Shown: one piece after another, positions 1 to 64,000 of the stretch
Position numbering within the stretch: position 1 is the stretch's first letter
How the letters are laid out: the number at the start of each line of letters is the position of its first letter
Source of the DNA: an uncultured Planktomarina sp.
GTDB taxonomy: Bacteria; Pseudomonadota; Alphaproteobacteria; Rhodobacterales; Rhodobacteraceae
Assembly (NCBI GenBank): GCA_905181815.1
Contig: CAJIZA010000006.1
Span: 29,440-93,439 of the forward strand
DNA: 64,000 nucleotides
Reading direction: 5' to 3'
Notes under the pieces: model-generated
What the model was told of the DNA's origin: nothing
What the model saw: the letters and a program-made list of their open reading frames with translations, nothing else
The model's database searches: none
Translations under genes and position numbers: made by a program

Positions 1-360
1 GAATGTGGCTGCCAAGCGGAAGTTGGCAGTGCTTCGGCCATGGCCGCCGCCGGTCTCTGTGCCGTCTTAGGCGGCAGCCCCGCACAGGTGGAAAACGCCG
101 CAGAAATAGCTCTAGAACATCACTTGGGTATGACCTGCGACCCCGTCAAAGGCCTTGTGCAAGTGCCTTGTATTGAGCGCAATGGGCTAGGCTGTATCAA
201 AGCGGTCTCCGCCGCCAGCCTGTCGATGCGCGGCGATGGCACGCATTTGGTGTCATTAGATGCCTGCGTGGAAACAATGCGGCAAACCGGTCTGGACATG
301 CATGAGAAATACAAGGAAACCTCACTCGGTGGCTTGGCGGTAAATGTGCCCAACTGCTGA
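1..360 (+). CDS. sdaA: L-serine dehydratase, C-terminal part (gene cut by window edge)
   Basis: The frame is open from base 1 and encodes the last 119 residues of an iron-sulfur L-serine dehydratase, which deaminates serine to pyruvate in the cytosol. The visible part begins with a cysteine-containing [12 protein letters not shown] block typical of the alpha domain, where cysteines bind the [4Fe-4S] cluster. It ends in VNVPNC, and a C-terminal cysteine is characteristic of single-chain type 2 L-serine dehydratases. The true start lies left of the window; the internal ATG at 40 is within the conserved block and is not a start. A DMT transporter gene follows 30 bp downstream on the same strand. 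Confidence 0.9.
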
Positions 361-390
361 CCAATCCAAACCTTGATATGAAAGTACTCC

Positions 391-1275
391 ATGGCTCAGG
401 ATAACAATCGCTTAGGTCTATTGTTGATGATTGGCTTTTGTGTTCTGGCGCCGGCCAGCGATGCTTTGGTCAAGGTTTTAGGCGATGGAATTCCTTTGCT
501 GCAAGTGGTCATTGCCCGGTTTATCGCCCAGTTACTTTTGGTGCGCCGAAACCTTTGGACCAGCCGCCGTGACACTTGGATGCGGGCGGATAGGATTGGC
601 TATGTCATTCTGCGCTCGGTTCTGCATCTGTTGGCAATTTCTTTTTTGTTTCTCTCGCTGCGCTACCTACCTCTAGCCGATGCCATCGCGATTGCCTATG
701 TTCTGCCCTTCCTGATCTTGGGCGTTGGTTGGATGAAAGGAGATAGGGCAAGCCCTTTGAGCCTTGGACTTTGCCTGCTTGGTTTCATTGGCACCTTGAT
801 GGTGGTGCAGCCCAGCTTTGCCGAGGTCGGTTGGCCGGCGCTTTTGCCGCTGATTGTGGCTGTGTTATTCACAGGCTTTATGTTCATCACCCGCAAGATT
901 TCTAAAAATATCGACCCCATTGATCTGCAAGCGGCAAATGGGGTCTGCGCCATGGTGATCCTCTTGCCCATTGCCGCTTTCGGCTCGGCTATGGAAATTC
1001 CACTTTTGACAATCGTCCCAGTCACCAGATTTGAATTTTCGGCATTACTTGGCCTTGGGGTCTTGGGAACTTTGGCGCATTTGAGCATGACATGGGCGCT
1101 GCGCTATGCCTCTGCGCCCACAGTGGCCCCAGTTCAATATCTCGAAATTCCTTTTGCGGCACTCTATGGCCTGGTGCTCTTTGGCGATCTGCCCAATGGC
1201 ATGGCGGCTGTTGGGATCATCGTGACTGTTACCGCTGGGCTATTGGTGGTGCGCTTTACCAAAGCCTCTGTCTAA
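391..1275 (+). CDS. EamA/DMT-family inner membrane transporter
   Basis: This 294-residue protein is almost entirely hydrophobic, with about ten predicted membrane segments in two repeats, the layout of EamA drug/metabolite transporters. An early APASDALVKVLG stretch and a late PVQYLEIPFAALYGLVLFGD stretch match the two EamA repeats. Such proteins are usually exporters of amino acids or other small metabolites; the substrate cannot be read from the sequence. It lies 30 bp after the serine dehydratase gene and may be cotranscribed with it, so an amino-acid substrate is possible but unproven. Its 3' end overlaps the convergent thiamine pyrophosphokinase gene by 36 bp. Confidence 0.85.
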   Translation: MAQDNNRLGLLLMIGFCVLAPASDALVKVLGDGIPLLQVVIARFIAQLLLVRRNLWTSRRDTWMRADRIGYVILRSVLHLLAISFLFLSLRYLPLADAIAIAYVLPFLILGVGWMKGDRASPLSLGLCLLGFIGTLMVVQPSFAEVGWPALLPLIVAVLFTGFMFITRKISKNIDPIDLQAANGVCAMVILLPIAAFGSAMEIPLLTIVPVTRFEFSALLGLGVLGTLAHLSMTWALRYASAPTVAPVQYLEIPFAALYGLVLFGDLPNGMAAVGIIVTVTAGLLVVRFTKASV

Positions 1276-1914
1276 AGCTGCTAGAACCGCCACAAGGTAG
1301 CGACGCGGCATAATTGCCAACAACCCCGGCCCATCTACGGTAATTTCCAGCGCACCGCCTAAGGCGACATTCGAAGTCGCAATTTGCCCGATCGGGCTCA
1401 TGGCCGCATTTGAAAGCGGCCAGCGCACCCCGCGCAAACTCGCTTCAATAGACACCATGGGATAAAATCCCACGGGTGTCTCGGCCTCCAGATCCACAGA
1501 GAATTCTTGCGGCACAACAAAAACAAGCTGCGCCTCATCAATCAAGACCACGGGCCGCGGTTCATTCAGGAGGGTGGAGAAGGCTGCCAATTGATGATCT
1601 AACCGCCCGCCAAGGAATCCCACACCCAAAAAAACATCCGCATCACAGACCGCGAGGCATTTTTGGAAGTCCGTGGTCTCCTGATCCAGGATATGCGCTG
1701 CAGCCTGACCGGCCGGCAGGTCTTGTTGCGAATCCATATCGCCCACCACCAATGCCACCTGAGCCCCTGCTTGTTCGGCCGCCCAAAAGCCCCCATCGGC
1801 CGCCACAATTGCATCAGAATAGAATGAAATTTCACGGATCAATTCAGCGTTTGATGGGCCTGCACCAATTAACAAAGTTCTGGATGCGCGGCACATATAA
1901 TTCTCATAGGTCAT
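1240..1914 (-). CDS. thiamine pyrophosphokinase
   Basis: The 224-residue product should transfer pyrophosphate from ATP to thiamine, giving the cofactor thiamine diphosphate. Diagnostic motifs are visible: AADGG near residue 40, the metal-binding GDMDS near residue 58, TTDFQKCL near 80 and GGRLDH near 102; the C-terminal half is the beta-rich thiamine-binding domain. Length matches the family. It runs leftward, converging on and overlapping the DMT transporter by 36 bp. No thiamine riboswitch is apparent in the roughly 100 bases upstream. Confidence 0.9.
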   Translation of the reverse strand: MTYENYMCRASRTLLIGAGPSNAELIREISFYSDAIVAADGGFWAAEQAGAQVALVVGDMDSQQDLPAGQAAAHILDQETTDFQKCLAVCDADVFLGVGFLGGRLDHQLAAFSTLLNEPRPVVLIDEAQLVFVVPQEFSVDLEAETPVGFYPMVSIEASLRGVRWPLSNAAMSPIGQIATSNVALGGALEITVDGPGLLAIMPRRYLVAVLAALDRGFGKAHHQ

Positions 1915-2555
1915 TCTAATAGATCACCATTTTTCTTTGCACCAGATTTCAGAGTGCCCCACGGAAAAACGACAGTCGCGGTGTTAATAGTTATGAAGGA
2001 CGGCGAGCCTATGAAGCGACCAAACAGATTGTCATCGGATTTTTCCCCTTCCCAACAAGCGTCCAGCCTCATTTTTCCTCACTCCGCAATATCGCGTCGA
2101 CGTGTCATGGTTGAATGGCACAGGTCCAGAGGTCAAGACCGAAGCACCGCCTACCGCCAAAACTCCGAACCAGGCCCCGGCGCCCTTTGTCGATCTGCGC
2201 GGGTTAGAAGGCCTGCTGCGCCAACCCGACCCAAAAATCGTGCTCTCCTTACCCAAAGATGCAGAGTTGATAGACCAACTAAACAAATTAATCAGTAAAA
2301 TGCCAAAATTTGCGCAATTTAACTTACCACCAGCCGCACCTACACCCGCGCCACGCGCGAAAGCCAAGGAGGTAAATGAGCAAAGCGCGCACAATGCCGA
2401 CCCACCCACAGCCCCGCCCACCATGGATCTTTGCGATCTAACCTCCGGCCGGCGCCGCAGGCACGCGTCAGCAGAGTAGCTCCGGCAGTTCCATGTGCAC
2501 GGTTTTCTAGAGGGAGGGCCGTCTATATCTCTTACGATACATCGTGCAGAGGTTC
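1915..2555. other. low-density intergenic region with no secure gene
   Basis: These 641 bases separate the leftward thiamine pyrophosphokinase start from the leftward DUF2842 end. Two overlapping plus-strand frames are open (1954-2298 and 2102-2479), but neither has a clear ribosome binding site or a recognised family. The base pattern is proline/alanine rich rather than that of an enzyme. I could not fold the 2480-2555 part into a known RNA. The stretch may be a decayed gene or hold a lineage-specific small protein. Confidence 0.5.
2102..2479 (+). CDS. hypothetical protein, doubtful (possibly a gene remnant)
   Basis: A GTG-initiated frame of 125 codons; no family is recognised. The product is rich in Pro, Ala and Lys, with a central amphipathic stretch containing LPKDAELIDQLNKLISKM and low-complexity P/A-rich flanks. 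The same frame is open upstream of the GTG to about base 2015, just after a stop, and an ATG-initiated frame at 2011 lies one frame away, so a frameshifted ancestor is conceivable. No Shine-Dalgarno sequence is seen before 2102. It is recorded because it is the only candidate in a 640-base gap. Confidence 0.25.
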   Translation: MSWLNGTGPEVKTEAPPTAKTPNQAPAPFVDLRGLEGLLRQPDPKIVLSLPKDAELIDQLNKLISKMPKFAQFNLPPAAPTPAPRAKAKEVNEQSAHNADPPTAPPTMDLCDLTSGRRRRHASAE

Positions 2556-2783
2556 TTAAGAGTCCTCATCCGTATTGGGATCCACTTGACCGATGCCTTT
2601 AAAGACAAATTTCAGTGGGAACGCCCAGGCGGTGCCGAGCACCACATAGAGGATGAACTCCAAGACCTTTGGCAGCACGGGAAGCAGCGCCATAAGATTA
2701 ACGGCTAAGACTGCGTAGGCAGGCAAGCCAATTACCAAGATCAGCAGCGACCAACGGCGGCGGGCTTTATAACTCAGGGCCAT
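2556..2783 (-). CDS. DUF2842 small membrane protein
   Basis: A 75-residue protein with a basic N-terminus ([10 protein letters not shown]) and two hydrophobic segments at about residues 12-34 and 40-60, ending in an acidic tail. Length and pattern fit DUF2842, an uncharacterised membrane family seen in Rhodobacterales, often close to purA. The ATG at 2783 overlaps the purA stop in a TGATG arrangement, so translation is probably coupled; a TTG one codon earlier is a less likely start. The function is unknown. Confidence 0.8.
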   Translation of the reverse strand: MALSYKARRRWSLLILVIGLPAYAVLAVNLMALLPVLPKVLEFILYVVLGTAWAFPLKFVFKGIGQVDPNTDEDS

Positions 2784-4075
2784 CAATCTGCAAACGGATC
2801 TGTAACGAGAATGGTGTCTTCGCGCTCAGGTGAGGTCGAGACCAATGCCACTGGACAATCAATCAGCTCTTCAATGCGCCTAACATATTTGATCGCCTGC
2901 GCTGGCAGTTCTGCCCAAGAGCGCGCGCCAGCTGTACTGCCGGACCACCCTTCGATGGTTTCATAGATCGGTATCACGCGAGCTTGCGCATCGGCGGCGG
3001 TGGGCAGGTAATCCAACCGCTTGCCATCCAAATCATAAGCCACACAGATTTTCAGCTCTTCAAAACCGTCCAAGACGTCCAGTTTGGTCAGTGAAATGCC
3101 ATTTACGCCAGAGGTGGCGCAGGTTTGCCGTACCAGACAGGCGTCGAACCAACCACAGCGACGCTTACGCCCCGTGGTGGTTCCGAACTCATGCCCACGC
3201 TCGCCAAGTTGCTGGCCATCAGCATCATCCAGCTCGGTGGGAAACGGGCCTTCACCGACGCGAGTGGTATAGGCCTTGGTGATGCCCAATACATAGTCAA
3301 TCGCACCCGGACCAATGCCCGTACCTGTGGCCGCTTGGCCTGCGATCACATTTGAGGACGTCACGAAAGGATAGGTGCCAAAATCAATATCTAATAGAGC
3401 ACCCTGCGCCCCCTCGAACAAGATCCGCTTCCCCGCCTTGCGTTTTTCGTTCAACACTTTCCAGACCGGCGCTGCATAGGGCAAAATCTGCGCCGCAATT
3501 TCACGCAACTGTGCCAGCAAGCCCACGCGGTCCACAGGCTCAAGGCCAAGACCTTTGCGCAACGGGTTATGATGCAGCAAGGCGCGATCGACGCGAAGTT
3601 CCAGAGTGGCTGTGTCAGCCAAGTCTGCCACACGGATCACCCGGCGACCAACTTTATCCTCATAACAAGGGCCAATGCCACGACCCGTTGTGCCGATTTT
3701 TGCAACAGACACCTGTCCTTCACGCGCCCGATCCAGTTCACCATGGTAGGGCATAATTAAAGGGGTATTTTCCGCGACCATTAAATTTTCTGGAGTGACA
3801 TCGACGCCTTGGCTGCGGATGCCATCAATCTCTTTGATTAAGTGCCACGGATCCAAGACCACACCATTGCCAATGACAGATAATTTTCCACCGCGCACAA
3901 CGCCAGAGGGTAAAGCATGCAGCTTATAGACAGCCTCCCCTATCACGAGCGTATGACCAGCATTGTGGCCGCCTTGAAAACGCGCGATCACGTCGGCGCG
4001 TTCGGAAAGCCAATCCACGATCTTGCCTTTGCCTTCGTCACCCCATTGGGTGCCCACCACAACAACATTGGCCAT
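2783..4075 (-). CDS. purA: adenylosuccinate synthetase
   Basis: The 430-residue enzyme joins IMP and aspartate using GTP, the first committed step from IMP to AMP. The N-terminus carries the GTP-binding and catalytic signature [19 protein letters not shown] and [30 protein letters not shown] lies in the middle and the arginine-rich [14 protein letters not shown] further on. Full family length, no missing motif. It leads a leftward pair with the DUF2842 gene. Its start is separated from rightward secG by 236 bases that must hold both promoters. Confidence 0.98.
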
Positions 4076-4311
4076 AACTTATCCTCTTTCGATCGGAGCA
4101 AAACGTGGGCGGTATAGCGGGGATCAAGGGCAAGGGAAACTGCTAACTTGCCGCGGGATGGCAAAGCTGCGTTTTGGTGCAATTTCGACCGCAAACCCCG
4201 CCACCGGCTTAGACCGAGGCCCGTGAAGCGATTTATAGGGGCCGATGCCCCAGTTTTGACTTGGCAAATGGGTTATCCTTGCTTAGATAACCTCTGAACT
4301 GGGAAATCCGT

Positions 4312-4665
4312 ATGCAAAATGTCGTCTTGATCATCCACCTTCTTCTGGCCATCTCGTTGATTGGTCTTGTTCTGTTGCAACGCTCTGAGGGTGGCGGCCT
4401 TGGTATGGGCGGCGGCGGTGCGGGCGGTGGGGCGATGTCTGGTCGCGCGGCGGGCTCGGCTTTGACCAAGCTAACCTGGGGTCTGGCGATTGCCTTTATT
4501 TGCACCTCTCTGGCCCTGACGATCTTACAGGTTCAAAAATCCTCTGGCAGCTCAGTTCTGGATCAATTGATGCCGGCCTCCGAGCAAAACACACCGATTG
4601 ATTCTGATGCGCTCTTGCCGCCTTCGGTCGAAGATTCAGCGCCTCTATTGCCGGTTGCTGAGTAA
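4312..4665 (+). CDS. secG: preprotein translocase subunit SecG
   Basis: A 117-residue inner membrane protein of the SecYEG channel. There are two membrane segments, at about residues 2-21 and 55-73, separated by the family's glycine-rich cytoplasmic loop (RSEGGGLGMGGGGAGGG), then a Ser/Pro/acidic tail. The order purA / secG / pyrG recurs in related alphaproteobacteria. A divergent arrangement with purA suggests a promoter between 4076 and 4311, but I could not assign boxes with confidence. Two competing hairpins follow its stop. Confidence 0.95.
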   Translation: MQNVVLIIHLLLAISLIGLVLLQRSEGGGLGMGGGGAGGGAMSGRAAGSALTKLTWGLAIAFICTSLALTILQVQKSSGSSVLDQLMPASEQNTPIDSDALLPPSVEDSAPLLPVAE

Positions 4666-4666
4666 T

Positions 4667-4709
4667 CCGCCCCATAATAAATATGGCGGCGACGGTAAAT
4701 TTAGCCGCC
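4667..4709 (+). promoter_or_regulatory. two mutually exclusive hairpins in the secG-pyrG gap
   Basis: CCGCC at 4667-4671 can pair with GGCGG at 4685-4689, while GGCGGC at 4685-4690 can instead pair with GCCGCC at 4704-4709. The central arm is shared, so only one stem can form at a time. Neither stem is followed by a U-run. It could be the secG terminator, an RNA-stability element or a pyrG attenuator; the sequence does not decide. Confidence 0.4.
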
Positions 4710-4820
4710 CTATCGTGATCATCAGATTGCAGAATCATCGCGGAGATGTTACTTCTCTAATCCCGTGGTGAGGCGCATTTTTCTTGCCAAAAATTTGAAA
4801 CTACGGGGATTACTTTATTC

Positions 4821-6464
4821 ATGGCGCGTTATGTTTTTATCACCGGTGGTGTTGTGTCTTCTCTTGGCAAAGGCTTGGCCTCTGCAGCCCTAGGCGCCCT
4901 ACTGCAGGCCCGCGGATTTTCCGTAAGACTGCGGAAACTTGACCCCTATCTTAACGTTGATCCCGGCACGATGTCCCCCTTTGAGCATGGGGAGGTCTTC
5001 GTCACAGATGATGGCGCGGAAACGGATCTGGATTTGGGCCATTATGAACGGTTCACCGGTGTGGCTGCAAGGATGACTGATTCTGTCTCTTCGGGACGCA
5101 TTTATTCAACCGTGCTGGAAAAAGAGCGTCGTGGCGACTATTTGGGCAAAACAATTCAAGTAGTGCCCCATGTGACCAACGAAATTAAAGAGTTTTTGAA
5201 AGTCAGCGATGATGAGGTCGATTTTATGCTCTGCGAAATTGGCGGCACAGTGGGCGATATTGAAGGCCTGCCATTTTTCGAAGCCATTCGCCAATTCTCC
5301 CACGATAAGCCGCGCGGGGAATGTATTTTCATGCATCTCACGCTGTTGCCTTATCTCGCGGCCAGCGGAGAGCTGAAAACGAAACCCACGCAGCACAGCG
5401 TTAAAGAATTGCAATCCATTGGCATTGCTCCAGATATTTTGGTCTGCCGGTCCGAGCACCCCATTCCCGACAAAGAGCGGGAGAAAATCGCCCTGTTTTG
5501 CAATGTGCGCCGGGATGCGGTGGTCGCCGCCTATGATCTCAATTCCATCTATGAAGCACCCTTGGCTTATCACGCCCAGGGGCTTGACCAAGCCGTTTTA
5601 GATGCATTCAACATCTCCCCCGCGCCACAGCCTGACCTGAGCAAATGGGAGGACGTGCAAGACCGTGTAAACAATCCAGAGGGCGCGGTGAATGTAGCTA
5701 TTGTCGGCAAATACACACAGCTAGAAGACGCCTATAAGTCAATCAAAGAGGCACTCACCCATGGCGGCATGTCCAATCGGGTGAAGGTCAATGTCGAATG
5801 GGTTGATGCCGAAGTCTTTGATCACGAAGACGCCGCGCCACATTTGGAAGGGTATCACGCTATTTTGGTCCCCGGCGGTTTTGGTGAGCGCGGCACGGAA
5901 GGCAAAATCAAAGCGGCGCAATTCGCGCGTGAGCGCAAAGTGCCCTACCTCGGCATCTGCCTTGGTATGCAAATGGCGGTGATAGAGGCCGCCCGCAACC
6001 TGTCCAACGTCGCAGATGCTGGATCGGAAGAATTTGACCATGAAGCTGGCAAGAAGCGTTTCACCCCAGTGGTCTATCACTTGAAAGAATGGGTACAGGG
6101 CAATCATCGGGTGCGGCGCAACGAAGATGATGACAAGGGCGGCACCATGCGCCTTGGCGCCTATGATGCCACTTTGAACCCAGACTCATTGGTGGCTAAA
6201 ATCTATGGCAGCACTGCCATCGAAGAACGTCATCGTCACCGCTATGAAGTCGATATCCAATTTCGCAAGCAGCTAGAAGAAAAAGGGCTGATCTTCTCAG
6301 GCATGTCCCCAGACGGCCGATTGCCGGAGATTGTTGAGGTTAAAGATCATCCTTGGTTTATTGGTGTTCAATTTCATCCAGAATTGAAGTCCAAACCATT
6401 CGCGCCGCATCCTTTGTTCCGCGATTTTGTCCGCGCAGCCAAGGAAATGAGCCGTTTGGTCTAA
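4821..6464 (+). CDS. pyrG: CTP synthase
   Basis: The 547-residue enzyme makes CTP from UTP with ATP and glutamine. The N-terminal synthetase domain begins [20 protein letters not shown] with its P-loop, followed by [17 protein letters not shown] and the [10 protein letters not shown] motif. The C-terminal class I glutamine amidotransferase domain has its nucleophile Cys380 in GICLGMQ and the His/Glu pair in QFHPEL near residue 518. Length is normal. The following DUF1330 gene begins 18 bp later behind an AAGGAGG-type site. Confidence 0.98.
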
Positions 6465-6482
6465 CATACAAAGGAGGGCCCT

Positions 6483-6776
6483 ATGGCCAAAGGATATTGG
6501 ATTGCCCACAATCAGATCAGTGATGCTGAGGCCTATGAGGCCTATAAAATCGCCGCCGCGCCAGCCCTGCGCGCCTACCAGGGCAAATTTCTTGTGCGTG
6601 CGGGTGTGGCTGAATTCCCCGAAGGACAGCTGCGCGCCCGAACCATTGTGATAGAGTTTCCAAGCCTTCAAGTGGCGCAAGATTGCTACAACAGCGCGAC
6701 ATATCAAGCCGCAAAAGCTCTACGCACTCCGGTTTCGATTGGGGATCTGGTAATTGTCGAAGGATATGACGGCTAA
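6483..6776 (+). CDS. DUF1330 family protein
   Basis: A 97-residue soluble protein starting MAKGYWIAHNQISD, the usual beginning of DUF1330, a ferredoxin-like dimeric alpha/beta barrel family. The conserved FPSLQVAQDCYNSATYQ segment is present around residues 60-76. The biochemical role of the family is unknown. The ATG has a strong ribosome binding site (AAAGGAGG) 18 bp after pyrG, so it probably belongs to that transcript. Confidence 0.85.
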   Translation: MAKGYWIAHNQISDAEAYEAYKIAAAPALRAYQGKFLVRAGVAEFPEGQLRARTIVIEFPSLQVAQDCYNSATYQAAKALRTPVSIGDLVIVEGYDG

Positions 6777-6809
6777 TCATCGCCGCTGTCCCAACTCTTG
6801 AGGCCCCTT

Positions 6810-7229
6810 ATGTTTGCATCTTTGTTTTCGTCAAAATCCTCTGACAGCGCGCCAGATATCAGCGCCTCTGAAGCCATGGCCGCCCTGATGGTGCGGATTG
6901 CCAAATCTGATGATGAATATTCCACTACGGAAATCGCAAGGATCGATGCCGTGCTTGGCCTGCTGTATACATTGAACGCGGATCAAGCGGCCAGCCTGCG
7001 CCGGACTGCCGAGGCGCTTGAGGCCGAAGCGCCCGACACTGTGCGATTCACCCGCGCTATTAAAGAAGAGGTTCCCTATGAGGAGCGCTTCAATGTCGTG
7101 CGCGCCCTATGGCAAGTTGTTCTAGCCGATGGGGCCCGTGATGCAGAAGAAGACGCGTTGATGCGCCTTTTGGCAAGTCTGCTCGGCGTCAACGATCGCG
7201 ACAGCGCCCTGGCCCGCAAACAGGCCTAG
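6810..7229 (+). CDS. TerB-like (tellurite resistance B fold) protein
   Basis: A 139-residue all-helical protein with the acidic metal-binding-type pattern of TerB domains: ALMVRIAKSDDEYSTTEIARID and, in the second half, VLADGARDAEEDALMRLLASLLG. These proteins are cytosolic and often have a stress or membrane-associated role; despite the name, tellurite resistance is not implied. The ATG at 6810 is chosen because a GAGG site lies 7 bases upstream; a TTG at 6798 is also in frame. The PhnD-like gene begins 4 bases after its stop. Confidence 0.75.
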   Translation: MFASLFSSKSSDSAPDISASEAMAALMVRIAKSDDEYSTTEIARIDAVLGLLYTLNADQAASLRRTAEALEAEAPDTVRFTRAIKEEVPYEERFNVVRALWQVVLADGARDAEEDALMRLLASLLGVNDRDSALARKQA

Positions 7230-7233
7230 ACCC

Positions 7234-7950
7234 ATGATCGCGCATCTGCCCATGTATGATGTGCCAGCCAATCGTGCGGCACATCGGCGCCTGTGGCAGT
7301 CGTTGCAGGACCACCTGCCAAATGCGCCGAATTTCACCCCACCAAGCGAAGATTTCATGGTTGATTGGCTCAACCCAGAGCTCTATCTGTCCCAAACCTG
7401 CAGCCTGCCCTATCGCGCGGCGCTGCATGGCCAGGTGCAGCTGATTGCCACGCCAGACAATCAAATTCCGAATTGCCCTCCAGGCTATTACTGCTCAGTG
7501 CTCTTGGCCCGCCAGGGCGCGGTCCCAAACCTTGCGGCCAATGACTTTACCTTGGCCTACAATGAACCGCTGTCTCAATCAGGCTGGGCCGCACCGCAGT
7601 CCATTGGCCTCACCGGCGCCACAGCGCTGCAAACCGGCGGGCATGCAGCCTCGGCCCGCGCTGTTTTGGAGGGACGGGCTGATCTGGCTGCCGTGGATGC
7701 CCTGACCTGGCATTTTCTGACACGCGATTGGGACAAAGCGGCAGGGCTAGTGGTCTGCGCCACCACTCCTGCCACGCCAACGCTGCCCTATATCACCGCA
7801 TTGAGCCAAAACGCAGCCGCTCTCCGCGAAGCCCTGCGGCAAGCGATTCTCTCAATTGGTCCAAAAGACCAGCAAACACTTCAAATATTTGACCTAGTTG
7901 AGATCAACGCAGAGACTTATCTACAATTGCCGCTGCCTCCGGCCCCTTAA
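7234..7950 (+). CDS. PhnD-like periplasmic-binding-fold protein without signal peptide
   Basis: The 238-residue product resembles the phosphate/phosphonate-binding (PhnD-type) group: it starts with IAHLPMYDVP, has a central hinge region and ends with an AALREALRQAILSIGP helix. There is no N-terminal signal peptide or lipobox and no cognate permease or ATPase of the PhnCE type nearby, so it is unlikely to act as a transporter component as read here. It is probably coupled to the TerB-like gene 4 bases upstream. Ligand and role are unknown; a cytosolic sensor or enzyme-like use of the fold is possible. Confidence 0.65.
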   Translation: MIAHLPMYDVPANRAAHRRLWQSLQDHLPNAPNFTPPSEDFMVDWLNPELYLSQTCSLPYRAALHGQVQLIATPDNQIPNCPPGYYCSVLLARQGAVPNLAANDFTLAYNEPLSQSGWAAPQSIGLTGATALQTGGHAASARAVLEGRADLAAVDALTWHFLTRDWDKAAGLVVCATTPATPTLPYITALSQNAAALREALRQAILSIGPKDQQTLQIFDLVEINAETYLQLPLPPAP

Positions 7951-8028
7951 TTTAGGCAGATGCCGCTTTTAGATTGCGAGACGCGCCTTTCCTCGCCTAA
8001 TATCTGCTCTGGTAGGATGGAGGTTTTC

Positions 8029-8802
8029 GTGAACGACCAAAATATACCCGTGATTGAAATAAAAGGTCTCCATAAAGCCTATGGTGATCTTGAGGTTCTG
8101 AAGGGCGTCGACATCACCGCAAAACGTGGCGATGTGGTGGCACTTATTGGCTCGTCTGGCTCTGGGAAATCCACTCTGCTGCGCTGCTGCAATATGCTGG
8201 AGATCAGCCAAGAAGGCACGATTCTTTTCCAAGGTGAGGCCGTCCGCTGGAACTCTCAGGGCCACAGCCGGCGTCCAGCAGATCCCGCTCAAGTCACCCG
8301 GCTGCGCACCAACCTGTCGATGGTCTTCCAACAGTTCAACCTTTGGGCGCATATGACCATCTTGCAAAATGTCATGGAAGCTCCGGTAACCGTGCTCAAG
8401 CAGGACAAATCCGAGGTAGAATCCCGTGCCCGTGCGCTTCTAGATAAAGTGGGTATTGGCGAAAAATGCGATGTCTACCCCACCCAGCTGTCCGGCGGGC
8501 AACAACAAAGGGCTGCCATCGCCCGCGCCTTGGCTATGGAACCAGAAGCAATTTTGTTTGATGAACCCACTTCCGCCCTTGATCCAGAATTGGAGCAAGA
8601 GGTGATCGGCGTCATCAAGGATCTGGCCGCGGAAGGGCGCACCATGCTAATCGTCACCCATGATATGGCCATGGCGCGCGATGTGGCCAATCATGTTATT
8701 TTCTTGCACCAAGGGGTGATTGAGGAACAAGGTCCCCCCGAGACCCTCTTTAGTGCACCGAAATCACAACGGCTTCAGCAGTTTCTTTCTGCCGTCGCTT
8801 AA
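8029..8802 (+). CDS. polar amino acid-type ABC transporter, ATP-binding subunit
   Basis: A 257-residue HisP/GlnQ-type ATPase that powers uptake by the two permeases encoded downstream. Walker A GSSGSGKST, Q-loop MVFQQFNLWAH, signature LSGGQQQR, Walker B AILFDEP and a switch histidine in IVTHD are all visible. The GTG at 8029 is preferred because GGAGG lies 5 bases upstream at 8019-8023; an ATG at 8017 and one at 7960 are in frame but are within or before that site. It opens the cluster of import and gamma-glutamylation genes that runs to 17599. Confidence 0.93.
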   Translation: MNDQNIPVIEIKGLHKAYGDLEVLKGVDITAKRGDVVALIGSSGSGKSTLLRCCNMLEISQEGTILFQGEAVRWNSQGHSRRPADPAQVTRLRTNLSMVFQQFNLWAHMTILQNVMEAPVTVLKQDKSEVESRARALLDKVGIGEKCDVYPTQLSGGQQQRAAIARALAMEPEAILFDEPTSALDPELEQEVIGVIKDLAAEGRTMLIVTHDMAMARDVANHVIFLHQGVIEEQGPPETLFSAPKSQRLQQFLSAVA

Positions 8803-8835
8803 CAAAACTCAGCCACATATCTTAGGGAGATACAT

Positions 8836-9549
8836 ATGAACAAGCTGATCTTGACCACCGCCATTTTGGCACTGACCGCTGGCATGTCTTTTGCCGATAC
8901 AATCCGGATGGGCACCGAAGGTGCCTACCCCCCCTATAACTTCATCAACGATGCTGGCGAAGTTGACGGTTTCGAGCGTGAATTGGGTGATGAGCTCTGC
9001 GCGCGTGCCATGTTAACCTGCGAATGGGTTGTCAACGACTGGGACAGCATCATTCCAAACCTGGTGTCCGGCAACTACGACACTATCATCGCCGGCATGT
9101 CGATTACAGCTGAACGTGATGAGGTTATCGACTTCACACAAAACTATACCCAACCTGATCCGTCTGCTTATATGGCACTCTCGGCTGATGTGGATCTCTC
9201 AGGTGCAGTGATCGCCGCGCAAACCAACACCATTCAAGCCAACTTTGTTGCCGCCACTGGCGCCACACTTGTGGAGTTTGCAACACCTGAGGAAACCGTT
9301 TCTGCAGTGAAAAACGGTGAAGCCGATGCGGTGTTGGCTGATAAATCCTATCTCACCCCCGTGGCAGAGAGCGATGCCGATCTGGTACTATTGGCGCAAC
9401 AAGAGTTGATCGGTGGCGGCGTCGGCATGGGGCTCCGAGAATCCGATGCTGAGCTGCGCGACAAATTTGACGCAGCCATCGCCTCTATGAAATCGGATGG
9501 GTCATTGAACGCCCTGATTGCCAAATGGAGCGTCGGCGAACAGTTCTAA
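8836..9549 (+). CDS. periplasmic amino acid-type substrate-binding protein
   Basis: A 237-residue solute receptor of the family 3 (HisJ/ArgT-like) group. A Sec signal peptide ends around residue 20 (MSFA/DT). Ligand-pocket markers are EGAYPPYNF, the DWDSIIPNLVSGNYDTIIAGMSIT core and a C-terminal DGSLNALIAKWSV. The receptor captures the substrate in the periplasm and delivers it to the permeases. The family binds amino acids, opines or small amines, and the specificity cannot be read directly. A good ribosome site (AGGGAG) precedes the ATG. A strong hairpin follows the stop, as is common for abundant binding proteins. Confidence 0.93.
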   Translation: MNKLILTTAILALTAGMSFADTIRMGTEGAYPPYNFINDAGEVDGFERELGDELCARAMLTCEWVVNDWDSIIPNLVSGNYDTIIAGMSITAERDEVIDFTQNYTQPDPSAYMALSADVDLSGAVIAAQTNTIQANFVAATGATLVEFATPEETVSAVKNGEADAVLADKSYLTPVAESDADLVLLAQQELIGGGVGMGLRESDAELRDKFDAAIASMKSDGSLNALIAKWSVGEQF

Positions 9550-9562
9550 ATTACGACCTTTT

Positions 9563-9586
9563 GGGGGCGGGTTCATCCTCGCCCCC
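9563..9586 (+). terminator. intercistronic hairpin after the binding-protein gene
   Basis: GGGGGCG (9563-9569) pairs with CGCCCCC (9580-9586) around a 10-base loop. No U-run follows, and the same-strand permease genes continue at 9763. It is better read as a partial terminator or 3' stabiliser that raises binding-protein mRNA over permease mRNA than as the operon end. The following 176 bases up to 9762 show no gene. Confidence 0.6.
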
Positions 9587-9762
9587 ATTGCGCCAGAACA
9601 CCGCCGCATTAGACGCCGTTATAGCTTAAGAATAAACAATCGCCGAAACAGGCCACCCGACGCCAAACCGAAGGTCCCAGTCCGATTTTTAACTATTGTT
9701 CAGATCCAAGCCTCCTTACCAGCCTGCCCTGGCTCAGCTGCTATCTGACCACGGGCAAACAC

Positions 9763-10551
9763 ATGTTGTTTTATCAATCCTTCGCAACTGTGCTCATCCT
9801 CTTGGCTGTCACTGCACCTGCGGCGCTTGTGTTTGGCTTTGGCGGCGCCACCCTGGCCCGCGCCCAGCTTTTGCCATTACGCCTTTTCGGCAAAACCTAC
9901 ATCTCCGCTGTGCGCGGCGTACCCGATATCGCTTTCTTCCTGTTTTTTGTCATCGCCCTAGATCAAGGCTTCGAATGGCTGCGCCATCAAGCCCTTTGCC
10001 CCGATTGGAACGCACCTATTCGCCAGGGCAATGATTTCGTTGTCTGCGCTGCTGCCAAGCTGCCCTTGGGCACTGCCCCACAATATGTGCATGAGATTTA
10101 CGGATTTTTCACTGCGGTTCTGACCTTTGCAATTGTCTTCGGAGCCTTTGCCGCCAATGTCCTCTACGGCGCCATGCGCGCTGTGCCCCAAGCCCAGATA
10201 GAAACGGCACAGGCCTATGGTATGCGGCCCGTGCAAGTGTTTTGGCGCGTTCTAGTGCCGCAAATGTGGGTATATGCCCTGCCTGGCCTTGCTAATCTTT
10301 GGATGGTCTTAATCAAGGCCACACCACTGTTGTTTTTGCTTGGCGTAGAAGACGTTGTTTACTGGGCCCGCGAATTGGGCGGCACGAAACAAGCGAAATT
10401 CTCTGCCTACCCCCATGGTGACTGGCGCATGCAGTATTTTCTGTTTCTGCTGGTCTTTTACCTCGCCTTTACCAAACTCTCTGAAGTGGTGCTTGAACGC
10501 GTGATGAAACGCCTCACACATGGGCAAGGCACATTGGGGGTACCCTCATGA
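9763..10551 (+). CDS. amino acid-type ABC transporter permease (first)
   Basis: A 262-residue HisQ/HisM-family inner membrane protein with about five membrane segments. SAVRGVPDIAFFLFFVIAL is the usual start of the permease core, and the cytoplasmic coupling loop reads AQIETAQAYGM, the EAA-type motif that contacts the ATPase. About 45 polar residues between the second and third membrane segments (around residues 75-115) make it longer in that loop than simple HisM proteins. The ATG overlaps nothing upstream; the next permease starts in an ATGA overlap with its stop. Confidence 0.9.
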   Translation: MLFYQSFATVLILLAVTAPAALVFGFGGATLARAQLLPLRLFGKTYISAVRGVPDIAFFLFFVIALDQGFEWLRHQALCPDWNAPIRQGNDFVVCAAAKLPLGTAPQYVHEIYGFFTAVLTFAIVFGAFAANVLYGAMRAVPQAQIETAQAYGMRPVQVFWRVLVPQMWVYALPGLANLWMVLIKATPLLFLLGVEDVVYWARELGGTKQAKFSAYPHGDWRMQYFLFLLVFYLAFTKLSEVVLERVMKRLTHGQGTLGVPS

Positions 10552-11351
10552 GCTGCCAGCAAACCATTCTGGACTATGGGCTGCGCTCTTTGGGCTATGG
10601 CGAACGCCTTCTGCCCAAGTCGGATTTCACCCTCTGCCAACATTTCACGCTGATTGGCTCGGGCCTCATTTGGAATATTTATTTCGGAGCTTTGGCGCTT
10701 TTGATCGGATTTTTCATTGCCAATGCAATGGCTCTCGCCAAGGCCAGCCCCCGTGCGATCCTGCGCCAGCCGGCTGAATGGTTTATTTTGATTTTCCGCG
10801 GGTCCCCGCTATTTATCCAATTTTTCTTGGCCTATTTCATCTTTCTGCGCCTCAAGCAGCAAGGCCTTCTGCCTTGGCTGACCGCGGCACAATTTGGGGC
10901 GCTCTTGGTGCTTATCCTCAACACCGCCGCCTATTCTGCCGAAATTTTTTACGGCGCGTTGCGCTCCGTGCCCAATGGAGAGGTCGAAGCCGCCGATGCC
11001 TATGGCCTGACGGGCTGGTCGCGCTTCCGCCTTGTGATCTGGCCCACCAGCCTACGTCTGGCTTGGCCGGCCTACACCAATGAGGCAATTTTTCTGTTCC
11101 ATGCGACCACCTTGGTATTCTTCTCAGGCTTTCCAGCCTGGCAACAGCGCGGCGATGCCCTCTATTACGCCAGCTATTTCGCAGATAAAACGTTCAATCC
11201 CTTCGTCGCCTATCCCATTTTGGCTTTTTACTTCATCCTACTAACTTTTGTGATCATTGGCATTTTTGGCCTTGTCAATGCGCGTCTCAATCGACATCTT
11301 CCAAGCCAGGCGCGCCCGAAGCTGCGTTATAGGCCACAGGTCATCAGATGA
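10548..11351 (+). CDS. amino acid-type ABC transporter permease (second)
   Basis: A 267-residue partner permease that should pair with the preceding one as a heterodimer. The first part holds a soluble N-terminal stretch (to about residue 25), then membrane helices; FRGSPLFIQFFLAYF and the coupling motif GEVEAADAYGLTG are visible. The start is coupled to the preceding gene by an ATGA overlap at 10548-10551, and its own stop overlaps the next gene in the same way, indicating one tightly translated unit. Confidence 0.9.
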   Translation: MSCQQTILDYGLRSLGYGERLLPKSDFTLCQHFTLIGSGLIWNIYFGALALLIGFFIANAMALAKASPRAILRQPAEWFILIFRGSPLFIQFFLAYFIFLRLKQQGLLPWLTAAQFGALLVLILNTAAYSAEIFYGALRSVPNGEVEAADAYGLTGWSRFRLVIWPTSLRLAWPAYTNEAIFLFHATTLVFFSGFPAWQQRGDALYYASYFADKTFNPFVAYPILAFYFILLTFVIIGIFGLVNARLNRHLPSQARPKLRYRPQVIR

Positions 11352-12625
11352 GTAAATCCCTTCGTGTCGCAGCTGTTGATCTCAATGGTCAATTACGTGG
11401 CAAACGCGTCCCCAAAGGCATGAGCAGCAAGCAAATGCGCATGCCGCTGTCCGTGCTCAATATTGATGTGTTTGGGGCAGATATCGAAGAATCGCCACTG
11501 GTGTTTGAAACCGGCGATCAAGATGGCATTATGGAGCCGGTGGGCCGTGATCCTGTGCCTCTGCCTTGGGTGGCTGGCGCGGCGGAATTGGACCTACGGG
11601 TAATGCACAACGAAGACGGCTCCCCCTTTGAGGGCGACCCCCGCATTGCGTTGAGCAGTGTTTTGGACCGTTATGCCCGTCATGGCTGGCAGGTTATTGC
11701 CGCCTGTGAGCTCGAATTTTTCTTACTCGAAGATGGCTGCAATCTTACTCCACCGTTGAACCCCAAAACCGGCCGCCGGTTGACTGGAACAGAAATTTTG
11801 TCCCTGCGGGAATTGGATGGGTTCGATCTCTTCTTCAACGATGTGGCCGAAGGGGCAAAGCTGATGGGGATCGGTGATTTGACCATCACCACAGAAGCCG
11901 GTGTTGGGCAGTTCGAAGTCACGATGACCCATGGCCCAGCGCTTCACATCGCCGATAATGTAATTTTTCTCAAAGAATTGATCAAAGGCACCGCGCACAA
12001 TCACGGCATGGCTGCAACCTTCATGGCCAAACCCTTTTCCCAAGAGAGCGGCAACGGGCTGCATACGCATTTCTCAGTTATCAATCAGGCGGGTGAAAAC
12101 ATCTTCTGCAGCCAGAACAACTTGCAGTCCGCAGTTGCAGGCTGCCTAGAAGCGTTCGAGGCCAGTACGCTGTTCTTCGCCCCCTATGCCAATAGTTTTG
12201 AACGTTTCGTAGCCAGCGCCCATGCTCCGACCTCCGCCACCTGGGGCTATGAAAACCGCACCGTTGCAATGCGCATTCCCAGTGGTCCAGAAGCAGCCAC
12301 GCGGATTGAACATCGCGTGGCGGGCGGCGATGCTAACCCTTATTTGCTGTTTGCTGCCATTTTTGGCGCCGCTATAGAAGGTATAGAGCGCAAAGCTGTA
12401 CCGCCCGCTCCAATTGAGGGCAATGCCTATGAACAGCCCATACAGCCGCCTGGTCTGCTGCCAGATCTTTCTGCGGCGATTGAAGGGCTTGAGGCGCCAC
12501 TCCTTAAACACTTCATGCCCCCTCTCATTTTGGAAAATCTCGCGGCCACAAAATCACAAGAACGCGATCTTTTTGATAAGCTCTCAGATCATGATGCCCT
12601 CATGGCCTTGCTTGATACTGCCTAA
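11348..12625 (+). CDS. glutamine synthetase-like gamma-glutamyl ligase (first of two)
   Basis: A 425-residue member of the GlnA/PuuA superfamily. Metal-binding and catalytic motifs are in place: ACELEFFLLED, TTEAGVGQFEVTM, the metal histidine in GNGLHTHFS, the active-site NRTVAMRIP and RIEHRVAGGDANPYL. It lacks the adenylylation-site tail of housekeeping GlnA and has a short N-terminal domain. Together with its position after an amine/amino-acid importer this favours ATP-dependent gamma-glutamylation of an imported amine over ammonia assimilation. The start overlaps the permease stop (ATGA). The exact acceptor substrate is unknown. Confidence 0.85.
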   Translation: MSKSLRVAAVDLNGQLRGKRVPKGMSSKQMRMPLSVLNIDVFGADIEESPLVFETGDQDGIMEPVGRDPVPLPWVAGAAELDLRVMHNEDGSPFEGDPRIALSSVLDRYARHGWQVIAACELEFFLLEDGCNLTPPLNPKTGRRLTGTEILSLRELDGFDLFFNDVAEGAKLMGIGDLTITTEAGVGQFEVTMTHGPALHIADNVIFLKELIKGTAHNHGMAATFMAKPFSQESGNGLHTHFSVINQAGENIFCSQNNLQSAVAGCLEAFEASTLFFAPYANSFERFVASAHAPTSATWGYENRTVAMRIPSGPEAATRIEHRVAGGDANPYLLFAAIFGAAIEGIERKAVPPAPIEGNAYEQPIQPPGLLPDLSAAIEGLEAPLLKHFMPPLILENLAATKSQERDLFDKLSDHDALMALLDTA

Positions 12626-12686
12626 ACAAGTCTTTTCAAACATGCGGATCCTGCCTAGAGTTACGCATAATCTACGAGAGGTTCCA

Positions 12687-13388
12687 ATGCTGATCGGCAT
12701 TTTACAATGTGGCCATGCGCCGGGTGAGGTACGTGCCCAGCACGGCGATTTCGACTCTATGTTTGCCACTTTGTTTCAAAGCTATGACTTCACCTTCCAA
12801 ACCTGGGACGTGGTGGATGGAGATTTTCCCACCGCCATTGACGCGGCAGACGGATGGTTGATCTCCGGCTCCAAACATGGCGCCTATGAGGATCACGCCT
12901 TTATCCCCCCTTTGAGCGATTTGATCCGCGAGATTTATGCCAGCGCGCGCCCCATGGTGGGCATTTGCTTTGGCCACCAAATCATTGCGCAAGCGCTGGG
13001 GGGACGCGTGGAAAAATTTGAAGGGGGCTGGGCTATTGGCCGACATGACTACAGCTTTAACGGCCATGGCTCGGTGACGTTAAATGCTTGGCATCAAGAT
13101 CAAGTCACGGCCCTACCTCCAGAAGCGCAGGTCATCGGCAGCAGCCCGTTTTGTCAATTCGCTGCGCTGGTTTACGGAGAAAAAGCCTTCACGGTGCAGG
13201 CGCACCCTGAGTTTAGCAATTCAGTCTTCGATGATTATGTGAAATCGCGACGCTCAAGCCCAGTCTATCCGCCTGCCTCCATGATACGCGCGGATCAATC
13301 GCGCGATGTACCGATCCAAAATTCCACGATTGCTGAGGATATAGCCGCCTTCCTCAAAGGTAAGTATACACCGGAGATACGCTCATGA
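12687..13388 (+). CDS. class I glutamine amidotransferase-like hydrolase
   Basis: A 233-residue GuaA-N-like amidotransferase domain with nucleophile Cys94 in GICFGHQ and the His/Glu dyad in VQAHPEF near residue 173. In gamma-glutamylation pathways a hydrolase removes glutamate from the gamma-glutamyl product; PuuD does this in enteric bacteria but belongs to a different class I amidotransferase branch (peptidase C26), so this gene may be a functional replacement. The ATG at 12687 is chosen for the GAGAGG site at 12676-12682; the frame is open further left but overlaps the preceding gene. The stop overlaps the next start by ATGA. Confidence 0.8.
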   Translation: MLIGILQCGHAPGEVRAQHGDFDSMFATLFQSYDFTFQTWDVVDGDFPTAIDAADGWLISGSKHGAYEDHAFIPPLSDLIREIYASARPMVGICFGHQIIAQALGGRVEKFEGGWAIGRHDYSFNGHGSVTLNAWHQDQVTALPPEAQVIGSSPFCQFAALVYGEKAFTVQAHPEFSNSVFDDYVKSRRSSPVYPPASMIRADQSRDVPIQNSTIAEDIAAFLKGKYTPEIRS

Positions 13389-14737
13389 GTTGGAAAGACA
13401 GCCTACCGGCCAGTGCGAAAGCCTATATTGGCGAGCGGCAATTGGATGAGGTCGAATGCATCATCTCCGATTTTCCGGGCGTGGCGCGCGGCAAAGCGGT
13501 TCCCGCATCAAAATTTGCCAAGCAAAAGCATTTCTACCTGCCCAACTCTATTTTCTTGCAAACTCTCACTGGCGAATGGGCGGAAGCGGCGGGCGAGGAG
13601 GGCTGGGTGGAACCTGATATGACACTGCGCCCCGATCTTGACACCGCCACCGCAGCACCTTGGGCAACCGATGCCACCTTGCAGATCATTCATGATGCCT
13701 ATGATCGCGATGGAGCGCCGATACCAACCGCGCCACGCAATGTCCTCAAGCGCGTGGTGCAGTTGTTCCGCGACAAGGGGCTTGAGCCTGTGGTTGCGCC
13801 AGAGATGGAATTTTTTCTTGTTGCCCGCAACACAGATCCGGCGCAACCGATTGTGCCCATGATGGGGCGCTCGGGGCGGCCAGCGGCGGCGCATCAAGCC
13901 TACTCGCTTTCCGCTGTTGATGAATATGGCCCAGTTATCGACGACATTTATGACTTTGCCGAGGCCCAAGGCTTCGAAATTGATGGTATTACCCAAGAGG
14001 GCGGCGCGGGTCAGGTCGAGATAAATTTGCGCCATGGTGATCCGGTAAAACTCGCTGATGAGGTATTCTTCTTCAAACGCCTGATCCGCGAAGCGGCCTT
14101 GAAACACGATTGTTTTGCAACATTCATGGCCAAACCCATCGCCGATGAACCCGGCTCCGCCATGCACATTCACCACTCTTTTTTGGATGCAGAGGGAGAG
14201 AATATTTTTGTAGGCCCGCAGGGCGGTGAAACAGACGTTTTTTACCATATGATCGCCGGGCTGCAAAATCATTTGCCATCGGTCATTGCCATGCTGGCCC
14301 CCTATGTGAACAGCTATCGGCGCTACGTCAAAGATCACGCGGCCCCTATCAACCTCGAATGGGCCCGCGACAATCGCACTACAGGAATTCGCATCCCCCT
14401 GTCTTCGCCGAAGTCACGCAGGATCGAAAACCGTCTCGCGGGAATGGATTGCAATCCCTATCTTGGCATCGCCGCCTCCCTTGCCTGTTGCTATCTTGGG
14501 CTTGAAGATCAGGAGCGCCCAGACAAGCAATATCGGGGTGACGCCTATGACAGCGAAGAGGCGATCCCTTATGACCTCTTCACTGCGATGGATATTTTTG
14601 ACGATGCGAAGCGCCTACATGGGGTGCTTGATCCAGAATTTGCCCGGGTCTATTCGATCGTCAAGCGCACGGAATATAGTGAGTTTTTGCAGGTCATTTC
14701 AACTTGGGAGCGCGAGCATCTGTTACTGAATGTCTGA
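13385..14737 (+). CDS. glutamine synthetase-like gamma-glutamyl ligase (second, PuuA-like)
   Basis: A 450-residue ligase of the PuuA/GlnT type. Visible motifs are VAPEMEFFLVAR, the EGGAGQVEINLRHGDP block, GSAMHIHHSFLD with its metal histidine, NRTTGIRIP and RRIENRLAGMDCNPYL. The substrate-facing loops differ from the first ligase, so the two probably act on different amines or on successive steps, or form hetero-oligomers. Coupled to the amidotransferase by ATGA, and its end overlaps the oxidase gene by 8 bases. Confidence 0.88.
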   Translation: MSWKDSLPASAKAYIGERQLDEVECIISDFPGVARGKAVPASKFAKQKHFYLPNSIFLQTLTGEWAEAAGEEGWVEPDMTLRPDLDTATAAPWATDATLQIIHDAYDRDGAPIPTAPRNVLKRVVQLFRDKGLEPVVAPEMEFFLVARNTDPAQPIVPMMGRSGRPAAAHQAYSLSAVDEYGPVIDDIYDFAEAQGFEIDGITQEGGAGQVEINLRHGDPVKLADEVFFFKRLIREAALKHDCFATFMAKPIADEPGSAMHIHHSFLDAEGENIFVGPQGGETDVFYHMIAGLQNHLPSVIAMLAPYVNSYRRYVKDHAAPINLEWARDNRTTGIRIPLSSPKSRRIENRLAGMDCNPYLGIAASLACCYLGLEDQERPDKQYRGDAYDSEEAIPYDLFTAMDIFDDAKRLHGVLDPEFARVYSIVKRTEYSEFLQVISTWEREHLLLNV

Positions 14738-16034
14738 TTTTCTCTACGCCAACGATCAACTGGGCAGCTATCCGGCCAGCTGGTATGCCCAAAGCATTCC
14801 GGAGCACCCGGCCCGCCCGGAACTTACAGATGTGATATCTTGTGATGTCTGCGTCATTGGTGCGGGCTTCACCGGATTGTCTTGCGCGCTTCATTTGGCG
14901 CAAAAGGGCTATCGTGTCATCGTGTTGGATGCGCATCGGGTAGGCTTCGGCGCCTCTGGCCGCAACGGTGGGCAGGTGGGCTCGGGGTACAACCAAAATC
15001 AATTGACGCTTGAGAAAACACTGGGCCATGATGCGGCCCATCAGCTTTGGGATATGGCACAGGCCGCCAAATCTCTGACGCAAGACTTGGTGGCCCGCCA
15101 TGCGCCAGAGGCTGGCTATCAATCCGGTGTCGCCGAAGCAGACTTCAGCGCAAAAGACCGGGCCAGCAGCCACGCAAAGGCGGATTATCTGGCCCAGCAT
15201 TATGCCTATGAAAAGATTGATTGCCTCAGCCAATCGGATATCGCAGATCTGATCAAATCCCCACGCTATGCGGGCGGGATCATTGATTGGGGCGCAGGGC
15301 ATCTTCATCCGCTGCGCTACGCGTTGGGTCTGGCCAATGCAGCTGAGGCTGCCGGGGCGCGCATTTTTGAAAACAGCGCCGCAGTTTTGGTGCAAGACGG
15401 CCCACCGAGCCTGGTGCAAACCGCCAAAGGCCAACTGCGCGCCGGCTATGTCGTCCATGCCACCAATGGCTATCACAGCAGCCTCAACATTAAGCAAGCC
15501 GCCAAGGTGATGCCGATCAATAATTTTTTGGTGGCCACCGCGCCGCTGGACCGACCGCAAGAGGTTTTGCGCAAGCCCATCGCTGTGGCCGATAACCGGT
15601 TCGTGCTCAATTACTACCGACTCAGCCATGACAATCGGCTGATTTTTGGCGGTGGCGAAAGCTATGGTGCGCGGTTTCCAAACGATATTTTTGCCAAGGT
15701 CCGCAAGCCCCTGTGTGAAATTTTCCCACAGCTGGCCGATGTGCCGCTGACCCATGCCTGGGGCGGAACTCTAGGAATCACCACACGGCGTCTTCCGCTC
15801 TTTGCCCGTGTCGGGCCGCAGCAGCTGACCGCCTCTGGGTATTCCGGGCATGGGGTGGCTCTGGCTGGATTCGCCGGGCAAGTCTTGGCAGAAACGATTA
15901 CAGGCGATGCGGAGCGTTTCGACCTTCTGTCCCAGCTTCCCACCCCCTCCTTTCCTGGCGGGCAAAGCCTGCGCGGCCCAATCATGACTTTGGCGATGAC
16001 TTGGTTCGCTCTGCGCGATAGGCTAGGCCTATGA
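14730..16034 (+). CDS. FAD-dependent amine/amino acid oxidoreductase (PuuB-like)
   Basis: A 434-residue DAO-family flavoprotein. After about 40 residues with a W-Y-x-x-S-type lead (ASWYAQSIP) comes the dinucleotide-binding VCVIGAGFTGLSCALHLA, followed by the FGASGRNGGQVGSGYNQ flavin motif and a C-terminal GYSGHGVALAGFAGQ. This is the pattern of gamma-glutamylputrescine oxidase and relatives, which oxidise the amine of a gamma-glutamylated substrate to an aldehyde. Starts 8 bases inside the preceding ligase gene. No dedicated aldehyde dehydrogenase (PuuC) lies next to it. Confidence 0.87.
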   Translation: MSDFLYANDQLGSYPASWYAQSIPEHPARPELTDVISCDVCVIGAGFTGLSCALHLAQKGYRVIVLDAHRVGFGASGRNGGQVGSGYNQNQLTLEKTLGHDAAHQLWDMAQAAKSLTQDLVARHAPEAGYQSGVAEADFSAKDRASSHAKADYLAQHYAYEKIDCLSQSDIADLIKSPRYAGGIIDWGAGHLHPLRYALGLANAAEAAGARIFENSAAVLVQDGPPSLVQTAKGQLRAGYVVHATNGYHSSLNIKQAAKVMPINNFLVATAPLDRPQEVLRKPIAVADNRFVLNYYRLSHDNRLIFGGGESYGARFPNDIFAKVRKPLCEIFPQLADVPLTHAWGGTLGITTRRLPLFARVGPQQLTASGYSGHGVALAGFAGQVLAETITGDAERFDLLSQLPTPSFPGGQSLRGPIMTLAMTWFALRDRLGL

Positions 16035-16171
16035 CACAAGTTGCCCCTTGCAGATTCAACGCAAAATCCGTGCCTGCAACAGGCTGGTTCGGCGTGGGCA
16101 ATGGCACATGGGCTTGGGCTGGTGCGCCGCCCAAAAACAGCGGCACCGTTTTCATCCGGCCTCAACTCTAA
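16031..16171 (+). CDS. possible 46-residue protein coupled to the oxidase gene
   Basis: An ATG at 16031 overlaps the oxidase stop (ATGA), the same overlap used by three other gene pairs in this operon, and opens a 46-codon frame to TAA at 16169. The predicted peptide contains WFGVGNGTWAWAGAPP and matches nothing I recognise. No other stop lies between this TAA and the aminotransferase ATG at 16232, which is in the same frame, so it might instead be the remnant of an N-terminal extension or a chance frame. Too short for most gene callers. Confidence 0.35.
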   Translation: MTQVAPCRFNAKSVPATGWFGVGNGTWAWAGAPPKNSGTVFIRPQL

Positions 16172-16231
16172 AGGCCTACCGTTTTCGAGCTGGCGGCCCA
16201 AGCCCCGGCCCCTCCACACAAAGGTCCCCCT

Positions 16232-17599
16232 ATGAAAGACCAATCTCCCAACAGCTGGGAAGCACGGGCAGACGCCCATTCCTTCTACGGCTTCACCGAT
16301 TTACCAACAATTGAAAATCGCGGCGCAACTGTACTCACCCACGGCAGCGGCCCCTATGTTTTTGACGTACATGGCCGACAATTTTTAGACGCTAACTCTG
16401 GCCTTTGGAATATGGTGGCCGGATTTGATCACGCCGGCCTCGCACAGGCTGCCAAAGATCAATATGATCGCTTTCCCGGCTATCACGCCTTCTTCGGCCG
16501 AATGTCCGACCAAACTGTAATGCTGTCCGAAAAGCTCGTTGAGGTCTCCCCCTTTGAGAGCGGCAAGGTATTTTACACCAACTCTGGCTCTGAAGCCAAT
16601 GACACGATGGTCAAAATGCTTTGGTTCCTGCATGGATCAGAAGGCCATGATCAACGGCGCAAAATTATTACTCGCAAGAATGCCTACCACGGCGTCACGG
16701 CGGTATCGGCCTCAATGACCGGCAAGCCCTATAACGCTGTCTTCGGCCTGCCTTTGCCCGGCTTTTTGCATCTCACTTGTCCACATTATTGGCGAGAAGG
16801 CCGGCCAGGCGAGACAGAGGCGCAGTTTACCACCCGGCTTGCGGCTGAATTGGAAGACATGATCCTGAGTGAGGGCGCCGACACGATTGCCGGTTTCTTT
16901 GCAGAACCGGTTCTGGGCGCAGGTGGGGTCATTCCACCGCCAGAGGGCTATTTTCACGCGCTACAACCCATTTTGACAAAATATGGTATCCCCTTGATTT
17001 CCGATGAGGTTATTTGTGGTTTTGGACGCACGGGGCATACTTGGGGTTGCGAGGCCTATGGGTTTGTTCCAGATGCCATCATCAGCTCCAAAAACCTCAC
17101 GGCTGGATATTTCCCCATGGGGGCGGTCATTCTTGGCCCGCAATTGACCCAACGTTTGCAAGCGGCCTCGGCGGCGATTGAGGAATTCCCGCATGGGTTC
17201 ACTGCATCCGGCCATCCAGTCGGCTCCGCGATTGCCTTGAAAGCCATTGATGTCATCATGAATGAAGGACTTGCTGAGAATGTACGCCGCCTGACCCCCT
17301 ATTTCGAAGCGCATATGCAGCGGCTCCTTGAAAATCCAAATATCGGTGAGGCAAGAGGTAAGGGCTTGATGGGGGCATTAGAGGCCGTGCAAGATAAGGA
17401 CAGCAAAACCCCCTTCGACGCAGTGTTATCTGTCAGTGAGCGAATCGCGAACACCTGCACCGATCACGGGTTGATTTGTCGGCCTTTGGGGCAATCTATC
17501 GTGCTTTGCCCGGCGTTCATCTTTACCGAGGGCCATATCGATGAGATGTTTGAAAAGCTGGAAGCGGCTTTGAAGCAAGTGTTCCGTGAAGTGGCCTAG
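16232..17599 (+). CDS. class III aminotransferase (omega-amino acid/polyamine:pyruvate type)
   Basis: A 455-residue PLP enzyme. FYTNSGSEANDTMVKML forms the phosphate-binding region, RKNAYHGVT the aromatic lid, ISDEVICGFGRTG the pyridine-nitrogen aspartate and Lys287 in ISSKNLTAGY the Schiff-base lysine. The family moves a terminal amino group from putrescine, cadaverine, beta-alanine, taurine or similar donors to pyruvate. Its place at the end of the operon suggests it processes the diamine or amino acid released by the route. An AAAGG site precedes the ATG. A hairpin follows the stop. Confidence 0.9.
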   Translation: MKDQSPNSWEARADAHSFYGFTDLPTIENRGATVLTHGSGPYVFDVHGRQFLDANSGLWNMVAGFDHAGLAQAAKDQYDRFPGYHAFFGRMSDQTVMLSEKLVEVSPFESGKVFYTNSGSEANDTMVKMLWFLHGSEGHDQRRKIITRKNAYHGVTAVSASMTGKPYNAVFGLPLPGFLHLTCPHYWREGRPGETEAQFTTRLAAELEDMILSEGADTIAGFFAEPVLGAGGVIPPPEGYFHALQPILTKYGIPLISDEVICGFGRTGHTWGCEAYGFVPDAIISSKNLTAGYFPMGAVILGPQLTQRLQAASAAIEEFPHGFTASGHPVGSAIALKAIDVIMNEGLAENVRRLTPYFEAHMQRLLENPNIGEARGKGLMGALEAVQDKDSKTPFDAVLSVSERIANTCTDHGLICRPLGQSIVLCPAFIFTEGHIDEMFEKLEAALKQVFREVA

Positions 17600-17606
17600 G
17601 CATAGC

Positions 17607-17630
17607 GTCGGGCGGGGTCTTCCGCCCGAC
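17607..17630. terminator. hairpin between the convergent aminotransferase and phaR genes
   Basis: GTCGGGCGG (17607-17615) pairs perfectly with CCGCCCGAC (17622-17630) around a 6-base loop. It sits 8 bases after the aminotransferase stop and 7 bases from the phaR stop, so it can serve both directions. No strong U-run is present on either side. Confidence 0.75.
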
Positions 17631-17636
17631 ATTGCC

Positions 17637-18185
17637 TTATAATTTTGATAATTTTTCTTGCAGCTCCGCCAATTGCGATTTGATGTCGTTCAGATCATTG
17701 GCGCTTTCATTGGCGCTACTCTCAGTGCGGCTGGTCGGGGTTGAGCCAGACAGACCACCGGTCATGGCCTTCATAAAAGCCTCTTGCTGAGCCTTCATCA
17801 TTTCAAAGCCTGGCATGGCCGCCATAGGATTGACCACTGTGAGATTTTCCATGGCTTTGGATTGCCCATCGCGCAGCATCTCAAAGCTGGCTGCAAGAAA
17901 TTGCGGTACAATCGATGTGGCTTGTGAAGCGTAGGAGCGCACCAAATCAGTCAGGACATCCACCGGCAAAACATTTTCGCCACGGCTTTCGTGCTCGGCG
18001 ATGATTTGCAGCAAATATTGCCGCGTTAGATCATCACCAGATTTCAGGTCAATGATTTGTACCTCGCGCCCGTCTCGAATGAACCCAGCAATATCATCCA
18101 GAGTCACATAATCGCTTGATTCGGTGTTGTATAAACGCCGGCTCGCATAACGCTTAATCAGAAGCGGTTTTGTTTTTTTGCTCAT
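17637..18185 (-). CDS. phaR: PHA synthesis repressor PhaR
   Basis: A 182-residue regulator of polyhydroxyalkanoate granules. The N-terminus LLIKRYASRRLYNTESSDYVTL is the conserved PHB/PHA accumulation regulator DNA-binding domain, followed by the PHB_acc segment (VLTDLVRSY and VPQFLAASFEMLR) and a glutamine/leucine-rich coiled tail (DIKSQLAELQEKLSKL). PhaR represses phaP, and often itself, until it is titrated onto nascent PHA granules. Transcribed leftward after phaP; the phaP terminator lies between them, so phaR likely has its own promoter. Confidence 0.95.
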   Translation of the reverse strand: MSKKTKPLLIKRYASRRLYNTESSDYVTLDDIAGFIRDGREVQIIDLKSGDDLTRQYLLQIIAEHESRGENVLPVDVLTDLVRSYASQATSIVPQFLAASFEMLRDGQSKAMENLTVVNPMAAMPGFEMMKAQQEAFMKAMTGGLSGSTPTSRTESSANESANDLNDIKSQLAELQEKLSKL

Positions 18186-18251
18186 ATCCCAGCCCTTTGC
18201 AGCGACTCACCGCGCTTGCGCGGCACTGCGGCAATGCTATGCAAACGCAGC

Positions 18252-18286
18252 ACAAAAAGAAAGGGCGCAGCAAACGCCGCGCCCTT
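18252..18286 (-). terminator. rho-independent terminator of phaP
   Basis: On the minus strand AAGGGCGC (18286-18279) pairs with GCGCCCTT (18268-18261), followed by a T-rich run TTTCTTTTTG (18260-18252). It lies 57 bases beyond the phaP stop and separates phaP from phaR. Confidence 0.85.
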
Positions 18287-18342
18287 CAATACCGGTTCAT
18301 CTAAAATTAGGAGGACAGATAAACCTAACTCTCTATCGTAAC

Positions 18343-18765
18343 TCAGGCAGCTTTCGCAGCTTTGCCGGCTTTTTTCATGGCAGCTGTCGCTTCAGCGCTC
18401 ACTTCTTTGCCAGCAGCCATCATCAACTCAGCGGAGTCGAGTTGCACTTTTTTCGCAACACCGGCCATAGCAGCCATGTTTTCAGCAGCCATTTCAGCGG
18501 ACGAGGATGCAAAGTCTGTCAATGTCTGCGCTGCAGCCGCTGGATCTGCATTTACTTTTGACAATTCAGCAACTTTTTCCAAAGAAGCTTTTGTCCAAGC
18601 AGAAGAGATCTCAGCCGATTTCATGGCAGCCTCCAAAGCAACTGCAGACATTTTTTCGCCAAAAGCCACTTGAGCTTTGTATGCATCTTCAAAAGCAGAC
18701 ATATCTGCTGGGAATTTACCCATCATGTCTTTGAACATCGCGGTGTAGTCAGGTGTATTTGTCAT
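18343..18765 (-). CDS. phaP: phasin (PHA granule-associated protein)
   Basis: A 140-residue, alanine-rich, all-helical amphipathic protein typical of phasins, with a conserved phasin_2-like N-terminus (DYTAMFKDMMGKFPADMSAFEDAY) and an alanine/lysine-rich C-terminus (AAMKKAGKAAKAA). Phasins coat PHA granules and control their number and size. The ATG at 18765 has a GAGGA site 8 bases upstream; the TTG at 18780 is less likely. PhaR-type operator sequences lie 50-85 bases upstream. Confidence 0.92.
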   Translation of the reverse strand: MTNTPDYTAMFKDMMGKFPADMSAFEDAYKAQVAFGEKMSAVALEAAMKSAEISSAWTKASLEKVAELSKVNADPAAAAQTLTDFASSSAEMAAENMAAMAGVAKKVQLDSAELMMAAGKEVSAEATAAMKKAGKAAKAA

Positions 18766-18816
18766 GTGCTTAATCCTCAAGCGTGTTATCTATCTGAAGA
18801 TCATCTATATGCTGCG

Positions 18817-18848
18817 TTGCGGCATTGCAAGTTATTTCTGCACTGCAG
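18817..18848. promoter_or_regulatory. probable PhaR operator upstream of phaP
   Basis: CTGC-ACT-GCAG at 18838-18848 is a perfect palindromic arrangement of the TGC/GCA repeat reported for PhaR of Paracoccus and Rhodobacter (from memory, CTGC-N3-GCAG). A second inverted repeat, TTGC-N6-GCAA, lies at 18817-18830. They sit between phaC's stop and phaP's start on the phaP promoter side. The block TGCAGCATAAAT at 18844-18855 recurs in the phaC-phaZ gap. Confidence 0.65.
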
Positions 18849-18854
18849 CATAAA

Positions 18855-20597
18855 TTATTTCAACACATACTGCCCAGGTGCATTAACCAACTTCAGTTCT
18901 TTCGGAGGTTTCGGCTTGCGCACCTTAATGCTATTACCGCTTTGCAGCATCAACCAGTCTTTCCATGCAGGCCACCAACTGCCTGCGATGTAAATGGCCG
19001 AAGACTGCCAATCCTCTGGGCTCTCAGCCAAAGACTTCTGGGTGTAATAACCATATTTATTGCGCTGCGGTGGATTGATGATGCCCGCGACGTGTCCAGA
19101 TTCAGCCAAGATAAAATAGCGGTCGGCACCGGCCATTTGCTGCACGCCCCGATAGGATTGTGCCCAGGCGGCAATATGATCTGTCTCACAGGCCACCGCG
19201 CAGACCGGCACGACAATATCGCTCAATTGCAGCCGCGCACCGCAGACCTCAAACCCACCATCTGCGAATTGATTCTTTTGACAAAGCCCACGCAGATACT
19301 CAATCGCCATACGGCCCGGCAGGTTGGTACCATCGCCATTCCAATACAGCAGATCGAACGCCGGCGGCGTCTCCCCCATCATATAATGACGAATTGCAGG
19401 GCCATAGATCAGATCATTCGAACGCAAAAAGGAAAACGTCCGCGACATGAAGAATTTGTCTAAGATGCCATTCTCCTCCACCTCAGCCGCAATTCCATCC
19501 ACAAAGTCATTGCCTAAGAACACCGACATCTCCCCTTGATCGGAAAAGTCTGTCAGAGTGGTAAAAAGGGTGGCGGATTTAACCGATGTGTCACCGCGCT
19601 GCGCCAAAAGCGCCAGCGTTAGGGACAGGGTTGTACCTCCGATACAATAGCCCGTGGCATTGACCTGCGGCACGTCGCAAATCTTTTTGACCTGTTCAAT
19701 TGCGTTTAGAAAACCATCCTCAATATAGGTTTCGACACCCGTGTCACGCATAGACGCGTCTGGATTAATCCAGCTGACCACAAATAGCGTGAAGCCTTGA
19801 TCGACGATCCATTTCACCAAGCTATTCTCTGGCCGCAGATCCATAATGTAGAATTTATTGATCCAGGGTGGGAAGATTACTAAGGGCACCTCCTGCACCG
19901 TTTGCGTGGTTGGACTATATTGGATCAGCTCGAACAGGTGATTGCAGAACACAACTTTGCCCGGTGTCGTCGCGATATTGCTACCGACATCAAATGCGCC
20001 TTGATCGGCCAGGGTCACCATGAGATCGCCATTATTGGCCTCAATATCTCGCACAAGGTTTTCCAACCCCCGCACGAGGCTCTCCCCATCGGTCTCAACC
20101 GCCCGGGCCAAGGCCTGCGGGTTTGTGCCAAGAAAATTGCTTGGGCTGAACATATCCATGATCTGGCGGCTAAAGAAATCCAGCTTTTGCCGTTCACGCG
20201 TATCGAGATTGTCCATCTGCGCAACAGCCGTTTCCATCGCCTTGGTATTGAGCAAATACTGCTGTTTAATGAAATTAAAATAAGGGTGTTCATTCCACAA
20301 CGGATCTGAAAACCTGCGATCTGCAGGCGCGTTTTGACTGTCGACGAAATGCTGCAAAGATTGCCCCCAATAGGCGATTTGCTGCTCGATCATACGGGAT
20401 GGATTGCTCATCATCTCGGTGACATAGGCCGTTGCGGCCTTAATAAACAGATCTTGGCCAGGCCCCTGCAAGGCGGGTCGTACGGGTTTTTTATGGGAAA
20501 CCGCTGCCAAAAGCCGCTGGGTCAGCGCCTCTACACGTTGTAAATTTTTAGTCAATCGCTCTAATCCGAGCTCAGTGCTGCCGTTATCAGTTGTCAT
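18855..20597 (-). CDS. phaC: class I polyhydroxyalkanoate synthase
   Basis: A 580-residue enzyme that polymerises 3-hydroxyacyl-CoA into PHA at the granule surface. The lipase-like box GYCIGGT contains the nucleophile Cys318; the catalytic aspartate lies in the VACETDHIAAW segment and the histidine in ESGHVAGI. The N-terminal PhaC_N region (DPLWNEHPYFNFIKQQYLL) is complete and the C-terminus ends in the class I hydrophobic/basic tail. Length is normal. It is divergent from phaZ and upstream of phaP on the same strand. Confidence 0.96.
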   Translation of the reverse strand: MTTDNGSTELGLERLTKNLQRVEALTQRLLAAVSHKKPVRPALQGPGQDLFIKAATAYVTEMMSNPSRMIEQQIAYWGQSLQHFVDSQNAPADRRFSDPLWNEHPYFNFIKQQYLLNTKAMETAVAQMDNLDTRERQKLDFFSRQIMDMFSPSNFLGTNPQALARAVETDGESLVRGLENLVRDIEANNGDLMVTLADQGAFDVGSNIATTPGKVVFCNHLFELIQYSPTTQTVQEVPLVIFPPWINKFYIMDLRPENSLVKWIVDQGFTLFVVSWINPDASMRDTGVETYIEDGFLNAIEQVKKICDVPQVNATGYCIGGTTLSLTLALLAQRGDTSVKSATLFTTLTDFSDQGEMSVFLGNDFVDGIAAEVEENGILDKFFMSRTFSFLRSNDLIYGPAIRHYMMGETPPAFDLLYWNGDGTNLPGRMAIEYLRGLCQKNQFADGGFEVCGARLQLSDIVVPVCAVACETDHIAAWAQSYRGVQQMAGADRYFILAESGHVAGIINPPQRNKYGYYTQKSLAESPEDWQSSAIYIAGSWWPAWKDWLMLQSGNSIKVRKPKPPKELKLVNAPGQYVLK

Positions 20598-20617
20598 GTC
20601 GACAAAAGCCCCCTAGT

Positions 20618-20636
20618 TTGCAGTTGCAGCATAAAT
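20618..20636. promoter_or_regulatory. probable PhaR operator in the phaC-phaZ divergent promoter
   Basis: TTGC-AGTT-GCAG at 20618-20629 is the same kind of TGC/GCA inverted repeat as in front of phaP. The adjoining TGCAGCATAAAT (20625-20636) is identical over 12 bases to 18844-18855. It lies 21 bases from the phaC start and about 60 from the phaZ start, so it could influence both genes. Confidence 0.6.
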
Positions 20637-20697
20637 GAAACTTTAGAATTATCAAAATATAAAGTTGCATATCCGCCATGCAAGGAGAAAAACGTCA

Positions 20698-21957
20698 ATG
20701 CGCTATATGTCCACTTACGATATGATGGAAACACTGCGGAACACCAATCAATGGATGGGTGCAACCGCAAAAGCGATGGCGTCCTACCCCATGTTTGCCA
20801 TGGTTCCAAATCCAGCTTTTCAGTGGATGTCGGCTTGGGGAGAAGTTACCGAACGGGCCTATGCGCGCATGGTGGTCAAGCCCGGCTGGCGTTTGGATTT
20901 TGTCTCAACCGAGGATGGCAAAGATCATTTGGTTGAAGTCGAAACCTTATTGGCCAAGCCTTTTGGCGACTTGATCCATTTCGCGGTGCCTGGCCGCACA
21001 CCACGGGACCGCAAAGTCCTACTGGTCGCTCCCATGAGTGGACATTACGCCACGCTATTGCGCTCAACAGTGCGCAGCCTGCTGCCCGATTGTGAGGTTT
21101 ATATCACGGACTGGCATAATGCCCGAGATATTCCTGTCAGCACCGGCAAGTTCGACGTGGAAGATTATACCCTCTATCTCGCAGAATTTATTAGAGAACT
21201 TGGATCAGACACCCATGTCATCGCTGTGTGCCAGCCCGGACCGATTGCGCTTGTCGCAACAGCCTATCTAGCCGCCACCACCCCCGAGGCGCAGCCCGCG
21301 AGCCTCACTTTGATCGGAGGCCCGATTGATCCAGATGCCAATCCAAGCGACGTCACCGACTTTGGCAATCGCGTCCAAATGGGGCAGTTGGAAGAAACGA
21401 TGATCCAACAAGTTGGGTTCCAACATGCTGGTGTCGGTCGCAAAGTCTATCCGGGCCTACTGCAATTGATGAGCTTCATGTCCATGAACAGCGACACCCA
21501 TAGCAGGGCTTTCACTGATCAAATCATCCGCACGGCTCAGGGCGAAGCGCGCGACAATGACAAACACAATCGCTTCTACGATGAATATCTCGCCGTGATG
21601 GATATGACAGCCGAATTTTACCTCTCAACGGTGCATCGGATTTTCAAGCAACGTGAAGTAGCGCGCAACGCATTTTATGTGCAAGGGATCCATGCAGATA
21701 TCTCGAAAATCACATCTGTTCCGGTAATTGTGGTAGAGGGGGAGAATGATGACATCTCCGCGCCGGGACAATGTTTGGCCGCGCTGGATCTGCTCACCGG
21801 GCTGCCGCAATCCCTAAAAGCCGCACATCTCGAACCGGGCGCTGGCCACTATGGAATTTTTGCGGGAAAAAGTTGGCGCAATAATATCCGCCCCTTGGTT
21901 CTTGAATTTATCGCCGGCGCGAAACAGCACAGAAAGCCAAAACCATCGAAAGCTTGA
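20698..21957 (+). CDS. phaZ: intracellular PHA depolymerase
   Basis: A 419-residue cytosolic alpha/beta hydrolase of the PhaZ1-type intracellular depolymerases, which mobilise stored PHA. Instead of a Ser lipase box it has Cys178 in AVCQPGPIA, the family hallmark; the aspartate is in VEGENDDISAPGQ and the histidine in PGAGHYGIFAG. The ATG at 20698 is favoured by an AAGGAG site at 20681-20686. A TTG at 20665 is in frame but overlaps the operator region. Divergent from phaC. Confidence 0.93.
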   Translation: MRYMSTYDMMETLRNTNQWMGATAKAMASYPMFAMVPNPAFQWMSAWGEVTERAYARMVVKPGWRLDFVSTEDGKDHLVEVETLLAKPFGDLIHFAVPGRTPRDRKVLLVAPMSGHYATLLRSTVRSLLPDCEVYITDWHNARDIPVSTGKFDVEDYTLYLAEFIRELGSDTHVIAVCQPGPIALVATAYLAATTPEAQPASLTLIGGPIDPDANPSDVTDFGNRVQMGQLEETMIQQVGFQHAGVGRKVYPGLLQLMSFMSMNSDTHSRAFTDQIIRTAQGEARDNDKHNRFYDEYLAVMDMTAEFYLSTVHRIFKQREVARNAFYVQGIHADISKITSVPVIVVEGENDDISAPGQCLAALDLLTGLPQSLKAAHLEPGAGHYGIFAGKSWRNNIRPLVLEFIAGAKQHRKPKPSKA

Positions 21958-22046
21958 GCCTGCGCGCGCCGATCCGCTCTGGTCGTGCCGCGGTAACATC
22001 TGGCATGATGTGTCAAGCGCGCTGCGCGCTAAGGACATAAGCAACT

Positions 22047-23123
22047 ATGCTACCCAACGACCCGCCAACCAAACCTCAAGCCGCGACGCCTGCGCATCAC
22101 GATGCCGCAGGCCAACTGCGCGCTCTGGGCTGGTCAGAGCATTTTGCCGATCAAGCCACCTCAGCCACCCTGGCGCAAACCCCGCCCGTGCGTATCACCC
22201 AGGTGCATCGAAACACGCTACATATCCAGGGTGTTGATCTCGATACAATCATTCCAAGCCTGCAAGGGGTCACCGTTGGAGACTGGCTCCTCTTTGACAA
22301 AGAGGCGCCGCGCAACAGTCAATTGTTGAGCCGAAAGAGCCTGATAAAAAGGCGCGCACCGGGCCATGATCGCAAAGAACAACTGATCGCTGCCAATCTC
22401 GATACGGCATTTGTTGTGACCTCTTGCAACAATGACTTCAGCCTGGCGCGGTTGGAACGTTACGTTGCCATGGCCCATGATGCCAGTGTCACACCAGTCA
22501 TCATTTTAAGCAAAATCGATTTGACCACCGACCCCAACGCCTTTGCTGAGCAAGCCCAAAGTATTTCGCCACAGATCTCCGTGGTCTCCCTCAATGCCCG
22601 CAGTCCCGAGGCCAGTGGCTTTTTGCGCCCTTGGTGCCAAGCCGGGCAAACCGTCGCGTTTCTTGGCTCATCTGGGGTGGGTAAATCCACCTTGACCAAT
22701 TCCCTAGCCGGCAATGAGGCCATCGTCACCCAAGATATCCGCGCCAGCGACGACAGGGGCCGCCACACCACCACCGGACGACAACTGTATATTCTGCCGA
22801 GCGGATGCGCCGTTCTGGATACGCCCGGGATGCGTGAAATTCAGCTGACTGATGTTTCCAGTGGCTTAGAAGAAACCTTCGCGGATTTGCACGCGCTCCA
22901 ACAAAACTGCCGCTTCAATGATTGCGCCCATAACACCGAACCGGGCTGCGCTGTGCAAGCGGCCATTGCCTCTGGGGACGTTGACGTGCCCCGCCTGCAA
23001 CGATGGCTCAAACTTATGGCGGAAGATGCCGAAAACACCAAATTATTGGCAGATCGAAAACGGCGTGACCAGGCCAGAAACAAACCTGAAAAATCTGTTT
23101 CAAAACACAGCGCAAAGAAATAG
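22047..23123 (+). CDS. rsgA: ribosome small subunit-dependent GTPase A
   Basis: A 358-residue circularly permuted GTPase involved in late 30S maturation. An N-terminal OB-fold is followed by G4 (IILSKIDL), G1 (FLGSSGVGKST), switch segment (GRHTTTGRQL) and G3 (DTPGMRE), in the permuted order that defines the family. The C-terminal zinc-binding set C-x4-C-x-H-x5-C is present in NCRFNDCAHNTEPGC. A lysine/arginine-rich tail follows. It starts 89 bases after phaZ. Confidence 0.95.
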   Translation: MLPNDPPTKPQAATPAHHDAAGQLRALGWSEHFADQATSATLAQTPPVRITQVHRNTLHIQGVDLDTIIPSLQGVTVGDWLLFDKEAPRNSQLLSRKSLIKRRAPGHDRKEQLIAANLDTAFVVTSCNNDFSLARLERYVAMAHDASVTPVIILSKIDLTTDPNAFAEQAQSISPQISVVSLNARSPEASGFLRPWCQAGQTVAFLGSSGVGKSTLTNSLAGNEAIVTQDIRASDDRGRHTTTGRQLYILPSGCAVLDTPGMREIQLTDVSSGLEETFADLHALQQNCRFNDCAHNTEPGCAVQAAIASGDVDVPRLQRWLKLMAEDAENTKLLADRKRRDQARNKPEKSVSKHSAKK

Positions 23124-23249
23124 CGCCTGTCCATTCAGCCGATAGCGCAGCGATACATCTGCCCCAAGTGGCGGAACCTTTCTACTCACTCCTCGCGTAT
23201 GAGCTGTTCCCAATGCCCCGTGCGCACTGCAATAATCTGCGTCTCCCGC

Positions 23250-23558
23250 TCAGCCGCCCATAACGATCAATTCCGAAACCGCCATTTTGGCATGATCTGA
23301 AAACGGATCAGCCTGCGCGATTTTCACCGCGGCTTCCATATCCTCTGCCTCAACGATCAAAAACCCGGTGATGGCTACAGGTTCATCACTAAGCCCATCT
23401 GGGCCAACGACCTTGGAGCGTTTCACCGGGGAAGCGGGATAGACCACAGCCTCCCCCAGGCCGGCCAACCAGTCCATCCATTTTCCCATATGCGCCTTGC
23501 CGTCTTCTGGAGAACTCATCTGAAGTTGCTCTAAGTAGGTTAATAAAAATTGTGCCAT
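23250..23558 (-). CDS. YciI/DGPF-domain protein
   Basis: A 102-residue YCII-related protein, a ferredoxin-like fold found alone or near extracytoplasmic function sigma factors. Conserved elements are QFLLTYLEQ, the HMGKWMDWLAGLGEAV helix, the DGL-type turn (GPDGLSDEP) and ITGFLIVEAEDMEAAVKIA. Its biochemical role is unknown. No sigma factor partner lies nearby. It follows the alpha/beta hydrolase gene on the same strand with a gap of 18 bases. Confidence 0.85.
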   Translation of the reverse strand: MAQFLLTYLEQLQMSSPEDGKAHMGKWMDWLAGLGEAVVYPASPVKRSKVVGPDGLSDEPVAITGFLIVEAEDMEAAVKIAQADPFSDHAKMAVSELIVMGG

Positions 23559-23576
23559 GGGCCCGCCTCCTAAAAT

Positions 23577-24326
23577 TCATTCTGCCTTAATAGCCCCAAT
23601 CACATCCGTTATCGCCTCTTGGGTCAAAGCCAGAGCTCTGGGAGATGAAAATCGGTGATCCCCGCCTTTGAGCAAGTGCAGTTGAATGTCGTCGCCAGTC
23701 GCAAGCGCAAAAAGACGTTGCGCCAGTTCAACGGACACCTCGTCATCCTCATCACCCTGCAAAAATCGCGTAGGAAAGAGCAAATTCAACGGGCTGCGCA
23801 GAACAAGATGTAACCGACCATCCTCAATCAGGCGCTTGGTGATCGGATAGGGATCGCCATAATCCGAAGGGATATTAACCAGCCCCTCTTGCGTCAAAAA
23901 TTTGCGAGTGTCAGCGTTGAAATTTGCCCAAAACCCATCTTCCGTAAAATCTGGAGCCGCGGCGATGGTCACGAGCCCTGCAATTCGCTCTGGAACCCTC
24001 TTCGCCATTAAAAGGGAAATCCATCCGCCCATAGACGAGCCAACCAAAATTTGTGTCCCTTCGGTAAGTTCACAAATTGCCGACTGCGCATCTTCCGCCC
24101 AATCGCCAATGCACCCATCTGTGAAGGCCTCCGAAGACGCGCCGTGCCCTGAATAGTCAAACCGCAGAAACCCGCGACCTTCCGCCTTGCACCAAGCCTC
24201 CAAATGCAGCGCTTTGGTGCCTGTCATATCAGACATAAACCCGCCCAAAAACACCACGCCGGGCCCGCTTCCTTTGCTCTGCACATAAGCAATCCGTCGG
24301 CCTGAATCCGTTGTCAAAAATTTCAT
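23577..24326 (-). CDS. alpha/beta hydrolase
   Basis: A 249-residue serine hydrolase-fold protein. The nucleophile elbow GSSMGG lies near residue 95, the oxyanion region VVFLGGFMSDM near 23, an acidic residue follows in LQGDEDDEV and the histidine in KGGDHRF. The pattern resembles palmitoyl-protein thioesterase-like or carboxylesterase families of marine alphaproteobacteria; substrate unknown. The ATG at 24326 is chosen because GGGGGT lies just upstream and the 32 earlier in-frame codons have no family character. Confidence 0.85.
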   Translation of the reverse strand: MKFLTTDSGRRIAYVQSKGSGPGVVFLGGFMSDMTGTKALHLEAWCKAEGRGFLRFDYSGHGASSEAFTDGCIGDWAEDAQSAICELTEGTQILVGSSMGGWISLLMAKRVPERIAGLVTIAAAPDFTEDGFWANFNADTRKFLTQEGLVNIPSDYGDPYPITKRLIEDGRLHLVLRSPLNLLFPTRFLQGDEDDEVSVELAQRLFALATGDDIQLHLLKGGDHRFSSPRALALTQEAITDVIGAIKAE

Positions 24327-24548
24327 GCGCACCCCCAAGTTTAATCCAGATTTTATCTGCACAATGGATCCTGACAATGGAATTTCACGTCCCTGCGGCG
24401 CCAACGGCTGGGCCTGTGTCATATTGGCCGCAACGCGCCCCAGTGTTTGGGCGGTTGACAGTCAAATTCAAAACCGCCAAATAGCAGCCGAACCAAATAC
24501 CCGCAACCGGGCGTTCCGTGGGCGCCAAACTGACGAGGAGTGCCCATG

Positions 24549-26495
24549 ATGGCCCAAATCTCACTCACCCTTCCCGACAATTCTATCCGCCATTATGAGG
24601 CCGGCATCACCGCCGCCGAAGTGGCTGCTAATATCGCCAGTTCTTTGGCGAAGAAGGCAATTTCCGCAACAGTGAATGGTGCCCATTTTGATCTGGCTTG
24701 GCCAATTGAGACCGACGCCACGATCGCGATTCATACCATGAAAGATGAGGCGCAAGCCAATGAGCTAATCCGCCATGATTTGGCCCATATCATGGCCCGT
24801 GCGGTTCAAGAGATTTGGCCTGATGTTCAGGTGACGATAGGTCCAGTGATCAAAGACGGCTGGTATTATGATTTTGATCGCAAAGAACCTTTTACCCCAG
24901 AAGACTTGGGCGTGATTGAGAAAAAGATGAAAGAAATCATTAATAAGCGCGATGCCGTCCGTACCGAAGTGTGGGACCGCGCCCGTGCGGTGCAACATTA
25001 TACCGATGCCGCAGAGCCCTATAAGGTGGAGCTGATCGACGCCATCCCTGGCGACGAACCGCTGCGGATGTATTGGCACGGTGATTGGCAAGACCTTTGC
25101 CGCGGGCCGCATTTGCAACACACAGGGCAAGTGCCCGCAGATGGATTCAAATTGATGAATGTGGCCGGCGCCTATTGGCGCGGCGACAGCGACAGAGCGA
25201 TGCTGCAACGCGTCTATGGAGTAGCATTTTCCAACAAGGAAAAGCTCAAAGCCCATCTGTATATGCTCGAGGAAGCCGCAAAACGTGACCACCGCAAGCT
25301 GGGCCGCGAAATGGACTTGTACCATATGCAAGAAGAGGCACCCGGGCAGGTCTTTTGGCATCCAAACGGCTGGACCATCTACACCGAACTACAAGATTAC
25401 ATGCGCCGCAAACAACGTGCAGGCGGTTATGTTGAGGTCAACACCCCGCAGGTCGTGGATCGCAAGCTCTGGGTGGCCTCAGGCCATTGGGACAAATACC
25501 AAGAGAATATGTTCATCGTCGAGGTGGATGAAGAACACGCCCGCGAAAAGGCAGTTAATGCACTCAAGCCGATGAACTGCCCCTGTCATGTACAGATTTT
25601 CAACCAAGGCTTAAAATCCTACCGCGATCTGCCGCTGCGCATGGCTGAATTTGGCAGCTGCGCGCGCTACGAGCCATCAGGCGCACTTCATGGCATCATG
25701 CGGGTGCGCGGCTTTACCCAAGACGACGGGCATATTTTCTGCCGTGAAGATCAAATCGAAGAGGAAACGGCGCTTTATATCACTTATCTAACCTCCATTT
25801 ACAAAGATCTTGGCTTTGAATCCTTTCGCGTGAAATTCAGCGATCGACCAGAAAAGCGCTCTGGCTCTGATGAGGTCTGGGACCGAGCGGAAACCGCCCT
25901 TCTGGCCGCGACCCGAAATATGGGTATTGAACCTGAGATGAACCCCGGTGAAGGTGCGTTCTATGGCCCAAAATTGGAGTTTGTTTTGACTGATGCCATT
26001 GGCCGTGATTGGCAATGCGGCACCCATCAGGTGGATTTCGTTCTGCCCGAACGCTTGGACGCGAGCTACATCGGCGAAGATGGGAATAAGCATAGGCCGG
26101 TCATGCTGCATCGCGCCTGTTTGGGGTCTTTTGAGCGGTTCATCGGGATATTGATCGAAGAACATGCCGGTCGCTTGCCACTTTGGCTGGCACCGCGGCA
26201 GGTGGTGGTCGCTTCCATTGTGTCGAACGCCGATGAATTTGTTCATGAGGCCGTTACTGCCTTACGCGCCGCAGGCATTCGGGCCGAAGCGGACACCCGC
26301 AATGAAAAAATCAACTATAAAGTGCGCGAGCATTCGGTGGCTAAAGTGCCTGTGATCCTCGCGGTGGGGATGAAAGAGGTTGCAGACCGCACCCTATCAA
26401 TGCGCCGCTTGGGCAGCAAAAACAGCGAAGTTGTGGCGCTCAATCAACTGGTGGCAGAGCTCAAAACCGAATCCACACCACCAGATTTGTTGTAA
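24549..26495 (+). CDS. thrS: threonyl-tRNA synthetase
   Basis: A 648-residue class II synthetase. The TGS domain occupies about residues 1-60 ([11 protein letters not shown]), then the editing domain with [16 protein letters not shown] and the second-additional-domain histidine/cysteine set, the catalytic core with motif 2 ([23 protein letters not shown] region) and the zinc-binding residues (MNCPCHV), and an anticodon-binding domain at the end. The ATG at 24549 follows GAGGAG by 8 bases; an ATG one codon earlier is also possible. The 222 bases upstream hold no T-box, as expected for this group. Confidence 0.97.
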
Positions 26496-26522
26496 TACCC
26501 ACGCCCTTTGTGCATCAAGAGC

Positions 26523-26546
26523 CTGCCCGATCCTCATATCGGGCAG
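26523..26546. terminator. hairpin between convergent thrS and the ArsC-like gene
   Basis: CTGCCCGAT (26523-26531) pairs with ATCGGGCAG (26538-26546), a perfect 9-bp stem with a 6-base loop directly next to the stop of the leftward gene and 27 bases past thrS. It can act in both directions; no U-run is obvious. Confidence 0.75.
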
Positions 26547-26879
26547 CTATGCCCCCAGCAAGGCCGCATAATGGGCCGCCACATCAGGCTTCCAGCCGAG
26601 CGTCATTTCTCCATCGTGAACAATCAACGGGCGCTTCATCAGCGTCGGATGCGCCTTGAGCAGCGCCAACGGTTCACCGGTACGGGCCACCTCGTCCAAG
26701 CCGCGCCAGGTGGTTGAAGCACAGTTCAGCAGAGCATCCCCAAACTTTACAAGTGCCGCTTCAAGCACTGCGTCCGGCACCTGCCCCTCCCGCACATCGA
26801 TATAGTCTACCTGCTGATTTTGAAGTGCTTTTCTTGCTTTGCGACAGCTGTCGCAGGCTTTTAATCCATAAAGTTGCAT
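26547..26879 (-). CDS. ArsC/Spx-family reductase-like protein
   Basis: A 110-residue thioredoxin-fold protein starting MQLYGLKACDSCRKARKAL, with a C-x-x-C motif at Cys9 and Cys12 as in YffB/Spx-like members. The resistance-type arsenate reductase context (arsB, arsR) is absent, so arsenate reduction is not implied; the group is usually annotated as ArsC family reductase. The downstream PLIVHDGEMTLGW segment is the family's cis-proline region. The ATG at 26879 is preceded by AAGGGA. Earlier in-frame codons are lysine-rich and not conserved in type. Confidence 0.85.
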   Translation of the reverse strand: MQLYGLKACDSCRKARKALQNQQVDYIDVREGQVPDAVLEAALVKFGDALLNCASTTWRGLDEVARTGEPLALLKAHPTLMKRPLIVHDGEMTLGWKPDVAAHYAALLGA

Positions 26880-26980
26880 AAATTTTCCCTTGATTTTATT
26901 TTTAATCGCATAATTGTAGGGGTGTGGCACTTGGAAACCAGGGTATTTGGGAAAATTTTTGCCATTCAGACGCGTGATGC

Positions 26981-27000
26981 CGCCCGTATCTCTTCGGGCG
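26981..27000 (+). promoter_or_regulatory. hairpin in the leader of the cold-shock gene
   Basis: CGCCCG (26981-26986) pairs with CGGGCG (26995-27000) around an 8-base loop, 15 bases before the AGGAGA ribosome site of the cold-shock gene. Long structured leaders control translation of cspA in enteric bacteria; here only a short hairpin is seen, so a comparable role is speculative. Confidence 0.4.
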
Positions 27001-27027
27001 TATAGTTATGACTTAGGAGAATATGAT

Positions 27028-27237
27028 ATGCCTTTGGGCACAGTAAAATGGTTCAACACCACAAAAGGTTTCGGGTTCATTGAACCAGAAGGTGGAGGGA
27101 ATGACGTGTTTGTACATATTTCAGCAGTCGAAGGCGCTGGAATGACAAGCTTGGCAGACAACCAAAAAATAAATTATGAGCTGGTCGAAGGACGCGATGG
27201 GCGTCAAATGGCTGGTGAATTGAGCAACGCCGACTAA
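27028..27237 (+). CDS. cold-shock domain protein
   Basis: A 69-residue single CSD protein that binds single-stranded RNA and acts as a chaperone or antiterminator. RNP1 (KGFGFI) and RNP2 (VFVHIS) are intact and the start [17 protein letters not shown] is canonical. The ATG at 27028 has an AGGAGA site 7 bases upstream. Two stem-loops follow its stop. Confidence 0.93.
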
Positions 27238-27257
27238 ATGCGCCGCGCCACAGCTTG

Positions 27258-27295
27258 AGCGGACAGTGATCCGCTATCTGTTGGGCCGCGCCCAA
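27258..27295. terminator. pair of stem-loops between the cold-shock gene and thyX
   Basis: AGCGGA (27258-27263) pairs with TCCGCT (27270-27275), and TTGGGC (27281-27286) pairs with GCCCAA (27290-27295) with only three bases in the loop. The genes converge here, so the pair could end transcription from both sides. The pyrimidine-rich TCTACTTACCTTT follows on the plus strand. Confidence 0.6.
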
Positions 27296-27326
27296 TCTAC
27301 TTACCTTTGTGCCAAGCTCTTATTGC

Positions 27327-28235
27327 TTAACGCCCGATCACCACTTCAAATTCTCGCCATTCACCCTTGCTCATACCTGAGTCTTCCTGCGTGACAGGCT
27401 CGCCGGCAAGCATACGCTTCAGACATTCAACCGATTTGGCCGAGAGTACCGCGCCGCCCAAACGATAATCCTCAAAAGCGCCATAGGCCGCTGGCACCCA
27501 GTCACGCACCATTTCACAAATAGCCTCCGCATAGACCCGGATTTCATATTGCGCATGGGAATCGGCCCGAAGACGCAGGAAGTGAAACAGGTTATGCAGA
27601 TCAACTTTCCAATACCATTGCGTATAAATATTAGCCGGTAGGTTCATTCGAGCCAATTCACGGGCCAAGCCATCCTGCCCATCATCCGAGATCATCGACT
27701 CATAATTGTCATAGGCGCGGTTGCTGTCCGATTTCAAAATCTCCAAAACTCGCACCGCTTCGGCCCCTTGCAAAACCTGACCACGGCCCTGGTTGTTCAC
27801 CACCGATTGCGCAGCCAGAGAGTCCGGTTCTGGGATGTAAAACTCCCGATCCAAAATCGAATAGCGCGCTGAATACTCATTTACATTGGCTGTGCGGTGG
27901 CGAATCCATTGGCGGGCCACGAAAACCGGTAATTTCACATGCAGTTTTATTTCACACATTTCGAAAGGCGTGGAATGCCAGTGGCGCATCAAGTAACGAA
28001 TTAGGCCCGCATCATTTTGTACGGATTTTGTCCCTTTGCCGTAGCTGACCCGCGCGGCTTGGCAGATGGCGGCATCATCGCCCATGTAATCGATAACCCG
28101 AACAAACCCATGGTCCAAAACAGGCTTCGCACTGTAAAGATGATCTTCCATACCTGGCGCGACAGCCCGAAGGGTAAGCTGGGGATTTGATCGCAGCTGG
28201 TCAATTTCTTCTTGTTGTTCTGGTGTCAGCAGCAT
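27327..28235 (-). CDS. thyX: flavin-dependent thymidylate synthase
   Basis: A 302-residue ThyX that makes dTMP from dUMP with FAD, NADPH and methylene-tetrahydrofolate. The ThyX signature RHR-x7-S is present ([15 protein letters not shown]). Other family blocks are [14 protein letters not shown] and the C-terminal [12 protein letters not shown]. An AAGGGG site supports initiation at the second of two adjacent ATGs (28235); the frame also contains ATGs further up at 28238 and 28259. No thyA is seen in the window. Confidence 0.95.
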
Positions 28236-28331
28236 CATTATCCCCTTAGTCAACTCCATCTGGAGCGATTCCCTTAACACTATATATGGAGTAATCTGAA
28301 GGATGAACCTACTATATAAAGGCAAATGCAA

Positions 28332-28754
28332 ATGAAATATCTACATACTATGGTCCGCGTGGCCGATTTAGACGCCTCTATCGCTTTTTTTGCCCTCTTG
28401 GGGCTAGAAGAAACGCGTCGTTGGGACAATGAAGCCGGACGTTTCACCCTGGTTTTCATGGCTCCTTCTGGCCAACCAGAGTGTCCAGTTGAACTGACCT
28501 ATAACTGGGATGGTGATGACGGCCTGCCGTCAGACAGCCGGCATTTCGGACATTTGGCCTATGAGGTGAAAGATATTTATGCCACCTGCCAGCATCTCAT
28601 GGACAATGGCATCACAATCAATCGCCCGCCGCGCGAAGGTCGCATGGCTTTTGTGCGCAGCCCAGACAATATCTCGATTGAACTCTTGCAAGAGGGTAAC
28701 AACCTGCCTGTGGCCGAACCCTGGGCGAGTATGAAAAACATCAGTCATTGGTGA
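28332..28754 (+). CDS. gloA: lactoylglutathione lyase (glyoxalase I)
   Basis: A 140-residue VOC-fold enzyme that isomerises the methylglyoxal-glutathione adduct. [20 protein letters not shown] starts the first beta-alpha-beta-beta-beta unit with its metal histidine; PVELTYNWD carries the first glutamate, HFGHLAYEV the second histidine and SIELLQE the last glutamate. The ATG at 28332 is preferred (AAAGG 9 bases upstream) over one at 28326. Its stop overlaps the next gene in GTGA. Divergent from thyX. Confidence 0.9.
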
Positions 28755-29488
28755 GTTGTCGCCTCTGCAAAGCCCTCGTAGTCCTGTCTTTTACTCTTTG
28801 GGTCACGAGCTCAACCAATGCTGACGCCGCCTGCCGCCAGGCCCTAGCTTTGGGCCTAGATGTGTCAGGATCTGTCGATGAGGCTGAATATCAGCTGCAA
28901 CTGCAGGGTCTAGCCGCAGCCTTGATCAGTGATGATGTCCGCGCCAGTCTGATGCGCCTGCCCGATGCACCAGTCCGGATTTTGGTTTTTGAATGGAGCG
29001 GTCAGGACTATCAGCGCGTCCTCATCCCATGGACAGATATCACAAGCCCGTCACGCCTTGAGGCTGTATCTGAAAAACTGCGGTCCACAACCCGTCGCCA
29101 AGCTCCACCAACCACCGCTTTGGGTCAAGCCATACTGGTCGGAGCTGGGTTTCTAAACCAACAGCCTGACTGCTGGAAGCGCACCTTGGATATTTCGGGG
29201 GATGGAAAAAACAACACGGGTCCAGAACCGCATCACGTCAACAACAGCCCCGAGAAGATCGGAGATATCGTTATCAACGCATTGATCATCGGCGTTGATG
29301 CCACCTCCCGGCTGTCTCATGCGGAACTATCCATTGCCGAATTGACCGCCTATTTTGTGCATCGCGTTCTGGCTGGGCCAGACGCGTTTTCCGAAGTTGC
29401 CATCGGCTTTGAAGATTATGAGCGCGCTATGCGCCGAAAATTACTTCGCGAATTGGCATTTTTGAGCATGAGCGAACTGAATCAATAA
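28751..29488 (+). CDS. DUF1194 von Willebrand factor A-like exported protein
   Basis: A 245-residue protein with an N-terminal signal sequence (ALVVLSFTLWVTSSTNADA) and a VWA-type core: LGLDVSGSVDEAEY contains a DxSxS metal-site motif and later DISGDGKNNTG. DUF1194 proteins are annotated as VWA-like and of unknown role, likely periplasmic. GTG at 28751 overlaps the gloA stop, so it is translated with gloA. Its end overlaps the LdtR-like gene by 48 bases on the other strand. Confidence 0.85.
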   Translation: MSCRLCKALVVLSFTLWVTSSTNADAACRQALALGLDVSGSVDEAEYQLQLQGLAAALISDDVRASLMRLPDAPVRILVFEWSGQDYQRVLIPWTDITSPSRLEAVSEKLRSTTRRQAPPTTALGQAILVGAGFLNQQPDCWKRTLDISGDGKNNTGPEPHHVNNSPEKIGDIVINALIIGVDATSRLSHAELSIAELTAYFVHRVLAGPDAFSEVAIGFEDYERAMRRKLLRELAFLSMSELNQ

Positions 29489-29956
29489 ATAAAACGAATC
29501 TGCCTGCTCCATCCGCCGCAGCGCCGCACTGATATTCTCGCCCCCGGTACCGTGCAAAACCGCCACCGATTGCAACGCAGCGGCGTGACCCTCAAACAAG
29601 TCATTCAAAAGCCCACGAATATGTTGCCCCTTATCGGTCAGCCTCACGCGCACAGACCGCCGATCCGCCCGGCAACGTTCATCGTGCATATAGCCCATGC
29701 CCACCAATTTTTTCAAATTGTAACTGACATTTGAACCTTGATAATATCCGTGACCCTTCAGCGCGCCCGCGGTGACCTCATTGTCGCCGATGTTGAATAT
29801 GGGCAAAGCTTGCACAAGGTTGATCTCAATCACCCCAACCCGATCAAATTCATCTTTGATAACATCCAACAACAAACGATGGAGCGGCTCGACCAGAGCC
29901 AAGCTCTCCAAGTAATGGGTCATAAAACTCTTGCCAGTTTTGGAACCGCCACTCAT
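29441..29956 (-). CDS. LdtR-like MarR-family winged-helix regulator
   Basis: A 171-residue transcription regulator. The core INLVQALPIFNIGDNEVTAGAL, the YYQGSNVSYNLKKLVGMGYM recognition helix-wing and ADRRSVRVRLTDKGQ closely follow the alphaproteobacterial LdtR group, which regulates an L,D-transpeptidase and stress genes in Liberibacter and rhizobia. The ligand here is unknown. The ATG at 29956 has GAGAGG upstream; a longer frame to 30115 overlaps sdhE and is not conserved in character. Follows sdhE on the same strand after 71 bases. Confidence 0.85.
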   Translation of the reverse strand: MSGGSKTGKSFMTHYLESLALVEPLHRLLLDVIKDEFDRVGVIEINLVQALPIFNIGDNEVTAGALKGHGYYQGSNVSYNLKKLVGMGYMHDERCRADRRSVRVRLTDKGQHIRGLLNDLFEGHAAALQSVAVLHGTGGENISAALRRMEQADSFYLLIQFAHAQKCQFAK

Positions 29957-30027
29957 TGATCGCCTCTCACACTGCTTCGTTGCGCAGTATTGAGGAAATT
30001 TGCGAATATTATCTAAACGAGATGAAT

Positions 30028-30294
30028 TTAACCGCGTGGAACCTGCAAACCAGCGACGATTTGGTCGATCATGGGCACAAATTCTGCGGGAGCTTCTGCA
30101 CTGCCGGTCACCCAAGAGTAAAGATCATGATCATTTTCTGCCAGCAACAAATCGTAATTCACCAGCTCTTCTTCATTCATCTGGTCCAAGGCTGTTTCAG
30201 AAAAATGGCTTAAAATAAGGTCCATTTCTTTGATTCCACGGCGCATAGAACGCATTTTCAGACGTTTGATTCTATGATCATGCAGTTCAATCAT
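30028..30294 (-). CDS. sdhE: succinate dehydrogenase assembly factor (FAD assembly factor) SdhE
   Basis: An 88-residue small helical protein of the SdhE/Sdh5 family, which promotes covalent flavinylation of succinate dehydrogenase subunit A. The conserved RGIKEMDLIL stretch corresponds to the family's RG-x-x-E motif that contacts SdhA. The start overlaps the stop of the XRE regulator (ATGA), so translation is coupled. No sdhABCD genes are in the window. Confidence 0.9.
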   Translation of the reverse strand: MIELHDHRIKRLKMRSMRRGIKEMDLILSHFSETALDQMNEEELVNYDLLLAENDHDLYSWVTGSAEAPAEFVPMIDQIVAGLQVPRG

Positions 30295-30683
30295 TTCATG
30301 GCCAACCTTAATTGTTTTTCCAATTTGCTCAGCCGATCGGCGGTACGGTTCATATCCGTTTTTATTGCGCGCATTTCCATTAAAATTGTTTGGACATCAT
30401 CGGACAGCGGCGCAGTGTTCGGCTCTTCCGGCCCAATCCCTTCACCACTCAGAAGCCAAGGCAAAGACACATTGAGCATTCCAGTCAACATTTGCAATTT
30501 GTTGGCCCGCGGCTCGGAACGATCCTCTTCCCAGGCCTGCAAAGTGGCCAATTTTATTCCTAGACGGCGCGACAGTTGCGCCTGGGTCATTCCAGCCTTT
30601 TCCCGCGCCCCCAGAACACGATCACCAAACGTGGCTGCATTGGGGCCGTACCAATCGAAGTTTGTATCAAATTCATTTTCCAT
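30291..30683 (-). CDS. XRE-family transcriptional regulator
   Basis: A 130-residue protein with an N-terminal helix-turn-helix at about residues 18-75 (FGDRVLGAREKAGMTQAQLSRRL, then TLQAWEEDR) and a C-terminal predicted coiled coil (MRAIKTDMNRTADRLSKLEKQL). It heads a leftward group with sdhE and possibly the LdtR-like gene. The target and signal are unknown; coupling to sdhE may mean it senses respiratory state, which is inference. Divergent from aatA. Confidence 0.88.
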   Translation of the reverse strand: MENEFDTNFDWYGPNAATFGDRVLGAREKAGMTQAQLSRRLGIKLATLQAWEEDRSEPRANKLQMLTGMLNVSLPWLLSGEGIGPEEPNTAPLSDDVQTILMEMRAIKTDMNRTADRLSKLEKQLRLAMK

Positions 30684-30746
30684 AATCTTTTTCGCTTTCC
30701 GATTACTTCGCCTTGCAGCGCCATGCCCATCTATCTAGAATTCTAG

Positions 30747-31973
<1,227 letters not shown>

Positions 31974-31974
31974 T

Positions 31975-32391
31975 TTGAGTTTTAGCCATGAACGTTTCTC
32001 TACCGAGGTATTTTTTCGAACCCACGAAAATGGTGCGGTCCTGTTCAAGACATATGGAGAAAATCGCCAAAATACGCTGAAAATAGATCAAATCGCGGTG
32101 ATCGACATGCGCAGCGAGACCATAAAGTCACAGGGCGATACTCCCCTGACCGATGAAGAGACCAAGTTGATCAAAGACTGGATGCATGAGCGCAAAACCG
32201 TGCTAGAAGAACGTGAAATTGATGACATTTTACGTACCATTGATCACCTCAATTTGACCGCGCAATGGGCACAATTAAAAGCCAGCGACGTAGATCTAGA
32301 GCGAGACACAGATCAGCTTTTATTGTCCATGCATGATCTTCGGACAATCTTGAGCCGCAAAAAAACCGAGCGATTCATGAACAAGCCCTAA
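31975..32391 (+). CDS. hypothetical protein downstream of aatA
   Basis: A 138-residue frame with no family I recognise. The N-terminal half is beta-rich in character and the C-terminal half (about residues 60-130) is charged and helical with coiled-coil character (ERKTVLEEREIDDILRTIDHL). The only plausible upstream start in frame is TTG at 31975 without a clear Shine-Dalgarno site; an ATG at 32107 would give a shorter protein. It overlaps the MATE gene by 4 bases at its end. It may be coupled to aatA, whose stop is one base away. Confidence 0.6.
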   Translation: MSFSHERFSTEVFFRTHENGAVLFKTYGENRQNTLKIDQIAVIDMRSETIKSQGDTPLTDEETKLIKDWMHERKTVLEEREIDDILRTIDHLNLTAQWAQLKASDVDLERDTDQLLLSMHDLRTILSRKKTERFMNKP

Positions 32392-33737
32392 GCACCACGC
32401 CCTGCTAGTTGATAAAACCGCAGCCAAAGTAAGAGCGCGGCAAGTCCAAGCCCAACGACCAAACCCATCCATATGCCAGCTTCTTGGAACCCGAACCAAA
32501 AACCCAAAATATAGCTGATAGGTAGACCAATCAACCAGTATGATATCGCGGCGATCCACATTGGCACTTTGGTATCTTGCAACCCACGCAGCAGGCTCAG
32601 GGCCACAACCTGTGCGGCATCGACAAATTGAAACAATGCCGCGAGTATCAACAAGAGCGTGCCGATGCGCAGAATCTCAGCGGTCAAAGGATCCTTCGGG
32701 TCCAAAAACGCACTGATCAAGAGCTGCGGGGTCATCAGAAAAAAGAATATGGCCACAATGGCAGCAACGCTCGATAGGCCCATTGTCACGCAAGCTGTGC
32801 GCCTGACCGAAGGCCAATCCTGCCGAGCAAAGGCCTTGCCCGCGCGCACCGTGCCAGCTTGTGACAACCCCATGTGTACCATGAAACTCAACGCCACCAG
32901 CTGCAAAACAATACCATGGGCCGCCAGCTCCAAATGTCCAAGCCAACCCATCATAAAGGCGGACGCCGCAAACAATCCACTTTCTGCCAGGGCCGTGGCT
33001 GAGATAGGCACCGCAAGCCGGGTGACCGCCAGGGCCGCGCTACCATCAAATCGCCAGAAACGAGCGAACATCTGTTGTTCGGGGAAATAGAACTGAATGT
33101 AGACCACAAATCCAAGCAGAGCGAGCGTTTGAGCCATGACCGAAGCAATCGCCGCGCCTTGCAGCCCCAATTCCGGCAGCCCCCAATTCCCAAATATCAA
33201 GGCATAGTTAATCAGCGCATTAGCCATCAAAACGAACAGTGACACCCAAAGCACGATCCCCGCATGTTCCAGCGCCGAGAGGTAGCTGCGCAAAACCAAT
33301 CCCCATAGTGCGGGCCACAGGCCAAAACCCGCGATGCGGAGATAGTCCTGCGCGCCCTGCGCCACTGTGGGGTCCTGCCCCATCGCCTCAAGCAGAGGGC
33401 GGGCGTACCACATCGGCAAAAGCAAAAGAGCCGCCGCCAAGGTCGACACCCAAAGCCCCATGCGCGTGGCCCGCCTGGCCGATTGCGAATCGTCCTCCGC
33501 CATAGATTTGGCCACCATCGGCAAAATTGCAAAAGCAAAACCCGAGGTTGCTATAAAGGCAATAAAACAAACCTGGGCACCCAAAGTCACCTGCGCCAGC
33601 GCTAGAACAGAATACCAGCCCAGCATCAACGTATCGGTTGTATGCACGGCAAATTGCGCCACTTGGCTGCCAACCAAAGGCAGTCCCAGGATCAACAAAG
33701 ATCGCGCTTCCAATATGATCATAGAGGTTTTTTTCAT
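32388..33737 (-). CDS. MATE-family multidrug/toxin efflux transporter
   Basis: A 449-residue protein with about twelve membrane segments in two six-helix halves. It starts at LEARSLLILGLPLVGSQVAQF, the MATE N-half signature, and repeats related features around residues 240-300 (AVTRLAVPISATALAESGLF). MATE pumps export cationic drugs or metabolites in exchange for Na+ or H+. The ATG at 33737 is chosen because the 39 codons before it are not MATE-like and overlap the parE start region. Divergent from parE. Confidence 0.9.
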   Translation of the reverse strand: MKKTSMIILEARSLLILGLPLVGSQVAQFAVHTTDTLMLGWYSVLALAQVTLGAQVCFIAFIATSGFAFAILPMVAKSMAEDDSQSARRATRMGLWVSTLAAALLLLPMWYARPLLEAMGQDPTVAQGAQDYLRIAGFGLWPALWGLVLRSYLSALEHAGIVLWVSLFVLMANALINYALIFGNWGLPELGLQGAAIASVMAQTLALLGFVVYIQFYFPEQQMFARFWRFDGSAALAVTRLAVPISATALAESGLFAASAFMMGWLGHLELAAHGIVLQLVALSFMVHMGLSQAGTVRAGKAFARQDWPSVRRTACVTMGLSSVAAIVAIFFFLMTPQLLISAFLDPKDPLTAEILRIGTLLLILAALFQFVDAAQVVALSLLRGLQDTKVPMWIAAISYWLIGLPISYILGFWFGFQEAGIWMGLVVGLGLAALLLWLRFYQLAGRGA

Positions 33738-33873
33738 ATCTTTCTCATAAGCAGAAGCCAGCGGCCTGACCAGTGGTGAAATAGGCAAGGAATATGTACC
33801 GCCCGCGCTCCAGGCCTTTTCTTGCCCTGCAACTTCTGCCATGAGTAACGTCAATCAAAGAAAGAGCAGCCCA

Positions 33874-35832
33874 ATGGTAAGTGACCTATTATCTTCGGCC
33901 ACAAATACGGATTATGACGCGTCCTCTATTGAGGTGTTGGAGGGTCTCGAACCGGTGCGCAAGCGGCCCGGCATGTATATCGGCGGCACTGATGAGCGGG
34001 CCTTGCACCATCTGGTGGCTGAGGTACTGGACAACTCGATGGATGAGGCTGTGGCGGGCCATGCCAATCGCATCGAAGTTGAGCTGAACGCAGATTATTC
34101 CGTAACCATCCGCGACAATGGCCGCGGTATTCCTGTTGACCCCCATCCGAAGTTTCCCGATAAATCCGCCCTTGAGGTTATACTGTGCACCTTGCATGCC
34201 GGTGGTAAATTTTCTGGTAAAGCCTATCAAACCTCAGGAGGCCTGCATGGGGTTGGTGCCTCTGTGGTCAATGCGCTCTCCGATTACATGGTTGTAGAAG
34301 TCGCCCGCAATCGCGAGCTTTACGAGCAGCGCTTCGCCCGAGGCATCCCGCTTGGTCCCATTGCCAAGATTGGCGCCGCCCCCAATCGCCGTGGCACCTC
34401 GGTAACCTTTCATGCAGACGAACAGATCTTCGGCAAACATCGATTCAAACCTGCGCGCCTCTTTGCCTCTATTCGTTCCAAGGCCTACCTATTTTCCGGT
34501 GTCGAAATTCGGTGGAAAACCGAGATTGATGATGGCGAAACACCGCGCGAAGCAACGTTCCATTTCCCCGGCGGGCTGTCTGACTATCTCGTGGAGACCC
34601 TGGGCAATGCCAGCACCTATGCCGCGGCCCCTTTCGCCGGCACCGTGGATTTTCAAGAGCGCTTCAATGTCCCCGGCAAGATCGAATGGGCGGTCAATTG
34701 GACACCCTCACGAGATGGCTTCATCCAATCATATTGTAACACCGTGCCCACACCAGAAGGCGGCACCCATGAAAGTGGGTTCTGGGCCGCAATCTTAAAA
34801 GGCATCAAAGCCTATGGTGAACTGGTCAACAACCGCAAAGCCACCAATATCACCCGTGATGACCTGACAACAGGCGGTTGCGCGCTGGTCTCTTGTTTCA
34901 TCAGCGAGCCCGAATTTGTTGGCCAAACCAAAGACCGTTTGGCCACTGTCGAAGCCCAGCGCTTGGTCGAAAACTCCGTCCGTGACCGGTTTGACAATTG
35001 GCTCGCTGCCGATACAAAATCCGCCGGCGCAATCCTCGACTTCTTGGTCCTGCGCGCTGAGGAGCGCCTGCGCCGCCGGCAGGAAAAAGAAACGCAGCGC
35101 AAATCTGCCACCAAGAAACTGCGCCTGCCAGGAAAACTCACCGATTGCACCTCTAAAACCCGCGAGGGCACGGAATTATTCATCGTTGAAGGCGACAGCG
35201 CCGGCGGCTCAGGCAAAGGCGCGCGCAATCGCGTCAACCAAGCGCTTTTGCCCCTCAAAGGGAAAATCCTCAATGTCTTGGGCGCCGCGTCAAATAAACT
35301 CGGCTCTAATGCTGAGATCAGTGACCTCTGCGAAGCGCTGGGCGTAGGTATTGGCACAAAATTCAATATTGATGACCTGCGCTATGAAAAGGTCATCATT
35401 ATGACCGATGCGGATGTCGATGGTGCCCATATCGCCAGCCTTCTCATGACGTTCTTTTTCTCACAAATGCGGCCTTTGATTGATGCCGGCCATCTTTATC
35501 TAGCCTGCCCCCCCTTGTTCCGCCTGACACAGGGAGCCAAGCGGGTGTATTGCCTGGATGAGGCAGAGAAAGACCTTTGGCTTGCCAAAGGATTGGGCGG
35601 CAAGGGCAAGATTGACGTCAGCCGCTTTAAAGGTCTGGGCGAAATGGATGCTAAGGATCTCAAAGAGACCACAATGGATCCGACGACCCGCAAATTAATC
35701 CGCGTCACCGTTGACGAAGATACACCGGGCGAGACCGGCGATCTCATTGAACGATTGATGGGCAAAAAGCCGGAAAAACGGTTTGAGTATATCCAAGCCA
35801 ACGCCAAATTCGTTGAAGAGCTCGATCTATAG
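33874..35832 (+). CDS. parE: DNA topoisomerase IV subunit B
   Basis: A 652-residue GHKL ATPase subunit that decatenates chromosomes with ParC. The ATP-binding region shows GLEPVRKRPGMYIGGTDERALHH with DNSMDEA, GRGIPVDPH and GGLHGVGASVVNALS; the TOPRIM motif is EGDSAGG and the metal site TDADVDGAHI. The ATG at 33874 gives the usual start MVSDLLSS; an ATG at 33841 would add 11 residues without a ribosome site. The C-terminal YIQANAKFVEELDL is typical of ParE rather than GyrB. Confidence 0.95.
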   Translation: MVSDLLSSATNTDYDASSIEVLEGLEPVRKRPGMYIGGTDERALHHLVAEVLDNSMDEAVAGHANRIEVELNADYSVTIRDNGRGIPVDPHPKFPDKSALEVILCTLHAGGKFSGKAYQTSGGLHGVGASVVNALSDYMVVEVARNRELYEQRFARGIPLGPIAKIGAAPNRRGTSVTFHADEQIFGKHRFKPARLFASIRSKAYLFSGVEIRWKTEIDDGETPREATFHFPGGLSDYLVETLGNASTYAAAPFAGTVDFQERFNVPGKIEWAVNWTPSRDGFIQSYCNTVPTPEGGTHESGFWAAILKGIKAYGELVNNRKATNITRDDLTTGGCALVSCFISEPEFVGQTKDRLATVEAQRLVENSVRDRFDNWLAADTKSAGAILDFLVLRAEERLRRRQEKETQRKSATKKLRLPGKLTDCTSKTREGTELFIVEGDSAGGSGKGARNRVNQALLPLKGKILNVLGAASNKLGSNAEISDLCEALGVGIGTKFNIDDLRYEKVIIMTDADVDGAHIASLLMTFFFSQMRPLIDAGHLYLACPPLFRLTQGAKRVYCLDEAEKDLWLAKGLGGKGKIDVSRFKGLGEMDAKDLKETTMDPTTRKLIRVTVDEDTPGETGDLIERLMGKKPEKRFEYIQANAKFVEELDL

Positions 35833-35856
35833 ATCCAAGCAAAAGGACCGCTGCCT

Positions 35857-36291
35857 ATGCCAATCTATGCGATTACAATGCTTGCCGCGGGGATTGGGAT
35901 ACCTGTCCTGGCCGCGATGAATGCAGCCCTCGGCCGATCTCTTGGTGCGCCCATGCTCGCTGGGGTGGTGTTGATCGCTGTTGGCTTGCTCACCGCCAGT
36001 CTGGTGGCCATCACCCAAGGGCCCAGCGCTTTGGTCAAACTCACAACTGCGCCAAAACATCTATTCTTTGCGGGGGTCTTACTGGCGTTTTATGTGCTGT
36101 CCATAACGGCGATTGCACCCAAGTTTGGCGTTGGGAATGCTATTTTCTTTGTGCTCATTGGCCAATTGATTTCAGCGGCAGCAATTGATCATTTCGGACT
36201 ATTTGGCGCGCAACAAATCCCACTCAGCTGGACCCGTCTCAGCGGGTTAATTTTGATGGCCGCGGGAGTTTTGCTGACGCAAAAAGCCTAG
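35857..36291 (+). CDS. YdcZ-type (DMT superfamily) membrane protein
   Basis: A 144-residue protein with about five membrane segments, the single-repeat size of the YdcZ/DUF606 transporters. The N-terminus IPVLAAMNAALGRSLGAPMLA and the central GNAIFFVLIGQLISAAAIDHFGLFG are family features. Usually acts as a dimer or pair; only one copy is present. Begins 24 bases after parE and ends 10 bases before the convergent Ldh-family gene. Confidence 0.85.
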   Translation: MPIYAITMLAAGIGIPVLAAMNAALGRSLGAPMLAGVVLIAVGLLTASLVAITQGPSALVKLTTAPKHLFFAGVLLAFYVLSITAIAPKFGVGNAIFFVLIGQLISAAAIDHFGLFGAQQIPLSWTRLSGLILMAAGVLLTQKA

Positions 36292-36301
36292 GCAAAACCC
36301 G

Positions 36302-37291
36302 CTAGAGCGGGCCCCGCGCCAGCTGCGCGACCAAATCCCAGAGCGCATCAGGCACATCAATCTCCGCCATAGGGCTGCGGGCACTGCCTGGCAGCCTTGC
36401 GCCCTCCTGTAGAGCCACCGCATCTGCAAGCCGCGCCAAACGATCCGCAAACCCGTCATGGTGCGTATTTGGATCCAAAATAAAATAAAACTGCCCCAAC
36501 CCATGCGGCGGACCGTCCGGTAATTTCAACCCCCCCACATCCAAAGAGTTGACCGAACCTGTCATGCCAGCGGCTAAGAGCTCGGCCAATATGCCAAAAC
36601 CCCAGCCTTTATATCCACCAGCCGAAACCAAAGCACCGCCCAAGGCTGCCTCTGGATTCGTCGTCGCGACACCCTGCGCATCCACGGCCCAGCCCAACGG
36701 GATTTCCTCTCCAGCAGCCTTAGCCATGGTGATCTTGCCCAGCGCCACAGCAGAGGTGGAAAAGTCAAAATGCACCGCGAGACCGCCAGTGCCATCTGGA
36801 ACCGACATGGCAATGGGATTGGTGCCAATCACCTTTTGATTGCCACCTGGAGGAGCCACGACCGGGCTGGCGTTGGTAAAGCCAATTGCCATCAACCCTT
36901 CTGCGGCCAGTTGCGCCGTGAAATATCCCAAAGAGGTGCAGGTATGTGCATGAGCCACCGCGAGCGAGGCTGTGCCATTCTCCCGCGCCGCAGCAACTGC
37001 CATGGGCAAAGCGGCCTCAAAAGCCGGCTGCGCAAAGCCGTAGCCCGCGTCGGATAAGATCGAGCCGGGCCGCGAAGCCGTAACCTTTGGATCCACCGAA
37101 CCGCTCACCCGGCCCGTGGCCAATTGGCGGCAATAGCTCTCAAGATAATAGAGCCCACAAATCACATTGCCATGGGCCTCCGCATCGGCGACGGCCCGCG
37201 CCACTGAGGCGGCAATCCAGTCTTTCGCGCCAAAAGCTTCAAGCGCCGATTTACTGGCAGTTTCAATTTCCAAGACAGAGCAGCGCGGCAT
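36302..37291 (-). CDS. Ldh-family NAD(P)H-dependent oxidoreductase
   Basis: A 329-residue member of the malate/L-lactate/sulfolactate dehydrogenase type 2 family. Conserved blocks are HGNVICGLYYLESY, VVAPPGGNQKVIGTNPIAM and the nucleotide site KGWGFGILAELLAAGMTGS, plus GQFYFILDP. Members reduce or oxidise 2-oxo/2-hydroxy acids, delta1-piperideine-2-carboxylate or sulfolactate; the substrate here is undetermined. The ATG at 37291 gives the full family length. Monocistronic by layout. Confidence 0.82.
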   Translation of the reverse strand: MPRCSVLEIETASKSALEAFGAKDWIAASVARAVADAEAHGNVICGLYYLESYCRQLATGRVSGSVDPKVTASRPGSILSDAGYGFAQPAFEAALPMAVAAARENGTASLAVAHAHTCTSLGYFTAQLAAEGLMAIGFTNASPVVAPPGGNQKVIGTNPIAMSVPDGTGGLAVHFDFSTSAVALGKITMAKAAGEEIPLGWAVDAQGVATTNPEAALGGALVSAGGYKGWGFGILAELLAAGMTGSVNSLDVGGLKLPDGPPHGLGQFYFILDPNTHHDGFADRLARLADAVALQEGARLPGSARSPMAEIDVPDALWDLVAQLARGPL

Positions 37292-37371
37292 AGCGTTTCC
37301 AATTCAAACAGGTCTAAAGATCATTCCATGGATGAAAAAATCAGGCTTTTCCAGGTTAAGCAACACAATAT

Positions 37372-38049
37372 TCAGACAATCTGCCCCATGCTCAATCGCA
37401 CCTGCCGATCCATCCGAGCAGCCAACTCCATATTATGGGTGGCAATCAACGCCGCCATGCCGGTGCTGCGCACCAGCCCCATCAGCACATCAAAAACGTG
37501 ATCCGACGTTTCCGGATCAAGGTTCCCGGTCGGCTCGTCGGCCAATAAAATTTTTGGTTCATTGGCCAGCGCGCGGCAAAAGGCAACCCTTTGCTGCTCC
37601 CCCCCAGACAACGCGCTCGGTCGGTGATCCGCACGCTCTGCCAAACCAGTTTGGTCCAAGAGCTCCAGCGCCCGCTTGCGGGCAGGACCCGCCGCCTTGC
37701 CCGCCGCCTGCTGCGGCAGCATGATGTTTTCAGCCGCCGTGAACTCCGGCAGCAGATGGTGAAACTGATACACAAAACCAATTTCCATCCGCCGTAAATC
37801 CGTGCGCAGCCGATCATCGGCGCCTGTCATGTCGCGCCCAGCAATCTGCAGCTGACCATTGTCCGCAGTGTCCAGCAAGCCGGCAATATGCAGCAGTGTC
37901 GACTTCCCCGAACCCGATGGCGCCACCAGCGAAGTGACCTGCCCCGGCAGAAGCGTCAAATCACAGGTCTGCAGCACCCTGACCTCATTGGCCAGGCCCG
38001 GATTGTAGGATTTAGAAATGCCCGTAAGCGTCAACACCGGCTCACTCAT
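37372..38049 (-). CDS. lolD: lipoprotein-releasing ABC transporter ATPase LolD
   Basis: A 225-residue ATPase driving release of outer-membrane lipoproteins from the inner membrane. Walker A reads APSGSGKST, the Q-loop FVYQFHHLLPEFTAAEN is typical of the MacB/LolD subgroup, then signature LSGGEQQR and Walker B ILLADEPTGNLD. The start overlaps the lolC end by 8 bases, giving tight coupling in the order proS-lolC-lolD. Confidence 0.93.
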   Translation of the reverse strand: MSEPVLTLTGISKSYNPGLANEVRVLQTCDLTLLPGQVTSLVAPSGSGKSTLLHIAGLLDTADNGQLQIAGRDMTGADDRLRTDLRRMEIGFVYQFHHLLPEFTAAENIMLPQQAAGKAAGPARKRALELLDQTGLAERADHRPSALSGGEQQRVAFCRALANEPKILLADEPTGNLDPETSDHVFDVLMGLVRSTGMAALIATHNMELAARMDRQVRLSMGQIV

Positions 38050-39364
38050 TGCGCAAGGCCTCCACCGGGTTCATCCGTGCCGCCCGCCTTGCGGGAAAAA
38101 TGGTGATAAAGAAGGATAAAAACAGCGAAATACCCACCGCTTTGAGCACATCCACACCGCGCAGCTCTGAGGGCAAATGGTAGATGCCCCGGATCGACGG
38201 ATCCCATACTTGCCCACCAGACAGGTAATTCACCAGACTAAAAATTGCGTCAATGTTGATCACAAAGATCACGCCAAAAATCACGCCCAGAAGCGTACCG
38301 ACCGAACCAATCCCAGCGCCACAGAGGAAGAAAACCCGCAACACCGTGCCTTCGCTCAGGCCAATGGTTCGCAAAATACCGATATCGCGGCCCTTGTTTT
38401 TCACCAGCATGATGAGGCCCGAGATGATATTCATGGTGGACAGCAAGATCAGCACGATCATGATGACCAACATCACATTATCTTCAATTGCCAAGGCCCG
38501 CAGAAATCCGCCAGCGTAATCGCGCCAAGTTTCCACCACAGCCGACTCGCCCAGCATATCGCGCAGCTTACGCACCATGACGTCAGCTTGCTCTGGCGTA
38601 TCGACGAAAACTTCAATTTGATCGGCAAAGCCTTCTTTGTTGAAAAAACTCTGCGCCTCGTCAAAGGGCAGATAGAGACGGGTTTGATCAATGTTATAAT
38701 GCCCAGCGGTGAAGATGTAGGAGACGGTATAAGACTTGACCCGCGGGCTTGTGCCAAAGGCCGTACGCACGCCATTTGGCGAAATCAATTTGATACGATC
38801 CCCAATTGACAAGCGCAGCGCCTTGGCCACACCAGAGCCAATCGCCACCCCTTGGGCAAAATCATCAATAGCCCCAAGGCTGCGCTCGGAGTTCGCTACA
38901 TTCGGAATGGTTTTTAAATTTTCAAGCGTGATGCCAAAAGCCATCACCCCATGATTTTGATCGTTGGCCGTCCCCATGACCTGGCCGCGTATCAACGGGG
39001 CTGCACGCGTGACGCCCGGAACCGCCTGCACTTGGGCGGTCAATGCCTCAAACTCTTCGATTCGATAATCAAACCGACCACTGGGGCCATTGAATCGCTG
39101 TTCATAGACCGTCACATGCGCGTTAGCACCCAAGATTGCATCAACAAATTCCGTGCGAAAGCCGCTGCGCACAGCCAGCACAATAATCAAAGCAGCAACA
39201 GCAAGGGCGATGCCAATCAAGCTGATCCAGGTCATCGCACTGACGCCGCCTTCGGCACGTTTGGCCCGAAGATAGCGCCAAGCAATTAGAAATTCGAACG
39301 CGGCAAAGGGGGTCGCGCGCATCATAGGCGCCTCATGGTGGCTGGCCTGTAATCCTTCATCCAT
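38042..39364 (-). CDS. lolC: lipoprotein-releasing ABC transporter permease LolC/E
   Basis: A 440-residue MacB-FtsX permease with four membrane segments, one near residues 40-65 and three in the last third (LVIMIVLILLSTMNIISGL and the GVIFGVIFVINI region), and a large periplasmic domain between. The alphaproteobacterial Lol system usually uses one LolF/LolC-like permease as a homodimer. Start ATG at 39364 follows GAGG; alternatives are the two ATGs at residues 14-15. Lies 52 bases after proS. Confidence 0.93.
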   Translation of the reverse strand: MDEGLQASHHEAPMMRATPFAAFEFLIAWRYLRAKRAEGGVSAMTWISLIGIALAVAALIIVLAVRSGFRTEFVDAILGANAHVTVYEQRFNGPSGRFDYRIEEFEALTAQVQAVPGVTRAAPLIRGQVMGTANDQNHGVMAFGITLENLKTIPNVANSERSLGAIDDFAQGVAIGSGVAKALRLSIGDRIKLISPNGVRTAFGTSPRVKSYTVSYIFTAGHYNIDQTRLYLPFDEAQSFFNKEGFADQIEVFVDTPEQADVMVRKLRDMLGESAVVETWRDYAGGFLRALAIEDNVMLVIMIVLILLSTMNIISGLIMLVKNKGRDIGILRTIGLSEGTVLRVFFLCGAGIGSVGTLLGVIFGVIFVINIDAIFSLVNYLSGGQVWDPSIRGIYHLPSELRGVDVLKAVGISLFLSFFITIFPARRAARMNPVEALRNE

Positions 39365-39416
39365 ACCTCGTGCCTCATGGGCTTTGCCGCTTTCTGCGCC
39401 TCACGCGCGCTTGAGT

Positions 39417-40748
39417 TTACATATATTGCGCAATGACCTTGGCGATCGCGGCCTCTGGGGTCAATTCTTCACTGTCCCCAGTTTTGCGGCAGGTCAGTTC
39501 AACCACTCCGTTTTTCAACCCCCGCGGCCCGACGGTCAATCGCCAGGGCAAACCAATGAGATCCATCGTGGCAAACTTGCCCCCAGCGCGCTCGTTGCGG
39601 TCGTCATAGAGCGGCTCTAGCCCCGCTTTGGTCAGTTGACGGTAAAGATCCTCACAGGCGGCATCCGCCTCGGCATCGCCCTGCTTGAGATTCACAATCC
39701 CGCAATGAAACGGGGTGACACCCTCGGGCCAAATGATGCCTTTGTCGTCATGACTCGCCTCAATGATGGCCCCAACAAGCCGGCTGACGCCAATACCATG
39801 GCTGCCCATATGCACGGGCACTTGTTTACCGTCTGCATCCTGAACCGTTGCGCCCATTGCTTCGGAATATTTTGTGCCAAAGTAAAAGATCTGCCCCACT
39901 TCAATTCCGCGCGCCACTTTGCGGCGCTCTTGCGGCACCTCGGCGAAAAGCGCCTCATCGTGTGTCTCATCGGTACGAGCGTATTTGGTGGTAAATTCTT
40001 CCATGATCGACTGGCATTGCGCTTTGTCATCATAATTGATGTCACGATCACCAAAAGTCAGATCGGTCACCGCGCTGTCGTAGAACACTTCACTCTCGCC
40101 TGTCTCGGCCAAAACCAAAAATTCATGGGTATCATCGCCACCAATCGGGCCACTGTCGGCACGCATGGGAATAGCTTGCAGGCCCATGCGCTCATAAGTG
40201 CGCAGATAGCTCACCAAATGGCGATTATAGGCGTGCATCGCATCTTCTTTGGTCAAATCAAAATTATAGCCGTCTTTCATATAGAACTCGCGGCCCCGCA
40301 TCACACCAAACCGTGGACGCCGCTCATCGCGAAACTTCCATTGGATTTGATACACGGTCAGGGGCATGTCCTTGTAAGACGTCACATGACCCCGAAAAAT
40401 ATCTGTGATCAACTCTTCTGCGGTGGGGGTAAAAAGCATATCGCGGCCGTGGCGGTCTTTGATGCGCAGCATCTCCTCGCCATAATCATCATAGCGCCCT
40501 GATTCTCGCCAAAGATCTGCCGATTGAATGGTCGGCATCAACATCGCCAAATGCCCCGCCTTCGCCTGTTCTTCATGCACGATGGTCTCAATATTTTTGA
40601 GCACCTTCAACCCAAGCGGCAACCAAGAATATATGCCCGCGGCAGATTGCTTTATCATCCCGGCACGCAGCATCAAACGATGGGAGACAATCTGCGCCTC
40701 AGCGGGGTTTTCTTTCAGGACGGGCAAAAAGTAGCGACTTAGGCGCAT
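39417..40748 (-). CDS. proS: prolyl-tRNA synthetase (short form)
   Basis: A 443-residue class II synthetase of the short alphaproteobacterial type, which lacks the internal editing (INS) domain of the 570-residue bacterial form. Motif 1 region [12 protein letters not shown] with [20 protein letters not shown], motif 2 [25 protein letters not shown] and motif 3 [17 protein letters not shown] are present, followed by the anticodon-binding domain. First gene of the proS-lolC-lolD set. Confidence 0.97.
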
Positions 40749-40904
40749 CGAACACTCCAGTTAATTTCAACGATCAGTTTAATACCCCCCCGCGAGCGTC
40801 ACAAGCGAAAGCGGTCGAAACGACGCCATAGGCGCGATATTTCCCTTCCACCTCTTGCAAGCTGAGCTACAATACGCAAATTGAACGCCAAAGGGAGATT
40901 GATC

Positions 40905-41978
40905 ATGGCCTTACCGGTGTCTTTACAGCTGCGCTATTGGGGCATTTCCGCCGTTGTCTTTGGCCTGGTGCTTTGGTTTTTAGGCGACATGTTGCTGCCC
41001 TTCATTTTGGGCGGAGCCATTGCGTATCTGCTAGATCCGATTGCCGATCATATGGAGCGCTGGGGCTTATCACGGCTGCTTGCAACAGGTGTCATCACTT
41101 TGGCGACAATTTTTGTATTTGTCTTCGCCATGCTGCTGATCGTGCCGTTGCTCGTGCAACAAGCGATTTCTTTGTTCAACACCGCGCCTCAGATTGCCGC
41201 CGATCTTTGGACATTTCTGACCACCCGCTTCCCGGATCTTCTCGATGACAACAGTACGATCAGGCAATCCTTGACAGGGTTGGGCGAGACCATACAGGCC
41301 CGCGGTGGCGCTTTGGTCAATGGCCTGGTCTCTTCAGTCTCTTCTATCGTTAATATTGTCGTCTTAATCGTAGTCGTGCCAGTTGTTGCTTTCTACCTAT
41401 TGCTCGATTGGGACAATTTGGTGGCCAAAATTGATGAATTGGTCCCACGCGACCACCTTGAGGATATGCGCAGATTATGCCGCGAAATTGACGCCACCCT
41501 GGCCTCCTTCATCCGCGGGCAAGGAACAGTTTGCTTTATCCAAGGGCTTTACTACGGCATTGCGCTGATGCTGGCCGGGCTGAACTATGGCATTGTTGTG
41601 GGATTTGTGGCCGGGTTGATCTCTTTCATTCCCTATGTTGGCGCCCTCGTGGGCGGTGGTCTCGCGCTCGGTTTGGCGCTGTTCCAATTTTGGGGAGATT
41701 GGATGTCCATTGGTGTGATTGGCATTATTTTCATGCTCGGGCAGGTTTTAGAAGGAAATGTTCTGACTCCAAAACTTGTGGGAAATTCCGTAGGATTGCA
41801 TCCGGTCTGGCTGATTTTCGCCCTATCGGTTTTCGGCGGTCTATTTGGCTTTGTCGGCATGTTGGTGGCCGTGCCTGTGGCCGCCATGATGGGCGTTGTC
41901 GCGCGGTTTTTGATGCAGCAATATAAAGCCGGGCTATTGTACCGCGGCTTGAGCCACTCGGAGCCCAAAGATGAGTGA
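40905..41978 (+). CDS. AI-2E/PerM-family transporter
   Basis: A 357-residue integral membrane protein with about seven to eight segments in the AI-2E pattern, with conserved GLNYGIVVGFVAGLISFIPYVGALVGG and the PKLVGNSVGLHPVWLIFAL block. Family members are broadly secondary transporters for small molecules; AI-2 export is only shown for one. The ATG at 40905 has AGGGAG 8 bases upstream. Its stop overlaps the hdaA start by 8 bases, a gene order seen widely in alphaproteobacteria. Confidence 0.9.
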   Translation: MALPVSLQLRYWGISAVVFGLVLWFLGDMLLPFILGGAIAYLLDPIADHMERWGLSRLLATGVITLATIFVFVFAMLLIVPLLVQQAISLFNTAPQIAADLWTFLTTRFPDLLDDNSTIRQSLTGLGETIQARGGALVNGLVSSVSSIVNIVVLIVVVPVVAFYLLLDWDNLVAKIDELVPRDHLEDMRRLCREIDATLASFIRGQGTVCFIQGLYYGIALMLAGLNYGIVVGFVAGLISFIPYVGALVGGGLALGLALFQFWGDWMSIGVIGIIFMLGQVLEGNVLTPKLVGNSVGLHPVWLIFALSVFGGLFGFVGMLVAVPVAAMMGVVARFLMQQYKAGLLYRGLSHSEPKDE

Positions 41979-42624
41979 GCAACTGAGCTTCAGACTTCCA
42001 ATTAAAGTGGCTCGAGAACGCGATTCGTTTTTCGTGTCTGAAGCCAATAAACAGGCAGTGGCGCTTCTCGAGAACGCCGCCAATTGGCCGCAAGGCAAGT
42101 TGATCCTTTTGGGCCCGAAAGCCTGCGGCAAAACACATCTTCTTGAGATTTGGGCCACCGAACAAAACGCCCAGAAAATTGATCCCTTGCGGGAATTTGT
42201 GCCACCAGAGGCCGGCGCACGGGTTGTGGTAGACAACCTTGAGCAGGTGGTGGGCATTTTGCCTGCTGAAACCCGTCTGTTTCATCTGCACAACCAGCTA
42301 CAATCAAGCGGCGGGCTGCTGCTTATGGCCTCCAACATCGCTATGCGACAAGCCGGGTTCCAGCTGCCTGACCTGCTCAGTCGGCTCGAAGGCACAACTT
42401 GCGCCAAAATCGACCGCCCCGATGACGCATTGCTGCACGCGGTCTTGCTCAAATCCTTCATGGATCGTCAGCTCTCCCCAACACCAGCCGTTCTTGCTTA
42501 TATCTTAAAAAACATGGATCGCAGTTTTGTTGCGGCCAGTGATATTGTCGCTGAGTTGGACCGTCAGAGCATGTCCACCAAGCGCCCGATCACCCGCGCT
42601 ATGGCCGCCACGGTTATGGCCTAG
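41971..42624 (+). CDS. hdaA: DnaA-related replication regulator HdaA
   Basis: A 217-residue AAA+ protein with the DnaA fold but no N-terminal or DNA-binding domain. P-loop GPKACGKTHL, Walker B-like ARVVVDNLEQV, and sensor regions follow. Hda/HdaA stimulates ATP hydrolysis on DnaA to prevent re-initiation. The QLSFRLP N-terminus is the clamp-binding type motif expected for interaction with the DNA polymerase beta sliding clamp. Coupled to the PerM-like gene. Confidence 0.92.
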   Translation: MSEQLSFRLPIKVARERDSFFVSEANKQAVALLENAANWPQGKLILLGPKACGKTHLLEIWATEQNAQKIDPLREFVPPEAGARVVVDNLEQVVGILPAETRLFHLHNQLQSSGGLLLMASNIAMRQAGFQLPDLLSRLEGTTCAKIDRPDDALLHAVLLKSFMDRQLSPTPAVLAYILKNMDRSFVAASDIVAELDRQSMSTKRPITRAMAATVMA

Positions 42625-42686
42625 GGCGCCCCCTTACAATTTGCATTCAAGGGGTATAAATTACCACCTTGCATGTAGGATAAACG

Positions 42687-44855
42687 ATGACGCACCCCGC
42701 TGACTTTCTGCACAGTGATTTCCCCTCAGCGAAAAGTTGTGGGCTGGATATCACTGGGCCAGATCGGTTTTTGAACCGAGAGCTGTCATGGCTGGCGTTT
42801 AACTGGCGCGTCTTAGAGGAGGTGGATAACCTCAATGTGCCTTTGCTCGAACGTCTGCACTTCTTGTCGATTTCCGCCACCAATTTGGACGAATTTTATT
42901 CTGTGCGCGTCGCCGGTCTGCGCGAATTGGCCCGCGCGGGCAGCATCACGCCCGGTATCGATGGGCGCAGCATCCCCAGGCAATTGGAGCTCATCGACAG
43001 CGAAGCGCGCGACTTGATGAGCAAGCAGCAGTCAGTTCTTGCCAATCTGCGCGAAGAAATGGCGGCTCACGATATTCATATTCTGAGCGCGGCAAAAGCG
43101 AAAGAGGATCACGTCTATCTGCTGCAATATTTCTTGTCCCATGTCTTTCCAGTGGTCTCGCCTCTGGCGATTGATCCGGCCCATCCCTTTCCGTTCATCC
43201 CCGATGCTGGCTTTGCCCTAGCGCTGCAGCTAGAGCGCAAGACGGACAAGCGCAGCCTGCGCGCCTTGGTGCCCGTGCCGCAGCAAATTAACCGCTTTGT
43301 AGTGCTTCCAGGAAAAGGTTACCGATATCTTCCGCTCGAAGAGTTGATCTTGATGCATTTGGAGCAGTTGTTCCCAGGCTATCAGCTCAAAGGCCATTGT
43401 AGTTTCTCCGTCCTGCGCGACAGCGATTTGGAAGTCGAAGATGAGGCCGAGGATTTGGTGCGCGAATTTGAGGTTGCCCTCAAACGCAGGCGGCGCGGCG
43501 AAGTTATTCGCCTAAAAATAAGCACAAGTGCCCCCAAAGCTCTGCGCGATGACATCATGGTCGAGTTTTCCGTCAATAATACCGAGGTGATCGAAGTAGA
43601 TGGCATGTTGGGCCTGCCGGATCTGAAAGAATTGGTCATTGAAGACCGACCCAACCTTCTCTGGCCTAATTTTATCCCTCGCGTGCCAGAGCGAATCACC
43701 GATCATGACGGCGATATGTTTGCCGCAATTCGCAACAAAGATATGCTGCTGCAGCACCCCTATGAGACTTTTGATATGGTCGTGCGTCTGTTGCAACAAG
43801 CCGCGCGCGACCCCAACGTATTGGCCATTAAGCAAACACTTTACCGCACTTCAAAACGTTCACCTATCGTCGAGGCTTTGTGCGAAGCGGCCGAAGATGG
43901 AAAATCAGTGACCGCATTGGTCGAGCTAAAAGCCCGCTTTGATGAGGCGGCCAATATTCGTCAATCACGCCGTTTAGAGCGTGCCGGAGCGCATGTGGTC
44001 TATGGCTTCATGAACCTTAAAACCCATGCAAAAATCAGCACCATCGTGCGGCGAGAAGGCAATCGGTTAGTCACCTATACCCATTATGGCACAGGTAATT
44101 ATCACCCAATTACCGCACGGATCTACACCGATGTGAGCCTGTTCACATGCGATGCGGCATTGGGGCGAGATGCCACAAAAGTGTTCAATTATCTGTCAGG
44201 ATATGCACAGCCCGAAACGCTTGAAAATATCTCCATTTCCCCACTAAATTTGAAAACCACCCTTCTACAAGGCATCTCAGCTGAGGCCGAACACGCCAAG
44301 GCTGGCAAGCCCGCGGCCATTTGGGTCAAATTAAATGCCCTGATTGATGCCAATGTGATTGATGCTCTCTATGCGGCGGGGCAAGCGGGGGTGAAAATCA
44401 GCCTCATCGTTCGCGGGATTTGTGGCTTGCGACCTGGGGTACTTGGCCTTTCTGAAAATATTCGTGTGAAATCCGTGATTGGGCGGTTCTTAGAGCATTC
44501 CCGCATCGTTTGCTTTGCCAATGGATATGATCTGCACAGCCCCAAGGCGCGCGTTTATATCTCGTCAGCCGATTGGATGGACCGCAATTTACACCGCCGG
44601 GTTGAAACATTGGTTGAAATTCACAATGAAACCGTCAAGGCGCAAATTGTCAGCCAGATCATGGCGGCCAATCTGGCCGATGTGGCCCAATCTTGGGTGA
44701 TGCAACCCAATGGCAGATATGAAAGGGCCACTTGGCCAGAAGGCAGCTTCGCCTTCAATTGCCACCGTTTTTTCATGGAGAACCCCTCGCTCTCTGGACG
44801 TGGCAGTGCCGGGGCACAGGATGTACCGCAACTCACCCATACCGATGATTCCTAA
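42687..44855 (+). CDS. ppk1: polyphosphate kinase 1
   Basis: A 722-residue PPK1 that builds polyphosphate from ATP. The autophosphorylated histidine is His447 (THAKIS) and a second essential histidine His466 (YTHYGTGNYHP), 19 residues apart as in the E. coli enzyme. Domains run N-terminal, head, then two catalytic phospholipase D-like units. Start MTHPADFL follows a 62-base gap after hdaA that has a possible CCCCTT/AAGGGG stem-loop (42630-42654). ppx follows downstream. Confidence 0.97.
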   Translation: MTHPADFLHSDFPSAKSCGLDITGPDRFLNRELSWLAFNWRVLEEVDNLNVPLLERLHFLSISATNLDEFYSVRVAGLRELARAGSITPGIDGRSIPRQLELIDSEARDLMSKQQSVLANLREEMAAHDIHILSAAKAKEDHVYLLQYFLSHVFPVVSPLAIDPAHPFPFIPDAGFALALQLERKTDKRSLRALVPVPQQINRFVVLPGKGYRYLPLEELILMHLEQLFPGYQLKGHCSFSVLRDSDLEVEDEAEDLVREFEVALKRRRRGEVIRLKISTSAPKALRDDIMVEFSVNNTEVIEVDGMLGLPDLKELVIEDRPNLLWPNFIPRVPERITDHDGDMFAAIRNKDMLLQHPYETFDMVVRLLQQAARDPNVLAIKQTLYRTSKRSPIVEALCEAAEDGKSVTALVELKARFDEAANIRQSRRLERAGAHVVYGFMNLKTHAKISTIVRREGNRLVTYTHYGTGNYHPITARIYTDVSLFTCDAALGRDATKVFNYLSGYAQPETLENISISPLNLKTTLLQGISAEAEHAKAGKPAAIWVKLNALIDANVIDALYAAGQAGVKISLIVRGICGLRPGVLGLSENIRVKSVIGRFLEHSRIVCFANGYDLHSPKARVYISSADWMDRNLHRRVETLVEIHNETVKAQIVSQIMAANLADVAQSWVMQPNGRYERATWPEGSFAFNCHRFFMENPSLSGRGSAGAQDVPQLTHTDDS

Positions 44856-44928
44856 CCACTCTTTGAAGTCTCATCCGAATCGCCTAGGCTAAACTGACAA
44901 ATAATTGCGGAAACTCGTGGGAGCCCAG

Positions 44929-46473
44929 ATGGACGACTTGGTAAAATCCTCTGAAAAATGGGAGCCGTTTGAGCAGCCATTGTTTGATAACCCCAAGGCC
45001 CGCGATCTGTCTCGCGTAGGGGTGGTTGATATTGGCTCGAATTCCATACGCTTGGTTGTTTTTGACGGCGCCGCCCGCTCACCAGCCTATTTTTTCAACG
45101 AAAAAGTCATGTGCGCACTTGGCGCAGGCTTGGCCGAAAGTGGCAAGCTCAATCCCGATGGGCGCATGCGCGCCGTTTCCGCTTTGCGGCGATTTTGCAC
45201 CATTGCCAAAGGCATCGGCCTGCCCACGCTCACCGCTGTCGCCACCGCCGCCGTGCGTGAGGCCAGCGATGGTCCTGATTTCATCATGCAGGTCCAAAGC
45301 GAAACTGGGCTGAAAATCCACATCATCGATGGCCCAGAAGAGGCCCGACTGGCCGCGCAGGGTGTCTTACTTGGCTGGCCCGGCTCTTATGGCCTCGTCT
45401 GCGATATAGGCGGCGGTTCGATGGAATTGGCAGAGATTGCCAATGGGCAAGTGGGCCAAAGAGTAACCTCTCCACTAGGGCCATTGAAGCTGATCAATGT
45501 CCCGGGCGGCAAAAAGGGACGTAAAGCAGTGATCGCCGAAACATTAGATCGCCTGCGCGACCAAATGGGACCGCAATCTGATCGGCTCTTTTTAGTTGGA
45601 GGATCTTGGCGGGCCTTGGCACGAATTGACATGCACAGGCGCGGATACCCACTACATGTGATGCACGAATATCAAATGACCGCCCGCGATGTGAAGGCCA
45701 CAGTGAGCTATATTGAAGACTGTGATCTCGAAACGCTGCGCCAGACCATCCGCGTCACACAAAGCCGATTGGCACTAGTGCCAATCGCCGCACAAATTCT
45801 CAAAGGCCTCCTCAAAAGGTTTAAACCGCATGACATCGCTGTCTCAAGTTATGGGATTAGAGAGGGGCTTCTTTATGAAAAGATGCCGCAAGCCATGCGA
45901 GACCGCGACCCTTTGATTGAAAGCTGCCATTTCGCCGAGCGCAAGGACGCGCGACTGCCAGGCTTCGGTATGCGGCTGCACAAATTCATCTCCCCACTCT
46001 TTGCCAAGATGCCCCATAATCGCGCTCGGCTGGTGCGAGCAGCTTGTTTGCTGCATGATGTAAGCTGGCGCGCCCATCCTGATTTCCGCGCCGAGGTTTG
46101 CTTCGAGTATGCCACCCGTGCCAATTTGGGCGGGCTGAGCCATGAAGAGCGGATTTTTCTGGGCTTGGCATTGCTGCATCGCTACCGAAACAGCCGCGAA
46201 GGCACCCGGTTTGAAGTGCTTTTCCCGCTTCTGGATGAGGCCGGCCAGAAGCAGGCAGAGATCTTAGGCAAAGCCATGCGCCTCGGAGCGATGCTCTGGG
46301 CCGATCCGGACGATGAAACCGCCCAGCTACATTGGTCAGCAAAGACAAAAACACTGTCGCTCACTCTCACAGCAGAGGCCTCGCCTCTGTTTGGCGAGGT
46401 GGCCGAAGCCCGGCTCAAATCTTTGGCCTCGTCCCTGAACGCAAATCTTCGCACCGATATGCGATTGACTTAG
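44929..46473 (+). CDS. ppx: exopolyphosphatase/guanosine pentaphosphatase family
   Basis: A 514-residue Ppx/GppA enzyme that hydrolyses polyphosphate from its ends. Actin-like phosphate loops are VDIGSNSIRLVVFDG and VCDIGGGSMELAEI, and a C-terminal HD-like helical domain includes LLHDVSWRAHPDFR. The ATG at 44929 is preferred because GGGAG lies 5 bases upstream; a TTG at 44905 is in frame. Paired with ppk1, it forms the usual polyphosphate synthesis/degradation pair. Confidence 0.93.
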   Translation: MDDLVKSSEKWEPFEQPLFDNPKARDLSRVGVVDIGSNSIRLVVFDGAARSPAYFFNEKVMCALGAGLAESGKLNPDGRMRAVSALRRFCTIAKGIGLPTLTAVATAAVREASDGPDFIMQVQSETGLKIHIIDGPEEARLAAQGVLLGWPGSYGLVCDIGGGSMELAEIANGQVGQRVTSPLGPLKLINVPGGKKGRKAVIAETLDRLRDQMGPQSDRLFLVGGSWRALARIDMHRRGYPLHVMHEYQMTARDVKATVSYIEDCDLETLRQTIRVTQSRLALVPIAAQILKGLLKRFKPHDIAVSSYGIREGLLYEKMPQAMRDRDPLIESCHFAERKDARLPGFGMRLHKFISPLFAKMPHNRARLVRAACLLHDVSWRAHPDFRAEVCFEYATRANLGGLSHEERIFLGLALLHRYRNSREGTRFEVLFPLLDEAGQKQAEILGKAMRLGAMLWADPDDETAQLHWSAKTKTLSLTLTAEASPLFGEVAEARLKSLASSLNANLRTDMRLT

Positions 46474-46501
46474 AGCATGTCTCACGTCCGGGGTTTTGCG
46501 T

Positions 46502-47182
46502 TTAGGCTTGGACTTTTGCCAGCTTTTCCCAAGCCTTATTGATCGCAACCAGACGTGCTTCGGCCAATTTTACGGCTTCGCGCGGCACACCGCGTGCCAC
46601 CAGCTGGTCGGGGTGGTTCATTTTCACGAGTGCTCGCCATGCCAAACGTATCTCCTCAAAGCTTGCTTCTGGCGAGATGCCCAAAACATCGAAAGGATCT
46701 GCGTTTGCACCCTTGACATAACGGGCTTTTATCACCCGAAAGCACCGCGCGGACAGGCCAAAAATATCGGCAACCCGGCTCAGGAACGCATCCTCTTGCG
46801 CGTGATAAGACCCATCTGCTGTTGCTATGTGAAACAGACCTTCCAGCAAGTCTTCCAGGATATTCATCCTTGCGCCGAACATAGACTTGATTTGCCGAGC
46901 ATAGGTTTCAAACCCAGCCACATCCTGGCGCGCGAGGTTGAACACTTTGGCAGCACTACTCTCTTCTGCGGTGGGAATGTGAAACACTTCCCGAAACGCC
47001 AGCACCTCCGCACGGGTTACGCTGCCATCTGCTTTGGCCATCTTTGCGCTCAATGCGATTACAGCGATTGTAAACCCAACGGTTTTTTCCGGCGGGTTGC
47101 GCAGCTTCTCGAAAACTGCTGAAAGCCCTTCGCCCTTGGCAAGGGCAGCAAGCGCAGCGGTAATGCGGGTCCAAATAGACAT
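46502..47182 (-). CDS. DnaJ-domain protein with N-terminal TerB-like domain (DjlA type)
   Basis: A 226-residue protein. About residues 35-145 form a TerB-like helical domain with acidic repeats (MAKADGSVTRAEVLAF and ATADGSYHAQEDAFL); residues about 165-226 hold a J domain with the signature MNHPDQ in place of the canonical HPD context (still His-Pro-Asp). J domains stimulate DnaK ATPase. No N-terminal membrane segment of classical DjlA is seen. Starts at 47182 or the ATG at 47191. Same-strand neighbours upstream are the VOC protein and the mutase. Confidence 0.85.
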   Translation of the reverse strand: MSIWTRITAALAALAKGEGLSAVFEKLRNPPEKTVGFTIAVIALSAKMAKADGSVTRAEVLAFREVFHIPTAEESSAAKVFNLARQDVAGFETYARQIKSMFGARMNILEDLLEGLFHIATADGSYHAQEDAFLSRVADIFGLSARCFRVIKARYVKGANADPFDVLGISPEASFEEIRLAWRALVKMNHPDQLVARGVPREAVKLAEARLVAINKAWEKLAKVQA

Positions 47183-47229
47183 AGAGAGCATCTTAGGCTC
47201 TGCGCGCACAAGACGAAAGGGCAAAGCCT

Positions 47230-47844
47230 CTATTCGAGCATCATCAAACCGTGATCCGTTTGAATTTCAGCAGAAATCTGTGCAGGTCCGGTTGAGAAGC
47301 AAATCCGTTCATCACGAATAAGCTCTGACAAAAGCGCCTCCATTTGATTGGCTTGCGGGTGTTGAACATGCAAGGAGATCAGACGACAGCCGCTATCGGG
47401 CAAACTCTGGCAAGGATGGGCAGGCGGTTGCCATTCAATCAACGCCGGCCCATAGCCACCAAATGGCAAGTCTCCTGTATCTGAGACGGAAATATCCCAA
47501 GTGTAGGCTTCGCGCTCAAGCCGCACGGACGTTCCAAACTCTGGGCCAAGCCAGGCGAGGCTTTCTTGGATATTATCTGTTGCCAAAATCCAACTGGCAA
47601 TGCGCGGCGGACCAGAAAAACGGTCCAAACCAAACCAACGCGGATAAGGCAGAGAAGGTGCCTCCGGATCAATGGCTATGGATTCCAGATAACACGCCTC
47701 GCCCATGCCCCAAAGATGGTTATGCGTCGAGAAATGTGGATGCTGGCCAGCCGCAAGTGGCGCAACCTGCAAGCAATTTTGAATAAATTCCGTTGCTGCT
47801 TGCCGAGTTTCGCCCGCCACTGCTATGTGATCCAATCTTAGCAT
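47230..47844 (-). CDS. glyoxalase-like (VOC superfamily) protein
   Basis: A 204-residue protein starting MLRLDHIAVAGET, the lead of the Glyoxalase_3/DUF group. Metal-ligand positions would be His6 and the ALIEW glutamate. It lies 21 bases after the mutase stop, so it may be cotranscribed with it. Methylmalonyl-CoA epimerase is also a VOC protein and is needed in this pathway, but epimerases are about 135 residues with a different pattern, so that assignment is not supported. Confidence 0.75.
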   Translation of the reverse strand: MLRLDHIAVAGETRQAATEFIQNCLQVAPLAAGQHPHFSTHNHLWGMGEACYLESIAIDPEAPSLPYPRWFGLDRFSGPPRIASWILATDNIQESLAWLGPEFGTSVRLEREAYTWDISVSDTGDLPFGGYGPALIEWQPPAHPCQSLPDSGCRLISLHVQHPQANQMEALLSELIRDERICFSTGPAQISAEIQTDHGLMMLE

Positions 47845-47865
47845 GCCATCTCCCTCTGCCGCGCT

Positions 47866-49992
47866 TTAGTCGCGTGCCTTTCGGATCAAATCCAAAACAT
47901 TCTGTGCCGCATCGGGGATATTTGTGCCTGGACCAAAGATCGCCGCAACTCCAGCCGCTTTGAGGAAGTCGTAGTCTTGCTGAGGAATGACCCCGCCACA
48001 GACGACGATAATCTCCTGTGCATCTGCGGCCTTCAATGCCTCCACCAGTTTGGGCGCCAAGGTTTTGTGACCCGCCGCTTGACTAGAAATGCCCACCACA
48101 TGTACGTCATTGTCCACTGCGTCCTGCGCCGCCTCCTCAGGAGTTTGAAACAAGGGTCCAACGTCAACATCAAAGCCAATGTCGGCAAAGGCCGTGGCAA
48201 TCACTTTGGCACCCCGATCATGGCCATCTTGCCCCATTTTCACCACAAGCATCCGGGGCCTGCGCCCCTCTTCTTCGGCGAACTCTTCCACAGATCTTTG
48301 TATTGCCATAAAATTTTCGTCGCCCTCATAGGCAGATCCATACACCCCAGCCAATGTCTTTACCTCCGCGCGATGTCGGCCAAATGTGCCCTCCATCGCC
48401 AATGAAATTTCCCCCACCGTCGCCCGATGACGCGCCGCTTCAACGGCCACTTCTAATAGATTGCCCCCTTCAACACAGCGCCGTCCAAGCTCGAGAAGCG
48501 CCGCATCGCAGGCCGCTTGATTACGGCTTGCGCGGATAGATTGGAGTTTCGCGACCTGTGCTTCGCGCACCTGATTGTTATCAATGTCGCGCACTTCGAT
48601 ATCCGGTTGTTTATCAGAGGTATATTTGTTGGCCCCAACAATAACCTCTTCCCCACGATCAATCATCGCCTGACGCCGCGCCGCACTTTCTTCAATTTTA
48701 AGCTTGGGCAGGCCGCTTGCCACGGCTTTGGTCATGCCACCCATCTCCTCAACCTCTTCGATCAGCGCCCAGGCTTCATCAATAAGATCGGCAGTGAGTT
48801 TCTCCACATAGTAAGAGCCAGCCAAAGGATCAACCACATTGGTCACCCCAGTTTCTTCTTGTAGAATGAGCTGGGTATTGCGGGCAATGCGCGCCGAGGT
48901 TTCCGTTGGCAGAGCAATGGCCTCATCAAAACTGTTGGTATGCAGAGATTGCGTGCCACCCAAAACCGCTGACATCGCTTCAAAGGCCGTACGCACGATG
49001 TTGTTATAGGGATCCTGCTCTTGCAGACTCACACCAGAGGTTTGGCAATGGGTCCGCAGCATGCTAGATTTAGGATTTTTCGGATTATATCCCGCCATGA
49101 CGCGATGCCATAGCACCCTAGCGGCCCGCAATTTCGCCACTTCCATAAAAAAATTCATACCTATGGCAAAGAAAAACGACAGGCGCCCCGCAAAGGCATC
49201 CACATCCATCCCCCGTGCAATCGCCGTACGCACATATTCGCGGCCATCTGCAATGGTGTAGGCCAATTCCTGCACCAAATTCGCCCCCGCCTCTTGCATG
49301 TGGTAACCGCTGATCGAAATGGAGTTGAACTTCGGCATATCGCTGGCGGTAAATTCAATAATATCAGCCACAATACGCATGGAGGCCTCAGGTGGGTAAA
49401 TATAGGTGTTGCGCACCATAAATTCTTTGAGAATATCATTTTGGATAGTGCCCGAGAGGGCCGCGCGGCTGACGCCTTGCTCTTCACCAGCCACGATGAA
49501 GGAAGCCAAAACAGGGATCACCGCGCCATTCATCGTCATGGAGACGGAAATCTTATCCAGTGGGATGCCATCAAAGAGGATTTTCATATCCTCTACACTA
49601 TCAATCGCCACCCCGGCTTTGCCCACATCTCCTACAACGCGTGGATGATCGCTATCATAACCTCGATGGGTGGCCAAATCAAAGGCCACCGAAACCCCCT
49701 GCTGCCCAGCCGCAAGCCCTTGGCGGTAAAAGGCATTAGATTGCTCAGCTGTGGAAAACCCAGCATATTGCCGAATAGTCCAGGGCCGGCCCGCATACAT
49801 GGTCGCTTTGACACCGCGTGTGTAGGGTTCTTGCCCCGGCACGCTGCCCATATGCGCCAAGCCTGTCGCATCTTCAGCCGTATACAGCGGCTGCACCTTG
49901 ATGCCTTCAAGCGTATCCCAAGTTAAAGACTCCAATGGCTTGCCGCGCAGCTCTTTGCCAGCAATTTCGCTCCAAGATGTCTTATCTGTCAT
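47866..49992 (-). CDS. scpA: methylmalonyl-CoA mutase
   Basis: A 708-residue adenosylcobalamin enzyme converting (R)-methylmalonyl-CoA to succinyl-CoA, the last step of propionyl-CoA assimilation. The N-terminal TIM barrel shows [18 protein letters not shown] and [11 protein letters not shown]; the C-terminal cobalamin domain has the DxHxxG motif with His591 in [13 protein letters not shown]. Single-chain full length, no MutA partner needed. The ATG at 49992 has GAGGAG upstream. It is separated from pccA by DUF4174 on the opposite strand and so has its own promoter, which carries a TTGCAA palindrome. Confidence 0.97.
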
Positions 49993-50051
49993 TATCCGCG
50001 CTCCTCGTCCCGGCGGCCGATGCCCCAGTATTTTTCGTTCAACCCCTTCGC

Positions 50052-50063
50052 TTGCAATTGCAA
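50052..50063. promoter_or_regulatory. TTGCAATTGCAA palindrome in the scpA-DUF4174 divergent promoter
   Basis: A perfect 12-bp palindrome built from two TTGCAA hexamers lies 60 bases upstream of the mutase start and 32 bases upstream of the DUF4174 start. The same TTGCAA core recurs in front of pccB and the ScfR-family gene in this window, so the same regulator may bind here. Based on pattern only. Confidence 0.5.
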
Positions 50064-50094
50064 AGGCCCTATATAGAACCACAAAGGAGTTATT

Positions 50095-50541
50095 ATGTTT
50101 AAAATAGTGTTCCACTTGTGGCTTGGGCTTCTGGCAATCTCCCCTCCAGTATTGGCCGGAGAGACCTTAAACATTTGGCGCGCCGATCCGACCCGTATTT
50201 TTGACGCCAAAGAGGTTGAGCTGTCAGATGTCATCTGGGCGGCGCGGCCCTGGGTTGTGTTTGCTGATAGCCCGCTTGACCCCACCTTTACCCAGCAAAT
50301 GGCGCTTTTGCAGGCTGAAATAGCTGTGTTGCAAGAGCGGGACGTCATGATCGTGGTCGACACCGACCCGAAAGCCCAATCCATCCTGCGCAAGACCTTA
50401 CACCCCAAAGGCTTTAATTGGGTTTTAATCAGCAAGGATGGTAGAATAAAACTGCGCAAACCCTTTGCTTGGGACATGCGTGAATTGAGCCGGGTGATCG
50501 ACAAAATGCCCATCCGGCAGCGCGAGATGAGCAAGCCCTGA
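50095..50541 (+). CDS. DUF4174 exported protein
   Basis: A 148-residue protein with a signal sequence ending near residue 21 (VLA/GE). The body has thioredoxin-like secondary structure with [18 protein letters not shown] and [18 protein letters not shown], matching DUF4174, whose function is unknown. An AAAGGAG site lies 5 bases before the ATG. It runs against pccA and scpA, standing between them. Confidence 0.82.
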
Positions 50542-50605
50542 GGGCCACCGCAAAGGATGGAGAGACCCAAGGGCCGCCCCACCTGCGGGTTTGAGCCGTT
50601 CAAGC

Positions 50606-52603
50606 TCACTCAAACTCCATGATGATCGCATCCACGGCCAGGCTGTCTCCCGGCGCCGCATGGATCTTGCTGACCATAGCTTTCTTCTCGGCCCGGAGAA
50701 TATTTTCCATTTTCATCGCCTCAACCGTACAAAGCGTCTGCCCCTCTTGCACTTCATCACCCACAACCACATCGACTTTGACGATCAAGCCCGGCATAGG
50801 GCAGAGCAAAAGTTTAGAGGTATCCGGCGCGACTTTCTCGATCATCAATTTGGCCAGCTCAGCCTGACGCAGGCTGCGCACGGTCACGCGCATATCAGCT
50901 CCACGAAACCGGATGCGGAACCCACTTGTGCATTTCTCAACCTTCAATGCGATATCAATACCATCCACATTCATCAAAGCCAGAGGCTTGCCCGGTGTCC
51001 AGTCACTGGCGACCCTATGGCTGCCACTTTCAAAGTGTACGGTGGATCCATTAGGATCGGCTGCAATTTTCACAGGAAACTCATAGCCCTGAATGCCAAC
51101 AACCCAATCGTCCCGCACCCGGCGCTCGTGATTATCCATGCGCCCTGAAACTTTCGTGCGGCGAATTTCGCCTAAACGATACATAGCCGCGGCACAGGCG
51201 CCAACAATTTTGAGCGTCTCTTGTGGCAAATCAACCCCATGAAACCCATGTGGATATTCCTCCTCAATAAAGGCCGTGGTGATATTTCCAACACAAAACT
51301 TCGGATGATCCATGACAGCAGAGAGGAAGGGAATATTGTGACCAATACCCTCGACCTCAAAGGCGTCCAGCGCATTGCGCATCTGCGCAATGGCCGCCGG
51401 ACGATCAGGTGCCCAGGTACAGAGCTTGGCAATCATCGGATCGTAGAACATGGAAATTTCTCCACCTTCGTAAACACCTGTGTCATTCCGTACGACGGCG
51501 GTCTCATTACGGCTTTCTGCCGGCGGTCGATACCGCGTCAAACGGCCAATTGAAGGCAAAAATCCCCGATAAGGGTCCTCCGCATAGATGCGGCTTTCCA
51601 TGGCCCAACCATTTATTTTCACGTCCTCTTGGGTAATGGACAGCGCCTCGCCGTTGGCAACGCGGATCATCTGTTCCACCAGATCCACCCCAGTTATCAA
51701 CTCTGTCACCGGATGCTCAACCTGCAAGCGCGTGTTCATTTCAAGAAAGTAGAAATTCTGCTTGCTGTCGACGATGAATTCCACCGTACCCGCGCTGGTA
51801 TAGCCCACCGCTTGGGCCAATGCGCAAGATTGCGCGCCCATGGCCTTGCGCACTTCAGGCGTAAGAAAGGGGCTCGGAGCCTCTTCAATTACTTTTTGGT
51901 TGCGCCGCTGGATGGAACATTCGCGCTCATTTAAATAGATGCAATTGCCATGGCAATCCGCCAAAATTTGGATTTCGATATGCCGGGGTTGAGTGACGAA
52001 TTTCTCTATAAAAATCCGGTCGTCCCCAAAGCTGCTGGCCGCTTCATTCTTGGACGATTGGAACCCCTCGCGGGCCCCCATATCATCCCATGCGATGCGC
52101 ATTCCCTTGCCGCCCCCGCCAGCGCTTGCTTTGAGCATCACCGGATATCCAACCTCTTGTGCGATTTTCACCGCTTCATCCGCATCAGAAATCAATCCCA
52201 TATAGCCCGGAACTGTGCTCACACCGGCTTCTTTTGCCAGTTTTTTTGAGGTGATCTTGTCTCCCATGCTTTCAATCGCAGAGGCAGGCGGGCCGATAAA
52301 AGCCACGCCTTCAGCCTCCAATGCCTCAGCAAACAGACGGTTTTCCGACAGAAACCCATAGCCAGGATGTACCGCTTGCGACCCAGTCTGCCGGATCGCA
52401 TCCATGACTTTATCAATCACGATGTAAGACTGACTCGCAGGCGAAGGGCCGATATGCACCGCCTCATCCGCAATTTGCACATGCAGCGCCTGGGCATCCG
52501 CATCGGAATAAATCGCCACGGTTTTGATCCCCATCGCCTTGGCTGTTTTGATCACACGGCAGGCAATCTCACCCCGGTTGGCAATTAAAATCTTATCAAA
52601 CAT
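50606..52603 (-). CDS. pccA: propionyl-CoA carboxylase alpha subunit (biotin carboxylase and carrier)
   Basis: A 665-residue subunit. The biotin carboxylase domain (about residues 1-450) contains GGGGKGMRIAW and the QVEHPVTELITGVDLVEQ block; a BT-type linker domain precedes the C-terminal biotin carrier domain with biotinyl lysine Lys631 in EAMKMENI. Makes carboxybiotin from bicarbonate and ATP for PccB. Initiates at ATG 52603. An intrinsic terminator upstream separates it from the preceding small gene, so its own promoter is likely. Confidence 0.97.
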   Translation of the reverse strand: MFDKILIANRGEIACRVIKTAKAMGIKTVAIYSDADAQALHVQIADEAVHIGPSPASQSYIVIDKVMDAIRQTGSQAVHPGYGFLSENRLFAEALEAEGVAFIGPPASAIESMGDKITSKKLAKEAGVSTVPGYMGLISDADEAVKIAQEVGYPVMLKASAGGGGKGMRIAWDDMGAREGFQSSKNEAASSFGDDRIFIEKFVTQPRHIEIQILADCHGNCIYLNERECSIQRRNQKVIEEAPSPFLTPEVRKAMGAQSCALAQAVGYTSAGTVEFIVDSKQNFYFLEMNTRLQVEHPVTELITGVDLVEQMIRVANGEALSITQEDVKINGWAMESRIYAEDPYRGFLPSIGRLTRYRPPAESRNETAVVRNDTGVYEGGEISMFYDPMIAKLCTWAPDRPAAIAQMRNALDAFEVEGIGHNIPFLSAVMDHPKFCVGNITTAFIEEEYPHGFHGVDLPQETLKIVGACAAAMYRLGEIRRTKVSGRMDNHERRVRDDWVVGIQGYEFPVKIAADPNGSTVHFESGSHRVASDWTPGKPLALMNVDGIDIALKVEKCTSGFRIRFRGADMRVTVRSLRQAELAKLMIEKVAPDTSKLLLCPMPGLIVKVDVVVGDEVQEGQTLCTVEAMKMENILRAEKKAMVSKIHAAPGDSLAVDAIIMEFE

Positions 52604-52651
52604 TTAGGAATCCTACTCGGTGCGCGCAACCCAATGCAAAAGAACTACGCG

Positions 52652-52689
52652 AAAAAAAGAACCGGCACTGGCCAAAGCCAGAACCGGTT
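52652..52689 (-). terminator. intrinsic terminator between the 119-residue gene and pccA
   Basis: On the minus strand AACCGG (52689-52684) pairs with CCGGTT (52665-52660), with an inner CTGGC/GCCAG stem (52681-52677 with 52672-52668), followed by C and then seven T residues (52658-52652). It lies 163 bases beyond the 119-residue gene and 49 bases ahead of pccA, a classic rho-independent shape. Confidence 0.85.
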
Positions 52690-52852
52690 AAGGAAAGAAA
52701 GGGTCGATATGTTTCCAAAACCAATGCAACGAATTTTGAAACTCTGACAACTAGATTATGACGAGCGCAGCTGTGTAGGCCAAGGGAAGATCCTGCTCCC
52801 CCCAAGCACTGGGCACAAAGCCGCGCAAAACACCCTATAAGACCCAGAAAAT

Positions 52853-53212
52853 TCACGCTGACCACCCTTCGACAAAGATTTGCGGAAAACTAGCTTGGGC
52901 TTTTTTCAGATCCACCCGCAGCAAAGCCACATAAGATTCAGGATCAAATTCATCCTGCGCGGGAACGACTTCGCGCTCAAACAACCAGGACAGACGGCCC
53001 CCATCAAGGTTGCCCCGTTCAAAGGGCTCCTCTCCAAAATACTCAATCAAAGCTCGCAAAAATGCCTCATCGGCGCGCCGATCTGGGGGGCGACGATCGG
53101 CATAGCGCTCACGCCTGATGATTTTTGTTGCCCCATTCTTGCTCGCGCGCCGAATGGTAAATTGCGCATCCGTACCGGGAAGACGGCCGGGAAACCCTCG
53201 GTGTTTTTCCAT
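52853..53212 (-). CDS. conserved-type hypothetical protein between pccB and pccA
   Basis: A 119-residue, charged, soluble protein with an arginine-rich N-terminus (FTIRRASKNGATKIIRRERYADRRPPDRR) and an acidic middle (YFGEEPFERGNLDGGRLSWLFERE). I recognise no domain or catalytic motif. It follows pccB by 18 bases, so it is almost certainly cotranscribed, and a terminator follows it. Its placement within the carboxylase locus suggests a role in assembly or regulation, but this is inference only. Confidence 0.7.
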   Translation of the reverse strand: MEKHRGFPGRLPGTDAQFTIRRASKNGATKIIRRERYADRRPPDRRADEAFLRALIEYFGEEPFERGNLDGGRLSWLFEREVVPAQDEFDPESYVALLRVDLKKAQASFPQIFVEGWSA

Positions 53213-53230
53213 TATTGGCTCTCTTCGACC

Positions 53231-54763
53231 TTAAAGTGGAATATTGTCATGTTTTTTCCACGGATTTTTCAGAGATTTTCCCCGCAAACTGGCAAACGCG
53301 CGGCACACCCGGCGACGGGTGGACGCGGGCATGATCACCTCGTCGATGAAACCTTTTTCCGCAGCAACGAAAGGGTTGGCGAAGCGTTCTTCATAGTCTT
53401 TCGTATGCTGCGCAATCTTCTCAGCATCACCCAGATCAGCTCGATGGATGATCTCGGTTGCCCCTTTGGCGCCCATCACGGCGATCTCCGCTGTTGGCCA
53501 AGCGTAGTTAAAATCGCCTCGCAGATGTTTGGAGGACATCACATCATAGGCACCGCCATAGGCCTTGCGCGTAATGACCGTCACTTTTGGCACCGTGGCC
53601 TCGCCATAGGCAAACAAGAGTTTGGCCCCGTGTTTGATCACGCCGCCATATTCTTGCCCTATTCCAGGCAGAAAGCCAGGCACATCTACAAGGGTAAATA
53701 TTGGGATTTCAAAGGCATCACAAAACCGCACAAAACGCGCAGCCTTGCGGCTGGCGTCAATATCCAAGCAGCCAGCCAAAACCGTCGGCTGATTGGCCAC
53801 GACCCCAACGGTGGAACCTTCCATACGGATAAAACCAGTGAGGATATTTTTGGCAAATTCCTCTTGGATCTCATAAAAATCTCCTTCATCAGCAATTTTA
53901 TGGATCAGCTCTTTCATATCGTAAGGCTGGTTCGGATTGGCCGGAATCAAGGTGTCCAAGCTGTTATCCACGCGAAGCGGATCGTCAAAGAATGGCCGAA
54001 CAGGTGGTTTCTCCCGATTGTTGAGCGGCAAAAAATCCACTAAGCGCCGGACTTCCGTCAGCGCCTCAACGTCATTTTCAAAGGCCCCATCCGCCACGGA
54101 AGATTTCTTCGTATGGGTGACAGCCCCACCCAGCTCTTCGGCAGTCACCACCTCATTGGTCACCGTTTTAACCACATCGGGACCGGTCACAAACATATAG
54201 CTGCTGTCTTTGACCATGAAAATGAAATCAGTCATCGCCGGCGAATAGACCGCGCCACCGGCACAGGGGCCCATGATGACGCTGATTTGTGGCACCACGC
54301 CAGAGGCCATGACATTGCGTTGAAACACCTCGGCGTAACCGGCCAAAGAGGCGACGCCCTCTTGAATTCGTGCACCACCAGAGTCGTTCAATCCGATCAC
54401 CGGCGCCCCATTTTGCATCGCCATATCCATGATCTTACAAATTTTCTCCGCATGTGTTTCTGACAATGAGCCCCCAAAAACGGTGAAATCTTGGCTATAG
54501 ACATAGACCATCCGCCCGTTGACCGTGCCCCACCCCGTGACCACACCATCACCGGGATAGGTTTGCTCTTGCATGCCGAAATCGACGCAGCGGTGGGCTT
54601 TGAACATATCAAATTCTTCAAAACTCCCCTCATCTAGCAGCAAATCAATCCGTTCGCGCGCGGTGAGTTTTCCCTTCGCATGCTGCGCATCAATCCGGCG
54701 CTGGCCGCCGCCCATCCGCGCAACATCACGCCGGCTTTGTAATTCGTTCAAAATATTCGTCAT
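53231..54763 (-). CDS. pccB: propionyl-CoA carboxylase beta subunit (carboxyltransferase)
   Basis: A 510-residue carboxyltransferase that moves CO2 from biotin onto propionyl-CoA. The crotonase-type halves are visible: [21 protein letters not shown] and the oxyanion [13 protein letters not shown] in the first, [23 protein letters not shown] and [16 protein letters not shown] in the second. The ATG at 54763 is preceded by AGAGGA and matches the usual PccB start [14 protein letters not shown]. Promoter region 54764-54914 carries the TTTGCAAA-type repeats. Confidence 0.97.
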
Positions 54764-54822
54764 GGCAGATCCTCTTTGTGGGACAATAGCCTCCTGAGCC
54801 AACAAAGCGAAGTCGAATTTCG

Positions 54823-54874
54823 AATATTTGCAAATATTTTGCAACCTAAATCTGAATAATTGAATAATTGCAAA
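54823..54874. promoter_or_regulatory. ScfR/PccR-type operator cluster upstream of pccB
   Basis: A perfect 16-bp palindrome AATATTTGCAAATATT (54823-54838) contains TTTGCAAA at 54827-54834. A second half-site TTTGCAAC follows at 54838-54845 (centres 11 bp apart), and ATTGCAAA lies at 54867-54874. For Rhodobacter sphaeroides PccR the reported operator is a repeated TTTGCAAA (from memory), so these are the likely sites through which the ScfR-family protein encoded at 56176 controls pccB and perhaps the MFS gene. Confidence 0.7.
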
Positions 54875-54914
54875 GAGTCTGGACAAGCCCACCAGCCGAC
54901 GATAGCGATTTATA

Positions 54915-56144
54915 ATGAATAGCCTTTCCCGCTCCAAGTTCTTGGATAATTCCACACCCCCGAGCATCTTCACACTAATTTGTCTCTCGGCGGTCGGCGC
55001 CTTGGGCCTCAGCATCTTTCTGCCGTCGCTACCCTCAATGGCACAAACCTTCAATGTCAGCTACGCCAGCGCCACACTCTGTGTAAGTCTGTATTTAGCG
55101 ATGAATGCGGTCTTCCAACTCTTTGTCGGACCGCTGTCAGATCGCTACGGACGCCGGCCTGTGGTGATGGTCGCCTTGGCCATTTTTTGCGGCGCCTCAG
55201 TGGGCTGCATCATTGCCCCCTCCTTTGGGGTTTTTCTTATCTGTCGCTTGCTCCAAGCGGTTGTGGTCACTGGCCTCGTTCTGTCTCGTGCGGCCATTCG
55301 CGACACTTGCAGCCAGGATCAAGCAGCTTCAGTGCTGGGATATGTGACAATGGGCATGGCCATCTTACCGCTCATCGGACCAGCAATGGGCGGCGGCTTG
55401 GAGGCACAATTTGGCTGGGTTGCAAGTTTTTGGCTTCTGCTGGGTGTGGGTATTTTCGTCTTTGCCCTGACCTATTTGGACATGGGAGAAACCAACCTTC
55501 ATCAAACCAGCTCGATGGCAGAGCAATTTCGCGCCTATCCAGAGCTGCTGAAGTCGCGTCGCTTTTGGGGCTATTGCCTAACCGCCAGCTTCAGTGCCGG
55601 CGCGTATTTCGCCTATCTGGGCGGCGGTGCCTATGTTGGCCGTGAAATATTCGGCCTATCCCCCGCCGCCTTGGGGTTTTACCTCGGCGCGCCCTCATTG
55701 GGGTATATCGTCGGAAACGGCATATCAGGGCGTTTCTCAAGCGCGCTTGGTGTCAACCGTATGGTGCTGATCGGCACGATTTTGACCTGCCTGGGATTGG
55801 TCCTGAACATCAGCTTGTTTCTCTTCACCGAGGCGCAACCGATCTCCTTCTTTGGCTGTGTCTGCTTTATGGGCCTCGGCAATGGCATGGTTTTACCCAA
55901 TGCTACAGCCGGCATGATGTCAGTGCGGCCACATTTGGCTGGCTCCGCCTCTGGCATTGGCGGCACGATCAATACTGGTGGTGGCGCTTTGATCGCAATC
56001 GGCACCGGGGCCATATTGGTGCCCGGGACCGGCGCCTTGCCCCTGCTGATGATCATGTTAGCAACCACAAGCCTATCCATTTTGACCATCATCTATGTGA
56101 TCAAACGCACCAGAGATCTTGAAATCGCAAACCCGCAAAGTTGA
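54915..56144 (+). CDS. MFS transporter of the Bcr/CflA drug-resistance group
   Basis: A 409-residue protein with twelve predicted membrane segments. [23 protein letters not shown] is the Bcr/CflA start and [14 protein letters not shown] the conserved loop motif A. Family members export drugs, sulfonamides, cysteine or related compounds. It is transcribed away from pccB and its stop is 31 bases from the ScfR-family start, so it is probably in one transcript with the regulator. A link to propionate metabolism is unproven. Confidence 0.88.
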
Positions 56145-56155
56145 GTTTGCAAACT
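56144..56155. promoter_or_regulatory. AGTTTGCAAACT palindrome directly upstream of the ScfR-family gene
   Basis: A perfect 12-bp palindrome with the TTTGCAAA core begins on the last base of the MFS stop codon and ends 20 bases before the regulator ATG. A GCAAAG half-site lies just upstream (56135-56140). This suits autoregulation of the regulator. Confidence 0.55.
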
Positions 56156-56175
56156 TGCTGTGCTAGCAGCTTCCT

Positions 56176-57570
56176 ATGGCCAAACAAAAATTCTATGCCG
56201 GAACAAAACTACGCGAATTGCGGCGCAAAGTTGATCTCACTCAACGGGAATTTTCTGAGCGGCTTGAGGTATCACTGCCCTATCTCAATCAAATGGAAAA
56301 CAACAACCGCCCGGTGTCTGCGGCGGTGATTTTAGCTTTGGCCGACGTCTTTGGTTTTGATGTCACAGAACTAGTATCAGGCGATAATGCGCGACTGGTC
56401 AGCGATATGCGCGAGGCGGCCACTGACCCAATTTTTGGCGCAGACGCGCCGCATCTGGCCGATATCCGCATGGCCGCAAACAATGCCCCGGGATTGGCCC
56501 ATGCTTTTTTGCAGCTCCACCGGGCCTATCGTGAAACACATGAGCGGCTCGCGTCTTTGGATGAAGCTCTCGGCCGCGCCGACAGCCGCCTGCAATCGAG
56601 CCCCTGGGAAGAGGTTCGAGATTTTTTCCATTATTGTGACAACTACATTGATGCGGTGGACCGCGCCGCGGAACGATTCGCAGGCGACGCCAAGGGCAGC
56701 ATCCACGCCCATGCGATTGCGCGGCTTGAAGCCTATGGCGTAACGCTACGGCGCAGCGGCGATCCAGCCCTACGCAGCTACGAGCCAGAAAGCAAAATTC
56801 TAACCCTTGCCGCGCATCTGCCCGAGCCCACCGCGACTTTTCAATTCCTGGTCCAACTTGCCCTGCTGACGCAAAACGATCTGCTGGATGCCACTTTGGA
56901 CTTTGCCAAATTTCATTCACCCGCCGCCCGCGACATCGCGAAATTGGGCTTGGCCAATTACTATGCAGGGGCCAGCCTCATGCCCTATGGTGCCTTTTTG
57001 TCTGCCGCACAGGATTTGCGACATGACCTGGAGAAATTGACCGGGAAGTTTGGCGCCAGCATCGAACAGGTCGCCCATCGCCTCTCCACGTTACAACGCA
57101 GCGGGCAAAAGGGATTGCCCTTCTTTTTTGTCCGTGTCGATCAGGCCGGCACGATTACCAAGCGCCATTCAGCCACCTCTTTGCAATTTGCACGCTTTGG
57201 CGGTGCATGTCCGCTTTGGAATGTGCATCGCGCGTTTGAAACCCCGGGACAGTTTTTGCGGCAAATGGCCGAGACGCCCGACGGGAAACGCTATTTCTGC
57301 TTGGCGCGGGATGTGAGCAAATCCGGCGGGGCATGGGGCGCGCCAGTACGGCGCTATGCCATTGGATTGGGATGCGAAATGCGGCATGCAGGTTCTTTAG
57401 TCTATACCGACGGGCTCGACACCAGCGCCAATGCACAGGTGGAACCCATTGGCATTTCCTGCCGAATCTGTGAGCGCCGCAATTGCCACCAACGCTCCGT
57501 GCCACCGCTAGAGCGCAATTTACAGGTAGATCCGGATCTACGTGGTGTACTACCCTATCAAGTGGGATGA
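56176..57570 (+). CDS. ScfR-family short-chain acyl-CoA regulator (PccR-like)
   Basis: A 464-residue transcription regulator: an N-terminal XRE helix-turn-helix at about residues 7-62 (FYAGTKLRELRRKVDLTQRE), an ImmA/IrrE-like middle region in which the HExxH zinc motif is not present (FQFLVQLALL in the aligned place), and a C-terminal DUF2083 domain ending in a cysteine set CRICERRNCHQR. This layout belongs to the RamB/PrpC/MccR/PccR group of short-chain fatty acyl-CoA sensors. Nearness to pccA/pccB and the shared palindromes point to a PccR role. Confidence 0.88.
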   Translation: MAKQKFYAGTKLRELRRKVDLTQREFSERLEVSLPYLNQMENNNRPVSAAVILALADVFGFDVTELVSGDNARLVSDMREAATDPIFGADAPHLADIRMAANNAPGLAHAFLQLHRAYRETHERLASLDEALGRADSRLQSSPWEEVRDFFHYCDNYIDAVDRAAERFAGDAKGSIHAHAIARLEAYGVTLRRSGDPALRSYEPESKILTLAAHLPEPTATFQFLVQLALLTQNDLLDATLDFAKFHSPAARDIAKLGLANYYAGASLMPYGAFLSAAQDLRHDLEKLTGKFGASIEQVAHRLSTLQRSGQKGLPFFFVRVDQAGTITKRHSATSLQFARFGGACPLWNVHRAFETPGQFLRQMAETPDGKRYFCLARDVSKSGGAWGAPVRRYAIGLGCEMRHAGSLVYTDGLDTSANAQVEPIGISCRICERRNCHQRSVPPLERNLQVDPDLRGVLPYQVG

Positions 57571-57595
57571 GGCGACCCCCTACACTCACCTATCG

Positions 57596-59050
57596 CTAAT
57601 AGGGCGCTTCCAACTGGCTCAGGCGCACATAGACAGATTTAAGCTGTGAGTAATGATTGATAGCGGCCTTGGAGTTTTCCCGGCCCACCCCAGAAAGTTT
57701 TACACCTCCAAACGGCGCTTCAACTGGGGCGTCGTTATAGGTGTTGATATAGCAGGTCCCTGCCTCCAAAGCCTTCACCATCCGATGGGCCCTCGGCAGG
57801 TTCTGGGTAAAGACCCCAGCCGCCAGCCCATAGTCTGTATCATTGGCGCGAGCCAAAACCTCCGCCTCATCGTCAAATTCCAGCACCGATAAGACTGGCC
57901 CAAAAATCTCTTCCTTTGCGATAGTCATATGATCCGTCACATCCGTAAATACCGCTGGTGTCAGCCAAAAGCCTGGACGATCCAGCCGTGTGCCGCCACA
58001 GACGAGCCGCGCCCCTTCCGCCTTGCCCGTGGCAATGAAACCTTCCACGATATCGCATTGTCGTTCTGAAACCATGGGACCAAAGTTACTGGCCTCATCC
58101 ATGGGATCCCCCAAGACCGCTGTGGCCAGGCGCTCGGAGAGGCGCTTGAGAAAGGCCAGCTTGATGCCTTTTTGTACGAAGACGCGTGTGCCATTCGAGC
58201 AAATCTGCCCAGAGGAATAAAAATTGGCCAAGATAGCACCGCTCACCGCAGCCTCCAATTCGGCATCATCAAAAATGATCAGCGGTGATTTCCCACCCAG
58301 TTCCATGGTCACATGGCGCATACCCTCTGCAGCAGCGGCATAGACTTTGCGGCCTGTTGGCAGCGAGCCTGTCAGTGAGACCTTATCCACCAAAGGATCG
58401 CCAACCAAGGCCGCGCCCACATCGCCCAATCCCTGCACCACATTATACAGCCCAGCTGGCAAACCGGCCTCATGCAAAATTTCTGCCACTTTCAAAGCGC
58501 ATAGCGGGGTTGTTTCAGAGGGTTTGAACACCATGGCATTGCCGCAAGCCAAAGCTGGCGCGGCCTTCCAAGCAGCGATTTGCGTGGGATAATTCCAAGC
58601 GCCAATACCAACGCAGACCCCGAGCGGCTCTCGTATCGTGTAGATAAAATCCTCACCAAACTGCACATGCTCCCCAGTGAGACTCCCAGCCAGGCCACCA
58701 AAATACTCTAAAGCATCCGCCGCCGAGGTAGCATCGGCCACCAAAGTCTCCTGCAAGGGCTTGCCGGTGTCATAGGTTTCCAATTCGGATAAAGAACGGT
58801 TCTGCGCGCGCATCATTTCCGCCGCCCGGCGCAATATCCGGCCTCGCTCTGTGCCGGTCATCGCCGCCCAGGTTGGCTGGGCCGCTTTGGCCGCCGCTAG
58901 AGCAGCCTGCACAATCTGCGGCGTTGCACTATGCACCCGGCCAATCACCTCTCCCGTTGCCGGGTAGATCACATCAATCGGTGCGCCCGCTTTGTCTTCA
59001 ACATAGGTTCCATTGATAAAATGGCTGGCGGTGGGTTTTGGTTCGATCAT
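57596..59050 (-). CDS. betB: betaine-aldehyde dehydrogenase-type aldehyde dehydrogenase
   Basis: A 484-residue NAD-dependent aldehyde dehydrogenase. Glu250 lies in TMELGGKSP and the nucleophile Cys284 in [10 protein letters not shown], both typical positions; the N-terminal [10 protein letters not shown] and the C-terminal [20 protein letters not shown] fit BetB. BetB would give glycine betaine from betaine aldehyde, but no betA, betC or opuD-type gene is adjacent. It is the last gene of a set with a TRAP transporter and an EamA protein, whose start it overlaps by ATGA, so the true aldehyde may come from the TRAP substrate. Confidence 0.85.
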
Positions 59051-59940
59051 AGGGGGGTCTTCCTTTCTCGTTTTCGTTTCAACTGCGCCTCCCGCAGAGT
59101 GAGATACAACACGGAGCCAATGATAATCATCCCACCTAAAATAACCAAAGCATCTATATGCTCGCCAAAAAGGAAATATCCTGTAGCAACAGACCAAATA
59201 AGCTGCAAAAAACCAACCGGTTGCGTGACGGTCAGCGGTGCAGATCGGAAGGCAAATGTCATGGAATAATGCCCAGCAACCGCGAAAGTGGCGACGGCGA
59301 AGAGCATTCCGACTTCAAAGCTTGTAGGAGCAATCCAGACCGGGATTGTAAGCGGGACAAGTCCGATAGTCACGCCAATGGACAAAAGCGCCACCACCAT
59401 ATCCGCACTGGCCAAATCAGTCAGGCGCTTGGCAATGAGGTAGCTCACCCCGAAACATAGGGTTGCGCCCAGCATGGCGATATGGCCCGGTGTGATCTCA
59501 CGAATACCCGGCCGCAAGATGACCAAAACTCCCAAAATCGCCACGACAATAGCGAGCCCCCGGCGTAGCGCCAAACGCTCTCCCAGAATAACAACCGCTC
59601 CCAATGTCACAAAGATTGGCGTCAAATATCCCATAGCAGAGACCTCCGCCACGGGAATGCGGGCCATGGCATAGAACCAAAGTGTCACGGCAAAAGTATG
59701 CAAAAACGCGCGCGCTGCGCCGAGTTTGGTCACCTGCCAAGTAAGCCCCTCACGCAACAAAACGCGCAGCACTGGCAGCAAGAACACCAGGCCTAAAGCA
59801 TAGCGAAGAAGGGCACTTTCAGCGGCGGGTAGGCGCGTGCCCACTAATTTTACACCAACATAAACACCTATGAAACATAAGCCTGACAGCCCCATCCACA
59901 ATGCGCCAACAATTGGCCTATCTGCAGCTTTTTCGCTCAT
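59047..59940 (-). CDS. EamA/DMT-family inner membrane transporter
   Basis: A 297-residue ten-helix protein with two EamA repeats; an [13 protein letters not shown] and a [25 protein letters not shown] stretch mark the first. The ATG at 59940 is preferred over a TTG at 59946. The stop overlaps the betB start (ATGA), indicating coupled translation. It follows the TRAP large permease by 51 bases. Probably a metabolite exporter, substrate unknown. Confidence 0.85.
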
Positions 59941-59991
59941 AAGCAATGGCTTTCATGACCCATCAAAAGAGGCAAGAGAAATTTCGACGTC

Positions 59992-61392
59992 CTAGCCCGC
60001 CAAGGACGGCAGCCAGAGAACAATTCCCGGAAAGGCAACCAAAAGCGCAATGGTGACACCATCCGCAAGGAAGAAAGGGGTGACGCCTTTGAAGACATCC
60101 TGTACCGTCAAATCATCTCGCACCCCAGCGACCACAAAGCAATTGAGTCCAATGGGCGGTGTAATCAGACAGAACTCCGCCATTTTCACCACCAATATCC
60201 CAAACCAAATGGCACACATCGTGCCATTCATACCAAAGGCGCTATCGACCGCCGTCACATATTCACCGCCATTAAGCGCCATGACGGCCGGGTAGACCAC
60301 CGGTAAAGTCAAAAGTAACATACCAATCGCATCCATGAACATGCCCAAAACCGCATAGGCCAAAAGAATGCAGATCAGAATAAGCAAAGGCGCCATATCC
60401 AGGCTGGTAATCCAATCAGAAAACACCCCTGGAAGATCGGCAAATCCCAAGAACCTTACGTAAATCAGCACGCCCCAAATGATTGAAAAAATCATCACAG
60501 TCAGCTTGGCCGTTTCCAGCAAAGCATCTTTCAACTGCGCCCAGCCCATACCACGATACAGCGCCATCAGAAACACTATGAAAGCGCCTACGGCGCCACC
60601 TTCTGTCGGCGTACCCCAGGCATCTCCAAAGGGATTGTAAACAAAGAAGATGATAATCACGACAACGGCTACAATCGGCAAAGCTGGTGGCAGGGCTGCA
60701 AAACGCTCGCGCCAAGTGAAGCCTGTCACCGGTGGGCCAACGTTTTTGAAGATCACTGCAATACCAATGATGAGTCCGGCATAGACCAAAGCCGAAAAAG
60801 CACCAGGAATAAAGCCCGCCAACAGCAATTTGCCGACATCCTGCTCAACGATAATCGCGTAGATTACCAAAATAGCAGAGGGTGGAATCAGCGACGCCAA
60901 GGTCCCACCAGCCGCCACAACGCCGGCGGCAAATTGCTTATTATAGCCAATTTTTAGCATCTCAGGGATCGCAATCCGCGCAAAGACCGCCGCCGTGGCC
61001 ACCGATGCGCCGGAAACCGCCGCAAAGCCTGCCGTAGCAAAGACCGTTGAGACCGCAAGACCGCCAGGCACCCAAGCGATCCAACGTTTCGCTGCTTCAA
61101 AAAGTGCCGTGGTCAACTTGGCATAATAGGCCAAATAGCCGATCAAAATGAACGTTGGAATAAGGCTCAAGGCCTGTGCAGCTATTTTAGAATGCGGCAC
61201 TTGGCCAGCAATTTTTACGCTGATGGTCAGGGCTTTGCCAAATTTTACCGGGTCATAATCAAAGCCGTTCCAGCGCAGCCAAAACAAGCCCGCGAAACCC
61301 GCAAGACCCGCCGCAAAAGCCACCCGCATACCGATGAAAACCAAAACCAGCATGCCGCCGGTAGTCCATAGACCTATCGAAATAGGATCCAT
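59992..61392 (-). CDS. TRAP transporter large permease (DctM type)
   Basis: A 466-residue membrane protein with about twelve segments. GVVAAGGTLASLIPPSAILVIYAI and NCFVVAGVRDDLTVQDVFKG-type features are those of DctM, and an internal AVLGMFMDAIGMLLLTLPVVYP repeat is present. The ATG at 61392 overlaps the small permease stop (TGATG), as usual for paired Q and M subunits. Couples to the sodium gradient in known members. Confidence 0.92.
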   Translation of the reverse strand: MDPISIGLWTTGGMLVLVFIGMRVAFAAGLAGFAGLFWLRWNGFDYDPVKFGKALTISVKIAGQVPHSKIAAQALSLIPTFILIGYLAYYAKLTTALFEAAKRWIAWVPGGLAVSTVFATAGFAAVSGASVATAAVFARIAIPEMLKIGYNKQFAAGVVAAGGTLASLIPPSAILVIYAIIVEQDVGKLLLAGFIPGAFSALVYAGLIIGIAVIFKNVGPPVTGFTWRERFAALPPALPIVAVVVIIIFFVYNPFGDAWGTPTEGGAVGAFIVFLMALYRGMGWAQLKDALLETAKLTVMIFSIIWGVLIYVRFLGFADLPGVFSDWITSLDMAPLLILICILLAYAVLGMFMDAIGMLLLTLPVVYPAVMALNGGEYVTAVDSAFGMNGTMCAIWFGILVVKMAEFCLITPPIGLNCFVVAGVRDDLTVQDVFKGVTPFFLADGVTIALLVAFPGIVLWLPSLAG

Positions 61393-62021
61393 CACTCTTG
61401 CTCCGCCAAATGAACCGCTTCTGCCATGGCCTGTTCTTCAATTGTTAAGATCAAGGGCACTGCCACCGGGCGCTCCAGTCCGCGGACCAATGCCCGGCCA
61501 TAGCCAATCATTTGCAATACGAGCCTCATCGCCAAGAGCGAGAAGGCGACGGGGACCAACAGTTTAGCCGGCCACATCGGAATGCCGATATCGATCGAGC
61601 TGTCACGGCTCCAAAGAGGTTTGGCAAAATCAAAACTGCGATCAAAATGCGCCCAAGATCCCCAGATCAGTGCCAAAATAACCACCAAAATCAACGTCAC
61701 AGTCAGCAGCTCCAACGCCCAGAGCACCCGGCCACGCATCTTGCTGATGATCATATCCATACGAATATGACCGCCGAAACGTTGCACATAGGAAACTCCC
61801 ATAAATGCAATCACCGGCATGGCCGCCTCAATATAGTCGACATAACCATTCAAGGGTTGATTGAAAAATTTGCGGCCCAAAACAGAATAAGCAGCGAGAA
61901 ACATTAATGAAAATACGGCTAATCCGCTGAATAATGCAAAGACGCGTTCAACGGGCAAAAGCGCGCGATCAGCACGGCTGAGCCAGGAATCGTCTTGCAG
62001 AACAGATGAAGATGAAGCCAT
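61392..62021 (-). CDS. TRAP transporter small permease (DctQ type)
   Basis: A 209-residue protein with four predicted membrane segments (about residues 28-45, 65-80, 103-123 and 155-172), the DctQ arrangement. The N-terminal VERVFALFSGLAVFSLMFLAAYSVLGRKFF is typical. A C-terminal soluble tail of about 40 residues is longer than average. A terminator-like hairpin lies between it and the binding-protein gene. Confidence 0.9.
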   Translation of the reverse strand: MASSSSVLQDDSWLSRADRALLPVERVFALFSGLAVFSLMFLAAYSVLGRKFFNQPLNGYVDYIEAAMPVIAFMGVSYVQRFGGHIRMDMIISKMRGRVLWALELLTVTLILVVILALIWGSWAHFDRSFDFAKPLWSRDSSIDIGIPMWPAKLLVPVAFSLLAMRLVLQMIGYGRALVRGLERPVAVPLILTIEEQAMAEAVHLAEQE

Positions 62022-62066
62022 AGCGTCGCTTTCGGGTTAAAGTGACAGCGCATAAAATATCAAAAC

Positions 62067-62093
62067 ACCTGCCCCTCGCGAAAAGGGGCAGGT
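62067..62093 (-). terminator. intercistronic terminator-like hairpin after the TRAP binding-protein gene
   Basis: On the minus strand ACCTGCCCCT (62093-62084) pairs with AGGGGCAGGT (62076-62067) around a 7-base loop, followed by GTTTTGATATTTT. It starts 10 bases after the binding-protein stop and is expected to reduce read-through into the permease genes. Confidence 0.8.
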
Positions 62094-62102
62094 ACGCATG
62101 GA

Positions 62103-63119
62103 TTAGTTGCCCTTACGGGTGTTTTCCAACGTGGTCATGACAAGGTCAAACAATTCTTGACCAGGAATGCCCTGAGCTTCCATATCAGAAATCCAAGCCG
62201 CACGGATTGGGTCGGCCGCTTTAGCGCGGAACGCTGCCAAATCAGCATCGCTAATGGTGACTTTCTCAACGCCTTTTTCGGCCAGAACGTCATCCCAACG
62301 CTGAAGCAATTTGCCATAGTTTTCGAGATAAAATTCAATCGACTCGTCAACGGATTCATCCAATACAGCGCGGTGCGCATCAGACAGGCTTTCATAGGCA
62401 TCAATATTAACCACAACCGGGCAGTTCACGGTGCCTGGGTTCAGGTTCTCCGTCCACCAATCCGCACGATTAATTGTGCCATACGACAAATGCGCATGCT
62501 GCGCAAAGGCCACGGTATCCACAACACCCGATTCCATCGCTTGATAGGCTTCGGTTGCTGTCACGGATGTGGGCACACTGCCAACTGCCGCAAACGCTTT
62601 GCCCAGACCGCCTGTGGCCCGCACACGCATGCCTTCGAAATCAGCTAAGGTCGACCGCGGATCACCAGTGCCGACGATGTTATACTGAGGCATTGGTGAG
62701 GTCATAAGCAGGCGCGCATTCCATTGCGCCATCTCTTCAGTCGCTGCCGGATGGGCATAGACTGCATGGCTGACTGCAACTTCTTCTGCCAGATTTGCAA
62801 CGCCCAAGAACGGCAGTTCTAAAACAGTCACCACGCGGTTTTTATCAGGATGGTAGCCGGCACAGAATTGCGCCATTTCAAAGGCCCCAATAGAAATTCC
62901 ATCAAGGTTTTCACGGTTCTTTGACAGGCCGCCGTAGCTGACATTCATTGTGAATTCGCCATTGGTTTTCGCTGCGACCAATTCTGCCAACTTCTCAACA
63001 TGCTCTGTAAACGCCCGACGCTTACCCCACACAGAAACGTTCCAGTCTGCGGCGATGGCTTCGCCAGAAAAGGCAACCGTCAACGCAGCAATAGCCGTCT
63101 TCATTCCTAGATTTTTCAT
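62103..63119 (-). CDS. TRAP transporter substrate-binding protein (DctP type)
   Basis: A 338-residue periplasmic receptor with a signal peptide ending near residue 23 (AIA/AD). The conserved carboxylate-binding arginine is probably in LADFEGMRVRATGGL; GVVDTVAFAQHAHLSYG and a long C-terminal helix follow. DctP receptors bind organic acids, ectoine, taurine and others. It leads the leftward TRAP-EamA-aldehyde dehydrogenase set, so its substrate probably determines the operon's purpose, but it cannot be read here. Confidence 0.92.
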   Translation of the reverse strand: MKNLGMKTAIAALTVAFSGEAIAADWNVSVWGKRRAFTEHVEKLAELVAAKTNGEFTMNVSYGGLSKNRENLDGISIGAFEMAQFCAGYHPDKNRVVTVLELPFLGVANLAEEVAVSHAVYAHPAATEEMAQWNARLLMTSPMPQYNIVGTGDPRSTLADFEGMRVRATGGLGKAFAAVGSVPTSVTATEAYQAMESGVVDTVAFAQHAHLSYGTINRADWWTENLNPGTVNCPVVVNIDAYESLSDAHRAVLDESVDESIEFYLENYGKLLQRWDDVLAEKGVEKVTISDADLAAFRAKAADPIRAAWISDMEAQGIPGQELFDLVMTTLENTRKGN

Positions 63120-63562
63120 AGTATCCTCCCAGATAGTGAGCCGAATTTAATTCGGCTCTCCCGGTAGGATAGCGCAATAGACACCCATTGGAAGGGAACA
63201 ATAGGGCTTTATTGCAAAATTCCATTCTATTTTGCAGAATGCTTCAAAGATCAGAGGCGCGCGCACGCCAGACCAGCAAACAGGTTGCGCGCTCAGCCAA
63301 GCTGATCTGAAATGAAATGAAATGACTTTAAACGACTGCCGGTGTATTTTCGCATTAACGAAATATACTCAACTGGGCGAATCCATGGCAAATTCCTAAA
63401 TAAGATTGCCCACCTAACCCGAGTTGATAAAACCAAATAAAATCTAACCCATAAAGGTTAAAATCAACGAAATTTTACTAACCATAATTGATTTAATTGA
63501 ATTTTTATAACGCCAACCCCACAGCGATGGCGGCTATTTCCTTAACTTAATAAAACAACAGC
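63120..63562. other. AT-rich intergenic region with short repeats
   Basis: No gene is seen in these 443 bases, which must hold the promoter of the leftward TRAP operon. They contain a possible structured element at 63248-63308, three TGAAA units near 63307-63322, three CTAACC motifs at 63414, 63444 and 63478 and an inverted GGTTA at 63456-63460 that pairs with TAACC at 63445-63449. Confidence 0.6.
63248..63308. other. possible structured RNA/DNA element
   Basis: AGATCAG (63248-63254) pairs with CTGATCT (63302-63308); inside it GGC (63256-63258) can pair with GCC (63296-63298) and GCGCGC (63259-63264) with GCGCGC (63287-63292). The interrupted stem around a loop of about 22 bases could be a small RNA, a leader structure of the TRAP operon or a protein site. 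No family is recognised and no U-run follows on either strand. Confidence 0.4.
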
Positions 63563-63874
63563 CTAATGGGTCCAGACACCACGGCGGTTTGTAGCAAAAT
63601 TTTCCCCATAACCGCCAGGACGTATATTTGCTGCACGCTTTTGCGGCTCCACAACCGTGGCTTGAATACCGTGACGTTCCGCATAATCCACAGCCGCATC
63701 CTTGGTGTCAAACTGCAGACGAGCCTGCGTTTGCGTATCGTCGCTGGAGGTCCAGCCCATCAAGGGATCAATACGGCGAGCTTCTGTCTGCGCAAATTCC
63801 AACACCCAAAGTTTGGTTTTGGCCGTGCCTGATGACATAGCTGTCTTAGCAGGCTGGTAGATTCGTGCAAACAT
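63563..63874 (-). CDS. NDUFS4-type complex I accessory subunit
   Basis: A 103-residue protein of the ETC complex I conserved region (NDUFS4/18-kDa) family, found in alphaproteobacteria and mitochondria. [19 protein letters not shown], the [25 protein letters not shown] block and the C-terminal [20 protein letters not shown] are hallmark stretches. It supports assembly or stability of NADH:quinone oxidoreductase. The ATG at 63874 has a GGAGG site a few bases upstream. No nuo genes are near. Confidence 0.93.
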
Positions 63875-64000
63875 GATGTCCTCCATAGCCACTGTTCTAA
63901 TATATTTCAGCTCCAAGGCAAGCACTTGCGGTCAGCTGCTTATGGATCGTTGTTTTATTTTGGGGATTTTTTCTTTGCACGTATTGAGAGATATATGATT

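Follow-up and report, generated by a model that had tools for sequence, protein, structure and literature searches.

Positions 8029–17599 of the window (the whole stretch of DNA analysed, 64,000 nucleotides) hold nine open reading frames, all on the + strand, and both the reading frames and their domain matches agree with the genes and families named in the first-pass annotation. The features of the locus, including two upstream neighbours, are:

6810–7229, +: TerB-family protein, upstream neighbour (Pfam TerB, 113.6 bits)
7234–7950, +: PhnD-like protein (PF12974), upstream neighbour (Pfam, 60.8 bits; cut-off 27)
8029–8802, +: abcA, HisP-like ATP-binding subunit of an ABC importer for polar amino acids (335.6 bits against NCBIfam HisP, short of its cut-off of 466; Pfam ABC_tran)
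8836–9549, +: sbp, periplasmic binding protein of the basic-amino-acid/opine type (Pfam SBP_bac_3; best PDB sequence match 3i6v)
9562–9587, +: GC-rich stem-loop directly 3' of sbp, read from sequence and fold
9763–10551, +: permQ, importer permease (Pfam BPD_transp_1; ArtQ/HisQ-like, below cut-offs)
10548–11351, +: permM, importer permease (Pfam BPD_transp_1; HisM-like, below cut-off)
11348–12625, +: lig1, predicted PuuA-side gamma-glutamyl-amine ligase
12687–13388, +: gat, class I amidotransferase fold (PF00117), presumed gamma-glutamyl hydrolase
13385–14737, +: lig2, predicted SpuB-like gamma-glutamyl-amine ligase
14730–16034, +: fad, DAO-family FAD oxidoreductase, PuuB-like (Pfam DAO)
16232–17599, +: at, class III omega-transaminase, the lineage-specific ninth gene (NCBIfam PRK06105, above cut-off)

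The first-pass annotation had described repeated overlaps throughout the block, but only four of the eight junctions overlap (−4, −4, −4 and −8); at the remaining junctions the genes lie 33, 213, 61 and 197 bases apart. One of the four-base overlaps joins the end of permM to the start of lig1, and the 197-base gap separates fad from at. The start of abcA is a GTG at 8029, with an alternative in-frame ATG at 7960; the TerB-family frame is listed from a TTG at 6798 and has an ATG at 6810. The PhnD-like protein has no obvious signal peptide when judged by eye. The 146-base stretch that holds the stem-loop folds weakly better than its shuffles (z −1.37), and the stem-loop is perhaps an mRNA stabiliser or attenuator. 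An Rfam search up to E 0.5 found no known RNA regulator in positions 4000–20000. Scans for promoters and terminators yielded about as many sites as in shuffled sequence (12 promoter-like sites vs a mean of 7.7; 12 terminator-like sites vs 13.6) and therefore carry little information.

Gene order was compared across relatives, as had been suggested at the outset. We collected 100 loci (the 80 best lig1 matches plus 20 hand-picked) and left out 15 for short flanks; since all were chosen by similarity to lig1, the sample leans toward close relatives. All eight genes from abcA to fad occur in the same order on one strand in 71 of the 85 loci with sufficient flank, so the arrangement is not due to chance. 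Importer and enzymes also adjoin in two partial sets, lig1-gat-lig2-fad occur at nine of the 85 loci without any importer found in the stretch examined, and one Paracoccus plasmid carries the importer and lig1 without gat-lig2-fad alongside. A Pseudosulfitobacter plasmid carries a synthetase that neighbours lig1 in the tree and an FAD enzyme with 51% identity to PuuB, both adjoining a binding protein annotated for lysine/arginine/ornithine that is 36% identical to sbp. Upstream, the TerB-family and PhnD-like genes are present in 76/85 and 55/85 loci, respectively. The ORF lists of ten loci, inspected by eye, contained no single recurrent pathway-linked gene between permM and lig1 or before lig1. 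The class III aminotransferase, initially regarded as part of the core, did not hold that place: one lies in the 3 kb after fad in 10/85 loci, vs a DegT-family enzyme in 44/85. None of the importer genes, lig1, lig2, gat and fad received an NCBIfam name above cut-off, nor did the DegT enzyme in the two copies scanned, and no description of the operon appeared among the papers listed by a literature search that had most subscription papers outside its reach.

The ligases lig1 and lig2 are 34% and 36% identical to E. coli PuuA, respectively, and each is nearer to PuuA than to the genome’s own GlnA or its third synthetase. A midpoint-rooted glutamine-synthetase tree of 42 rows, in which the program flagged long branches, grouped lig1 with E. 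coli PuuA (support 100/99) and placed lig2 in the sister group of lig1/PuuA, together with homologs from Aeromonas, Burkholderia, Sinorhizobium and Aliiroseovarius (100/99). GlnA fell outside, leaving both ligases on the amine-ligase side, and lig1, on its own branch, evolves faster than lig2. Their separate branches rule out a recent duplication. Nine residues for ATP, metal and glutamate, which we take to be the catalytic set of GlnA, are invariant in 71/71 sequences of each ligase. Aligned with the genome’s own GlnA and with PuuA, both ligases have lost the GlnA ammonium site, assumed here to be Asp50 (motif DGSS) and the flap residue Glu327; the flap position is His in all 71 lig1 sequences and, in lig2, Ala in 69/71 and Ser in 2/71. 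GlnA-type ammonia enzymes had been named beforehand as one outcome that would overturn the first reading. Judged from sequence, the separate GlnA in the genome, the grouping with PuuA and the loss of the ammonium-site Glu instead lead us to reject GlnA-type ammonia assimilation by lig1 or lig2. The predicted gamma-glutamylation route with two distinct ligases is well supported. The label SpuB-like for lig2 comes from the Aeromonas ligase and its neighbours rather than from an alignment with Pseudomonas Spu sequences: downstream of the Aeromonas gene lie one for a class III aminotransferase and two for PotF-like binding proteins (scores of 532 and 455, below the cut-off of 636).

The catalytic Cys94 assigned to gat is confirmed and conserved in 71/71 sequences; His173 and Glu175 of the triad are each present in 70/71, with one unread X. 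Its departure from PuuD was also borne out, since BLAST found no match to PuuD at 1e-2 and gat scores higher for PF00117 (57 bits) than for C26 (25.9 bits), vs 45.6 and 233.7 bits for PuuD itself. Unlike the hydrolase of the Puu pathway, gat is therefore not of the Peptidase_C26 type, and its best PDB match is the plant gamma-glutamyl peptidase 1 (79.6 bits). The oxidoreductase fad is 38% identical to E. coli PuuB over 427 aligned columns; L-pipecolate oxidase was rejected as its identity (AmaA model, 178 bits vs a cut-off of 600). The reported absence of a PuuC aldehyde dehydrogenase holds for 8029–17599, and eight PuuC matches lie elsewhere in the genome (best 42%). The ninth gene product, at, is only 26% identical to PuuE; its best PDB match is 4grx, followed by 5ztx and then by the pyruvate transaminases 3nui and 4e3q.

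The importer is of the amino-acid type, as first proposed. Among PDB sequences sbp best matches 3i6v (349 bits), which is also its top Foldseek match: a Silicibacter pomeroyi ortholog with 74% identity, crystallised in complex with a ligand according to the entry title and 89% identical to the operon binding protein of Ruegeria sediminis. The ligand in 3i6v is probably lysine. Nopaline, octopine and Lys/Arg/Orn binding proteins are among the next PDB matches, and sbp belongs to the same family as the LAO, HisJ and NocT-OccJ proteins and, especially, 3i6v. R94 and T132 are kept in 71/71 sequences and D169 in 70/71; by analogy with LAO, R94 is presumably the Arg for the alpha-carboxylate and D169 the Asp for the alpha-ammonium group. 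On this alignment sbp keeps the alpha-amino-acid anchors of LAO/HisJ binding proteins, which points to import of a basic amino acid. The residues of its side-chain pocket seem to differ from those of LAO. The importer is not of the PotF/PotD polyamine type that characterises a Spu-type locus, and a separate binding protein elsewhere in the genome has a spermidine/putrescine-binding protein as its nearest solved relative; polyamines could therefore reach the ligases without this importer. Together, the type of sbp and the presence of that second binding protein make an amine other than putrescine a plausible substrate. In the accessible part of a Ruegeria pomeroyi transporter screen, polyamines are assigned to another importer, potFGHI, and the words lysine and ornithine are absent from its main text (PMC10130141).

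The locus shares a PuuA-type ligase, a PuuB-type oxidase and a class III aminotransferase with the E. coli Puu pathway (puuA, puuB, puuC, puuD, puuE, puuP). It differs in having two ligases, a PF00117-type amidotransferase and an amino-acid-type ABC importer in place of PuuP, with PuuC not in the operon. A second relevant system is the Spu locus of Pseudomonas, in which we take SpuA to be an amidotransferase and SpuB and SpuI to be ligases. The spuABCDEFGH-spuI genes, with pauA/B/C/D, offer a precedent for an importer, gamma-glutamylation genes and an aminotransferase at one locus, as described in the accessible parts of PMC10606097 and PMC9397018, and make the present gene combination less exceptional than the first-pass annotation suggested. 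The Spu importer serves polyamines (SpuD/SpuE), whereas the importer here is of the HisJ type and a PuuB-like oxidase lies within the operon. The proposed chemistry is of a known type; what is unusual is how the parts are combined and which compound is probably imported.

Gene order, protein families, intact catalytic residues and importer type are read directly from the DNA; from them we infer what the importer binds, each reaction below and how import connects to the substrate of the ligases. Our preferred reading, to which we give an even chance, is a Rhodobacteraceae catabolic operon that couples basic-amino-acid import to gamma-glutamylation of a related C4–C5 diamine. Lysine, or a basic alpha-amino acid close to it, would enter through the ABC importer. 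A ligase would use ATP to join glutamate to an amine, most likely a C4–C5 diamine (cadaverine or putrescine) akin to the imported compound, and lig1 and lig2 may act on different substrates. Oxidation of the glutamylated amine by the PuuB-like FAD enzyme would give an aldehyde, which a dehydrogenase from another locus would turn into the acid. Glutamate would be released by gat, and the remaining amino group would be transferred by a transaminase, of class III in this locus and of the DegT family in many relatives. This reading gains support from the conserved gene order, the PuuA-side ligases with intact catalytic residues, the PuuB-like fad, the triad of gat and its gamma-glutamyl peptidase match, the Spu-like Aeromonas set, the type of sbp and the Pseudosulfitobacter plasmid; the nine importer-free loci and the second binding protein weigh against it.

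Somewhat doubtful, in our view, is a plain putrescine/cadaverine locus of the Puu/Pau/Spu kind, with a HisJ-type importer that has shifted to a diamine or is a mere neighbour. Such a locus would account for the PuuB-like fad, for the grouping of lig1 with PuuA, for that of lig2 with the Spu-like ligase that Aeromonas encodes next to PotF-like binding proteins, and for the nine importer-free loci. It is harder to reconcile with an importer that adjoins the enzymes in 71/85 loci and two partial sets, with the overlap of lig1 and permM, and with the Paracoccus plasmid on which only lig1 accompanies the importer. The alpha-amino-acid anchors of sbp and the spermidine/putrescine-like binding protein elsewhere also argue against a polyamine locus.

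The step from lysine to cadaverine bears on the preferred diamine reading. In its favor, cadaverine and 5-aminopentanoate are formed from 13C-lysine in Phaeobacter inhibens, according to the accessible part of PMC5653290. The decarboxylase results count against it. LysA scored above the PF00278 cut-off in all eight operon-bearing genomes checked, and five of these (both Planktomarina and three others) had no further PF00278 member. Five extra PF00278 enzymes were found, for which no NCBIfam name scored above cut-off. The two Planktomarina genomes also contained no PF01276 enzyme, and the single PF00282 enzyme in Planktomarina resembles aromatic decarboxylases, which leaves lysine-to-cadaverine conversion unaccounted for in this genus.

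The PF00278 and PF01276 results in the two Planktomarina genomes favor direct gamma-glutamylation of lysine or ornithine, in which one amine would be glutamylated, the other end oxidised and the glutamyl group then removed. Succinyl and acetyl groups are used similarly in other basic-amino-acid routes. The amino-acid-type importer, whose last gene is overlapped by lig1, and the faster evolution of lig1 on its own branch are consistent with this scheme, but no such pathway appeared among the papers that the literature search listed, and two ligases with a PuuB-like oxidase suit diamines at least equally. To our knowledge, the characterised ligases nearest lig1 and lig2 act on amines rather than amino acids, which also counts against it, and we consider direct glutamylation unlikely. 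Improbable too is its fuller form, an undescribed route of a major marine bacterial group in which the glutamylation of imported lysine or ornithine would replace the saccharopine or decarboxylase route. Many members would have recruited a sugar-type (DegT) aminotransferase for it, and Planktomarina would use an omega-transaminase instead.

Very improbable is another amine altogether (ethanolamine, methylated amines, histamine or aromatic amines, with a different monoamine for each of the two ligases): the superfamily does include ethanolamine and isopropylamine ligases (accessible part of PMC6529630; annotation of IpuC, the gamma-glutamylisopropylamide synthetase and GS-superfamily amine ligase of a Paenarthrobacter plasmid reference) and the genome encodes the one aromatic-type decarboxylase, but the tree excludes IpuC from the group formed by lig1, lig2 and PuuA (98/95), and a transaminase besides an oxidase would best fit a compound with two amino groups.

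Some of the main consumers of marine dissolved organic nitrogen are Rhodobacteraceae, and the preferred route, from basic-amino-acid import to a glutamylated diamine, would explain how a basic amino acid or diamine supplies such cells with nitrogen and carbon. A relative of lig1 is present in 171 of 198 Rhodobacteraceae genomes searched (E ≤ 1e-60), a share of these relatives being other paralogs, and much of the family therefore probably makes use of the function.

All nine genes that the first-pass annotation placed at 8029–17599 were present, in a 2.54 Mb genome of 7 contigs with 92% completeness. The repeated 4–8 base overlaps it described occurred at four of the eight junctions (4, 4, 4, and 8 bases), the other four being gaps of 33, 213, 61, and 197 bases.

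8029–17599, plus strand: operon abcA (ATPase), sbp (binding protein), permQ and permM (permeases), lig1 (ligase), gat (amidotransferase fold), lig2 (ligase), fad (FAD oxidase), at (class III transaminase)
8836–9549, plus strand: sbp
about 9562–9587: GC-rich hairpin directly after sbp, from sequence and fold

From its genes we file the operon as a gamma-glutamylation type. In Pseudomonas, an ABC importer for polyamines was described as sharing a single locus with an aminotransferase and with genes for gamma-glutamylation (PMC10606097, PMC9397018), and knockouts were reported to show that C6 amines in P. putida are served by both transamination and gamma-glutamylation (PMC11879879). Relative to these Pseudomonas systems, the predicted importer and amidotransferase are of different types, a PuuB-like oxidase is held within the operon, and the last gene is variable.

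Gene order was compared across related genomes using 100 loci, 20 of our choosing from family genomes and the best 80 by lig1 match among the matches listed, a sample biased to close lig1 relatives. We kept the 85 with at least 4 kb upstream and at least 4.5 kb downstream of lig1 and excluded the other 15. The full eight-gene series abcA-sbp-permQ-permM-lig1-gat-lig2-fad was collinear and on a single strand in 71/85 loci (69 exactly, two with one gene doubled); lig1-gat-lig2-fad occurred without an importer gene above the identity thresholds in the examined stretch in 9/85, and 5/85 had other partial sets. The three closest named loci among the matches listed, all labelled Planktomarina, shared 89–92% lig1 identity with ours, and we assign the window to Planktomarina on this basis. 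In a random draw of 25 loci from outside Planktomarina, sequence pairs averaged 62% identity for lig1, 57% for gat, and 59% for fad, against 75% for lig2 and 69–80% for the importer genes. A Paracoccus plasmid (L145:6654–11302) kept the importer and lig1 without gat-lig2-fad alongside; of the enzymes, lig1 may thus be the one tied most closely to the importer.

The ninth gene varied among loci. At identity thresholds of 60% and 55%, 10 of the 85 examined stretches had a class III transaminase like ours and 45 had a DegT-family enzyme; 2 stretches had both and 32 had neither. Within 3 kb after fad the counts were 10/85 and 44/85. The latter is a DegT/DnrJ-family (sugar-type) aminotransferase (e.g., L064:14912–16108), where Planktomarina has the class III transaminase instead. 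One DegT copy scanned matched PF01041, and two copies scanned had no NCBIfam model above its cut-off. Its closest relative in the window's genome (C1:133582–134760) shared just 37% identity and carried an in-frame TGA, which may reflect gene decay or an error in the sequence. The product of at scored above the PRK06105 cut-off in NCBIfam; its best PDB relatives were 4grx and pyruvate transaminases.

The two ligases were distinct, as first annotated. By local alignment, lig1 was 34% identical to E. coli PuuA, 29% to the genome's own GlnA, and 30% to its third synthetase; values for lig2 were 36%, 27%, and 28%. In a midpoint-rooted 42-row tree, in which the program flagged long branches including PuuA and IpuC, lig1 grouped with PuuA (support 100/99). 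A separate group (100/99) united lig2 with homologs from Aeromonas, Burkholderia, Sinorhizobium, and Aliiroseovarius. Neither group included IpuC or GlnA. Nine catalytic positions were invariant in 71/71 sequences of each ligase and the GlnA flap Glu was replaced by His in lig1 and by Ala/Ser in lig2 (71 sequences of each), which with the tree position of GlnA speaks against GlnA-type ammonia enzymes. Downstream of the Aeromonas lig2 homolog came genes for a class III aminotransferase and for two binding proteins resembling PotF, an order like that of the Pseudomonas Spu locus; the binding proteins scored 532 and 455 bits against the PotF model, below its 636 cut-off.

Among the other enzymes, fad and PuuB shared 38% identity across 427 alignment columns. 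The amidotransferase was correctly described as non-PuuD: gat had no match to PuuD at 1e-2, and its best solved relative was gamma-glutamyl peptidase 1 (79.6 bits), presumably a plant protein. Cys94 was kept in 71/71 gat sequences and His173/Glu175 in 70/71, the remaining sequence having one unread X. The reported lack of PuuC held within 8029–17599, which contained no aldehyde dehydrogenase; PuuC had eight matches elsewhere in the genome, the best at 42%.

The importer points to an amino acid. The nearest solved relative of sbp was 3i6v (349 bits), also the top structural match (74% identity) to an AlphaFold model built from 46 sequences (mean pLDDT 95). The entry title describes a Silicibacter pomeroyi binding protein of the His/Glu/Gln/Arg/opine family, complexed with a ligand; the ligand is probably lysine. 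Because 3i6v is 89% identical to the binding protein within the Ruegeria sediminis operon, it belongs to this operon's binding-protein group. Nopaline-, octopine-, and Lys/Arg/Orn-binding proteins were among the next matches by sequence and by structure. One review ascribes 3I6V to A. variabilis, contrary to the entry title (PMC8786288).

13C-lysine was reported to yield cadaverine, 5-aminopentanoate, pipecolate, and 2-aminoadipate in P. inhibens (PMC5653290). If that conversion applies here, imported lysine would be decarboxylated to cadaverine, which would then be glutamylated. Eight operon-bearing genomes were searched for PF00278: the window's genome, the second Planktomarina genome (G045), G123, and G187 had one match each, G003 and G188 two each, and G055 and G141 three each. 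All nine LysA-sized proteins, including both G003 copies, exceeded the LysA cut-off, and the five others (G055, G141, G188) fell below every cut-off. The decarboxylation route is weakened because 5/8 of these genomes had no PF00278 protein other than LysA. PF01276 was absent from both Planktomarina genomes searched; PF00282 enzymes numbered one each in these two and G123 and two in G187, the Planktomarina enzyme resembling aromatic decarboxylases. Given these decarboxylase findings, glutamate may instead be ligated directly onto the imported amino acid. Alternatively, another importer may bring in diamines for the ligases. A second binding protein in the window's genome (C1:663039) is a candidate polyamine importer part; its nearest solved relative was a spermidine/putrescine-binding protein (276 bits), GABA-sensor and opine-type proteins ranked lower, and no NCBIfam model matched it at 1e-10.

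A Pseudosulfitobacter plasmid (L146:7953–15638) carried a PuuA-side synthetase, an FAD enzyme, permeases, and a gamma-glutamyltransferase gene by a lysine/arginine/ornithine-type binding protein (36% identity to sbp). The synthetase grouped next to lig1 in the 42-row tree and the FAD enzyme was 51% identical to PuuB; by predicted function this is a second pairing of gamma-glutamylation chemistry with this importer type.

Downstream of the operon lay a polyhydroxybutyrate set identified by Pfam (17637–21957: PHB accumulation regulator, PhaC synthase, and PHB depolymerase), with a small protein lacking a family match (18343–18780) at the phasin's place. TerB-family and PhnD-like genes (6810–7950), the latter's product without an evident signal peptide, preceded the operon and traveled with it, in 76/85 and 55/85 loci, respectively, nearly always upstream.
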